From positions 43,973,554 to 44,037,553 of the forward strand of contig OX485803.1 of NCBI GenBank assembly GCA_950295325.1: DNA of 64,000 bases. Direction: 5' to 3'. The notes below the pieces were generated by a model. It did no database searches and was not told the origin of the DNA. It saw nothing but the letters and a program-made list of their open reading frames with translations. Position numbers and translations under genes: made by a program. This document shows positions 1 through 64,000 of this stretch, piece after piece (the first letter of the stretch is position 1; every line of letters starts with the position of its first letter). Origin of the DNA: Polytrichum commune (Eukaryota > Streptophyta > Polytrichopsida > Polytrichales > Polytrichaceae).

Positions 1-1483
1 CCCCGGGGGGTGGGTGGCTTAGGCACCATTTAGTGATTGCGTACGAGTGCTTTGTCTGTGTGATACTTGTAGTGAATGGGACTCAAACTAGATTGGGATC
101 AACTCTTCAAGAGATGTCTATTCAATCTTCTAGGGACTCATAGTAGGTACTAAGGGAGGTGTATAAGTGTTCACTCTTCTTGATTGAACATCTATATTTT
201 AAGTGGTATATGCCAATGTGTTAATGCAGTTAAGACAAACACTCAAGAGACACGTGTTACAATGAGATTGGACTATATGTTCAAAACATAGATATAGTTC
301 CAAGTTCATTAGTCAACACAATTGGGAGGGTCTAAATGACTTTTTGGGCATAACGAAAGCTTTTACTTTGGATTTTTATAACTTTTGCATGTCAACTTCA
401 ATTCTGAAACTTGAAATCACTATATTCGGTAATTGGAGACTTTTATGATTTTGAGACTACTTAAGGACATGATTTTCAAATAAAGAACAAGGAAAACAAA
501 AATATATGTTCAATGTGACTTAATAAACCGATTCGCAAGAGCGGCACAAATACATGTCATCATAGTAAGAAATTGGACCAAATATTAAACCATTTCCATT
601 TATTTTGAGACTTTCCAAAGTCTCCTATTAACGAATATAGTGATTTACAATTGCTAACCAAGTGTCACATTTCCTAAGCCAATCCAATGGCTAGGCATGT
701 TTGCAGAGGTGGACGTGCTCACAACAAGACCACATACCTTGCTTCGAGCAATTGATGTTGGAACAATTAGCTTAATCTAAGCTAATTTACGTTTCCTACC
801 TAATTCTAGTAGTGCTTTGATTGATGCCCCTTCTACATGCATTGGGACCCGGTTTATTCTACTGCTCATGGTCCACTCACTTTTAGGTAGAGTTTTCAAG
901 GAACTACAACATAAACATTATGTAGTTGCTATCAACCGTTCCATTCTAATATTATCAATAAACTACTTCAACCGAGTTTTTTTAGCCTAAATCTGCCAGT
1001 GCAAAGCTCTGATGTGAGAATAAACAAAGCATAATTCCAAATAAAATTTGGCTTATTCCTGGCCCCCACCCAGTGTACAAAATCAGTTGAATAATGTTAC
1101 GAACGTAGTTTGACGTTTTTAAAGTCAGTTTGACACTTGACCTCTATTTGGCCAACCCTCAATTCTTCAGCAGATCTCCTGCAAAGAGCAAAGATTGTGG
1201 ACAAGTGCTAACTAAATGCGTTGCCATATCGCTTTGGTGGGTTCATAAACGGATCTCAGGGGCCAAAGAACTACCAAAGCTTGATGATTTTTTTGTGGCA
1301 AGTTGGAGCTGGAGGAAACCCACAAACATCACAAGTTCACCGAAGGAAACAACAGCGTCGTCGTTGATTGAAGAACAACATGGATTCAAAGAAAGACGCC
1401 GTTTCTTCAGCAAACAGAAGAAGGGTTTCTTCAGCAAACACGTTGCTAGGAGCTCGCTCACATATATACCAAGTTGATTGATA
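1..1483. other. AT-rich region without a recognised gene
   Basis: No conserved protein, RNA gene or transposon end was recognised here. The longest plus-strand reading frame (1130-1477, 115 codons) is rich in Lys, Ser and Phe, has no family resemblance I can name and no splice context, and overlaps a minus-strand frame of similar quality, so I do not call it a gene. Confidence 0.5.
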
Positions 1484-1886
1484 CTCCCTCCGTTTCAAAA
1501 CAAAAGTTACATTTTAGAAAATCCATGGGCTTAAAGCTCATTTTTCGCACTTTTAGCACGAAAGTGCGTGTGTTGCATAGCTCTATTTGCTAGAATTCGC
1601 TAGGAATGCTCGTGAATTCGTTGAAGACAACACACATGTTCATCGCCATTGACGATTGACACCGATCGATCTCACACATCACTCACCGATCGACCGCGTT
1701 GATGTGCGTCGACACCGTCGAGTCCAAATATCAATTACTTAAACAAGTGTGAACTGTAATTTCGACGTCGTAGTTCATCAGCAACAACATTTACATTGCT
1801 TATGGCAACATTCCATAAACATAACTTTTATTTCGTAACGCAGTTTATGTCCCAACGTAACTTTTTTTATTTTGAAACGGAGGGAG
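1484..1886. mobile_element. Stowaway-like (Tc1/mariner-type) MITE
   Basis: The left end reads CTCCCTCCGTTTCAAAA and the right end is its inverted complement (TTTTGAAACGGAGGGAG). TA dinucleotides lie immediately outside both ends (1482-1483 and 1887-1888), the target site of Tc1/mariner elements. The 403-bp interior has no transposase frame. The ends match the well-known plant Stowaway consensus beginning CTCCCTCCGT. Confidence 0.85.
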
Positions 1887-2396
1887 TATAAGTTAACCAT
1901 GCTCCCACAACAAGAAGCGGCTGCTGATTGCCCTCGCCCACGTGCAGTGAATGGGGGCATTGAGCCTGTGTTTGTGAGGAGGCATCAACAACGGTCCCGC
2001 CTGAGATATACACCTGATGCATTGCATGCATGCATACGAACGCCATTCAATGCCAGGGAAAACGATGAAATCTCAAACCACAAGTGAATGATGGCCCTGG
2101 CATGGCAGACCCTCGAACCTATCTTTCATGTTTGTCCTTCAAAGCGGTGCTTCGATCCAAGTTAACTTCCTCGCTGGCGTGTATTGTGGTGTGGTTTCAT
2201 AAGATCGTCTCAAAAGTCAGCTTTCCAGCGCTCAATTTTGATTGTATATATATAAAAGAGAAAGTTGTTCCTGACGATTTGAAGATCACATTGATGTGGT
2301 GGTAATGTTTAGTTTACGGTGGTGGTAGTTTTTGTGGTTTGTTTTTATTGGATTTCGAACCATTCAATTTCAAGAGACTGTGGTAAATATATGTGA
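1887..2396. other. No recognised feature
   Basis: Short frames at 1872-2087 and 2084-2305 have no recognisable domain. Nothing else is seen before the foldback element. Confidence 0.4.
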
Positions 2397-2404
2397 TAAC
2401 ATTA

Positions 2405-2623
2405 GGGGATTGCTATTTCCACACCTTTTTTGGCTAGATTCACACCTTTTTGCCGGTTCGGTTGCCGTGTCACTGAGGCGCTATATATTATGAGATTCTT
2501 CATGGTGGATCAACGGTCCGGATGCACCATGAAGAATCTCATATATAGCGCCTCAGTGGCACGGCAACCGAACCGGCAAAAAGGTGTGAATCTAGCCAAA
2601 AAGGTGTGGAAATAGCAATCCCC
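2405..2623. mobile_element. Foldback element with 8-bp target duplication
   Basis: Two ~104-bp arms (from 2405 and back from 2623) are inverted copies differing only by one T in a T-run, a T/C change, a 3-bp indel and one base near the loop. The loop is about 10 bases (around CAACGGTCCG). The direct repeat TAACATTA flanks the element at 2397-2404 and 2624-2631. An 8-bp duplication is typical of hAT elements, but the termini (GGGGATTGC) give no firm family, and there is no coding capacity. Near-identical arms and a perfect target duplication mean a recent insertion. Any transcript would fold into a long, almost perfect hairpin. Confidence 0.9.
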
Positions 2624-2631
2624 TAACATTA

Positions 2632-3559
2632 TAGTTTCACCATTGAAGATTGTATTCAGAATAGGTACATATTTTGAGGTTGAAATAAAAAGAGTCCATT
2701 AAACTTGACAACTTTCAACGAAAATATTATGAAGCAATGTATCAACAAAAGGGAAAGTTAGTTCATTCTTGATTCTAAAATCTCTTGTGAACAAGCATCT
2801 TTTCATATTGGGATGGCATTGTTGCCATTGACAAGAAGATTTATGAGGAACACAATGATACCTAATGTGGCCTTCCTAATGCCTTCTTTTTGGATGAATC
2901 TGTTTTCAAGGATCATTCATGAGCCCGAAAGTAGCCTCTCACGAACTTAAGGGTTAGTATCGATCACTACATCACCTGAAATCACAAAGAATAAGAGGAG
3001 GGATGACGGGCTATGCATTATCACTACACTCGTTACAAGGGTACATATCCTTAACAACGTATGACGTCATATGGGATATTAGACACAAAAGCAACAAGAC
3101 ATGTCATGGGCGGATTACGACTTCTGGAAAACATGAAGACTACCAAAGCATATACAGTCAAAATGGCAAGTGAACATTCACATCAAGTGGTGGGTTGCGG
3201 AAACCTCACGTTCACCTTCTAAACAATGATTGTAAGGTGATACCCAATAAACCATTTGGCTTGACTCCGGAAAAGAACTTACAATCGATAGGAACTTTGG
3301 CAAGTGATAGGCTACTGACATGTTTTCATTATGATAAATACCTCATTGTCACCAAAGATCTCAAATATTCCATCATACAATAGTAGCTGAAGGGAGAAGA
3401 GACATTGGATTCATAATTGATGCAAGGAGAGAAATCTTTATGAACAAGCTTTAGGGTTTGGGTTTTCAATCTTCATGAAGTAGACTCATAACCATTTTTT
3501 TTAATAATTGTTTCAAATATGCATTTTATACTTGTACATTATAAACTAGGATTTAAATA
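2632..3559. other. No recognised feature
   Basis: AT-rich DNA with only short, unconvincing frames such as 3195-3383. No transposon ends seen. Confidence 0.4.
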
Positions 3560-3905
3560 AATATGGGCAAAATACTTATCCAAAATTAACAATGCATATG
3601 AGAGTATTCTTTGCAAAGTGGAGATGTGCACACTGCAAAACAAACTAGTTGGGACAATTATCTAGAGGAATTCATTGAAAATCCTAGTAATACATATTTT
3701 AAGAAGTAATGTGGTCAAATAATTCCTCTAAATGTGTATTTCATTCACAAGTAACACAATGTGCATACAATTAAAACGTGTTACAACAACAAAATAAAGT
3801 CCACATCTAAATATGATTTTGTCATTTCCATCGTAGGTGTCGTTGGTAGATATACACAAACATACGTCAAGAATTCATGCACATATCTATATTTACTTAA
3901 ACCAT
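3560..3905 (+). repeat. Dispersed repeat, copy 1
   Basis: This stretch aligns by eye, in the same orientation, with 11545-11880. Shared blocks include AATGTGGTCAAATAAT, ATTCACAAGT and ATCGTAGGTG in the same order and spacing. The copies are well diverged. No coding frame or terminal structure identifies the family. Confidence 0.7.
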
Positions 3906-6900
3906 AGTTCGTATTTTAAGTTAAAAAAATTAAGATGTTTTTTTCTAGGAATTCTTCAAAATTGTTTAGAGTACTTTTTTACAAATTATTTCCTGAAAGT
4001 TTTAAGCAACTACCCATTTATATTAATTTATTTATATATTTACCTTTTAAATGTTTAAAATATGAAATATACATTTCAAAATATATTTACATATGCTACA
4101 ACACATATGCAAGACTATAATTTATAATATTAGAACATAGATTATCCAATATTCACTGTAATGAAAATATTGATATAGACTCAGAAATACATGTACCTTC
4201 CTTGTTTTTAAAATTAGTGGGAGTGTAGAAAATTTATTTAAAAAAATAAAAAATAAAAAATAAAAAAAGCAGTCTCAAGCCTTTAGAACACTAATCTATA
4301 GGTTTATGGATTTATTTATATATATATATTTTGACCTAAATTTTTTTGATGATTATTTTACAAGTTAAAATAAAATATCACAAATAAATAAAATAAAATA
4401 AAAATTATTTCATCCCAATAGTATATTCTGTCTTTTAAAAATTTTAATTAAAAATAAATTCAAGAATCCGTTAAAGAAAAATCCTATAACCAACCATAAA
4501 AAAAAATTGGTTGATTATTGAAATATAAATAGATCCAAAAATTAACCTCATGTTCAATCTTTTATTCTAGCTTCGTTCACTGCATATGCTCTAGAATGTG
4601 AATTATAATCATTATCAAACATTTAGTTGTATTACTACCAAATGTATTGTGTATCTTAAGAATGTGTAAGCGGCACACTATAATATGTATAAATAATAAT
4701 CAATGAGACCTTAGACAACTATCAAATTTTTGTAAAAAACTTTATTGGCTTTAAATGATGTTAGACTGATATGAACATATATTTAATGATATCGGATCAA
4801 TAAAATATAAATTTATATGAAGGGTATATTATTACAATAATAATAACAATAATGTCCTAACATTAAGTAGCAATGTTAAAAGGATACCCTTTGGCGTCAA
4901 TGTCTAGTGCCAAGGTAAATGGAAATAAAGAAGGTTAAGTACTCTTTAATGTGGTTGAAAGACAACTAAGAGATGCTAAAATGTATAAACATAGAGCATT
5001 GCAAAAGTTGAAGAATAAAGGATATCACAAAAAGTAAATTTGTCTCATTGCCATGGTTCCCAAATATGTGTAATAATAAATATATATGCGGCCATATTTT
5101 AATCTTATAATTCTAGCAAATACAATAACCACTCAAAATTTGAGCCTTGATACAACAATCGTGGATCACTTTTAGGTCTCCGGGCCATTTAAAGGTTAAT
5201 TAACAATACGGCCACCTGGGCATTAAAAAAACTTGGTGAATTCCGAGGTAACCAAAATAACCGACATGGATGAGTTCTTAGATATTCTCATCATCCTACA
5301 TTATGTAACAATGATAATCACACTAATCTTATGCAAGAATAAATGGACTTCTTTATATAACAAAATATTAACAATAAAAATGTTAGGATTATTTAAACAC
5401 ATATTTGATGACTAGAAACCCATGCTTGAGATTGGAGTTGCCGATTTATGTAGAGCTATGTTCGATACCGATGTCTTCATTTCATTTTTACTTTTACTTT
5501 TACTTTTATCCATACATGTAAAGCTTTCACATAATCTTCTCTTTTACTTTTAATATAATTGTTTTTTGTAGGACTTGTTTTCCATCCACAAATCCCATGC
5601 AAAAATGCACTCCTTTCACCAATTACTTTTCATTAAGAAATAAAGTAAATTACAACCCATATCGTATTGTACCATGCATGCATCCGTGCATGCCTAGCAC
5701 ACGTGTGTATGTGTAGATGCATGAAAAGCATGAGTGTCTAAGTGTACTTACATGCATGCATGAGATTTTTTTTGGATAACACTCTAGATAAATCTAGAGA
5801 ATATTATATTGATAAAAATATATAAAAATATATTAAATATATTAATTAATTTTAAAAATATGTACATATAATAAGTGATTGCCATAGCTATATCAAAAAG
5901 TCATTACTACTTTTCAGACATAGCCAATAAATATTTTAGATCCAAAATAAAGTCCCATTTTAGCAAGGAATTTCAACCAATAAGACATCAAGTTCTACAC
6001 CATGTTTCATTATTTCCAAGTTACTTCTTATTTCAAACATCTTTAAGCTTTATATAAGTTATTTAGGGTGATTAGTTAATATTATCATCAAGTCATTCGA
6101 AATACCACAATCCAACACATTGTTATTGTTGTGATTCTGAATTTTTAAATTTATATTTCATCACAAATAAAATATCAAAAATTAACAATGTGTTGCCGAA
6201 GTGCCCTTTTATTGTTGAAATTGGAGCACTTTTAATGCATATTCTTATTTTATTTTAAAATTTGACTTTTAAACAATCTATTCATATAGATTTTGAGTCA
6301 TATTTTTAGCTTATTTCATTTTCAAGGTTGTTGGTTTTATAAAAACATAAAAAATTGATGTTATAATTAATTATATATATATATATGTAATCTTATGTAT
6401 ACGCCTGCACACTTAACAATAGTGTGTAGACCGTAGTCTATTGCCTGGAAGCACCCAAGACTACCAAGCAAACTGAACAATTTAATGAAAATTATGTCAT
6501 GTTTCCATTTGCTATAGTTGTCGTCGATTGTCCTTTCATATTTATTATACTGAAGCTCACACTAACATAGAAGTTAGTAGGTTTTGTAATTTTAGTCTAA
6601 AAGTTCTTTGAAAGTTGCAACGGGCTTTATTCAAATGCACATAAAACACAATGTCTCTTACACAAGTACAACCTAATCTTGAAAACAATAATTCTTCTAA
6701 AGATGGGTTATCAAACACCTTTTCTTCAATTTGGTTTTGATGGACTTCATAACATTACTAAACTCAACTTGCCAGTTAGCCTAGGCATGAGAATAAATTG
6801 GCCAAGAGCCAGAAACAAATATGTTGTGACCTCAAAAATTAATGGCTTAAGTCATAGTGCCTTGGTAAGGTCCTTATAGAACATGGTATATCTTTTATTT

Positions 6901-7202
6901 AGATTGGGTGGGGGAGCATGAGCCTTTGGGCCATTTTGCACATGTGACCAAGGGCTATAAGAAAAGATTATTTAGGATTTTACATGGTCACAAATGGGAT
7001 CTAAAGACCAATAGAATCCACATTACCTGTAAAAGCCTTGGTCTAGGACGTCAGGAGGTGGACTCCTCATTGAAAACCTAAATGATGTGCATGGGTCACT
7101 ATGAAATTCAACCCCCTACATACGAGAGATTTGTAGAGAAAAACGAAATGTATATGTACTAACTATAGGCTACATAACTTACTCAACGTTCAACTCTCAA
7201 TC
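3906..7202. other. Very AT-rich DNA without a recognised gene
   Basis: Long A/T tracts (around 4200-4500, 5760-5870 and 6300-6400) and short TA repeats dominate. A 50-bp stretch near 6480-6535 recurs at about 8690-8740 (both contain TATGTCATGTTTCCAT and GCTATAGTTGTC), showing a further diverged dispersed repeat. No frame looks conserved. Confidence 0.5.
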
Positions 7203-7325
7203 TGTGGGCCCATAGAATAAAATAATGAGATGCTCGAAAAGCTACTTCAAGAGAGTCGGATTCACACTAAACTCCTAGCATCTCACTGTTATATTTTGAG
7301 GGCCCACGTCACTAAGTAATGTTTT
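7203..7325 (+). repeat. Short hairpin repeat, copy 1
   Basis: Starts with GTGGGCCCATAGAATA and returns as an imperfect inverted copy ending TATTTTGAGGGCCCAC, giving a stem of ~30 bp around a ~45-bp loop. The same arrangement, with a shared 3' extension (CACTAAGTAATGTT here), is found at 19258-19382. It is therefore a dispersed element rather than a chance palindrome. Confidence 0.65.
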
Positions 7326-7926
7326 GTAGAATATAAACTCATGTATTTATACTAAGCTTTTCAATCTAGTGTGATAAATGCCTCCAGTACATATACAAAA
7401 TATAAATTTTGAAATAAATGAGCTTTTATTACATGTACAATCCACTTTCACTTTCCAATGAGAAGGTCATTCAAATTTTTTTCATCTATACGATGTAACT
7501 GAAAGATTGCATCAAACAAAGAAAAGAGCATAATAACTTAGCCACAATCCAAAGAGCAACTCAAGAAAGTTGACAAGCACCCCAAACCTAGAATTCAAAT
7601 GCAATCCCTACCAAGGATGGATAGGAAAGTCAATGGGCACTATTACCATATGACAATATTACATGAAAATGTAAATCTATTGAAACTGACACATCTATTG
7701 TCATTTTTTTCTCTAAACCTTAGGGCCCCCTTTTGTACATCTACCTATACTTCAAAATTCTTAATAGCCTTTTTAAATGTACACACGAGAGAAAAGATAA
7801 TACCTCTCCCTTATGTTTACTATGTACGCTAATGCTTCAAATAATACCCCTTTCTACCCTCACAATAATTCATACAAAATATGAAGAGTCCGACCCTTGG
7901 GTCCGGGACATAGTGTAAAGCGAACT

Positions 7927-8000
7927 AAGATTGTGACATATTGTTTTCTAATGAAGAATCCCTAAGATTGTGACATATTTTTTTCTAATGAAGAATCCAA
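7927..8000. repeat. Two-copy 37-bp tandem repeat
   Basis: The block AAGATTGTGACATATT plus TTTTCTAATGAAGAATCC occurs at 7927 and again at 7964, with one-base differences. Confidence 0.85.
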
Positions 8001-11000
8001 TAATATATAATAAATAAATATTTTCTTTGATTTTGATTCACCAAATTTTATTTTTGAAATAAAATATGTAAAATGATTGTGTTAATGTGGTCGCCTTTAA
8101 TTATGCTAGGACAACCTATTTGGGTTGTCTCCCTCCAAAGTTTGGGTGACCACCAATCATTATTTATCATGTAAGATTCCAAATCACCTCCATGTCACTT
8201 TTCTCATCCATTCTCCAACATGGTGCTTTTATTTTTTATGACCTTGTGTAAAGCAAAGGTGGGATTGCCACTCCTTCAATCAATGAAAGAATTTAGAAAA
8301 TCATGGTCATGGTCACCGGTCACTAGTGTAATTGGCCCTTAGTACTTCCATGCAAATAACTTTTCTTGAATTCCCATGGAAAACCCATGCATCTCTCATG
8401 CCCTTCTCATTAATGTCTAGACTTGATACGACTATATGTAAACTTGAGCTTACTACTAATATCACCCGAGGATGTTCATAGGTGCAATAGAGGCTTCTCC
8501 CTAAGATGTGTTCTTCACCCTCAAGGATCAAACTCCACTTCCTTTTTCCTATGTCGAATACAAGTGTTCGTCAAACACATCCTCTAAGGGTTACTTCACC
8601 CATGAGCCAAGAGCCATGACCACAAGAGGATTCTCCAACGCACTTGCACTTGACGAAGCCTTGGGGCAACATGTACGACGAGACTCCAAGCAATCAAAAT
8701 ATTTAGTGAATCTTATGTCATGTTTCCATCTGCTATAGTTGTCTTCGGCTGTTTTTTTGGGTTATTGTTCATGTTTCCCATTCCACAAATGACAATTCAT
8801 CCAACGGTTGGAAGTTCAAAGAACATATCTAATTCCCGGGGTGACAACTAGTGCAAAATAATTTGTAACAGATAATTCATCCATATTATCCTTGTACATT
8901 CATACCAAAGAACAATAATTTTACAAAACTTAGAATGGAGTGATGTAGTGCACATTGAGATTGTCCATAATACGCAATGTTTTATTGATTTGAACATGTC
9001 TATGTTTTATAATACATCAATAATTTGAAAATAATGTGGGTTTTCACTTGGATAGGGGGGCTCATCCATAATCTGGTCTCCATCAAACCTAATTATAATT
9101 TAGATAATCTAGATTATTTTGGCTTGTAAGCCCTAACCCTAACTTACTTCCCGACTTCTCACGGTGGCTTCTCTCCCGCTTCTCTTTTGAAACTCTTGAC
9201 TCCAGATAATTTGAAACATAATCTAGATTATATATACGATTATGTGTACATAATCTATGCCTTTGTAAAAAAATTGGACAAGGCCCCTATAATTATTTGT
9301 TTGAGTTTCCACCCCGGGATCTAATTCTTTACGAATCATAAACGAGAAGATTCACGTTTTTGGCCAAAAGTAGCTGTGCGGAAGGGCTGAGGTTGTTTAG
9401 GGGTTAACATTAGAAGTTAGTGGTCTTCACATAACTTCACGCTACACATTCCTTGGAAGTTGGTGAACCCTATTCAACTCCTACTCTCATGCTGTATCAT
9501 TTTCCTCAAATGCCTATATTTGATCAAACGCTTATGCTTTGCTCTAAGAAACAATACCCAGTTTTTCGTGGAGTGATCTTCAGTGAACACTGCAAAAATT
9601 TTGGTTTTGGGGGAGGAGCCAAGCTGAGAACGGACTGACCAAATTTGAAATGTTTAAGTTCTAGTAATCTTGTTGTCCAGTGAATTAAACTTCTAAGGAA
9701 AGCACTCTCAATGTTGTCTTCTGGCTAAGCATGTTTCATATATTTCTTTTATCAAAATCAAGTCTAGGTATTCCTCTAAATCTATAATGTCCCCATAATC
9801 CCTAGATAGATGGCTATGATTCATAAAACTAAAGTGTCCGCAGAGTGCACATCAAATTATTCATCGCATTCTAAGTTTCAGTGATAACTACACTGAGATT
9901 GTAGTTAGTGAGTTTGTAGTAGTAGTAGTAGTTGTTGTTGTCGTCGTCGTCATCCTCTTTTCATATAGCTCTAGGGCATGTTTTAAGTTGTTCAGGGTCC
10001 AACAAGTGTAGTCAAAGAAAGCAATTATAATGTGCTTTGCCTATGTTAGACAACCTAGTGAAATAACATCCATTTTCAGTGTGGGTATGTGAAGAACGTT
10101 CTATAAGAGCATGTTCATTGGTTCTTCATACAACACCCTGGAACATAAGAGTTATGGGTTTAGCCTACGAGCTTGACCCATGCGTCAGGCCTCACCACTG
10201 TAATTCCGTTGCGGAGCCCAGAGAGCCCTCCCCAAACCATAATAGATTGGGGGTATTTCAGTCCAACTTTCAACCTTGTATAAGATAATCAACTATCAAT
10301 AGAGTTATTCGTAAAGTTTAGGAGATGAAACCATGAGTTTAGTCCCAAACCTTGGGTTTATGAGAATTAATACCAAGTCACCTAAGTTTTCTTAATGCTT
10401 AAATTACCATACACAAAGAGTGGTGTTGGGCTATTAAAAACCGGCTTTCTAGCTTCTCCTCCTACTAGGATGGTTGGGCCAAGCTAGCTTTTCATAGGTC
10501 AATCCGGGATTCAGGATGGCAGGTCCCATGCACATACCCTATTTTTAATCCTAAAATTCTCTCAAAGTTTGAGAGGTGGAAAGAGGAGGTCTCAAATTTT
10601 GCATTTAACTTTCACAATGTGCTCCAATGTACGATGAGCTAAGGAGCTCTTAATAGAATTTTTTCTCAAAGAAGGATCAAACCCACAGTTTGATCCCTCT
10701 TTGAGGGATTTTACGGATAACTCTAATACCTCACAGTCTTTGACCAAATAGAATCTTAGCTTTCAACCGTTTCTATGTAAAGCCCTCTGTATTGTAAGAT
10801 ATTCGTTTTGATCATGAGACCCACAATTCATGAAGCTCATATAGAGTGAACGTGTGGGACATATAATGAGACCACTCCCCTCTAAAATAATATTACCCGA
10901 TTTAGCATCCCTTTGTGTTAGCGTTTGGTTTATAACATGTCATCATGCTCTAAGTTCAGGCGCCTGGAAGCAACTAAGTATGGATCGCACATTTGGACTT

Positions 11001-11544
11001 GTGCATGTTGTGCAGTTTACTCACCAGCAATTGAATTTGCAAGAAATGTGCAGCTTGGAACCAGGTCTTGAGTGTATAATTTCCAAGTGAGATCTGCATG
11101 GTTGTCATGCTTCATGACAATAATATCGTCAAAGATCGTCATTGATCATCGTCATGAGAACAGACATGCTGCATTTGCTTGCAACTTGTGGTCTGATCCG
11201 AAGCAATCTCAATGTCGGAGATTTCTTTTAGCAAACGTGGAAAAACTGTTGGTACGATCTTCGTCTCGGTGATCGATCTCCCATCCATATGCATGTTGTC
11301 TCAATTCATAAGAGCCTCAGGCGTTCTGTTTCCAGACATTGAGCAATAATCTTTCCTTCAACCTTGTTCACTTCCTCGAATCTCTGTCTGCAGTTCAACT
11401 AGTCTCCATGGTAGTTCTCTAGTCTGACTAAGATTCTCCCTCTAGAGACCAGTTGGCTTCAATTTGCACCAGGGGAGTATGTGGTGATTCCAAGATCATG
11501 ACTGAACTGGATGTCCAAATTCAAAGTGAGTTGTGGGATAATTA
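8001..11544. other. No recognised gene; minor simple repeats
   Basis: Contains a TAG/TTG/TCG triplet tract at about 9918-9955, a short CCCTAACCCTAA telomere-like pair near 9132, and palindromic ATAATCTAGATTAT-type motifs at 9100-9240 that may mark an old transposon. Frames at 10079-10288, 10854-11090 and 11072-11272 have no family I recognise. Confidence 0.45.
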
Positions 11545-11880
11545 AGTGACTTGTCCAGAATTGATAATGCAGAGGAGAGTATTTTTGCACAGTCAAGACA
11601 CACATGCACATTGCAGAACAAATTAATTGGGGGTATCCATTAGAAGTATATGTTGAAAATCTCCATAATCTACACTTTCAGAAGCAATGTGGTCAAATAA
11701 TCCCTCTAGATGTGTATTTTATTCACAAGTGACACAATGTGCATGTAACTAAAAACGTCCACATCTAAGATGAATTTCTGTCACTTCTATCGTAGGTGAT
11801 GTCAATAGAAATCCACATACATAAAACTCCATTACGTCCAAAATTCACGAATAGGTCCAGATTTACTCATGCACAGTTTT
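11545..11880 (+). repeat. Dispersed repeat, copy 2
   Basis: Direct-orientation partner of 3560-3905; see that entry for shared blocks. Several small indels separate the copies, so the duplication is old. Confidence 0.7.
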
Positions 11881-14800
11881 CCCTGCCCTCGAAAATCTTT
11901 CACAGCTTTTTAGTTATTCAAAAATCTTTCACAACTCAAAAATCTAGCTAGTGCCGCTTAAAATCTTCCAAAAATCTCCCCGGACACTGCAAAGGAGGGT
12001 CTGCAGGTGGATAGCTCGAGAAAGAGAAAGTGAAAGAGAGTGTATTTCTCAACAAACTTAATTTGCTCCATCAGCTTAGAAATGAGCATGTGATGAAAAA
12101 CACGAGTATTATATAGAGGTGTATCAATTTGAAAGTGATCCACGTTGTTTTTCATCCTAATGAAGAAGGTGCATCCCCCCGAGTGCACGTGATGATATTC
12201 GTTGTCGAAGGTCTAAAATGTAGGCTGTCATTGCGTCTTGCCGTATACACAACAAATATATGAGGTGTGCAATCGAGAAGGATGACCACTAAGGTCCACA
12301 CACCTCATATGACTCTCACCATGGTTGAGACTCACGATTTGCAATTTATCCAGGCGTACATCTGAGAACCAAAAATCTAATAGATCGTGGCAAAGTTTTA
12401 ACTGGTTTTCTGTAATTTAGACTTTTGAAGGATGACAGAGATAGTAATGTAATAGTCCGCGTTCTGTTTGCACTAAGCTTCCCTACTTACTCTGTGTTGG
12501 CTCAAAGATACGGATCAGCCAGATTTTACTCATACAATTTTTGTGCCTCCAGATGCCTTGCCTCCAATAGAGCATAACTTACAGCTCCATTTCCATAATT
12601 TCTGGCAGGGCTCTTCCCTTCACAACAATTGTTTCTAAAATATTTTGAGTGTTTCTAATGATTTGATGACACGTTCATTCCCAAAGAGGAGCAACGTGTT
12701 TGGAACGAAGACCTTCATTGATAGCATTTGTGACTGAATTGGAAAAGCACTTTTAAATGTCTACTTTCGAAGCAATTAAACTCTAGTGGAAGCAATTTTT
12801 CTAAAGCATGGATCACCATCCAAATCCCTGGGTGTTAATTTTTTTTCATTTCCAAGTCAAACCATTTTGTAAAGGTAACAAATCAATAGTCATCAACTCC
12901 TAAATCATAGTCAGCTCGTAAATCGAGCATGACATTATCTTACTCTGCAAGAATTCACTGCTCCAGAACTCAAGATTCTAAAGTGTGGCTCCATTCAATG
13001 GAACATGTCATATGTCACTTTCAAAGGCCATTTCAACATGTTTTTTCAAATTAATATTTTTGTGAATAACATGAAACGCCACTTAAAAGTCAAATAGGAC
13101 ACAACTCCATGTAAGCGTTAACACTGATTTCACATTGACTTGATCACATCAAACTAGAACACTCAATCCACGCCTACCAAACACACATAGGATTGAAATT
13201 TTTAATCTTTAGTTCCTATATATTATAGTTGCAATCTACCTTAAATGTTGACTCATTATGAGTTGAATCATCGTTGAATGAATCATTAGCTAAGTATTGA
13301 GTTAGCGCTGAAAGATACTGAACCCTGAAGAATATGTACCAACACTGACTCCACAGTAGACAATGGTCACTCGCATTCTAAGATTCAAGCCACCCATTGC
13401 TTGAAGTAATATAAACATATGTGAATATTTGGATGCAGTGGCAAAACTTGTACTGGCAAAATAAACTGCTCACCCAGAAGAGTTTGAAGGAATTGGATAC
13501 TTCAAATCTGTGGGAGATTTCCAAATTTTGTTTTGTGTATTTGCCATTGTTGGTGCTGATACACTCACATTCAATGTAGGCCTCAATTTGTAATTTGTGC
13601 AGAAACATGCGCCAATTGTCACTATAGCTCCCTGCAATATGGGTGATGAGGATAGACATGCATAATCCATAGTTCGTGATTTCCAGGCTAACCTGTAAGA
13701 AAAAAAAAATCCGGGAGAAAGCTGAGTAGGTACATAATCGCCCTTGCCCAAAATTTGGTTACCCCTGTGCATGGATAATACATCTGACCCAAACTATGCA
13801 TTGCAAAATTTGCAAGTCACATCATCCAATTCAGCTGTAAATTTTTGTTAGAGAAGTCAGTTGCACATGATTCAGTGCAGAGCCGGTATTGATTTAATTA
13901 TTAGCTACAAAGCATAGATGCAGTTAAGGCCACATGCAGGAGCTAACTTATGTACTATCAACTCAAAAGTTGATGCTTCATTCGATGGCTGAGTGGGGAA
14001 TTCATCTCCCAGCTGCAATTAATGCTCCAACTAATGTCACACATGTTTTGTAATTGTAGTCGTATTTCTATCCGTCATGCCCAGCAACAGAAACCTCCTA
14101 TTTTCGGGAGTTTTGTCACGAATCTCTTTGTTGTAGCAACTGGCCCCAAGTAAGTACCTATCAGTGAATACATTGAGGTCCAAACAGCGACATTGTGAAT
14201 GGAGTTCTTCCAGGCGTGGTTCAGGTGAAAAAATTGCCACATTCATGGGATTCTGGAGGCACGTGGCAAGAGGCATTTCATGACCAGTAGTTTTACAACA
14301 CGATGGAATACACGTGAGTTTGCTAAAATTCAATACGATGTTCTCGGTCTTGATTGCTACTCAAGAAGACAAGCCATATTGGGGTCTGAAATACACACAT
14401 ATCCAGATGAGAATTATTCAAAGAACCTACAAGTAACACTCAACGAATTCAAAATCACATTCATCTTGCCTCCGAATTTGTAATCTTAGCATATTTGTTC
14501 ATCGATTGAATCTGCTCATGTCCTCATGTAATTTTCGGATCGCCACATCTGCCAAAACTGCTAGAAGCAACCGTACGTAATCGGAACGTCTTCACATAGG
14601 GATTCGCAATCTACATCCTGGCCCATCGGACTTCATGATGCATGCAACCTGCGATTCTCCTGTGCGTTTCCTATCTTTCGAATTCGATAGCTCAAACTAA
14701 TTAGGGTTTGGCACATTGGGGTTGCACTACGTGAATCTTCGGAGACGAAGGGTGTCGTTATGTTGGAAAACAAAATCAACGTCGTGCTCATCACTCCCTC

Positions 14801-16594
14801 ACAGCATCAAATGAATAGTTGTGTCTGCCAAAACAAAACCAAAAAAAAAAAAAAAAAAAAACACATTGGAATAGTGGGTAAAGTGCATTGGCACTATAGC
14901 CTTGGATCCCACGACTCGGAGGATGGAATCTTCTTGGTGAGGTTGGGCCATGTGGGCTCACACGCAATGGTTGGACCGTGCATCCTCAAAGCAAAAAGAT
15001 GCATGAGAATAGTGTTACGGTTCATTTCCCGCTCCCGAACGATTTCATTAGAGTGTGGTCGGAGATGATAGTAACTTAATAAATATCGTAACCTCTTCTT
15101 ATCATCGTCGCCGCCAGTTGACATGGAGAATATCATTAAAAATACAAAAGGGGGCTCACCGCTCCCAAGAAACATCCATCGATGCAAAACCCAAGGAGAG
15201 TCAATGCAACAACCATGAGCGACAACGTGTTTGGTTGCACGCTCATTCCAAATTTGAGGTCAACTTTCTCCGATCACTTGATCACATTTGCCTTGACACC
15301 CACTAATGAGTTTGGTCCACTAAACTTTAACTGAGTGATCGCAAGAGACGCCTTTCATACCCAACACAAGGTCGTCGCCAAATACAGGTCTTTTAGCATA
15401 GATAATGGTGATATACGAAAACCATCTTAGTTAATTATGACGACTTCTTTTTATATGGTTCAGTGTGGTGTGTCATGTTAATATTGTGACCTCCATGGCT
15501 TGTCTTGTTAGGAACAAGTGTCCCATGTTGCTTTCTCAGGTTTTTACCTAGTGGGTTACAAGATTGTTCACGTGGGTTGATGTTGAATAGAAAGAATCAC
15601 ACTAGTTCACATTTATTGTGTAGTGTTATTGAAGTCAGATTTAAAGATTGAACTCAACGCTATCGCTACTTATAGTTGTTCACATCATTCAAAGAATCCT
15701 AGGTTTTTTAACCTAACATGTTCATGTAACACTAAACACGTTCTCAAAAATCTTGACTTTTTGGTTGACTCACTTCTATGGGTAGATTTGTCAATACACT
15801 TTTTATACATTCAAAGTTCATGGGAGATTTATAAATCTTCGATGATTACTTGAAAAATATCTAAATATGTCGAGAGTTTTTTGCATTACCTTCTTGATGT
15901 TGATTCCATATAATTTGAATTAATAAATAATGAGAATATGATCAAATCATCTACTCTAGTACTATCATTTTCATATCTGCATGTGAAAAGTTGTACATAA
16001 GATCTTACTCTACCATACAACTCATGCATGTGTACTTTTGGATCGGGCCTTGGTCCAACTTCACTTGAATTCATATGAGTTTAGGTTTTTTATCGCATCG
16101 TTGAAAAGCCAAGGATGCCATAGAACACGGTTTGATCTTGACTAGATAGCACCGGAATGTGGTTTCCCCACGAGATTCAAGTGGGTCCCAACCAATGGAG
16201 GAATGACACGTGGCAAGGTTGCAAGGAAACAAAGTAGTTTTTATTTATTGATTTGTCGGAATAAAGAGAGTCCTCTCCCTCCCTCTACGGTAAGTTTTGG
16301 TAAGTACATTGACTTTGACTGTAGCGAGAGATAATGAGATGCGACAATGATGCTACGTGATTCGTACCATGGGAATATTATTTGTAAGTTAGCAAATGAG
16401 CTTTACCAAATATAGTGATGTGGGGGGGGGGTTGGATGGACGGATGTCATGCAGAGTATCTGGGCATTAATGATTGATATAAAAATAATCATCCATCATC
16501 CATCTCAATAGGGCAAAGGCCGCTTATTGAGGTGCTTATTTAGAGCTTGGGCCCACTTTACCCCGCGTGGTTTATACTACACTAATTGATCCAA
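11881..16594. other. Unresolved region, possible gene relics
   Basis: Minus-strand frames at 13378-13659, 13470-13772 and 14037-14333 have a more protein-like composition than their surroundings, but no complete domain. The last contains a stretch resembling the start of a WD-repeat protein (RYLLGAS-type motif). A 20-base A-tract lies near 14840. The segment 14500-14760 carries TTAGGGTTT-like sequence of the kind seen in plant 5' leaders. I cannot assemble a gene from these pieces. Confidence 0.35.
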
Positions 16595-16740
16595 ATTAGT
16601 GCGTGTTACTCTTTAGACTTACACAGTCCTATAACTATTGAATGAGAATGTGATGTTGTATCAAGCAAAGTCATTTATGTTCTATATATAATACCCGAAC
16701 AACTTATTGAACTTTCGTGAGTCAAAATTGAACTCATGAC
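16595..16740. repeat. Partial copy of the ACTTAGTGTCACTTACT MITE family
   Basis: Aligns with 42128-42340 (shared pieces: ACAATG or ACAGTC plus CTAT, ACTATTGAA, TCATTTATGTTCTAT, CAAAATTGAACTC). It lacks one or both terminal repeats of the family seen complete at 19504-19728 and 29031-29277. Confidence 0.5.
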
Positions 16741-17221
16741 GCATTAATTGGGATAGTAATCAGTATAGTTGTTGGTCCAAAGTGAGAGGAATCTAGTATT
16801 GAAATTGATAAGAGACTTAGGGCCACTTCACACATGAGCCAAGAGCCGTGACCATGAAATTGTGAGTGCCCAAAAGAAAGTGTCCAAAGGCCATCCCAAC
16901 ACACCTCCAAAATCATGTAGTGTGGTCACGGACCCTCAAGAGTAGTGTGAAGTGATATGTGACCGGCCCCTCAACCAAATTCTATTTCAATGAGTTTCTA
17001 TTCATGTAGGTCTTCACACATGATAAAATAGAATAAGTCAACGGTTGTGAGCGTTCGGAGTGCCATGGTCTCCCAGTCTTGTGTTAGGCCTACCTTCAAG
17101 AAACGGTTTTTGAAAATAGTTCAAGTGACCATGAAACACGATCCATTCAATGCCATGTAGGAATCCATACAAACTTTACATCCATCTTGCATTCCCAAAC
17201 TCAATTGGTCCCTCAAGCGTA

Positions 17222-18076
17222 CACTACACTAAATATGATATTCAGTGTTTGATTATATTTAGTGTTGTTACCACCCTATCTTGCTCAACGCTAATTTTTA
17301 ATTCTTTGATAATTAGTGTTAGACATAACTGCGCCGCCACCTTCCCTACCGTCACCTCCCTTCTCCTTTTATCATTGTTGATTTTTTTTTCATATCCTTA
17401 CTAACACTAGATTCATACATGTAACTTCTACATATTACCACAGTTGATATGATTTAATGTTTGAGTTTACATTTGATGCTACTTACTTTCATAGGGTTAG
17501 TGATATTTAGGGGCGGTTTACACTATGGACCAAGAGCCATGACCATGAAATTCTAAAATATGTGATTGGAGAGTAAAGTGCTCTTGGTCCCATTTGGCTT
17601 TACACTACCTTGAAAAAAGGAGAATGACCACTAACTTTGAGGTCCCCAAAAACTACTAAAATCTGCCATTTGGATAATGTGCCATGGTCCAACGGGTTTT
17701 CCGTTGAGGCGAGGCAAAATGCTCGACTCAACGGAAATCAAGGGAGCCGTAAGGCTGAAAATCAGCCATTGGCCGAAAAAAAAATTTAATATTTTTTTTC
17801 CCGAATTTTTTTGACGTTACTGTAGATCGTTGGGATAGAAATATTAAAAAAATCAGCCCAAAGTTGTCCCGGTCCAAATCCACTTTACACTACAAGAGTG
17901 ACCAAGCCACTCAAAAATCCATTTTTGATTTTTCATGGTCACGGCTCTTGGCCAAGAGCTCTGACCATGAAAATGATTTAATTTTCTTGGTCATGGCTCT
18001 TGGTCCATAGTGTAAACCGCCCCTTAGTGTATGCGTTCGTGTTTAGTTTATCAAACACCAAATATCATAGTAAGTG
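17222..18076 (+). mobile_element. MITE family B inserted in A (interrupted)
   Basis: Ends are inverted: CACTACACTAAATATGATAT at left, and the complement of CACTTACTATGATATTTGG at right. The element sits where intact family A (26796-27293) runs straight through. Its own body matches the reverse complement of 48391-48682, except for 17510-18023, which is absent from that copy. No clear target duplication is visible, so the exact boundaries are approximate. Confidence 0.8.
17510..18023 (+). mobile_element. Harbinger-type MITE family C inserted in B
   Basis: A 514-bp element with inverted ends beginning GGGGCGGTTTACACTATGG, flanked by TTA on both sides (17507-17509 and 18024-18026). The homologous B copy on the other strand has a single TAA at this site (48444-48446), which proves the insertion. 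The terminal 22 bases equal the right terminus of the larger element at 33234-36746. Internal sequence (CCATGGTCCAACGGGTTTTC) also resembles that element's subterminal region in inverted orientation. Confidence 0.93.
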
Positions 18077-18655
18077 GAGTGTGAAGTGAGCTTGGACCGG
18101 CTCCGCCTTTTCCACCAATGAGAGTGCTTGAAGTGTAACGGTCACGGGCTGTCAGTCTCGTGTGTGAAGTGGCCCTGACACGGGTGGAGGGGAGTCCAAA
18201 GGCATGATATCGTGTGGCCATGGGGTGGGAAAAGGAAGCGTGGTGCCACTATTATCCTCCTTCAAGGCACCCCAGCCACTGGGGGCCCAAGTGGGTTTAT
18301 TATTGGAATAAAAATAGGAAGCCGCATTCCCTCGCCTGCCTTCAAGCGCATGATATGATATGCGAAATTCCCAAAAGGAAGGGAAGGTGCCCTCCGACAC
18401 TTTTGCCTCGCACGAAACAAAACATGTAAAGTGATGCGGACAATCTTTTTGTTCTTGTGAGGTGTCTTTAGACACATGCATGTTGTAGACAAGAAGTTAC
18501 ACTATTTGGTGTCCCACCTTCGTAACACTCTTACGCAGGCAAAAGCTAAGTCATTCTTACATCGGTGACACATAGTTATTTTGAAATACTTCAAGGTTTT
18601 TCCTAGAATGTTAACCCCTAAGCGTCTAAGAGGCCCATACTATACCTCTCTAAGC

Positions 18656-18840
18656 TATATATATAATTATTCATATCCATATCCATAACAGTGTTTTGTG
18701 GGATTGACATTATTCCACGTAGTATTCCCAGATTTTTCCCACATTTAGTTTGAATGTGGGGAATATCCGGGAATGCTACATGGACTACTGTCAATCCCAC
18801 AAAACATTGTTATGGATATGAATAATGTTATTATATAACT
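18656..18840. repeat. Imperfect foldback element
   Basis: Left arm 18656-18740 and right arm 18750-18840 are inverted copies (for example GTTTTGTGGGATTGACA against TGTCAATCCCACAAAAC, and TTCATATCCAT against ATGGATATGAA), separated by a short loop. No coding and no clear target duplication. A small foldback MITE is the likely identity. Confidence 0.75.
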
Positions 18841-19257
18841 CCATACTTTCATGTTTTTAGATAATCGTGCCCAAAATTAACTTATCTAAACTGAATTTAT
18901 TCTTCAAGTGTGTTATTTGAATAAGTTGAACACTTTGATGTTATTGAAATTTCAAGTTCAAACACGCGACCTAGGTGTTGTTGGATTCAAATGCAGACAT
19001 TGTATATTGATCATCAATGTATGGTATGAATAAAAAAATTATTCTCTCCTTGACATGAGACGGTTTATAAACATTTTTTCCAAAACATTGAACTTGTCAA
19101 TCAGTGTCCAGTTGAGAAGAGGAAATCATCTCATGTGCCAATTTTGGATCATACACCCAAGCTCAAGACGGAAAGAAATTGTTGCTTTTCTACTTACGAA
19201 TAATATCCTTCAATGTGCATGAAGTCATAACACTACTCAGCACTTAGTGCTCGTTCA

Positions 19258-19382
19258 GTGGGCCCTTGGAATATAACAATCGGATGCTCAAAAAGTTGTG
19301 CAAGGAAGCTTGTGTTGTAATTGAGCTCCTAGTATCCAATTGTTATATTCCAGGGGCCCACATCGCGAAGCAATGTTATGGT
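19258..19382 (+). repeat. Short hairpin repeat, copy 2
   Basis: Begins GTGGGCCCTTGGAATATAAC and returns as GTTATATTCCAGGGGCCCAC, a better preserved stem than copy 1 at 7203-7325. The 3' extension (GAAGCAATGTTATGG) is shared with copy 1. Confidence 0.7.
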
Positions 19383-19503
19383 GTTGACTCAAGTGGTTGC
19401 AGGGAATTGTTGCATACAAGCATGCCTCTTGTTTCACCCTCCAAGGTTATGTTTATTTCAGTCTTTTTTTTACTTACTAGATTAAATGAGGACGCTTGGT
19501 AAT

Positions 19504-19728
19504 ACTACACTAAATCTCATACTTAGTGTCACTTACTATTGGGAGTTACACAATGCTACATCTTTGTACTATTGATATAATTTCTTACCAAGTAAACATT
19601 TCAATGTTCTATAATCTCCAAACATCCATTTTGACCTTTGTTGGCAAAATTGGAGATGTACATTAAATAATTATAGTGTTGCGTGATTCCAAGTAGTAAG
19701 TGATACTAAATACAATAATTAGTGTACT
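19504..19728. mobile_element. MITE family P (ACTTAGTGTCACTTACT), complete copy
   Basis: Terminal inverted repeats of ~50 bp: left TACACTAAATCTCATACTTA continuing GTGTCACTTACTATT; right ends AGTAAGTGATACTAAATAC. About 225 bp, no coding. The body includes TTCTATAATCTCCAAACA, a block shared with other copies (for example TTCTATAATGTCCAAACA at 42458-42682). Confidence 0.75.
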
Positions 19729-20357
19729 TCTTAAACATTCAAATGGTTTGAAGATCGCTACTATTGGGTTAGAGATGGTTCACATCGTTTCCACTACACC
19801 ATTTTTAGTATGACGACTTAGTGTCACACCACTAGTGTCACCACCTACCATGTTCACTATAATGAATGCAATCAATTAGGGCACTATTATGAGCACGTAG
19901 TTCTGAATCAATAATGATAGTTTTTTAACCAATATAGCTTAAATATTTTTAAAGATAAGAGAACCCATTTGTGCAAAATTAGTGCATTAGTTGGAAGCAA
20001 CATAGCAAATAACTATATACATCTAAAGAGGTAGTACGTGACACTATGTAAACAACATATTGTAGGACATGACCCATTTATTGGCCAAGGGTTTAGGACC
20101 GCCATGTATTTTGAAGGTGGAAACATTGAGATGTTAGAACCCTTTATTTCACAGACTTCTCTAAGTTAAGCTAGTTTGATCCCATAAACAATGTCATAGA
20201 CCTTGAACTAGTCTAGTGAGACCATATTGGGAGAAATCAATCTTAAAACATGTAGGAGATAGGAATTTACATGCCCCCCCCCCTTACTTGGTTGCTATGA
20301 ATCCTAAGCCCATTGATCTAGTGACAAACTTTGGTTCATCCAAACTTCAATCATATC

Positions 20358-20812
20358 GTAGCTCTCTAGCAGCTTGGGCACCTTTCTGCCTAATAATTAA
20401 TTAAAGTGTGAAAGTAATTTAGGTAGCCCATAAAATAATATTCTAAAACTGGGCAAATTCAAAAAGTAATTTAATATAAATTAGACATTCATCCAAATCA
20501 TTTCTATAATTTGTGCATGGTTTTCTTGATTTCGTCTATGGCAGCTACAATTAACTTGAACACTTCCTTTAACCAACATTTCTTACCCTGAAGTTTATCT
20601 TTTACTTGTATGTAAGGGTTTTGCTTGGCAACAATTTTTTCTTTGATTTGATACTACTTTTTTTGATTCCGATGAATGTCACTTGCATTATTGTGATTTT
20701 AGGCACTCTTTGAATGTTATTTCTTTTTTGTGAACACTCAACGAATTGAATTTCCATAAACTTTGGCTCCTTTAAAATTAATTATTTTATGCCCAAGTTG
20801 CTAGAGAGCTAC
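20358..20812. mobile_element. MITE with 23-bp terminal inverted repeats
   Basis: GTAGCTCTCTAGCAGCTTGG plus GCA at 20358-20380 is repeated inverted at 20790-20812 with one mismatch. The 455-bp body is AT-rich and non-coding. Flanks share only ATATC-like sequence, so the superfamily is undetermined. The frame at 20216-20404 overlaps the left terminus and is not a gene. Confidence 0.7.
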
Positions 20813-22271
20813 TATATCAAGACATGAAACTTATAAGGTGCAACCACCTCACTGTCACAAATCCACACCCTCCAACATCAACCAATTAAGAATTATTGTG
20901 GGAAACAATTGCTTTCCATTCTTTCACATAGTTTAGTTTAGGAACACTCAATAAGATATTGTTTTCCTTGAGTTCTTTGCCCTCCATGAGAGGTTTTGTG
21001 TTTGTGTTGTTTGCTTCATTTGCCACCCTCTATATGGGGTGCAAGAACGGTCAAGTATACAACTCCATTACCATGGATAGGTTTAAGTGAAAGTGATTCA
21101 AAACTATATACAAACTTTGAGTTTTGCAAAGGAAACAATCTTAAACATTTGAAAATCACATTGATCTACAAAGCCAAGCAATTTATGTTGACCTGATAGA
21201 TTTTTTTTTTAAAAAGACTACATATTTTAGAAAACGATGCAAGTAGTGTGCTAGTATGTATATTGTACATGTAATAATCTATAAAAAAAATTAAAACATG
21301 AAAAAACTACATGACACTGATGTTTTCCTACACATTTTTGTATTGATGTTGTGAAGTTCAAAACGAATTCAAGGAACATGAAAAAAAAAATCCAACTTCA
21401 AAATATTGAAGGTCATGAAATCTATGTCCGAACTATATTTAGCCATTACCTTTGAGAAATGCTTTTAATGATAATTTTTGAAGATCTCATCTTGATACTT
21501 TATATTTGAATACCCAACACAACAATAAAGGGCACCATGAAAAAAATTTAACTTAAACAACAATTTCTATTATTTTAAGGCGGTTGACCAAAACAATTAT
21601 GATTTTAGTATAATGAAGCAGTTTTCCATATACTTGACGGTGCTTGCTCCCATGGGTAAAGTTTCATGACACCTACCATGGGGGATAGTGACGCCTGATA
21701 TAGACATTGTGTAGCATGGATATAATTACTTATATCCAATTCACATCTAAAGCGGGGTCCAAGGTCCTCATTTAGTATAGTGGGAATAAAATTGACAATC
21801 ATGGAAAGGGCATGGTTTTAACCCAACTCCAACAATAGTACTTTGAACCAAACCCCCCTCTCTTGCCAAGGTTTAGCCTTTGAGTTGTTGGTGTGCTTTT
21901 GATGAGAGGGGATTGTTGCATACAAGCATATCTCTAGGCTCTCATCTGCATGTGTTGGAAAAAAGAAACCCTAATTCCTATAGGTTTGTGGTTGATTCAT
22001 TGATGTCAAATGTGTCATGCTAGACCAATTCACGATCTTTGAAACTAATTCCAATGGTAACTTATCTTCAAAAACCAACCTCCAACCTATGAATTATTAT
22101 AAGATGTTCTTATTGGATGTATTAGAGGTACTACAGTACTGCATGCAATAATTTTCTCTCACCTATAGGTTCCCATTGCAATGGAATCTACATTCTCATA
22201 TTATTTGTTTGGCATAAATGAAACCACTTCATTGCACTCAAATTAACAAAACAAAAAAGGCAACCTTCTAA

Positions 22272-22562
22272 GAATGGGTTTACACTAAGGGCCAAGACCA
22301 AAGAAACACCAAAATCGAGTGCTCATATTGATCAATAGCAAGAATTGGGACCCAATGAGTTTACACTACAATGTGAGTTTAAAATACGGGGAAAATGAAG
22401 TGCCACCTACTGTGGCATCATTATTTTTGCCGTATCTTAACAATCCTTGTTCAAGATACTACCCTTTATGGTTTGAGAAATCAATCTTCAAGTTTGGGTC
22501 TAATCTTGAGTTTAAAAGAAGGGTCCTTTAAGAGGTGTTTGGGACCTCAAGTGAACCCACCC
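22272..22562 (+). mobile_element. Tourist-like MITE family D, copy 1 (intact)
   Basis: A 291-bp element flanked by TAA on both sides (22269-22271 and 22563-22565). Ends are GAATGGGTTTACACTAAGG and the inverted GAACCCACCC. It serves as the reference for copy 2, which starts right after its 3' TAA. Confidence 0.75.
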
Positions 22563-22803
22563 TAAGGATCTACTCTAGGGTCCAAGACCAAAGGACCCCC
22601 AAAATCAAACAAACCTATTGGTCGAGAGCAAAAATGTGGACACAAGGAATTTACACTAGGGTCCAAGGCCAAGATATGAAGCAACGAATGTGACATGATC
22701 ACTTTCCCACCAAACCATGGCGGGATCCTCACTCGAGAGAATACTCCACCTTGTTTGAGAAACCAATCTTCAGGGTTGGGTCCAATCTTGAGCCCAAAAG
22801 CAA

Positions 22804-23516
22804 GGGCCACTTCACACACGAGCCAAGAGCCATGACCATGTAATTGTGAGGGCCCTCAAATCTCATCCATGGGCAATTTCAGTTGTTTAACCGCCATGAT
22901 CTGCCATAATTTGCATCACTCTTGGAGGTGGGCATGACGCAAGTTCCAACAAACCATGAAACAATATCCATAGTGTGCCATGTAGGAATCCGTATAGTAG
23001 GCTTCCATCCATGTTAATTTCTTTGGGCTCGTAGGCCTTCACCTTCTAGTGTGAAGTGAACTTGGACGGTCTCGGCCTTTTCAACCAACGAGAGATCTCA
23101 AGGCCAGTCCCAAGTCACTCAAGGTCAATCCGTGCAATCTCAACCATTGAAAGCATGGAAATTGGGACTCACAACTTCACACAAGGTCCCAAGTCCTAAG
23201 GCCCAATTATGACATGGATGCCTACATGGCAACACTTTTTGGAGGTTAGGCTTGGGGCTTGTGTCGAGAGCTCAGTCGAGCCAAAAGCTACACCCAACTC
23301 TCAACACAAGTCCCACGAACATTGTTGCATCAAATAGTCAAGATCGACGTTAATGTAACCATATGTTAATGATTTTCTTGATACTTAAAAGTTGGGACTT
23401 TGCACTCCATGTTAGTACTTGCAAACATGAGTGGGACTTGGGACTCGAGACCCCATGTGAACCAACCCTTAGAATGCAATGGTTGTGGGCCTTCAGTCTC
23501 ATGTGTGAAGGTGCCC
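22804..23516 (+). mobile_element. MITE family A, copy 3, inside D and itself interrupted
   Basis: Left end GGGCCACTTCACACACGAGC and right end CTCATGTGTGAAGGTGCCC correspond to the ends of the intact copy at 26796-27293. The body 22804-23094 matches family A loosely, with an internal replacement. After GACGGTCTCGGCC and CGAGAG the family A sequence stops, and it resumes near 23470 (GAATGCAATGG...). Confidence 0.75.
23095..23468 (-). mobile_element. MITE family E inserted in A copy 3
   Basis: Runs as the reverse of 36751-37125: both contain TTGAGGTCAATCC or its near relative, TGCAATCTCAACC, ATGGATGCCTACATGGCAAC (in orientation) and CCCATGTGAACC. The right end is followed by TTA; the left terminus is degraded. 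Intact family A has no sequence here. Confidence 0.75.
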
Positions 23517-23799
23517 AGAAATCCATTAACAAGTGTTTTGAACCTCAAGTTTCTTGAACCCGGACCCGAATGCAAATCCACCCTAAGTGGGCAGGCCGAG
23601 TGAAAGTCCACCTACTTCTATATATAAAAAGCGAGCTCCTCCAAAAGAGGGACTCCGATAATAAGCAAAGATCACACACGTGCAAGCTAGAGAGTGCGGG
23701 CAGGCGGGCAGCGGCTGTCTTGGGCAGCGATCTCGAGGCCAGCTCTGAAGCTTGGCAGCTTAGCCATATTGGTGGACGGGCAGCCATAAATAGACACAC

Positions 23800-24660
23800 C
23801 ACCAAACATTGTCTTTAGTGTCATATGGTATTTTATGTCACTCTGCTAACTTTTTTAATGACACTCTTTAAAGCATGAATTTATAAGTGATGACATTTTT
23901 TAATACCACGAATGACAATTATCGGAACAAAGTTATTGAAGCACAATAGAATTAGAGATTGCAAGAAGAAGAAGAACTCCGGTTTCCGGAGGAGGCCAGA
24001 GTGAACAGAGTGTCTGTTCGTAGAACATCCTTGGCCACACCCTTGAGATTGCAAGACCATCTACACATACACAAAGATATATGAACAATGCTTGGAGTGA
24101 GATGGCCACCTCCACTCCTTGCTTTGTCTTTTATTCCAATTCAACACTTTTAGTTCATACAATGCATATAGGATACCTCAAATCCCACTTCCCACAAATC
24201 ATATGAGAGTATTCAAACCTTGTTCAAGCACATACTTCTAACCTTCACAATCCTATGACTATGAGCAATCTGATGTTCTAACTACAATAAAAGTTTAGTA
24301 TATTCAGCATTCAAACAATTTGGTAGTGAAATGGTATCATGAATGATTGAGATTTGGATGGAAATCCCACTTCCCACAAATCATATGCGAGTATTCAAAC
24401 CTTGTTCAAGCACATACTTCTAACCTTCACAATCCTATGACTATGAGCAATTTGATGTTCTAACTACAATAAAAGTTTAGTATATTCAGCATTCAAACAA
24501 TTTGGTAGTGAAATGGTATCATGAATGATTGAGATTTGGATGGAAAACCACTTAGTAAGTGACAGTAATTGCAAAATTGTAAATCTATAATGTCCAAAAA
24601 AATTAACAAGGAATGACAAACAATGTTAGGTCTACATTTAGTGTTGGTGACGTTACATGG
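23800..24660 (+). mobile_element. Broken copy of MITE family H
   Basis: 23806-23910 matches the left part of 41454-41830 (TAGTGTCATATGGTATTT then ATGTCACT), and 24535-24660 matches its later part (AAGTGACAGTAAT, AAGGAATGACAA, TAGTGTTGGTGAC). About 600 bp of unrelated sequence, including the 182-bp tandem duplication, lies between. The expected right terminus is replaced by the 83-bp tandem array that follows. Confidence 0.6.
24181..24546 (+). repeat. Two-copy 182-bp tandem duplication
   Basis: The segment starting AATCCCACTTCCCACAAATC at 24181 is repeated head-to-tail from 24363. Only two substitutions are visible (GAGAG/GCGAG and CAATCTG/CAATTTG), so the duplication is much younger than the MITEs around it. 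Confidence 0.95.
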
Positions 24661-24679
24661 CAATTTACAACTATGCCAT

Positions 24680-25035
24680 TTATGGTGTCTAGTGCCACGC
24701 ACAATATTGGCAAACGATCTAAACTTGATGCCTAGAGGCCTAGTAGTGTTAGGTCCATTAATTGTCAAGATTACACTACACAAGTGCTTTACAACTACAC
24801 AGTTCATGGTATTTAGTGTCACCTAGTGGTGTCACATCCACTATTTGTCAAGATGACACTACATTGGCAGTTTACAATTAAATTGTTCATGGTACTTAGT
24901 GTCGCCTAGTAGTGTCATGTCCACCAATTGTCAAGATGACACTACACGGACAATCTACAACTAACGTTTATGGTATTGAGTGTTGCCTAGTAGTGTCACG
25001 TCCACTATATGTCAAGATGACACTACTTGTCATTA
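24680..25035 (+). repeat. 83-bp tandem array, about 3.3 copies
   Basis: TGTCAAGAT begins units at 24763, 24846, 24929 and 25010 (periods 83, 83 and 81). Units share ACACTACA, TTTACAACTA or a variant, CATGGTATTTAGTGT and CCTAGTAGTGTCA. A diverged partial unit lies upstream (24680-24762). The CATGGTATTTAGTGTCAC core resembles the terminal motif of the surrounding MITE families, suggesting the array grew from a MITE end. Confidence 0.9.
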
Positions 25036-25914
25036 TAAGTGACTTTTTGAAGTGCATAACTATTTTATGGTAAGATATTTAACGTAGCACATTGCAATGC
25101 TTTAGATGAAAGTTTAACATTTTAGTATGCAAGAGGAAGATATTATCGAGGATACTACTGTCAAGTGTAAGGTGTTTACACTTATAGTCAACTTGTTGAC
25201 CGTTGTATAACCTAGGAATAAGACCTCATGGTATCATTGACCGTGAGTTTCCACGTAGGCCACTTGCCCACCAAAGTCTAGTGTGAATAAGGACAAACCC
25301 ACCCAAATGTAGAGGGAATCTAATGGTGGTAGGGCTCGTACGTGCCAACTAGCTACTCCCAACTTCTCAAATATGGGCCCACCTACTAACCTCCTCCTCC
25401 ATGTTAAAACCGTCTCCTCCTTGTAAAACTTATCTTCAATCTTTTGGTGATTGAGATTTGTAGGTTTATTTATTTTTAGTGGACACATGGAAGTATAGTG
25501 GCCAATGTCTACAGCCCTTCACATTCTAGCGGACCGCCATAATGTGATTGGATGGCGGCTTGTGCTTAATTACATGCAAGCACCTCCGATCCACTATTAT
25601 CTAGCATCTAGTGGGCAAGTGGCCTACATGGAAACTCACCTTAAGCATACTAATGCCAAGGTAGTAGTATGCATACTAGAACACCAAGTGCCATGATGTT
25701 ACACTAAGGGTTGTTTGCCATTAGTGTAACATGTCATACACCTCATAAGAGGGTAAGTGATGTTATTATGCATGTGACACTAAATATCACTAAACGATAT
25801 AGTATTGAGCAAGACAAAGAGAATTGGTGACTAAATACAATATTTAGGGTAGTTACACATGAACTTGCTAGCACTACATTGTTTATGTTGTTCAATGCCA
25901 CATGCATAATATTG
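25036..25914. other. MITE fragments, no gene
   Basis: Around 25800-25860 there is a sequence like the right end of family H (TATTGAGCAAGACAAAGAG then GAATTGGTGA). A 20-bp GGCCACTTGCCCACC-like piece at 25258 recurs inverted near 25610. Frames at 25234-25488 and 25505-25696 lie across these and are not convincing. Confidence 0.4.
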
Positions 25915-26410
25915 CCACTTACCTTATTTTGAGGTGTATGCTACGTTACGTCAATGATCAACAACTTCATCATTAGTGTCACCTCATGACCCTTGGCATT
26001 CAAGTGCGCTCATTAATACACTGCCTTGAGTACATTTTGAATAATGGTATGAGGTGTATGCCTATGTTACACAATGGTTTACAAGTTGACTAACGCGTAC
26101 ACAAATGACATTGTCCATTAACATACTCAAGAATATCTACCTCTTGCATACTAAAATGTAATCACACGACACTCACCACTAGTGTACTTAATAATATCTT
26201 CCCTTAGCATACTAATACGCAAAATCATCATCTTACAGTAAGTATTCCAATGTACCACACTAAAAGTCATCATATAAATATTATTTCACTTTAAAAGGTT
26301 ACTTATGTTGACAAATAGCAACATATTGACAATCAACAAACGTGACACTTTAAAACCTCCAGGCATCTACCTAGTTTAGGTCCTTCGCAAATAGTGTAAT
26401 TGACACTACA
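25915..26410 (+). repeat. Long dispersed repeat family I, copy 1 (uninterrupted)
   Basis: Aligns collinearly with 32190-32820. Shared blocks are GAGGTGTATGCCTATGTTAC, CATTAGTGTCACCTC, TAATATCTTCC, TAAGTATTCCAATGT or AAAGTATTCCAATGT, and the end GACACTT then AGGCATCTA/AGACATCTA, TTTAGG and CAAATAGTGT. It has no insertion at the position where copy 2 carries 114 extra bases. Confidence 0.8.
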
Positions 26411-26792
26411 ATATCCTTTACCTTGGTAACAATGGTAGGGGCCCACCTCAAAAAGGTAAGTGGCAAGAAACGTGGGCAGGTGTAGGAGTAATGTGGATCA
26501 AGTGAGGAGGAAGAGAGAGACTAGGAGATCAATAAATAAGGGGCCTCAAACTGAGGGGCTGGGGAATAGGAATAAATAAATAAATGTTAAAATGTTAAAA
26601 TAGTATTTAAATACATATAATAATAAAAATCTTAGAATAGGAGGAGGGCTATACTAGCTATTCAAGCCTCCTTGTTTGCATGCCATGGCATTTTCCCAAT
26701 TTTCATGACACACCCTCCTCCTCAATGCTCACGCTTTGGAGAAGTTTAAGGGATTCGATACCCCCGGGGGGCTGCCATGCTAATATTCAATG
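26411..26792. other. No recognised feature
   Basis: Low-complexity AT-rich stretch (AATAAATAAATAAATG near 26570) and a C/G run CCCCCGGGGGG at 26761. No gene or element ends seen. Confidence 0.4.
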
Positions 26793-26795
26793 TAA

Positions 26796-27293
26796 GAGCC
26801 ACTTCACTCACGAGTCAAGAGCCGTGACCATGAAATTGTGAGAGCCCAAAAGAAAGTGTCCAAATGCCGTCCCAACACACCTCCAAAATCATGTAGTGTG
26901 GTCACAGACCCTCAAGTGTAGTGTGAAGTCATATGTGAGCAGGCCCTCAATCAAATGCTATTTCAATGGATTTCTATTTATGGGGGTCCTCATACATGAT
27001 AAAATAGAATAAATCAACGGTTGTGAGCGTTCGGAGTGCTAATGTCCCGGTTTTGTGTTAGGCCTACCTCCAAGAGGCGGTTTTTGAAAGTAATCCAAGT
27101 GACCATGAAGCACGATCCATTTGATGCCATGTAGGAATGCATGTGGACTTTACATCCATCTTGCATTCACATACGCCATTGGTCCCCCCAAGCGTACTGT
27201 GAAGTGGACTTGGATTGGCTATGCTTTTTCCACCAATGAGAGTGCTTGAAGTGTAATGGTCACGGGCTCTCAGTCTCGTGTGTGAAGTGGCTT
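26796..27293 (+). mobile_element. Tourist-like MITE family A, copy 2 (intact)
   Basis: A 498-bp element with inverted ends GAGCCACTTCACTCACGAG and CTCGTGTGTGAAGTGGCTT, flanked by TAA at 26793-26795 and 27294-27296. It is the uninterrupted reference for the nested copies at 16820-18175 and 22804-23516. The minus-strand frame 27064-27390 lies largely within it and is not a gene. Confidence 0.9.
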
Positions 27294-27296
27294 TAA

Positions 27297-29030
27297 GTAA
27301 CAAGTTGGCACTCTGGATGTTATGGGAGTTGTAACTTGGAAGTACACGGTTTATCCCAATTAGTGTGTGTGGTATTAATTCCCGAAACACACACTATTAT
27401 GTCAAGTCCCATAGTTAGCGAGGGCTAACTTTTTACTGAGTGATATTTAAATTCATAACAAATGCTCATTTAACGTACTGTACATTTCAAGAATGTTAGT
27501 GTATGCTCTCTAAGGTGCATGTAGAGTGATTATAAATAAATAAATAAATAAACTTATATGCAAACACTTGCTTTGCCAAGATGAGTAATGTCGGTACTCT
27601 TCAGTGATCGATGTTGTTGTCATGAATAATATTTACAGTGAATGGTGCCAAGATGAACCATGATTCCTAGATGTTTTGGTGGCACTAATTTCATTGTGTA
27701 AAGAAATTAAGTATCACCTTCATCGATTTCCCGCGTGCACTATTAGCCCTCCCACATTGGTTGGGATAATTAGTTGAGTAAGGTAGGACCCTTGAACAAT
27801 GGTTTAGTTTCAAAACACATGCCAAGGGGGTATTAGTAAAGACCGACTCCCTATAGGTTTGTTGTTGATTCATCTCAATTTAAGTTCAGTAGACTAATTT
27901 GGGAGCACTAAGCATGATATAGCATTTTGATTTGTCAATTTTGAAAGCTTTTGGCAAGGTCTAGCTAACAAGATCATCTTGCTACGAATAACAATTAGTG
28001 TAGAATATGACAATCTCATGTCCAAACCAACATGTTTATGCAAGTCAAATCTTTCCCTTTCCCTCCAATGAAAGTCAATTCCCCATGTGGTTATATAGAG
28101 TCCAATTTGTGTCATTCAATGGTTTTTGTTGACTTCTTTGGCACATGTGCCCTTAGTACAAATTTCCATGTGCTTGGCATTCTAGCCAAACATATAATTT
28201 TCAATGATGCCAACAAAGCTTTGGATGGGATCAACAATACCAAATGTCAGCCAAGCAATTTATTCCAAAGGGTGGTGTATCATGTAAGAATCACATTAGC
28301 ATTACACCTCATGGTGTGCCCTGTACTATTTTATAACTCAAACTTTTATATTTTGTACATGTTATGAAGCAAAATGAAAAAATCATGATGTTATTACAAC
28401 ATGATTGTTTTTGCATGTTGATTCCCCCTACGGAGGTTTATGAAGGAGGCTCAACATATGAGAGAGAGTAGTTTTGTATGGTTGTCAAACATGCAAGTTG
28501 CAAATGGTTGTCATCACATTTTACCCACTATGAATGTTGCACGAGTGGATTCATTGAACTTTATATCTTGAAAGTTCACAAAAATTGAACTAAATCTTAA
28601 AATAATGAGAACTTCGGGGAAGTGTTGAATTATAAGAATATGCCAACATGCATAACAACGTTGTAAGCTACAATGATCTCGAGCTACATCGGTTATTTCT
28701 CCAAATTGATTCTTTCCCATTCAAAATGAAACTCAATGTTTGGTTCAAGAACATAGGGACGTTAACAACTTGCCCACCTCGAACTTCAACTTCCACCTAT
28801 AATTGTACCAATCATACGGGCACATATGGAAGTATGCTCGTAGGGAGCATTTCCATTGAGAAGCAAAAAGAAAAAGGGAACACATTTTACACGCAAAGGG
28901 AAGGAAAAAACTAGACTTGAGTTTCAAAATTTTGATGTATGGTACAGGCCCTAGTTTTGCCTAGAAGATTGCAATCATTTGAATGGCCTTTTATATGTAT
29001 AGTAATTTTTCAAGTGACTTCTTACATGTG
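27297..29030. other. No recognised gene
   Basis: Frames such as 28032-28367 (111 codons) and 28648-28914 show no domain, and overlap opposite-strand frames of equal length. No element ends recognised. Confidence 0.4.
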
Positions 29031-29277
29031 AAATACACTACACCGTTTGTGGTATTTAGTGTCACTTACTATATAGAATCACATGATGTTATAAGCATTT
29101 ACTACAAATTTCATTACATTTTATCAACAAAGATGTTTATGAAATTGATTATTTGCACATTATAGAACATTATCATCCTTACTTGGTAAAAACTTACATT
29201 TTTCATAAGAAGTTATAGCATTGTGTAGCTTTGATTGACATGTGATACTAAATACCATAATCGGTGTAGTGTATTTC
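29031..29277. mobile_element. MITE family P, complete copy
   Basis: Inverted ends AAATACACTACACCGTTTGT (left) and, as reverse complement of the right end, AAATACACTACACCGATTAT. Then both continue GGTATTTAGT and TCACTTACTAT-like sequence. About 247 bp, no coding. The middle contains ACTTGGTAAAAACTTACAT, shared with 31971-32183. Confidence 0.85.
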
Positions 29278-31970
29278 ATCACAAAGTGCATGAAAAATTG
29301 CACTTGAATGTCCAAACACATGGGTTGCTTAGCCGGTCCTAAAGGTCCACATGTTCATTACATGCCTCAAGGGGGTCATGTCAAGGCAGCTAAGGGTAAA
29401 TTGCCATCATTTTTAGTTGTGTGATGTCAACAATGGCTTATCTACAATCAACATACTTATCAATCTCATTCTTCCAATTGGACCAATACACATATGAAAA
29501 ATAAATTAATGAGAGAGTTTTCAACTCGTACAAATAACATCCGTTTTAATACACACCATTTATATATGACCACCTTTGTCACATGTAATCAAACTTTCGC
29601 TTCCTATTTGCAATCTATTGTATTTTTTTTATCTCATAGCCATGTGAGAAATGGCTTCAAACCTTGTTGGCACTTTTTACAAAACTCCACATAGACCATG
29701 CAATGGTAGTTTGAATCCAAAGGCCTTTGATATGGATCTCGAGGAAACCTAGAAGTTGAGCCATCTAAGACCGGAGTAGTGTTGGGATGAGTGACCTTCT
29801 TAGCCCTTGATTTCCAATGCACCCTAACCTGAATATAGTTGGGGTATTTGGGTGGATGAAGGATGAACTGTATATTTTCAATCAACCACATGGGATTGCC
29901 TTTGGGGGAGACAAGTGGAGACCAATGTGTTTATACATGTTCACCTTATGAGAGGGGCAATATTTTCAAAAGTCTTCTAATTCTCATGATGCATATTTTT
30001 GTGATTGCATAAAGCATTTGACCAACTTGAACATGAAGCAACACCAAAATTCTCACACTGGCGGCAACATCAAGTCATCTCTTTCTCTTCTTCATATTCT
30101 CGTGGCACCCTACCTTTGGTAGTTTTGAGGCAATCATGGTACATTTTCATGTCCATGTTGTGCTAGAAATCAACATGTCCAAGTTCAATGATGTCAAATA
30201 ATGATTATATTGAAACATCTTGTTCAATTTGCTCAACTCCACCAAAACGTGAAGTATTATATGTAACAAAATTATGAAAATTAGAAACTAGAAGATTTGA
30301 GTTTGCAAAATCAAATAAGTTTGCGTGCATGTAATATCTCCCAAAAACTCGATAACATGTTCACACATGGATGGATGGATGTGAAATTATTCGGTCTTGG
30401 AACCGCTCTATGAAAAGAATGTTCATGCCTTTTCACCATACGAAGTTTTTTGTCTATAAGTATTTCACTACAATTTGAGTGCCTAGAGACGTCCACATCG
30501 CTACATAAGTCCACAATGAATTGTATGTGGAGTTGGAAGCGCCCACAATATAAGGTCACATACCTTTTAGTGATCACGAGCTCGTCTATGTTGTATTTGA
30601 AAACACAAAAATGCTAGAATTACTAAAATTTGTCGATAAAATCATTGTTTCTTAACCCTTAAACATTCAGGATGTCCAAATTGGGGCATGTTCATTCAAA
30701 AAAATAGCATATTTGACCTACATACACTCAACTTCAATTAACCGTGCTCAAAGTGACCCTATCTAGAATTAACTTGTTCTTCAAGGTACATTTTTTCAAA
30801 TCAATTAAAAACCTTGATGTTATTGAAGATTTAAGTTCAAGTACGTAGCACATGTGCCCTTGGATGCAAATATATACGTTAAATTTTGGTCACCGATGTC
30901 CAATAGGAATACATTTCATTTTGTAATTGACATACGATTTCAAACTCATGAGCATACGACATACAATTCTTGAACTTGATGAGGCCCGTATAACTTATGT
31001 ATTTGGCCGTGTATTGAGACCCTACACTTATTTAAGGTTAATTGCTTCTTTAGTTTTCACGGACAAAACATAGTGTGCCCTTGGAAACATATCACATGGC
31101 CTTATGTTGATTAAACCACATGCAGTTTCATGGCACAAAATTGTCAATATAGACTTCAAGTGCAGAGGATCTTGTTTAGGTGAGATATTACATTTGATTA
31201 GAGTATTACATGTGAGTACATGTGTGTATATGTGAAACAAATAAATGGTAAATGATCACTATAAACGCTCAAATTCATACAGTCTTTGTCAAATTCAAGA
31301 TGTGTCATAATTATGCATATCATTAGTAGAAAAGTATGCCGAAAAAAATCCCAGTCGTAATCGGCTGCGGTTCTTTTGACAAGCTCGATTTGCAGTCGTT
31401 AAACAACTACATAGTTTTTTTTGGTTTGTTTTGCGATTGTAATTTACAATTTTTTGGGGGGTATGTAATATACCGTTGGAAATGTGTTTTCAAGACCTTT
31501 CCAACGGTATATTGCACGTCCCCTGAATTCCTAAAAAATTAGTCGCTCAACCCAAATCTCATAAATTACACAAGAAATTGATGATCCATATTGCATAGCA
31601 AAGTCCTTCATGTTCCATAAGGTGGAAGGGTATTGTTGCATAGGAATGTACCTCTCATCCATCCAAGTGAAAAACCCTATCCCTATAGGTTTACGATCAA
31701 TTCATTTCAAATGCTTTTTCACTAGACAAATGCAGGATCTTTAAAGCTAAATCCAGTGTTAAATTAATGATAAAGAAAAAGAAGACATTATTTTTTAATA
31801 CATTTTTGTTGGACGTATGAGACATATGCTCACATGTTATCATCCCATCTCGCAAGTCCATAATATAGGACTTGTCCATTTAACTACTGTAAGGTGAACT
31901 ATTATGAGAGATGTTTCTCGCTCTAGGATGCGACTTGATGTGGAAAGTCATAAAAAAATCACCTACAAAT
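29278..31970. other. No recognised gene; one small hairpin
   Basis: A short hairpin lies at about 31464-31515 (AATATACCGTTGGAAA against TTTCCAACGGTATATT). Frames in this stretch are short and overlap on both strands. Confidence 0.4.
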
Positions 31971-32183
31971 ATGTGTTGTATTACAACATTTACGACATTT
32001 AGTGTCACTTGGTACTTGGAATCACACAACATTACAACTATTTACCAACAAGGGTAAACCCGGTTGTTTGGATATCATAGAACATTAACATCTTTTACTT
32101 GGTTAAAACCTACATCAACAACACAAAGTAATAGCATCGTGTAACTTCAAATAGTAAGTGACATTAAATATCATGAATTGGTA
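31971..32183. mobile_element. MITE family P, diverged copy
   Basis: Contains GACATTTAGTGTCACTTGG near the left end, the inverted GTAAGTGACATTAAATATC near the right end, and the internal TTACTTGGTTAAAACCTACA block. Termini are partly degraded. Confidence 0.65.
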
Positions 32184-32189
32184 TTTAGT

Positions 32190-32820
32190 ATCACTTGCCC
32201 CTTTTTTGAGGCATTGCCTAGGTTACACTAATGATCAGCAACTCCAACATTAGTGTCACCTCGTGGCACTTGGCGTTCAAGTGCACTTATCAATATCTTA
32301 GCAAGATTGTGTTGAACAACGTTATGAGGTGTATGCCTATGTTACACAACAGTCTACAAGTTGATTAAACTGTACACACGACTCTCGGTATTGGTGTACT
32401 CCATAATATCTTCCTCTTGAGTCTTGCATACTAAAACTAAAACACATGACACTTGGTATTGGTATGCTTAATAATGTCTTCCCCTTGATTATTAAAACAC
32501 AATACTATCATCTAAAGTATTCCAATGTGCTATGTTGCATGTCACGATGTAAAGAAATTTTCACTTTAAAGAGTTACTTATTCTGACAAATAGTTTCCTT
32601 ATTTGCAATTAGTGGACATGACACTTCGAGACCTCTAGACATCTAGTTTAGGCCCTTTGCAGAAAAGAATAGAAAAAATAACGCCGGTATTAGATACCGG
32701 CATGAATGCGAGCCCGTTGGCCTTTGTACTGATCACAATGTCCCGTGATGCAGTATAGGGTGTTATGCCTCCTTTGGCCCTTTGCAAATAGTGTGTGTGA
32801 CACTAAACACCATAAATGGT
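32190..32820 (+). repeat. Long dispersed repeat family I, copy 2 (interrupted)
   Basis: Collinear with 25915-26410 and carries the insertion 32662-32775, which copy 1 lacks. No coding capacity. Confidence 0.8.
32662..32775. mobile_element. 114-bp insertion with 11-bp target duplication, SINE-like
   Basis: GGCCCTTTGCA occurs at 32651-32661 and again at 32776-32786, with 114 bases between. The homologous repeat copy near 26380 has GGTCCTTCGCA only once and runs straight on. One end is A-rich on the plus strand (GAAAAGAATAGAAAAAATAA), and there are no terminal inverted repeats, which suggests retroposition in minus orientation. A small palindrome, CCGGTATTAGATACCGG, is present. I do not recognise the source RNA. 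Confidence 0.75.
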
Positions 32821-33233
32821 GTAATAGAAAGGAAAGGGAGACTAACCTTCAACATGTGGCAACTTTAAGCCAGAGCCAAACAACTTCCTGATGAATGCAC
32901 ATCCAAAATCCTCCTTATTTGCAGGCTTCCCTTGTCAATATCTAATTAAGTACGTCCCATCCTTGAAAGTTCGTCATTAATATCTAATTTGGTGTCCACA
33001 TCTAAATTTGGATGACATATTACTGAAGTTGTCGATTATGAGTTTATGATGTAGTCGGGGTTACTATTACGGTATGGGTTTGCTAGTGTGTAATTAATGC
33101 ATGTCACGAGATCGCAATGAAAGTAGTGATGTCAAAGCTCACTCGGACATGATGGCCATGATGATTTACAACTCCTTGGAATTAAGTTGAAAGGTGGTGT
33201 TCAAAACAAATGACCGGAGGAATGGACACCTAA
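32821..33233. other. No recognised feature
   Basis: Flank of the Harbinger element, with no frame or element end seen. Confidence 0.4.
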
Positions 33234-33566
33234 GGGGTGGTTTACACCATAGACCATGAACTCGTCCCACGGAAGATGCCTTATTCCTTGGTACGAGTTC
33301 ATGGTCTACATTTCATGGTCCGAGTTATTAAAAAAATGATTTACAAAGCCGTTGGGCCCCTCACTAGGTGTAAACCGAATGTGGACCAAGAGGAATGACC
33401 ATGTGGCAAGGAGTGCACGTGCTGATTTTTTTAATATAAAGCCCAAAAAGGGCAGTTTTAGTAAAAAACAAAGTTTGACCTTTTTGTTGACTTCACTTGT
33501 CTACACATGCCTTCACTTATTTTCTTACTTAGGTTTTTCTTCTTTTCGCCTTAAAATTCAACAAGT

Positions 33567-34967
33567 ATGGTCGAAATGGAAGAGAGGAGGAGGAAGCTAG
33601 TTGTGCTACTAGGATTGTACATATTTTTGTACATGCTTCTGAAGAATGTTGTAGGCATTCAAACACTGATTTTGCAAGAAGAATGGGAAAAATTTGCAAT
33701 TTTGAGCGTGGTTTACGAAAGCATTGGACGTAAAGAGAGGAACATATGGAGTCAAGAGAGGATGTTAGGTTTTGTGGACCGGTTGCTATTGGGTTCGTGG
33801 ACGGAGAAAGAATTTAGAAAGCGAACGCGAGTGACATATACGACATTTAGGTTCTTATGTGAGAGGTTGGGTCCTTATTTGAAGAAAGAGGATACTCGTT
33901 TTAGGGTTTCGGTGCCGGTGCAAGAGAGGATAGCGATGTCATTGCATCGGTTGGGTACTGGTGATGGATTGCAAACAATAGGTGATTTGTATGGAGTACA
34001 TAAAAGTACAATATCTATAATAGTGAGAGAATTTTGCAGAGCCGTAAAAAAACATCTTCAACCAATTTTCGTGCAAACTCCAAGTGAATCACAGTTTAGG
34101 GTTTTAGCTTCAAAGTTCGAAAAGTTGCACGGAATACCTTACATTATAGGTGCGATAGATGGATCACATATTCCTGTTTTAGCTCCTATACTTGGGGGAG
34201 AAGATTATTACTGTAGGAAGTCATTTCATTCAGCGATTTTGCAGGGAATTGTTGGACCTGATTGCATGTTTTGGGATTATGAGTTTGGGTGGACAGGGAG
34301 TTTTCACGATTGGGCAATATTTCAAGTGACAAAAATTGGACGAGCTTGTATTGAGGATAAATTCCAGCCATACAAGTTGATAGGAGATGCGGTATATCCG
34401 GTACGACCTTGGATGTATTGTCCATTCAAGGGTGGAAAAATAGCGCTATCCGGGAAAGAAGAAAATTGGAATTTCAAACAATCTTCGACGAGGATATGCG
34501 TAGAGAAGGCGTTCGGGATTTTGAAGGGCAGATGAAGATTTATAATGAAACGATCTGAGGTACCTTTGAAGAATATGTCTGATATTGTAGCAACTTGTAT
34601 AGTATTGCACAATATATGCATTGTCAACAACGAAGGTATAGAAGAATATTGGATTATTGAAGCAGAAAATAAATTATCTAGAAGAATTAGCGAGGGTGAA
34701 GTAGGAGAAGGCAGTGAATTACGAGGAGAAAGAGCTGAAATTGCGGAAGTGCGAAGAAAGATATTAGCTAGGGAAGATATGCCAATTGCAGATAAAGAAA
34801 ATGATGAAGAGACAAATTTATTTTTATTGAGAGAAAATGAGAAGGCTAATGACCTTCTGCAGGAAGCTACAACGATGCATGAAACATTGGCAGAAAGTTT
34901 GTGGCAATACAAACTACGGCAGAACTCTAGTATTATGGAAACTGATAGTGATAGTGATATGGATTAA
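33567..34967 (+). pseudogene. PIF/Harbinger DDE transposase with one in-frame stop
   Basis: The frame is 466 codons long, with a single TGA at codon 323 (34533-34535); the second half (34536-34967) is in the same frame. The protein would cut and paste the element between its terminal repeats in the nucleus. Catalytic residues are visible: D198 in GAIDGSH, D274 in GDAVYP, and E313 in RICVEKAFGILKGR. A helix-turn-helix-like stretch lies near residues 133-156 (TIGDLYGVHKSTIS). The family normally continues GRW after LK, so the TGA most simply replaces TGG for tryptophan. After the stop come LHNIC, typical of the family, and an acidic tail (METDSDSDMD). Apart from this one codon the frame is intact, so inactivation looks recent. 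An alternative start further down cannot be excluded. Confidence 0.93.
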
Positions 34968-34969
34968 AT

Positions 34970-36328
34970 CTAGAATTTAACTATAAGAGCTGCAAAATTA
35001 TTATCCATATTCTTGAGGATAGCAGTAGATTCTTGGAATGAAGCAAGAAGTGCCCCTGAATTTCCTACAACATGTTCTAGAAGATTTTCAATCTTCTCTT
35101 GTGTCTTCTTTTTCTTCTCTTGTGTTGGCGGTGCAGAAGTTGTTGTCTAAGACGGTGTAGGGGTAGAAGGAATATTATCTTCTGCCCAAGATTCTGTAGC
35201 ACTAGCAGGAATTTCATTGTGAATACTGGCCCTAGTACCATGTCATTGATCCATCTCTGTAAACCACTTGCATTCTTGTTTTCTATCACTGCCTGAAATT
35301 TCATTTGCTCTCTTGTCAGTTCTGTATTCACTTAAGATGGTTTTGTATTTATGTTTGCACGATAACCAGGAACGGTTGAAACCTTTGATTGCAGCGACCA
35401 TTCGAATCTGCAATTTGAGCCAAGAGTTGGTACCTACAATAGCAACAGGAAAATACATTAAAAATTCCAAACCAGAAGCTAAAAGATGTTGAAATTGACC
35501 CTGAAAAAAAAATTCAACATAGTTGAGGTGTAGTATAAGGACATAAGCGACGTCATTAGTATCGAAATAGAGAGTGTAACGTAGTGGTAAGGATAGAGGT
35601 TTAGGGTAGAGGAGACGTGGATTCCATTCTCGACGTTGGCAAGCTTTTACTAAATACAGTAACAAAACTCGAAACCCCCGCGGCAGCGGCAGTGGCCGCC
35701 CGACTATGGGGGGAGGGGGGGCATAGGGGCTTACGGCCAAGGCCAACATCATACGTTTACCTTTTATCTTTTACCACATTTACCTTTTACCAAAAATCAA
35801 ATTACAAAAAAAATTGAAAAACATATTACCTTGCTTGTTTGTTATTTTTGTGAATTCTTCCTCCATCTCTCCGCGAATTGCTATTAGGTGATGCACTTCA
35901 AAAACCTTCCATTTGATTCTGCTCATTTCTTCTTCTTCTTCTTCCGATTCGCCAATTTCGATTGTATTCTTCTTGTCGTCTTTCTTCATCTTCTTTGTTG
36001 ATTCTTTTGTAACACGCCCCCTCTTTCTTTCTGCTAGTTGGCTCTTTGTTGCTCCCTCGGTTTCCTCTTTTTCTTCAAACATTTCTTCTCTAACATGATG
36101 ACTATCTAACTGTCTTCCTTGTCTGTAATTTGTCATGTTCAAAAGTGGAATAAGATGAAATACACTAAAAGTGTTGGGGAGCACATTTGGACCTTGCAAC
36201 ATTCGTGAAATCGAATTTTGATTCTCTCTGAAATTTTGATTTGACACTCGTTGCATCCACTCTGAATTTTGTGACCACTCTCCTTGTGACTCTCTACGTG
36301 CTTCCTCATCAACAAAGTATTCTTCCAT
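34970..36328 (-). pseudogene. Harbinger Myb/SANT-like protein gene, two exons, two nonsense codons
   Basis: In this superfamily the second protein binds the element ends and helps bring the transposase into the nucleus. Exon 1 (36328-35830) encodes an Arg/Glu-rich region and ends with IKWKVFEVHHLIAIRGEM, the start of a Myb/SANT-like fold. The donor (GTAATATG) and an acceptor ending TTGTAG join it in phase 1 to exon 2 (35433-34970), giving KQGTNSW then the second half (FNRSWLSCKHKYKTI, CKWFTEMDQ). The frame then hits TGA at 35245-35243 and TAG at 35149-35147, yet the same frame continues with recognisable C-terminal sequence (LLEHVVGNSGALL, AILKNMDNNFAAL) to a final TAG at 34972-34970. TGA fits a former TGG; TAG fits a former CAG. 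The 396-bp intron (35829-35434) holds a SINE. Confidence 0.88.
35571..35765 (+). mobile_element. tRNA-derived SINE in the Myb-gene intron
   Basis: An A-box-like TAGTGGTAAGG (35582-35592) and a B-box-like GTGGATTCCAT (about 35618-35628), ~35 bp apart, reproduce the internal Pol III promoter layout of a tRNA. A GC-rich body with GGGGCTTACGGCC follows, a motif I associate with plant SINE bodies. It lies on the opposite strand to the host intron. The 3' boundary and target duplication are not clear. Confidence 0.65.
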
Positions 36329-36750
36329 TTCTACGGAAAAAAAATTATGCGAAAAAAATCTGCGAAAACAATCTGCGAAAAAAAATCTATCACTCTATCA
36401 CTATGTTGCAAGAAAGAGAAATGACAAATCCTTCATATAACGGCCTTTTCATTGTGCCCTGAAATTAAACCGTTAATCCGTTTTAACAGTAACCTGTAGC
36501 GGACAATAAAAATTTATTAAATTTTTTATTTTGGCATTTTTTTGCCATGGGCCCCTGACTGTTTTTCCAGGACCACCTCTTTTGCCCCTCCCAACAGAAA
36601 ACCCGTTGGACCATGGCAGTGGATATAGTAGGCTTAAAATACAAAATTTGTGGACCTCAACCTCCATGGTCACTCTGCCATTTTTTCCTTGGTGTAAACC
36701 CTAGTCGTCCCGGGACGACTTCATGGTCCATAGTGTAAACCGCCCCTTAA

Positions 36751-37125
36751 GGGCGGGCCAGTTCACGCGGGTCCCAAGTCCCACTCATGTTAGCAAGTCC
36801 CCACATGGACGCAAAGTCTTCACTTGTGAGTCTCAAGTGACCACTGAAATATGGTTAATTGTCATTGAAGTCAGATTTTGATTGTATCATGCAAACATAT
36901 TTGTGGGGCTTAGAGTTGAGAGTTGGCTTTGCTTGACCCAACTCGCAACACAAATTCCCAGCCTCACCTCCAAAAAGTGTTGCCATGTAGGCGTCCATGT
37001 CATAGTTGGGACTCATGACTTGGAACATGGTGCGAAGTGGTAAGTCCCAACATTCGTGCTCTCAACGGTTGAGATTGCATGGATTGACCTCAAGTGACTT
37101 GGGACCCCATGTGAACCGCTAGCCC
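36751..37125 (+). mobile_element. Tourist-like MITE family E
   Basis: A 375-bp element flanked by TAA at 36748-36750 and 37126-37128. Ends are GGGCGGGCCAGTTCACG and the inverted GTGAACCGCTAGCCC. Its left TAA overlaps the TTA that borders the Harbinger element. A reverse-oriented relative is inserted in family A at 23095-23468. No coding. Confidence 0.85.
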
Positions 37126-37128
37126 TAA

Positions 37129-37602
37129 GGACCGAATTGCACCTAGAGGCCGGGCCAATTCCCCTTGAGGTCGATTGCATGAAATTTCAGCCCTTTTTGG
37201 GTTGGAGGCCAGCCTCAACTACACATTATAATAAGATTATAATGGGGGCCAAGAAGCTAGGCCGATTCAATAAATCTAGCATAATCCAACGGATCTAGCA
37301 TAGAGCCGTTCATATTTCCACATGATCCAATGGATATGGTTCGTTGAAAAAATCATATTTTATTTTATTTTAAAAAAAAATGAAATGTGAAATTGGCCCT
37401 CCATTTCAAGTGCACCCAATTCAATGAGCTCGAGCCATGTCAAACCATGCATTTTTGGATTAAAAATTTCATACCGCCAAATCGACCTGGCCTCTAGGTG
37501 TAACGGGGTTGGAGCCAATTTCAGCCTTTTGACCAATCACAAGTGAAGATTTCAAGCCTCTTACACAATGAATTGGCCCAGGCCCTAGGTGTAAAGCTGC
37601 CC
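37129..37602 (+). mobile_element. Tourist-like MITE family G
   Basis: A 474-bp element. Left end GGACCGAATTGCACCTAGAG; right end, read inverted, GGGCAGCTTTACACCTAGGG. The inner terminal parts match better (GGGCCAATTC on both). It shares the TAA at 37126-37128 with family E and has TAA again at 37603-37605. Confidence 0.85.
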
Positions 37603-40600
37603 TAAGTTATCTACAATTTATGTGATATCCTAGCTTACTGTGTTGGAGCTGATACTTGCTTTATTCGTTATAATTTGAGTCTCGGCAATTTTGTTTTCAT
37701 GAGAATCATTGTTGCCGTAACATGAGGACATCCTAAATAGATGAAGCTTAACTTTGTCTATTTCCATAATTAAATTTCAATGATGAACAAAACCTAAAAT
37801 AGATGTGCTTCGAAGTATGAAGCATAATTTTTTTACGTATTGTTCGAGGTAATTCTCCTTGTGTATAAGAAGGTCGTTGTGATAAACTTGGATAAAAAGA
37901 TGTAATGATTGATTTGTGCAAGAAAGAAGACTGACCGTACTTTGTTGTATTTAACATGTGAGCAAATGATGTTTGGAATAAGACAACCCCAAAGAAAGAA
38001 CAATGAACAAGGGCTAAACGCTCCATGACGGAGTCATGTACGGGAATTAGGCAACTCCCGATTGAAGAGCTTTGCGATGGAGTTAGACAACTCCGAGTGG
38101 GAGTTAGATACCTTCATATGGAATATCTTTGTGTTGGAGTTGGACAACTCCTAGCATATGGATGTTATTCATTGGAGCCATGCGATACTCAATGAATTAA
38201 TGAATCCAGTTGGAATTTGACAACTCCAACTAGAAGAATAGATGAATGCATAAAGTTGGAATTAGACCGTTCCAACCAGAGGATTGTGATTGAGCCAAAA
38301 AAAAAAAGGATCGTACATTGAAATGATCTATGTATATAGATAAGGAAGGTTTAGTCTACATTTAGTAAGATTTGAGACTTCTAAAAGTATCTCTTAGATA
38401 CTATGAATAAAGATGGATAAGGCTGGGAGTACCTTTGGGTATAAGAGAGAGCTCGGGAGAGGAGAGAGGACCATCTTATTGTTTCTCTCCTATGATCAGG
38501 TGGTTTGAGTTCATAGCAATCACAATATTATGTTTAAGTTGTAAAGTGTTTGTAATGTACAAAATTTGAAAACTATCAATACTAGTGTCCCACGTGAATT
38601 CACGATTGTATTAATCTCGTGTAAAAGAGGAACTTGATAGTCGTTGCAATGTTGCTAGAGCTAGTGCTACAAAGTTAAATAATAGCCTTTAATATCACAG
38701 TGGAAACGTTGTAATTTGCTTGTACAAGGAGGTAAGTCCATGAGTATTGGAGAGGTATAATGGGCCTTGTCTTATTCAACACACACACACACACACACAC
38801 ACAATAATCAATTGCAAGAAAAGGAACCAAAAAACAACCACCCCAGGAGAACCGGCGCAACCCGAGGGAAACCAATAAATAAAGCCCATATGAGGTCTAA
38901 CCTTCCAAGTGGCCACTAAGTTGCTACGGGTCACAATAAGACCTTTGACACCCCAAATTGAGTCAAATTCTTCAATGAAATTTTGGTAAGCGACGTTCAG
39001 GGCCTTTTCCAAGTTTGAGAGGTATTCAATACGCACTTCAATTCATGTGATCTCATTGAGTTCAAAACATAAGGGCATTTGCAAGATAGTCACCACTTGA
39101 GGCTCACCTCGGTTTCGAGTTCATCCATTTTCCATGAAAGTAAAAACAACGTCATGCATCCATTTAACAGTTCAATGAACACACCCGTGCCAATGCTCTT
39201 TGAGGTATATGTATATTCTAAGTTCTTATATTTAATCGGAGGGTGGCCGCGTTTAGGGTTTAAGTAGCCACATTTTTGCTTGGGACACTATAGTAGGAGC
39301 CACGTTCATTATCATGCACACTGATAACTAACATCACCAAGGCAAGAATGTTGGTGAGCACACTATGTTCTTATCTTGTTATAAGGAGGAGCTAAGATGG
39401 CATTTATTATTATATTGTTAAAGTAATATCCTTTTTACATGGTATATATTACATACTCGGAGAGAATGTCCTTCATTTGTAACTTCAAAAAGAATAATGT
39501 GGTATGATGATTTCATCCATTTAAGAGATTAGATTTTTTTTAGAAAACAAAATTGACAAAGAAATACTCATTTTTAATTTGAGATTAACCTTTGTCAAAA
39601 TTTCTTCACCAAATTTACATACATTGCCGACAAGTTTTGCGTGGATTTTGGTTGTCATTGTTAAGATAAACAACCACTCTCGAGTGAAAAATGGTTCCAT
39701 ACTCTCTTTAAATTAACACATCCATTTCTATTCTAAGGATTAATATGACAACTCTTTAGTGAGATAGTGAAAAAGCCAACATCAAATTAACACTACTAAC
39801 TTTAGACACGTTTATATAACCCCGGGCCTTTATATAACATGCTCTTCAAAAATTCATCAAGATTTGAGGTTTGATCACTTTAATTTCATTCTCATGATAT
39901 TCAATTTGTTCAATATTTGCTAAAACTCATTAAAAAAAATTCTTGGATTTATTACGCATCAAAAGAAGTATTTTATTTTTGTCCTTTTTCCCTGATAAAA
40001 AAACATACACAAGAATGAATAAAGTCACAACTATTGTACTTGGATTCGGTTACGTGGGCTAGGGCCTAGAGTCCATGTCATCCACCAAAGTGCCACATGG
40101 CTCAATCTATCCAACTAGGCATACCAATCCTACGTTGCCACGTAGGCGCTTGACTCACCATTTTCCACTCTTACAATTATTGATGGCCTCGACCGGGAGC
40201 CCTCCACTTGGCACAAGTGATGATGATGCAAATTTTGGGTACGTCGGGCCACTCACATGCTTTTTGTGGGCTCGTCTACCAAGACTTATAAGAAAACATC
40301 ACATGTCTACTACACACACGATTGGGAATTGGGGTGTGGATATACAACTACCCAATATACCGGACGATGGATTGGCTCCCGCATCTTCTCTTATGCCATT
40401 TTCATTCTTTTGTTCTTCTCTTACCCCCTCACAAAATGCCACATGTTTCAAGTGTCACTTGGTCGTTTGGTAAGCAATGACAATCCACCTCATCCCACAA
40501 GTCAAAACAATCTATCCCCCTTCATAACCCCAACTCTAACACTATGTTCGTCATCACACATGACGACTACATTAAATCATGTATATAGTGTCACATTAAA

Positions 40601-41453
40601 TATTTTTGCACCCACACTAATTACCCCCCCTCCTCTCCCTTTTCCTTTTGAGACATGGTTGATCAAATGTAACATAAATTCAACTATGAAATGGTATTGG
40701 TTTGCATGTGTTGGTTGTATTTTTGGTTCCTTTCTTGCAATTGAATTCTCAATTTGTGTTTTAAAAAACTATAAAATGGTATTGTAATCATGTGAATCAT
40801 GAATATATCAATCTTTAATCTGGAAAGTCATTTAGCGTAGCATAACATTGCTCGATTGATTAGTTGTGTTCATGGGCCCGTAATAGATTTGAGAATAAAT
40901 CCTTCAGATGTTGGAATCCCAATGCTTCGGACTAAAATTGAAGTCATGGCAGTTGAACACGACTCATCAACTAAGTGATGTTACGAGCCATTTTTGCAAC
41001 TGCCTTGATGACATTTAAACTTGTTTTTCTCGGCACCATTGATTTGGCATCATTAATCCATCACCATTCATCGTCAATAATGGAGTTGTTTTTAGACCTC
41101 GGGCTCTTTACCAGAAGGTGGGAGCATCCAATGCAGTTATAACTAATAGCACACCTGCACATACTGGTGTGGGCCATTAGTGATGGTTCCTACCAACAAA
41201 GGCCACTTTTAGAGCGGGTGAGCTATTAAAAACTTTTCGTTTGTGTGTCGTCTCCCCATGAAGTCCACCAACTTTCATATCCACCTCTCTAGACTTGAGC
41301 ATATTCTGTGCAAGTATAATGAGAATGTTATGATGGAAAACAATCATGTGGGTACAATATTATGACACAGGCTTTGCAACGTCTAGGAAACCTCAAGTGG
41401 ATGTTTACAACACCTACCGAGAGGGAGGACAAAATGAGGGGAAAAAGTTGATT
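37603..41453. other. No recognised gene; simple and degenerate repeats
   Basis: Includes an AC dinucleotide tract (38779-38803) and a sequence at 38400-38660 that looks like a retrotransposon LTR remnant but lacks paired LTRs. The overlapping plus-strand frames 40075-40473 and 40257-40787 have no domain I recognise. The minus-strand frame 38776-39036 is partly the AC repeat. Confidence 0.4.
38040..38290. repeat. Degenerate repeats of a palindromic GGAGTT/AACTCC motif
   Basis: The motif GGAGTTRGACAACTCC, itself an imperfect palindrome, appears about five times with drift: GGGAATTAGGCAACTCCC, GGAGTTAGACAACTCC, GGAGTTGGACAACTCC, TTGGAATTTGACAACTCCAA and TTGGAATTAGACCGTTCCAA. Spacing is 40-70 bp. 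Confidence 0.75.
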
Positions 41454-41830
41454 ACTACACTAAACATGATATTCAGTGTCATATGGTGATTAATGTCACT
41501 ATGATAAATTTTTGGATGCCACTTCTTATGAATAAGTGAACAAATATTGTAGTGGTTGATGATAGATGAGTTCATCCATTGACCCAACCCTGCCTTCTCT
41601 TCTTGTCGGCAACTTGTGATGAAATATTGTCTTGGATGCTTGAAAGTTGGATGAAAAGTGACAGTAATCGTAACAATGTAAAACTATAATCCCGCGAAAA
41701 TTTCACAAGGAATGACAAGTAATGTTGGGTTGACATATAGTGTTGGTGACACTATATTGCGGTTTACACTTGGTATGGAGCAAGACACTTAGAATTGGTG
41801 ACACTAAATATCATATTTAGTGTAGTGTAG
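41454..41830 (+). mobile_element. MITE family H, complete copy
   Basis: Inverted ends CTACACTAAACATGATATTC and, as reverse complement of the right end, CTACACTACACTAAATATGA. About 377 bp with no coding. A reverse-oriented copy lies at 50388-50757 and a broken one at 23800-24660. Confidence 0.8.
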
Positions 41831-42127
41831 AATGTGGGTGTTGCTATTTTTCACACATTTAGCCTTTGAATCTTGACAAAGACTTCAAACTAATCTAAAC
41901 TACTATTAGGTGCAACTAGGTGCCCATGTCTAACTCATCGAAATTCCACACTAATTGATTTGTTAGTACCATAGTAACAAAAGTCATGAAATAGTATTTC
42001 ACCGTGGTTGCTAAACGGACGAATAATTCAAATTTTGATTTTGACCTAAGGTAATTTCAATGGGTAAAGAGGCAACATGTTGGCAAAGGCAACCTACTTG
42101 CACATATCATCGTACATCATGTCCCAA

Positions 42128-42340
42128 TCAGCGTGTGTTGCTATACATAGTTACACAATGCTATGACTATTGAACAAGAATGTAATATTTTACAATCAAA
42201 ATCATTTATGTTCTATAATGTCCGGACACCCTTTGAAATTTCATTAGTTAAAATTGAACTCTTGAAAAGACATCATTGAACTACGTAACTCCGATTCGTA
42301 ACACCCGCTACTTGGGATAACCAGTGTAGCGAACCATAAT
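42128..42340. repeat. Partial copy of MITE family P
   Basis: GTTACACAATGCTATGACTA is followed by the TTCTATAATGTCC block of the family. The terminal CACTAAAT sequence is not seen on either side. Confidence 0.5.
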
Positions 42341-42457
42341 CGGGATGAATCAACAACCAACATATAAAGGACATGTTTTACTACTTCCCCCTCGTTAGGT
42401 TTCATGAAATCAAACCGGAAAAAAACTCTTGATCTATCGTGAACGAAGAGGACCTAC

Positions 42458-42682
42458 GCTATATATGCTACTTAGTATCACTTCCCTATTCGGAGTTACA
42501 CATTCTTGTATCTTTTTTACTATCAATCTTTGTTTCATACCAAGTAAAGATGATAATGTTCTATAATGTCCAAACAACCAACTCGACCTTTGTCGGTAAA
42601 AAGAATGAGATGTATAATAAACAATTAGAACATTGCGTAATCCCACATAGCATGTGACACTAAATACCATACTTAGCATCAT
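42458..42682. mobile_element. MITE family P, near-complete copy
   Basis: Begins TATGCTACTTAGTATCACTT, has the internal TTCTATAATGTCCAAACA, and ends with inverted GTGACACTAAATACCATACT. Closest by eye to the copy at 19504-19728. Confidence 0.7.
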
Positions 42683-42952
42683 AAGTAGAAACCTCCTAGA
42701 AACCCAAACCCGCATGGACCCCGGCTGGGGCGAAACAACCCATACATTGGTTCCTTAGAGGCGAGGGTTTAGGCATCCAACAAAAAACGAGTGTATGTGT
42801 ATGGGTTGGTTCACCCAAACCTATGGGCCCCACTATGCTCTTAGATAAGCGGGTAATAAATAGTTAACTTACAACCCACCCCACTTCCCAACAAGCATTC
42901 GGAAAATGTGGGCTCATAGAAAACTCATGCCCTACAATCCACACAAACCACG

Positions 42953-42984
42953 TAGGCTAGGCTAGGCTAGCCTAGCCTAGCCTA
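42953..42984. repeat. Perfect 32-bp palindrome of GGCTA units
   Basis: Three-plus GGCTA pentamers run directly into their inverted complement around GGCTAGCC. A further CCTAGCCTAGGC follows near 42990. The sequence could form a cruciform; function unknown. Confidence 0.9.
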
Positions 42985-43010
42985 GTCTTCCCTAGCCTAG
43001 GCTATGCTAT

Positions 43011-46000
43011 GAAAAACGAGGGGGGAGGGGATCCCACACGTTACACATGCCGACTTCCATTGGGAACGCATCATGAGAACATGGCTCTCCAACACCAACC
43101 CCTACACCTATGCCGCCTTTCTCTCCCCTTCCATTGGGAACGTGGGAACACGGGGGACTTGTTGGTGGGAACACACATGCGTCATAGTGTCCTCATAGTG
43201 TGCCGTTTGATGTTGAAATATAATCCCCGCTATGAATATTAGTAGTAGTATTCAAAGATGAGCCGTATGTGGCATCGATGTACGTTTGGATGCATTTGAG
43301 ATATGTGGAGGCCCACAAAGCCATCATGCGGCGGAAAGATCTCGTAAAGCTGAACTTATGAAGATAGGGGCCCATGAATTGCGGTGGTGAGCTCCAAACT
43401 CCAAAGAGAGTCTCACTTTGCTTCATTTCCCTTTGCCTTGCCTTGCCTTGCCCTTGACTTTGTGGTGGGAGGCCGCGTTGATGTTGTCCCCGACGTCGCT
43501 TGCTAGCACATGGCTGAGCCTTCTTTGAGAGTGTCGTTGTTCCAATCTTTGGCTTCCCCTTTGAGAGTTTCTTCGATCTCATCTCTTCGCATCGCGCCCA
43601 ACAATGACACCAAATGATGGGTGCCACAAAGGGGCTCCGGCTCGCTAACCCTTGCTTTGGGATTTGGGATGCGTCGTTTGACCTAAGTGAAGTGAACGCA
43701 CGATTGTGTGGCCTATATGCGAAGGGTGAAATGGTTCAAGTTGGCCACAATTCTCACTTGGTGCGTGAGATTGAACTATGTTTGATGCAACCTATGATGC
43801 GAAAAAGGGCGGTGGAACATGTGATTGTATGTGGTGGTGGTGATGATGGCGATCGAATATGTTTTTGGATCTCCACTTGGGTCGTGTTGTTTCGCCCGTG
43901 TTTGGTTGTGTTTTGGTTACCCTCTGCAACTGAATTTTCAATTCGTGTCAAAAAAGAAAGAAAAGAAACGATGGTGATCGAATGTACATGGTACGTGTAG
44001 GAATTCGTTGTCATTTGTGCATACCCGAATCTTTATGTGTTGGTATTTATTATGTATATCGATTTGATCGGAAGAATAACATTGAGGATTGGACTAATTG
44101 TAGATGGGTTCACTCTTAACATCATCATCATCAACTCGAATTAACAATACGTAACTTTGAACAAACTCCATACAACTTCTTGAGGCCCAAAATTTATGGG
44201 CACATACTTGTCCATTACAAGTATCCTTTGTGACTCAGCAGTGCAACTGATGGCAAGAAAATACATAGAGTAATTACTTGCTTGTCAACCGGAGGTTTTT
44301 GGTTGCCAATCGTCCAAAAACTGTAACAAACAAACTTCCAAATTACAACCAATATGAATTATTTATGCATTTCCTTGCCACCAGTTGCAATGACCAAGTC
44401 GCGAAGGATGATTGTAATGAACGAGTATACGTCTAGTTTTAAACCCCCCTCTAGAACCTTGTAAATGACGAACTCCTTTTCCGAGACTCACCACACATCG
44501 ACCGCAAGCTTTGAACCTAGGCATGATATCGATCAAAGGCACGAGGCATTGCAAAGTAAGGTGGATGGATATTCCAAATTCCGAGCCAAGGTTTGGGTGA
44601 CGGACTTAGTTGCACTTGAAAGAGATTTTAATAGTGTGACGCTAACTAGTCGTCCCGATGAACTAGTCATGCCCCGGGGTAAGTGGTGCCAAGGGCCTAG
44701 GGATTGCCAAGGTGTAAGTTACAACAAGTTGGTGGACCAACAAATGCGGAACGTTTCCTAGTCACATATTCATGGAAGAAAGTGTTTGTGTTCGAAAACA
44801 TTGCGTATTTGGTCAATCCGGCCAATCCAAGGCCCATGTTCACTAGTCCTTCTCAAATCAAAAAGAGTCTCAAAATTGGCATTCAAGGTCATTACGAGAG
44901 ACACACATCAACATGTCAATAAACTTTGACTTCTCATCATAAAGGCATATGAACACCAATACATTCAGAAAAAAAAAAAATCTGCACATTTACATATTTC
45001 AAATGTGGGTGTGTGTATGTGTGTGTGTTTGCGCGCACACACATAAGTCATTTATTGAACTTCCTTGTTCATCATATCGTTCAAAGAACAAAAAAAGAAG
45101 CTTTTCACTAGTTGTCCGATTTGGGAACTTTAAGTTGACAACTGTCGAATCTGCTCAAATGTTTTGAAAACAAATCAAAAACCAATCTTCCTTGATCTTT
45201 GTCATGAAATTGATGTCCATATACAAGTGGCTGATCGTAAATATCAACACTCGTAAATTGAATGGCCCTCGACATCAAGGGTGGTGTGAAAGTTCCAAGT
45301 TCATAGAACCGCGTCCGGGATGCAATGGAGGGTTAACAAAGTAGATGAAGTTGTCTTCTTAGAATCTCCTAGTGTGGCGTATGTACTATGACACTTCCTT
45401 TTGTCTCTCGGCCTCATTCTTTGTCCGTTCCGTTTTGGTGGGGTGGTTGTTCACGGCTCCTCCTCCACTTTGGTACACACCGGTGAGACTACATTAGAAT
45501 CTTGTACTATACAATAGAGGCACTCGTTTGGCTTCTAACTCGGTCATGGTGCAAACCAAACCCTAAACTCGTTGGAGGTGTTGCCATGTTTGAAGCCTTC
45601 TCAACGGGGACTTGGCTACCCTCCCTCCCTCCATAGATCTCTCTCATATACAAGTCAACAACAACAACAACACGACGTCGAAGGAAGATGTTCCCCAATG
45701 AACACATGTACTACCAAAGCTCATTTGTTTGGCTCCACCCCCTTTGCTCCCCCCTCCATGTCTTCTACAACTTCGATTTTTCCCATGTGTGATTGAACTC
45801 GTAACCTCAACATCTACATTGGTTTCTCTAAGTTCCCAATTACCCACACTATTTTTGAAAATCGTAACTTGAAGTGGCCCACATTAATTTTCAATGTGGC
45901 AAGCACTGTAAATCTACTAATATTGACCAAGGCAAGTATTATAGGATTGATGTGGACCACACTAGATTCCAACTCACATGAATGCCCACCCACACTAATT

Positions 46001-48390
46001 AAAGAAAACAATGTACTTATTCACCTTAACTGCTAATAGTGGGCGCTCCTTAATATCCCATTATATGTATAAAATAAGTAAGAGAGACAAAGAGACAAAG
46101 AGATCACATGATTGGAGAGGATTTATATAATTTTACAAAAAGAAGTAAATATCTCTCTCTCTCTCTCTCAAATTGGAGACATGCAAGAAGTGATGAAATA
46201 ACCAATGAAAGAAAAGTATATAAAGCATCGTTACTTATCACACCAAATACCACATCGGTTTCAATGCCCATGATCATGATTGTTCAAGAAATATGCACAT
46301 GACATAGTCCTCTTCGTCTTTTTTTCCCTACACTTATACGTGCAATTAGGTTGTCTACATGAACATGTTGTGTCTTTACCCATGCAAAGTACCATGTGTC
46401 AATGCCATATTACAAATACTCATAATTTTTTTATTCATTCATATACTTGAAACTGTTACAAATCCATTTGGTTTTGTTTGTGGTAATAAATATTGAAATA
46501 GTGTGGAATGTCAATAATTTGGCGTAGGACAACTTAATCGCACGTACCAATGCAACTTCCATAACCTTCATTGCCCCTTGCACTGATTGATTGATTGTTG
46601 CTATTCAATTTCTACATATTTATTTTAAGGTTTTCCCGTAACTAATGACCCCAAATTGAACAAGGCCCATTTGATGCATTGCCCGTCTGGAGGCCTACAT
46701 GGTTGGTTCAAACCTTGGAGTGCAAAATGTAAACTCCACGCGGATTTGTAGGGTCCCAACCAATGTGGTGTTGACACCTGGTGAACGTGTTCCAACACTC
46801 GGTTAGTTTATGTCAACTAGAGCATTGCAACTTCTTGGCACCCTCTATTCTGCTCATTCGGCACTTGTGTTTTTACACACCTAGCAAATCAATATCATCT
46901 ATCTCACCTAACTCGGTGGCTCTAATATTCAAAACATGTTCTTATAATGGCCGTCCCTTGCATAAACTTGTACTTTACATACTAGGTACATAACTACGAG
47001 ATCGTCCAAAATTAGTCACGCTTTCATAAGCGGTTTTCTTTCAAGTCATTGGTTGAAAAACGAGTGGCAAGTGACCCCACTTTGCTTCACACTAACTTAG
47101 GTCATTGACCACGTAAGAGAACGAATGTGAAAGTGACACGGAATCTTACATGTCTTGAACTGGATGATGTTTGGTGGTTGTCCATGTTTTGTGGCAAGAT
47201 CACCCAAACAGGTTGTTTCATGCACTTTAGTACATTATATCGCATGGTTGTGACTTTAAAAAATTCTGATGTGGATGTCTCTTTGTCAGAGTTTTGGACC
47301 AAGGGTCAAGATCATGGGGAATTCTAAGTCACTTTCCCTCATGGGCCTTGTTCACTACATTGATTATGGTAAATAGCGTGGGGTATATGTATAGCGTGCA
47401 ACTTACCCTTCGCATCACTGTAGTGTGGCCCACATTATATCCCATCATGCATGAAACTAACATGCATATTTGGTTGCACTTAGATCTTCAACCACTCACT
47501 GGTTCTCATTTTTTCATTTCCAGTTGTGGGTAAGGTATAGATTACAAACAATTAAGGATGTGAATTCAAAGAGCATGAGCTCACTTCCCAAGTCCAAGAA
47601 TCAAGGGAGAAAGAACCAAAAATTAATACGGAGGTGTTTCTTGAAGGTAGATGTAGTTGATATTTGAATGGCCAACACCATCAAAAAGTTTAGAGTTAGG
47701 AGGCGGACCTATTGCCTTGAAAAAAAAGCACGAGAAGTTGGAGAAGGCATACAAATTGTTTGTGGAATACAAACAAGATTTGAAGGAGATATCATACTTT
47801 GTTTCTTGAATGTCCAATGTTATATAGTGTGGGCTGAAAACAATATGTATCCATTGTAGTATCCCCATTTTGTGTGCAAATTCCTTGTTATCAATGTGGC
47901 CCACAATATTTACCATTATTAACATACTGCAACCATGCACTTTGCACTCACTTTGTGGATGAGTATATTATTCATCACCATGTTCCATCCATGTCAAATG
48001 TAACGTGCCCTTCAAACTAACTTAAGGTTCTTTGGCTAAAGTTAACACTCAAGTTGGTGACTATCCTTGGAACCAATTTAAGTGGTTGCCTTGTTAGTCG
48101 AATTTTCCACAAACATGCTTTGACCACACCACATGTACATCTTCTTCTTTTTTTCTTCTTTTTTCCAATTGAAAACAATCCCTGTTACATACAACATTAC
48201 TCAATTGTAGGCCAATGCACCTTGTGTATGGGAATTTGCAGGGCCTTGTGCCTCTTTTACTATGGGCTCCCTTGCACAATGTACTCTATTTAGTTGAATG
48301 TATAATTCATCACCTATTAATTACATTGACAATCCCTAAATGATTTCTAATAATACTGGCATATCTCCGTAGGTTGTATATGATCCCCAA
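43011..48390. other. No recognised gene; simple repeats
   Basis: Holds a CCTTG pentamer run (about 43434-43452), a TG tract with a GCGCGC core (45006-45045) and a TC tract (about 46150-46169). The stretches near 44170-44310 and 49080-49270 share ATGGCAAGAAAATACATA and neighbouring sequence, indicating another dispersed repeat. The convergent frames 43193-43627 (minus) and 43614-44000 (plus) have G/C-rich coding-like stretches, but no domain was recognised. Confidence 0.4.
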
Positions 48391-48682
48391 CTACACTACA
48401 TAGGATATTAAGTGTTTGATACACTAAATATGAACGCATACACTAAATATCAATAACCCTATGAAGTAAGTAACATTAAATGTAAACTCCAACACTAAAT
48501 ATCAACTATGGTAATATGTGGGGGTTACATGTTTGAATTTAGTGTTAGTACGAATATGAAAAAAAATGATAGAATAAGGGAGGTGGCAACAAGGAAGGTA
48601 GCGGCATGTTTATGTCTAACACTAATTGTCAAGGAATTGAGAATTAGTGTTGAGTAGGATAGGGCGGTAACAACACTAAAGT
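48391..48682 (-). mobile_element. MITE family B, copy without the C insertion
   Basis: Reverse complement matches 17250-17509 and continues without a break into 18024-18070. One terminus is present (CTACACTACATAGGATATTA); the other stops after CAACACTAAA, so this copy is truncated. TAA at 48444-48446 is the empty target site of family C. Confidence 0.85.
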
Positions 48683-50132
48683 AAAATTTTGCATATTTGT
48701 TTCAACAATTGCGTGACAATTGTTTGGGATTTATTAGGCGGGTAGTTTGATATGTGCTTATGTAAGCGACGAAAGTATGGTTCAAGGATTGGCACAAATT
48801 GTTCCAGAAATTAAATGTATCATAGACTCACATGCGTTTTTGACACATACTAAATTTTAGAAAATGGTTTATTGAACTGGAGTTTTAAACCTACTGTGTT
48901 AAGAAAAATAAAAAAAATAATCATAACATCTTCATGTACACACAAACAACTGAAAACATTATTGAGTGGGAGGCTTTGCTTCCCACTTTAGATTGCAAAG
49001 AGTCATTGACTTTTATTAATGATATCTAAATCACAACACATCAACATTTCACGAACTCCATTACACTTGCCTCCTTATGGACATGCTAAATCTTTGAGCA
49101 CGACAAGGATCTCAAATACTTGCACCAAGAGAAAACTTGTTCATTTCCACCATCTGTTCTAACACGTTTGTTACAACTCATGGCAAGAAAATACATAAAA
49201 AAATCATTTTCGGTTACCAATCGTAGGCTTTTTAATTGCGGTTTGACATAACTGGCAACTGAAATCCTCCGGTAGACAACCAAAATGACACATCAATGCA
49301 TCTTCTCAACACGGGTTTGTAGTGGACAAATTGCAACAGATGGTTGGAAGAATGGACGATATATATATTCTGCTCGTGTTGACGTGACCATTATAAGTGC
49401 GTCTACATTACACGGTTTGTTCTCGACCTTGGATTCCCACAACCCAACCAACACATGCATAACCAAAGTCAAGATGAAGGCATCACATCTTTAGGACGAC
49501 TTTCACGACCACTCGTGGGATGGGATTTGCATGCTTCCCAATTACTATCATAGAAGCCCCTCTCTCTCTCTCTCTCTACCTAACCCGACAAAGAAATCTA
49601 CTACTCTCCCCCCCGGAATTTTGCCACATGTCATCCTCCCATTTGTCCACACCCACTTGAACCTCCCGTGGGCACTCCCTCAATCCGGCAGCCAAGCGAA
49701 GCGCCACCTCTACGGTACCTAGAATTATGGATGAGGTGGCAATTGCCGCGAACCTTTGTAGCCGCAATATTGGAGGAGGAGGATAGTGGCACTTTTTGCG
49801 TTCCCATGGGGGCTTTTTCATGCCGTGATTCGGTACCTAAACCCATGGACCCCATATCAAGCCAATGAGGATCAAGTTGCATATTCGCCCCCCCCCCCCC
49901 CCCGCTTTAAAGCCTTTAAATAGTGTGGAATAGGATGAGCCGTAGTAAATGATGCCTATATTTGTCGGTTAACCCTAGTAGGTTCCAATAGAGTGCTTTC
50001 TTTTTAACACACCTATGTAGGAGGAGGGTGAAAACGTTGAAGTCCTATGTACAACATGAAGATTACTATTTGAAGTCGAATGAACCATTTATAAACCCGA
50101 GTCAAGGATCCTAGATTGTTTTATAACAATCA
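48683..50132. other. No recognised gene; poly-C tract
   Basis: A run of about 16 C residues lies at 49888-49903 and a TC tract at 49560-49577. Several overlapping frames on both strands at 49530-49880 mark a GC-richer patch without a recognisable protein. Confidence 0.4.
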
Positions 50133-50375
50133 TGTTATTCAATATCACTTACTACGCGTAACTACATATTGCTATTTTTGTTTTTATTTTTATAACTCTA
50201 CAATCATTTCTTATTAACAAAGGTTTCATGAATTGTTTGGATGTCATGAAACATCGATGACTTTACTTTGTAGAACACTCCAACATCAATGAACACTTTA
50301 GATAAGAAAGTGACAAAAGCTTACCGTAATAGTAAACAACGTAGCGAATGTAACTTGGGATGAATAAGCAAGCAA
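50133..50375. repeat. Partial MITE family P
   Basis: Opens ATTCAATATCACTTACTACG like a family P left end, and holds a GGATGTCATGAAACATCGAT block like other copies. The matching right terminus is missing. Confidence 0.5.
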
Positions 50376-50387
50376 CTCATTGGGAGC

Positions 50388-50757
50388 TACACTACACTAA
50401 ACGTGGTATTTAGTGTCACCTATTCCTAATTGTCTTTGCACGATTCCCATTATAAACCGCGGGTATAAGTGTCACCAACACTATATGTTAACCCCACATT
50501 ACTTGTCATTCCTTGTGAATCTTTTGGGGGTTTATAGATTTCACAGTGTTGCAATTACTGTTACTTTCCAAGTGATTTTTCATCCAAACTTTCATTCATC
50601 CATGACAATGTTTCATCACAAGTTGGTGACAAGAGAAGGTAGGGGTTTGGCCAAAGGATGAACTCATCCATCATCGGGGACAATATTTGTTCGCTTAATC
50701 ATAAGAAGTGTCATCCAACAAGTTACCGTACTGACATTACATACCACATGACACTAT
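50388..50757 (-). mobile_element. MITE family H, inverted copy
   Basis: Left end CTACACTACACTAAACGTGG. The body is the reverse of 41454-41830 (shared blocks include TGTCATTCCTTGTGAA and CATCACAAGTTG). The right end is diverged. Confidence 0.8.
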
Positions 50758-51001
50758 ATTATCGTAATTTTTCATGGTAGGTGAAACTTTACCTCTCACC
50801 TTCCAAATAAACAACTCTCACTTCCTTGTAGGCCACAAAATATTATATAACTTATCACACGAGGGCCTTGCCACACACTACTTTAAAGGTGTTTCCCGTT
50901 TACCATTATTAATTTTCACGTGGGCAACTCCATGTAGAAGATTGGAACTTGAAGGTGCATTGCACGCTCGTGTAAGAGGAAACAAAAGGGTGGACTTCTT
51001 A

Positions 51002-51552
51002 GGGCTTGTTTACATCATGGACCATGAAGTTGTCCTCATGTCAAATGGCCTTTATTCCCCATGCTCACATTTCCATGATCATGTTTCATGAATAATGATG
51101 TGTTATTTCAAAGTCTCTGGGCCCCCTCACTGGGTTTAAACTGAACATGGACCAAGCGGTGTGACCATGCACCCAGAAATATGTGTGTTGATTTTATTTT
51201 ATTAAAAAAAATGCCCAAACAAGACAATTTGGGATTTCAAAAAGCTTGTTTTTAGTTATCCCCCCTTCTTCTTCTTCTTCTTCTTCCCTTCTTTCTTTCT
51301 TTGTTGTGGTCCCTTGACCTTTGCAGCAAGAGAACCATTTTTGCCTCCCTCCCACACTGCAAAACCCATTGGACCATGATAGTGGATAATGTAGGCTTGA
51401 AAAGGGGCCTTTTGGGGGACCTCGAGCTCCACGGTCACTCTTGCAGTTGTTTCCTCGATGCAAACTGAAGTGGTCCCAAGACAAGTTCAACAACCAATCA
51501 CGTATTTAAGGGGAGCAAGGGACGACGTCATGGTCCACCATGTAAGCAATCC
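51002..51552 (+). mobile_element. Internally deleted derivative of the Harbinger family
   Basis: The first ~230 bp and last ~200 bp resemble the two ends of 33234-36746: GGACCATGAAGTTGTCC near the left end, CCCTCACTGGGTTTAAAC, GGACCAAGCGGTGTGACCAT, then CCCATTGGACCATGATAGTG, GTAGGCTTGAAAA and CACGGTCACTC on the right, ending GGTCCACCATGTAAGCAATC. No trace of either gene remains between them. TTA precedes the left end. A CTT tract and T-rich filler occupy the centre. Confidence 0.85.
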
Positions 51553-51721
51553 ATTAATTAGTCATCATATCGAGAAGAGAGAGGTAGACTGTGTATTGTG
51601 AGAGAGGGTTATCATATACGAGTGTACCTATCATCCATCCAACGTAAAAGCTTGACCCCCTATGGTTTGTGGCCTATTCAACTCCAATGACTTGGAACTA
51701 GATTACTTTAGGGTGTTTGAA

Positions 51722-52675
51722 ACTACACTATGTTGTCTAATTAGCGTGACTTACCATTTCGAAGTTAGGCATGGCTATAACATCTTACCGGGAGCATCGT
51801 TTTTTTACTTAATAACATAAGCAAGTAGTGTGCACACCACAAAATATCATATAACCTAGTTGGTAAAAAATGCAAATGTCTGTAAAAATGCATAGCAACA
51901 CATAACTCACATTGGTAACCCACACTAATTAGACCAAAAAAATGTAATTTATGTGTCATATCATGTCTAGAGACTACTAGAAAAGTAGCCTTTGGACTAA
52001 ATATTGTTTCAAGGCTTTTTTGTTGGATGAACAAGAGGTATGCTTGTATATGATAGTTTCCTCTCTATGACAAAATTATAGTGGGCCATAGTAACATGTG
52101 TAGAGGGTGTACATCGTTTTCTCTAATTAGTGTAGTTTACCATTTGGAGTTATGCATTGCATATAACATTTTACCAATAGTGTTTTTCCTTACCCAAATA
52201 ACACAAGTAGTTAGTATGCACACCAGAGAATATAGTATAACCTAGTTGGTAAAAAGTGATAATCTCAATAATATGTTATAGCAATGCATAACTTCAGATG
52301 GTAACCCACACTAATTAGACCAATTTTTTTTGCAATACCTACATTTTTCTACCAAACTAAATACACCAAATAAATTGTAATTAATGTTACTTACTATTTG
52401 AAATTACGCATTGCTATATCTATCTATTGTACATTTGATATTTTACTAACCGATGTCAAATTGGTTGGTTGGACATTATAAAACATCAACAACTTTACTT
52501 GGTAAAAAATCACATCAACAGAGTAAATAAATTACATTGTGTAATTCCAAATAGTTAGTGATACTAAATATCATATTTAGTGTGTTTATGTTAGTTTGGT
52601 AAAAAACGATACTCTCAGTAGAAATTTATAACAACACATAACTCCAAATGGTAACCCACACTAATTAGAGAAATC
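51722..52675. mobile_element. Cluster of MITE family P relatives
   Basis: At least three related units are packed together: 51722-51945, 52115-52330 and 52359-52581. A right-half fragment follows (52585-52670). The first two share CTAATTAG near one end, ATAACATTTTACC or a variant, CCTAGTTGGTAAAAA, and inverted GTAACCCACACTAATTAG. The third has TTACTTACTATTTGAAATTA and ends GTGATACTAAATATCATATT, typical of family P. The final fragment matches the right halves of the first two, so 52359-52581 may be inserted in a fourth unit. Confidence 0.65.
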
Positions 52676-52699
52676 GGTGGACCTAATGGAAGATAAACG

Positions 52700-52960
52700 T
52701 GGGCTCAAAGAGTGTGTGTGGGGGGGGGAGGTGGGATGAATGAAAACGGCTGGATGAAACATGGAACGCCAAATATGAAACCCCCGCGGCCCTTCCCTTC
52801 CCTTCCCTTCCCTTCCCTTCACTGCCCACTCCAAAGGAAAGAGAAAGACAAGGCTAAATTGTAGAGAGAAAGGAAGTCGGAAGATTGAAGGCCCAATTTC
52901 AAGAAGCTTTTTACAGAACATCAACTCCACCACGAGCTCCAGCTGCTGCTGCTGCTGCTG
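52700..52960 (+). promoter_or_regulatory. Probable core promoter and transcription start region of the CHY/RING gene
   Basis: Composition changes sharply here from AT-rich repeats to a CCCTT pentamer run (about 52792-52820), purine-rich sequence (GAAAGAGAAAG, GAGAGAAAGGAAG) and a CTG triplet run (52940-52960). CT/GA-rich tracts are common around plant transcription starts. No TATA box is certain, and the distance to the first sure coding exon is 3.7 kb, so the link to that gene is inferred. Confidence 0.4.
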
Positions 52961-53239
52961 TTGTTGTTTGTTGCGATTCTTATTATCATACTTTACTACA
53001 CAAGAAGAGTTTGTTTTCGTCACGCAGCTATGGCGATCTCGCATCCTCGCACGCCCTCCGACTCCAACTCAAACTCCCTCCACCACCATCACCACCATCC
53101 TCCCAATACTCATGTAATCATCATCAATACACTCTCCTGTCCCTGTCCCTGTCCCTCTTCCTCTTCCTCTGTCAGAATCCCGTCACGTCGCTGTGGAGTC
53201 TTCAGCATTGGAGCGATAAACAATTGTGTATGGCAGTGA
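52961..53239 (+). CDS. Small open frame in the 5' region, doubtful
   Basis: A 92-codon frame with a hydrophobic start (LFVAILIIILYY) and an internal ATG at 53030 in good context (GCTATGGCG), followed by an Ser/Asn-rich and six-His stretch. The 53030 ATG would give a small peptide or the first exon of a spliced gene (possible donor CAT/GTAATC at about 53114). The tail overlaps the first of the tandem leader units. I do not recognise it; it may be an upstream frame in the leader of the CHY/RING gene. Confidence 0.2.
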   Translation: MLFVAILIIILYYTRRVCFRHAAMAISHPRTPSDSNSNSLHHHHHHPPNTHVIIINTLSCPCPCPSSSSSVRIPSRRCGVFSIGAINNCVWQ

Positions 53240-54360
53240 GGACGTTTTTACTTAGGTAGGGTTTGGTTTTCTCGATTTTGGTAGTATTGGCGTGTGTGTT
53301 TGGACGTTAATCTTGTGCGGATTGTTGTGCTATTCGTTGTTGTTCTCCATCTGCGACGAGTTTGTGCATGGAGTCACGACTTCGTATCTGTTCTGTTCTC
53401 TTCCTCTCTTAACTTAAGTTTTACTCACTTTCCGTGTGCGAGGGCCCGTCACGTCGCTGGCAAGTCAGCATTGAAGCTAGTAACAATTGTGTCCGCGGTG
53501 AGGACGTTTTACTTAGGTAGGGTTTGGGTTTCTTGATTTTCGTAGTTGTTGTTTCGTTGAAGAGTATTTTTAATTTTTAATTTTTTTTTTGTGTGTGTGT
53601 GTGCGTGTGCGTGTGTGTGTGCGTTTGGACGTTAATTTTGTGCGTGTTTTTGTGCTATTAGTTGTTGTTCTCAATGTGCGACGCGGTTTCGCTTGGAGTC
53701 ACCGCTTCGTTTCTGTTCTTTTCTGTTCACTTCCTCTATTAACTTAAAACTCACTCGCTTTTCGCGTCGGGGAGGCATAAAGCTCTGTCACGTCGCGTAG
53801 TAGGGAAGTCTGTCAGCATTGGAGCAGCACTTAATTCTGTGTCGCAGCGGGCAAGTTCTAGGCGGTTCTAGGCGGGGACTCGATTTTGGTAAGTTGGTTG
53901 TGAAGAGTTTTTTTTTTGGTTGTTTTTTTTAATTTGGACGTTAATTTTCCGCCTGCTTTTGCTGTTTGTGGTCTTGTGTTTGTTCTTCCGATTTCGCACT
54001 CACCTCCTTATGCAGTCAGTACTCCATTTCTCATGTCTTCCTGTCCTCTTAACGTGCTCGCTGTTTCTACGACGTCGCTGTTCCATGAATTAGAGCGATA
54101 GAGAAGTGTGTGTTAGCGAGAAGTTTTTTAGATAGGGTTCGGTTCACAAGGAGTTTGAAGTTGTTGCGAAGAGTATCTTCCCCTGTGTTTTGGACGTGAA
54201 TGTTATCCCTACTCTTGCCCTGGTTTGTGTCCTCGTGCCAGTTGTTCGTTCTGCGTTTGGTTGTATTTGATTAGATGTGTGTTAAGGGTAAGGCAGTGGT
54301 ACGCCGAATTTTTTTAATCTGTTGTCTGTGTTAATTTGTTTGCCGAGGGACGTGAATTTC
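53182..54360 (+). repeat. Four degenerate tandem copies of a ~270-340 bp leader unit
   Basis: Units begin near 53182, 53448, 53787 and 54069 with a CACGTCGCTG-like start. Each runs through the same landmarks in order: GCATTGGAGC (or GAATTAGAGC), AATTGTGT, TAGGGTTTGG or TAGGGTTCGG, TTTGGACGTTAAT or TTTGGACGTGAAT. In the first units GTGCTATT-GTTGTTGTTCTC, a TGCGACG piece, GGAGTCAC, TCTGTTCT and TTAACTTAA follow. Unit 2 carries an extra TG tract (about 53590-53630). The copies are old. Each has a CTTAGGTAGGG-like site that could act as a 5' splice site. Confidence 0.8.
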
Positions 54361-55751
54361 GTACTTGGAGCAGCTTTTGTTGGTTGTTTTTTGGTTGCAA
54401 TATGAGTGCCTTAAGGTGTCGGTGTTTTTTTTAGAAGCGCGAGTGTTGTGAGTATCGAACAAATTTTTCATATACCTGCAGCTTTTGGCTTCTCTTCCTT
54501 CTCTTTATATCCATCAGTATCTTAGTCGCAGTTGGAGTGCTCTAAACCTAAGAGTTTTTGCAGTCAGACAAAACATAGTGCGAACAATTTTGTTGTAGTT
54601 CTCGATTTAAGCGTGTCAGAAGATATAGTTGTTTCTTGAGTTCTCTTTGCTGTTCATTCTGTCGATTGTCTTCTGCATCCAAACTTTTTCAGCGTTACAA
54701 GTTTTTCCTAAATCACTGTCGCTCTGTTTATCGAAAGCAGATGATAACCATTGCAGCACATGCAAGCTTCTTCTCGCCTAGTGTTTTGCGTATCTCGTTG
54801 ACGTGCCTGACTGCCAAAGCCCCTGACGTTGCTTTGTAGCAGATCTTCACAGTTCTTGTCAGCGTTATTCTCTGCGGCGCCTTGTGCCCGCGTCTTTGTA
54901 GTCCCGTAAGCTTTCTTTCTCTCTGTTGTAGTGTCGCGCCAAAATTTCTTGCCAACTCCATACGCAAACCATTCCATACTCGAACAAATTTGATTAAGAT
55001 ATTTCGCACGGCGTTCTCCTTAGGTACTGTGAAATTTTGAGACGGTTATGTTAAGGTCTCAGAGAGCACTCTCTATGGCGGCGACGGTTTGATTCTGCCT
55101 AGTTTGTTGTTCAGATACAATATGGAAGGTTTTGCAGCAGAAATCACGATGTTATTGCAAGAACCTTCGCACTATCTTTTTAACGACCCTTGTTAGATTC
55201 TAATTTCTGTGCGTATTCTGGAGTCCACTGGAGAGGCAATGCGAGTCTCTTTCGATTTGAGATGGAATACGGTTGTCGGGCTATGGCGAGCAAACTACCG
55301 CGCAGGAAATTGACGCTGGAGGGACGAGGGTTGGTAGCTCTTCCAAGATTATTTCGTAGAAACGTTTTGGTGGTCCAAGTGACGTCTCGTCTTGCTCTGA
55401 ACTGGGACTTTCATCGGTTTTTGAGTCCGCTTACCGACAGTATGAAAGTCAAAGGATGGGCGCGGGTGTTTTCTTTCAGCTACATATCGTTTTATGACTA
55501 GATGCTTTCAGGACTAGCGTCTTCTACACGCTAGACTCCGTGGTACTCGTATAGGCTTTCTATAAGAGCGTACTGAAGGCTTTTGTACTGTTCTTTCTTG
55601 GGTTTTATATGTTTCTTACCAACAATAAATAGATACCACAGCTTGTTGATTACTACGGAATATTTTCGGTTAGTCTTGGTCTACCTCACTTGTAATACAG
55701 TGTGGCTTTGGCCCACAAAAAAGAGTACATACTTTTTTTTATTGCCCCTGA

Positions 55752-55948
55752 TTTGAGACTGGTGTAAGTAATCAATACGATGATGTCCAGTGCTGTACGC
55801 AGACATTAAGCCTCTCTGAATCCGATTCAGAAGAAGAAAGTGGATGTGAAGCAGAGATTATAGAAGGCGGAGTGCTTTCGGAAGGGGGAGAGCTTATAGA
55901 AGGAGATCCTATGGAGGACAAGCTGTCGGTTGGGAAAGGAGATCATGG
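55752..55948 (+). CDS. Candidate N-terminal exon of the CHY/RING gene (acidic)
   Basis: This stretch is open in one frame and encodes an acidic, Ser/Glu-rich sequence (SLSESDSEEESG, then GELIEGDPMEDKLSVG). It ends at a good donor, GG/GTGAGG, at 55949. Acidic N-termini before the CHY finger are plausible for this family. However, the only in-frame ATG is late (55914-55916), and the exon phase (2) does not match any obvious acceptor in front of the first finger exon. Either an extra small exon or a different donor is needed. Confidence 0.4.
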
Positions 55949-56606
55949 GTGAGGACTTCTAATCATCTCAATCCCTTAGGAATGTATAGTGTTTACTGTC
56001 CACAGGCAAATTTTCTGCCTTCGGGAAGCGAAGGCAAAGGCAAATTGTCAGTCTTGAAGTGGAACATTTGGAGACGGAAAGCACTTTGACAATTTTATTT
56101 ACTAGTTTACTACAGTAGTGAGTATTTGTGGAGGGGACAGAAAATCATCAGGTCAATAATAAGTCTGTGCTGCTGGTTACTTGAGGTATTTCTTGAAGAG
56201 TATTTAGTTTAACACGGTCAACCTAGGCCAATGTCTTACAGAGCAGTGCTCCTTTAAGAAAGCAAGAGGAGAGTTGGAGGTGTTAGTTTCTAATCCCTTG
56301 TAGAATTGGGTGAATTCAGTTGGGTACTCATGACAGCCAGTTTTTCGATCGCCACAACAATGCTAGGTTTTTGAAAAAGCTAGAGTGAGGGGGTCCACTC
56401 TACAACTAGGCAAGCCGTATTGATAAGTGCTGAAATGCTTTGTCTCTTTCTTTACTTGGGACATCAAGAGATCGAGACCTGGAATGGATGCACTTGACCT
56501 CAAAACGATTTAGATCTATTTGCAGAGTCTCATATGATCTAGTTATTAGAAGGGAATGCTGCTGCCTGGGCTTATTTAACCTGATTATTTTGCAAATGTT
56601 TTGAAG

Positions 56607-59281
56607 TTTACAAAGAGGGTGCAATAATAGTGTACCCTTCATGTGACAGCTGTGCACATTATAGAAGGAGGTGTAAAATTCGAGCCCCATGCTGCAATGA
56701 AATCTTTGGCTGTCGTCACTGCCACAATGAGGTCAAGGTAACGTACTGCTCTTTGTCTGATAGCCTTTGTAGGTGTTTTTAATATACTTCATGTTGTAGT
56801 TTTTATTTTCAAAATAATAAATGTAATGGGTGGCTGTAGTTTTTGAGCAGTCCATGCTCTGGAAACTGATTGAAACCAATTGATAATCCCTTGTCAATTG
56901 GAGAGTCATAATAAGTGCATTGTGATTTCTGGGTTGGCAATGTAAAAAGTCTGGGAAGGGAAAGATAGCTGACAAGACATGAACCTTCATGCTGTGCAGA
57001 ATGCAAATGAGAAGGACTGTGAACAGCGTCATGATATTCCAAGACACGACATCAAAAAGGTACAGAGCTCCTCACTAGGAGTTATTAGTGAGTTCCATGA
57101 AGAAGTAAACTATACTAGTAGTATTGGGTGCATATTAATTACATCTAGGCTGATACAAGCTGCCATTGTGCAGGTTATCTGTTTGCTTTGCGATCATGAG
57201 CAAGATGTAAAGCAGGTGTGCGAAAACTGTGGTGTGTGCATGGGAGATTATTACTGCGAAAAATGCAAGTTCTTTGATGATGAGGTTGGCACTACCATCT
57301 CATCATTTCTTTTCATGCCCTTTGATGGTGTCTAACTCTCTTGTAATGGCATAGAACTATCAAAAGTAATTCAGGGAAATGGCAAAAAACGCGTGATGTT
57401 TTACCATTGAAAGCTCAAAGATGCACCTCTTGAAAGCAACTGATATGCTCTCTGGATCTTGCCTATGCAGACCGGAAAGCAGCAGTATCACTGTGATTCA
57501 TGTGGTATATGCAGAATTGGAGGCCGAGAGAATTTCTTTCATTGCGATCGCTGTGGTAAATTTTCTACCTTGTCTCAACTCCAAGTACAATTGTAATAGT
57601 TCATCGAATTCTGACAATATTTCAATTCACAGAGTACTAGTCAGTCACACAATGATAGGCTGCGAACTGGATTTTCTAGTGTATATTGACAGTGTTATTA
57701 ACTTGGGGATTGTTAAAGTGTTTGATCTTGATTTGCACTTGTGGAGATACTGGATAGTCATTTGAGCTGATTATGGATGTACTATTCTTGCAGCTTCATG
57801 CTATACCATTGCTCTTCAAAATGGACATCCTTGTGTGGAGAAGTCCATGCATCAGAATTGCCCAGTGTGCTTTGAGGTAAATACATACAATCAGTGTTGG
57901 TATTTAAGTGTAGTGTGCGTCTGTACCTTCTACTGAGGCATATAAGCCCAAAGAACCACATTTATTACATTGTCACCTATTAAAGTTGAACAGATTCATA
58001 TCTGGAGGTTGTTTCAACAGTAGTCTGGAACAGATGCACCCACATAACACAGGAGGAAGACAATGTACAAGATTTGAGAACTTTTTGACATATGTCATAT
58101 ACATATATTTATGGGGCTCACCAATTAGACAGCTTGGCAAATTGTAATGTAAGATTTTATGGCTGTAGAGGGGTCTTTTCGCTCATTTTGTGGGGGGAGA
58201 TATAGAATACTATAGTTCTTGTTAGGTCCTCTTATCAGATCATCTACAACGAGTAAAATGTTGAATGAATCTTTCTTGTTTTGCAGTATTTGTTTGACTC
58301 TGTCTTGGGCATCTCAGTACTTCCGTGCGGTCACACTATGCACCAACAATGCCTAAAAGAAATGCATCAACATGCACAGTATGTTCTCTGGCCTTCTAAA
58401 TTGCATTACATTGAGTATCTCCTGCTTTTCAGTACGACCATAATATGCTCTACTATTCACATGAATGGTAAGCATTATCAGGAATCAACACAGGCATGGC
58501 CAAAACATTCTGGAGTTCAAATTTTTGTTGCTCCATCATCTCCTGTGTTTTACATTTTATACGAATTTCTATGTATATTGTATGGACTTCTGTGGCTTTC
58601 TATGAATATTGGAACTTGCTTCTGACTCTTTATAGACTGTGTGATGACAACAGACTTTCCTGTCCAATGTGTTATAAATCCATATTTGATATGACAAGAT
58701 GCTGGAGACAACTAGATCTGGAGATTTCACTGACTCCGATGCCAGAGGAATACCACAACAGAATGGTAGTCCACTTCACCATGTCATGGAAACCAAATCA
58801 AGTCGAGGGTCTGAATGTGAAGATTGCGATAATTGTTTGATTCTGTGGATCCAAAACTAGGAAATTTCTCTAATTTTCTGCACTTGCCATACTTCTCATC
58901 ATCACCTTAAATGTGGCACTCAATGGTACCTACAGTCTGAAGAAGTAATCTGAAGACAATATGAATGGGCACTAAAGTTCTTATGTTTTGTTTCTCATTC
59001 TCCCAAATATTCTGGTGTCAAATGTAATGGATGAAAGTATAGTGTTGGATTGGTGAATGTCTGATGTCTTTTATGGAAATATGTATTTACTTTTTCCTCC
59101 ATTCTTGCAGGTGTGGATTCTTTGTAACGACTGTGGAAATAGTGGTGAAGTCGTGTTTCACATAGTAGGACAGAAGTGCCAAGGGTGTGGCTCATACAAC
59201 ACCCGGTCTACTTGCCCACCTACCGTGGAAGTCCTACCTGGATTGGAGAGGAATTTGAGGAATTTGATCATCGAAGAGTGA
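56607..59281 (+). CDS. CHY zinc-finger/RING E3 ubiquitin ligase (MIEL1/RZPF34/PIRH2 type)
   Basis: RING-type E3 ligases of this family attach ubiquitin to target proteins; plant members act in stress and ABA signalling. Coding exons: 56607(?)-56737, 57000-57059, 57174-57284, 57471-57555, 57794-57876, 58287-58378, 58654-58765 and 59111-59281. All introns are GT-AG and all phases agree. From the first finger they give 272 residues, the usual family core. In order: CHY finger ([23 protein letters not shown]), CTCHY finger ([46 protein letters not shown]), RING-H2 (CPVC, then [10 protein letters not shown], then CPMC), and a C-terminal zinc ribbon ([18 protein letters not shown]). All zinc ligands I can place are present. 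The tail after the ribbon is longer than in MIEL1 as I remember it. The N-terminal exon with the start codon is unresolved. Likely functional; the exact family member is not certain. Confidence 0.93.
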
Positions 59282-62138
59282 TCAAGGATGCTTTGCCAGT
59301 GATCAACAACCATGGCATCTTATGTGACCAACTAATCACATCCTCAGGTTGAACAATCTTGGCAAAACTATGTGCAACTCCTATGTCAAGCCTTTCACAG
59401 AAAAAACTCAAAGAGAGACAAAGGACAATTTGTATATCCGATCGCCTGCTTAGAGACTAGGGTGACTACGGACAAGTAGGAAGTCGTCTTGTATCCTTTT
59501 GAATTTTGGGCTTGTGCGTTTGTGTAGTGGGCATTGAGGTTGCTTGCATCTGTGGAGATGGCTTCAGGAGAAGTAATATGACTCTTAGGGGGATTGGTGA
59601 TGGGATGCACATTGCATGGGGTGTAGTCGGATGTAGGAGGGGTAAATTGATTGATTCTGTGAACAGTCCATCTCGGACAAAGTCTATCATGGACGTGGTG
59701 GAAGGAAGTAGGTTTTTCTTGAACTGCTAGTGGTTCTGGATATGTATCATTTATTAGCCAAACCATTTATACTTGCTTCACTTCACAACTGCAAGTTTGG
59801 TACTTATTATTCTTGTCATGGGTTAGTTGTTAGGCACAGGGAGAACCCCGCTCCAGGGAATTGTTGTATTGGTGGATGTGTTAAGTTTGATTATCTGGAG
59901 CTCAGATGATCAAGTGAAGATGCGGTCTTACTTGCTTCTCTACATTTTGAGGATGTTTCTACACCACCATTGTTCCTAAGTTTTCTAAACGCTTTTGTGT
60001 GTAGAAGTGAGATTCAAGTGGGATTCTATAGTAAGCTAGGGTCCTCACTAATCTGATAACACGTTGAATCTTTTCAAAAGCAAACCTGTTAATTATACCA
60101 GTACCTGATATGTGGGAGGTGAAGGAAATCAAGTACTATTGTGTAGATATTGTTGTTAATGCAACCTGCCGAAGGTTTTGGTCAATTCTATGTTCCCTAG
60201 ACAGTGTAGCTTACAAAGCCTTGAAGTGAAAACTCCTTGAGGCAACATTGTGGGCATTGAAGCCAGGTGGCAAGTATAAACATTGAGCTACTTGATCTCT
60301 ATGTGGCCCTTGTTGGTACTGCTAACTCCAGAGTCAATTTTGGCCATCGTCCAATTAGCAATCCCAAATACACAAATTATCATTTCAAGTTTCTCTGTTT
60401 CAGACTTGATCAGAGACGAGGTGAATAAGTTATGAGAGAATCTTCTCACTTGGCTACATTCCGCGTGTGCCATCTTTTCTTCTGAGTCGAGGCATTGTTT
60501 TTAAGGGAAATTCATGGCACATGCCAAGGAGAGTAAATCTCACCTTCAGAAGCTGTCCAAAGATTTGTTTAAGTTTGGTGCTAGGTTTAGGCCTTGAGAG
60601 AAAGGCAAATAGACAACAACTATGCCAGATGCCAGATTCAACGTCCTGTTGGTTTTTTTGCCACCCACTTCTTATGTCGTACATGATCACCTGCAAGATA
60701 AGTCCAGTCTTCTCAATCCTTGCAGCTCGTGAGTGGGGCATTTATGCAAGACTTGCGAGGGATAAGATAGGGAAAATTAAACAAGAAAATGGTAGAACCG
60801 TGAGGCTCTGTCCTTTCTTATGAAGAAACTCTAATTAAAGTTGTATACTTTGCTCATGCCAATCCATGGCTATTTACTATACCTATAACCAACTATAGTC
60901 AATTAGATCTTTTTCAATACATTTTTTGGCAAGCCAAATCATGAACAACTATAGTTACGAAAGGCAACTAGTTAATTACTAGTTGAATTAGTTGGTTAGT
61001 TGTCCAAGGTATGCAAGCTTTCACCATCCATGTTAAATAATTTGGACCAAAAATAACATGAACAAGTAATGTCCAAGTGTGAACACAAGGTGGTCAGGAA
61101 ATTTGCTCTTGAAACATAGAAGTTGATGCATAGTCTCTATCCTGCAGACAAAGCCAACAAATTCGTCTACATATTGAGACCATTTAAGACCTATCTACCT
61201 TACGAATGGTAAGCAAATTAGTTGGTTGTAGAAGAGGAAAGACACCTCCATTGTTGTCACCAACTTGGATTATGGAGTTTTGCTTCATCTTTGCCTTGGT
61301 TGATTTTACCTTACATATAATTCCCAAACATGCATCGTGAGGACCGCAGGGACCTTGAAGAATATTGTCTCCGTCCAAAGGTGAACACCTTGAACGGGCA
61401 TGAACAAGGGTGGTCTGCACCTATCTCCCTCAAGAGCAAACCCCTAAGTTCCCACATGGTTGCTAGAAAAAGTACCCAAACTATCTAAACACCCACACTT
61501 TGATTGGGTGGATCATTGTGATAAGATGCATCCTAAATCAAAATTTAGGATGCTCACTCATCCTAGCACTATTTCGGTTTTAGGAGGCTCAACCTCAAAG
61601 TTGTCATGGGGTTGAGGTTTAGACCTTGGGTTTAAGCCAACCTTTAGTTGGTTACCTATTTCCCCAAAGCGCATGTAGACTTGGGTAACGCTTTCTAAGT
61701 GGTTGGGATAGGTTTTCTTGATAGATCCCCCTTTGTTGTGGACTAGGTACTCTTCATTCATATATTTGGCAATAGATTGTCCATGTGTCTTTCGTGTGTA
61801 TATATATGCTAGCAATTCACTTGGTGCACATGCAACCAAAAACCACCTCATTGTGGTGCGGAGCTAACTATTCATACTCATTAGAAGAATACTCTTGTTT
61901 CAACTTTTTACCCGGTTGAACATACTAGCAAAATGCAAAGGGGATTAGAAGCTTGTGTTGTGCTTGTTGCAAGCTTTGCAATGGAGAAACAAAACATGGG
62001 AGGTGCCCATAAAAAATGTCATCATGAGAACATGACATTCCTCTTGGATGAAGGTGTGACAATGTTTAATTGGTAGCATAGATAGATATATGAAATGGAG
62101 TTTAAAGCATGGAGCTAGGTAAATCCCAAGGCAGATAA
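59282..62138. other. 3' flank of the CHY/RING gene and intergenic DNA, no recognised gene
   Basis: The first few hundred bases should hold the 3' UTR; no clear AATAAA was picked out. Minus-strand frames at 59395-59766, 60454-60741 and 61558-61851, and the plus-strand frame 60467-60823, show no domain I can name. Fragments such as an LPPGF-like minus-strand stretch near 60260 hint at an eroded copia retrotransposon but are too weak to call. Confidence 0.4.
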
Positions 62139-62513
62139 TTATGTAGAAGTAAGTCGAAAGATTTTACTGAGAGGAAATCTTAGAAGACAAGATAGCACCT
62201 GATACTTTGACTGGAGAGACCTGGCTTTGTAAATCGGATGGAGGGGCTGTGGGCCGTCCAGATGTGAATCGGACGGCGGAGATGCTTGGAGCTTGTACTT
62301 ACTCGTTTCTCGAAAGGGGAACCACCCTGTTGCGTTTGGCGCCTCTTCTGACAAGTGACGAAGAAGGCGAAGGCAGCATTCGGGAGATGCAGAACAGAAG
62401 CTTGCGCTCCATCGTTTTTCCGTGCTGCACACATTGCAACCGCGCGCGGAGCTCGCATTGTAAAACCTACGCATCGCTAGCATTCCATTGATACCGCATT
62501 CGGCGGCTGCCAT
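62139..62513 (-). CDS. Possible first exon of a minus-strand gene with organellar presequence
   Basis: The 124-codon frame starts MAAAECGINGMLAMRRFYN and is rich in Arg, Ser and Ala with few acids over its first ~60 residues, like a mitochondrial or plastid targeting peptide. It lies in a GC-richer island facing away from TON1. A possible donor (TATCAG/GTGCTA) would end the exon after SLQSKYQ. The rest of the frame looks non-coding. I do not recognise the protein, and a chance frame in a CpG-rich promoter is a real alternative. Confidence 0.3.
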   Translation of the reverse strand: MAAAECGINGMLAMRRFYNASSARGCNVCSTEKRWSASFCSASPECCLRLLRHLSEEAPNATGWFPFRETSKYKLQASPPSDSHLDGPQPLHPIYKARSLQSKYQVLSCLLRFPLSKIFRLTST

Positions 62514-63320
62514 ACCATGTGCAGGAAAATATCGCCGTTTAAGCTTAAGTTTTCCAACTCACCATGTACCTTTGAAGGACCTGACAGTGTGGGCTACGAT
62601 CCGCGCTTCCTGTGCTATCTTAAGCTTGACGAGATAATGCGTGTTTTCGGGGACTCGTGCGGGGTTTGAAGGAGGTTGATGAGAAGAGTGTTAAGTTTAG
62701 GGCTGGCATTTGTGTAAAAATCTGTGACTTAAGTAGGGAGGTGAGGTGTTGACATTTCGTCGGGGAAGCATTATTATCGAGGTTTCTGTCGCTGTCTATG
62801 ACGCCATTGCGGGTAGGAAGGCTGGCTGGCTTGCCTTGAGTTTCAAGCCATTGGCAATTTCTTGGAGATTATTGCAACAATGGTATCATGCGAGGGGCTT
62901 ATTTGATGATGAAACCACATTGAAAACCCTTGTTATCACCAAGCACATCTGCTGTGTTTGTCTCCCTCTGCGAACCGTCACAGCGAAAGAAAGCGCTGCT
63001 TGGTTAACTCTATGAATTTGCTGCTTATTTTTCGATCGTGGAAGTCCACATTGATTTGTGACATTTCTTTTTTCTTTTCTTTTATCGGGCGCCCTACGTA
63101 GTACTCGAACACCTTGTATAGTGGTGTAAAGGCGTGAGCACTTTCTTGCACAATGTAAGTAAGGAATGTGGAGTCACATTCAACAAGGCCCCCAGGCTCT
63201 ACTTTCCCCTCATATTTGTAAGTTGTTTGGAGATCTAGAGCTCAATAGAATAGAGTGAAGTGACTATACGGCGACATATACCTACCTATCAGAGAGTTTT
63301 TATATGCACAAGGGGCAGCT
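62514..63320 (+). promoter_or_regulatory. Upstream region and probable 5' leader of TON1
   Basis: Less AT-rich than the rest of the window, as expected for a plant promoter and leader. The plus-strand frame 62746-63015 within it has no recognised domain. The leader may contain an intron, because the start codon lies ~800 bp from the candidate divergent gene. No TATA box or regulatory site is certain. Confidence 0.4.
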
Positions 63321-63407
63321 ATGGACGACTACATGCGGGAGATGGTTGACCTTAAAACACTTGTGACGAAGACTTTGGAGAAGAAAGGCGTGCTTGCCAG
63401 GATCCGA
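63321..63407 (+). CDS. TON1: TONNEAU1 (TON1), first coding exon
   Basis: The 29 residues begin MDDYMREMVDLKTLV and end KGVLARIR, matching the N-terminus of plant TON1 proteins nearly residue for residue. TON1 is related to animal FOP/FOPNL centrosomal proteins; with TRM proteins and a PP2A (FASS) complex it organises the cortical microtubule array and the preprophase band. The exon ends exactly at CGA/GTAAGT, a strong donor, in phase 0. The frame running on to 63530 is intron read-through. The next exon, expected to start with a sequence like AELR, is not found before the window ends, so the gene is cut by the window edge. The start ATG has a good context (GCAGCTATGG). Confidence 0.9.
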
Positions 63408-64000
63408 GTAAGTCTCTCTCTTTCTTTCTATCTCTGTAAACTTCCACACTTCCTTCATGCGTGTCACCAGGTGACCATGACACTACTACAAGCAGCTGCT
63501 TTCTTGCGACGTGGAAATGAAACCATTTGAAATCTAGATAGTTTAGGGGTTTCAGACCTTAGTCACTGCCGATGGATACTAAAGCTTTTTCCCCTGAAAG
63601 TGTGGATAATGAATGGCATTGTCTTGTTATACATTTTTACCCAGAAAACAGTATTTACCTGATAATCATATACCCTAAACGCCACAGCAGAACGTTCCTG
63701 TCTGTCTGTATGTAGTGTGGGGTTCATGAATTTGTCAAGCTGTTCACCAGGTCTATCGTGTGAATGGCGAGTATGGAAATAGAAGATACTTCAAGGCTTA
63801 ATGACATAAAGTAGTCTTCGAAGAGTTCCTCCAACACAGTAGGGGAGTGAACAGAAAGCAAGAGTGTAGTAAACGTAGTGATTTGTAAACAAGGTTTTTT
63901 TAAAAAGAAAAAGATATTTCCTCTATTTCCATTAGTTTCTCTTCACAAGCTAATGTTAGGTCCTCCAAAATAAGAAAACAGAGTGATTTGTCCAGTATTG
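63408..64000 (+). other. First intron of TON1 (to the window end)
   Basis: Starts with GTAAGTCTCTC at 63408. No stretch up to the window edge encodes the next conserved TON1 block. Nothing else is recognised. Confidence 0.7.

Follow-up and report, generated by a model that had tools for sequence, protein, structure and literature searches.

A three-level nest of non-autonomous DNA transposons with paralogous empty sites in the genome of Polytrichum commune

In Medicago, non-autonomous PIF/Harbinger elements are as a rule deletion derivatives, and insertions of one element into another are found, according to the accessible part of PMC2213677, which also states a 3-bp target duplication for PIF/Harbinger elements. 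Nested MITEs are on record for maize, rice and carrot (Jiang and Wessler 2001, as cited by others; carrot DcSto, PMC3695323), the available text on carrot describing how a Tourist-like MITE, bounded by a TTA-type duplication, resides in the Stowaway-like DcSto1 (PMC3695323). The ordering of transposon activity by nesting is represented by TinT, the example of which, as given in the accessible sections, drew on 2,268 nested Alu insertions (PMC3014933). A literature search on three-level nested Tourist MITEs retrieved no paper, which does not prove that none is in print.

The locus described here lies in a stretch of 64,000 nucleotides (contig OX485803.1), in the following termed the window. Three transposons are inserted there one within another, namely an outer element (A1), a middle element (B1) and an innermost element (C), and paralogous empty sites are available.

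The nest at 16820-18175 and its empty sites

A1 (16820-18175, + strand) is a non-autonomous, PIF/Harbinger-type (Tourist-like) element with termini GGGCCACTTCACACA and flanks TTA/TGA, measuring ~500 bp without B. It is interrupted by B1 (17222-18076, +; right boundary ± 1-2 bp), which comprises 341 bp without C, has the terminus CACTACACTAAA and contains repeated ACACTAA/TTAGTGT motifs. B1 in turn is interrupted by C (17510-18023, +), an element of 514 bp bounded by inverted repeats GGGGCGGTTTACACTATGGACCAAGAGCC (arms 40/42 identical) and by a TTA/TTA duplication. The nesting of A, B and C had been claimed in a sequence-only reading of the same DNA, the coordinates of which proved nearly exact.

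An A copy without interruption, A2 (26796-27293, +; perfect TAA/TAA), serves as empty-site control for B. The left part of A1 (16822-17222) corresponds to 26798-27197 of A2 (blastn, 87.8 % over 402, E 5e-143) and the right part (18072-18173) to 27190-27291 (88.2 % over 102, E 3e-32), with B plus C forming one single gap. After removal of B, 433 of the 494 aligned positions are identical (4 gap columns), confirming the interval previously read as an uninterrupted A.

In case of C, the empty-site control is B2 (48391-48680, - strand), a B copy without C. The left part of B1 (17258-17510) matches 48680-48443 on the reverse strand (blastn, 81 % over 253, E 9e-64) and the right part (18024-18080) matches 48446-48390 (82 % over 57, E 1.5e-10), C being the sole gap; with C taken out, 243/287 positions (84.7 %) are identical. 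Chance similarity of A1-A2 and B1-B2 is excluded by the E values of 5e-143 and 9e-64. The earlier description of a B copy without C on the other strand stands with respect to the absence of C, but homology stops at 48680 instead of 48682 and the copy is incomplete. Since ~36 bp of the left B terminus are missing, B2 can serve as control at the C site yet is no complete B. C is flanked by TTA at 17507-17509 and TTA at 18024-18026, and B2 reads TGATATTTAGTGTATGCG at the C site, i.e., one TTA (TAA on the + strand) where C has two, in agreement with the duplication and the single TAA reported before. The pairwise alignments that had been proposed as a check thus gave clean gaps at B plus C (against A2) and at C (against B2), with matching flanking parts.

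B is absent from both other A copies spanning its site (A2 and A3, the latter much diverged and with a left flank that is poorly aligned there), and C from the one other B copy spanning its site in the 64-kb window; the empty-site test rests on these few controls, A2 and A3 for B and B2 for C. Excision of PIF/Harbinger elements can be precise, and given precise excision, the single TTA in B2 alone would be compatible with A1, B and C being an ancestral composite, the inner parts of which were lost from A2 and B2 by deletion or excision. However, A2 and A3 both lack B despite their marked divergence (64.8 % identity over 335 aligned positions), no A match is found beside B2, and C retains its own inverted repeats and duplication, so that a composite origin appears highly improbable.

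The window holds a second nest, D2 in A3. A3 (22804-23516, +; right end determined by eye) is the third copy of A and strongly diverged, with 65.2 % identity to A1 over 336 aligned positions (211 gap columns), and has flanks CAA/AGA, i.e., no TWA duplication. It is interrupted by D2 (23101-23468, +; borders approximate, by eye), the flanks of which read TCA/TTA at best. A further D copy, D1 (36751-37125, -; TAA/TAA duplication), is identical to D2 at 285/381 aligned positions (some flanking bases counted in) and adjoins a coding PIF/Harbinger element via a common TTAA (36747-36750). Because these two elements adjoin and have the TTAA in common, the arrangement suggests that either the coding element or D1 inserted at the target duplication of the other.

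Assignment of the nested elements to superfamilies

A decayed coding PIF/Harbinger element (33234-36746, +) with C-type inverted repeats is located ~15 kb from the nest. Its flanks (TAA left, TTA right) are one mismatch from a 3-bp TWA duplication. The element harbours a transposase remnant (33555-34967, +), the open frame of which is broken by an in-frame stop at 34533-34535, and a second gene remnant (35243-36394, -) consisting of two open frames, the two remnants lying on opposite strands. The former matches Pfam DDE_Tnp_4 (E 2.5e-18; 66.7 bits versus a cut-off of 24.8), taken here as marker of the PIF/Harbinger superfamily, and hence represents a DDE transposase of the Harbinger kind; in case of the latter, one frame shows weak similarity to a Myb/SANT-like domain (PF13837; 24.6 bits, under the cut-off of 27). 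Comparison of the transposase frame 33555-34535 with PDB sequences yielded three matches (E 0.46 to 0.94), none of them meaningful.

The right terminus of C matches both ends of this coding element, i.e., 36721-36749 (29 bp, 96.6 %, E 2.7e-7) and 33259-33230 (30 bp, 86.7 %, E 5e-4). A further match links the interior of C to 36618-36580 (40 bp, 90 %, E 2e-8). For alignment of the element ends beyond the inverted repeats, the first 30 bp were left out and 200 shuffles were run each. The left end of C agrees with the right end of the coding element at 130/164 aligned positions (39 gap columns; score 102, best shuffle 51). The match of the right end of C to the left end of the coding element is marginal (98/123, 45 gap columns; score 56, reached by 2/200 shuffles), and the two crossed pairings do not exceed chance (scores reached by 128/200 and 28/200 shuffles). 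C and the coding element therefore have inverted repeats in common at both ends, with homology beyond them that is strong at one end and marginal at the other. With its 514 bp, TIR arms identical at 40/42 positions, TTA/TTA duplication and no ORF of at least 120 aa, C conforms to a PIF/Harbinger-derived MITE and, owing to the inverted repeats common to both ends and the collinear homology beyond, is most plausibly interpreted as having arisen by internal deletion from a PIF/Harbinger element akin to 33234-36746. The latter itself is an unlikely direct parent, given 34 differences over the 164 aligned positions of the better block. The inverted-repeat pattern of C had 0 exact matches in viral_contigs.

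A single rule for TWA-flanked inverted termini, applied to the window and to 100 shuffles, retrieved four elements (C, the coding element, D1 and 2402-2626), whereas the shuffles averaged 0.12 and never exceeded 2; A1, A2 and A3 fail this rule. The fourth element (2402-2626) is short and palindromic, with 62-nt arms at 98 % and flanks TTA/TAA. Harbinger-like ends beside TTA/TAA were also recognized by eye at 8300-8340 and 8587-8640, for neither of which the rule found a partner.

The termini of A1 and A2 read (G/A)(G/A)GCCACTTCAC. Ends of this type together with a TWA duplication are typical of PIF/Harbinger (Tourist) elements, and A possesses both the TIR and the TWA duplication of a PIF/Harbinger-derived MITE. 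The duplication is perfect in one of three A copies (A2, TAA/TAA); A1 has one mismatch in three bases (TTA/TGA), and the diverged A3 has none (CAA/AGA). Alignments of the left 120 bp of A1 with either end of the coding element 33234-36746 remained at chance level (scores reached by 42/200 and 64/200 shuffles), and a tie of A to this element was rejected.

A and C, listed as two families in the sequence-only reading, are not independent kinds of element, as both have TWA duplications and a common subterminal block. The left 120 bp of A1 align to the left end of C with a score of 58 (best of 200 shuffles 44; reached by 0/200), driven by CCAAGAGCC(A/G)TGACCATGAAAT. The right-end match of A1 and C is weak (score reached by 2/200 shuffles), and the link between A and C therefore rests on the left end and on an inner copy. 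The latter is part of an unstranded palindrome (17930-17973; 91 % over 44) in the right end of C, formed from an additional copy of the terminal block, positions 17931-17952 being identical to A1 16838-16859 in inverted orientation (22/22). Based on the common 22-bp subterminal block and its extra palindromic copy in C, one may speculate that A and C were mobilised by one transposase lineage and that C gained putative binding sites by internal duplication. Remnants of earlier Harbinger insertion would then have been invaded again by the same lineage, once an unrelated element had inserted into them; this scenario is considered unlikely.

B is predicted to be a non-autonomous element with CACTA-like termini, the superfamily being a candidate assignment. 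CACTA elements are characterized by CACTA-type termini (CACTA...TAGTG), by a target duplication of 3 bp and by repeated motifs inside. The left end of B is CACTACACTAAA, and the right end is AAGTG in B1 and TAGTGTAG in B2. ACACTAA motifs occur four times in B1 and seven times in B2 (shuffle means 0.12 and 0.14, respectively), counts reached by 0/300 shuffles of each. The target duplication of B1 is eroded, since the insertion lacks a perfect one and its flanks, compared by eye with A2, fit GTA/GGA (3 bp) or TA/GA (2 bp). The fit to TA/GA, together with a TA before CACTACACTAAA in 3/5 exact matches of the B-end motif (17223, 41826 reverse and 50391; not 19504 and 41454), would also agree with B belonging to a TA-targeting (mariner-like) superfamily rather than CACTA, which is likewise compatible with the nesting. 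However, the left terminus starts with CACTAC and the ACACTAA repeats inside both copies resemble those of CACTA elements, leaving a TA-targeting B as a tenable, if tentative, alternative.

Related elements with B-type termini are present in opposite orientations at 41453-41830 and 50390-50755 (79.5 % over 375 columns). Across the whole window, ACACTAA occurs 55 times (mean of 20 shuffles, 13.25), and 1-kb bins with at least three copies start at 17, 19, 24, 25, 27, 32, 41, 48 and 52 kb. No Pfam match (E up to 0.001) was obtained in six frames of 1-10000, 18501-28500 and 37501-47500, and hence no CACTA transposase there.

Further features of the window include a tandem duplication of 182 nt (24180-24543; 99 % identical) and two matches on the + strand, to a CHY zinc finger (~56651-56767; 20.8 bits, under the cut-off of 31.3) and to zinc_ribbon_6 (~59108-59206; E 9.6e-17). 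The latter two probably represent exons of a gene encoding a RING/CHY ubiquitin ligase of plants, as named from these domain matches. No hit was obtained in the 64-kb window with Rfam (gathering threshold) or in a tRNA scan.

Order of insertion and order of family activity

The locus is most likely (probability about 0.93) the product of three successive cut-and-paste insertions, i.e., of the PIF/Harbinger-type A1, the CACTA-like B1 and the PIF/Harbinger-derived C. Accordingly envisaged steps would be (i) insertion of A1, a PIF/Harbinger-type MITE, into a TTA, (ii) insertion of the non-autonomous B1 with its CACTA-like termini into A1, and (iii) insertion of C, as an internally deleted PIF/Harbinger derivative, into a TTA of B1. 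Mobility of C may have been supplied in trans, in which case an intact relative of the now-decayed element 33234-36746 would have provided both transposase and second protein, and a related transposase may have acted on A. The marginal match at the right end of C, the mismatch at one of three positions in the A1 flanks and the unclean duplication of B weigh against this reading.

At 16820-18175, A1 inserted before B1, and B1 before C. The sequence-only reading had gone further in taking the order of family activity from one window, which is not borne out, as one nest orders three events only. Successive activity of the families, A then B then C, with the nest mirroring the chronology of the genome, would be compatible with the three successive insertions and agrees with the nest order, with the near-identical arms of C as compared to those of A1 (23/42 identical ungapped, partly owing to an indel), and with A3 being likewise a host, to D. 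In contrast, the K2P distance of B1-B2 (0.175; 95 % 0.122-0.233) is not lower than that of A1-A2 (0.136; 0.105-0.172). Their difference (B minus A) of 0.039 (95 % -0.025 to 0.106; B ≤ A in 12.1 % of 2000 resamples) is not significant and amounts to 0.039 (-0.024 to 0.104) without CpG sites. Moreover, the K2P distance of 0.476 between A1 and A3 (211 gap columns) suggests a long history of family A, and a single nest per family pair is compatible with overlapping activity. Strict succession of the families is thus rather unlikely, and divergence within the window neither supports a family chronology nor ranks A oldest. C cannot be ranked by divergence, because blastn detected no second short copy of it in the 64-kb window.

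Comparison with known systems

Nested MITEs (PMC3695323), deletion derivatives of PIF/Harbinger elements (PMC2213677) and dating by nesting (PMC3014933) are already published, as far as the accessible parts of these papers extend, and the present nest is an ordinary, well-controlled instance of a known phenomenon. Within 64 kb, three levels of nesting occur together with paralogous empty sites and with a coding, though decayed, relative of C; the locus thereby provides a tidy example with internal controls, usable as a test case for annotation; by itself it raises no new question.

The TinT approach likewise uses nesting to order transposon activity, but the Alu example in its available text comprises 2,268 nested insertions as compared to one here (PMC3014933). 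The PIF/Harbinger elements of Medicago truncatula, as described in the accessible part of PMC2213677, resemble those of the window in having TIRs, a 3-bp duplication and a transposase plus orf1, and in showing internally deleted copies along with nested insertions and paralogous empty loci, the likeness being drawn from described features. They differ in belonging to another genome or element set, the coding copy being decayed in the present case. The nested MITEs of maize, rice and carrot, to the extent that the available accounts describe them, share with the present locus the insertion of MITE into MITE, whereas the nest at 16820-18175 has three levels and a middle element with CACTA-like ends.
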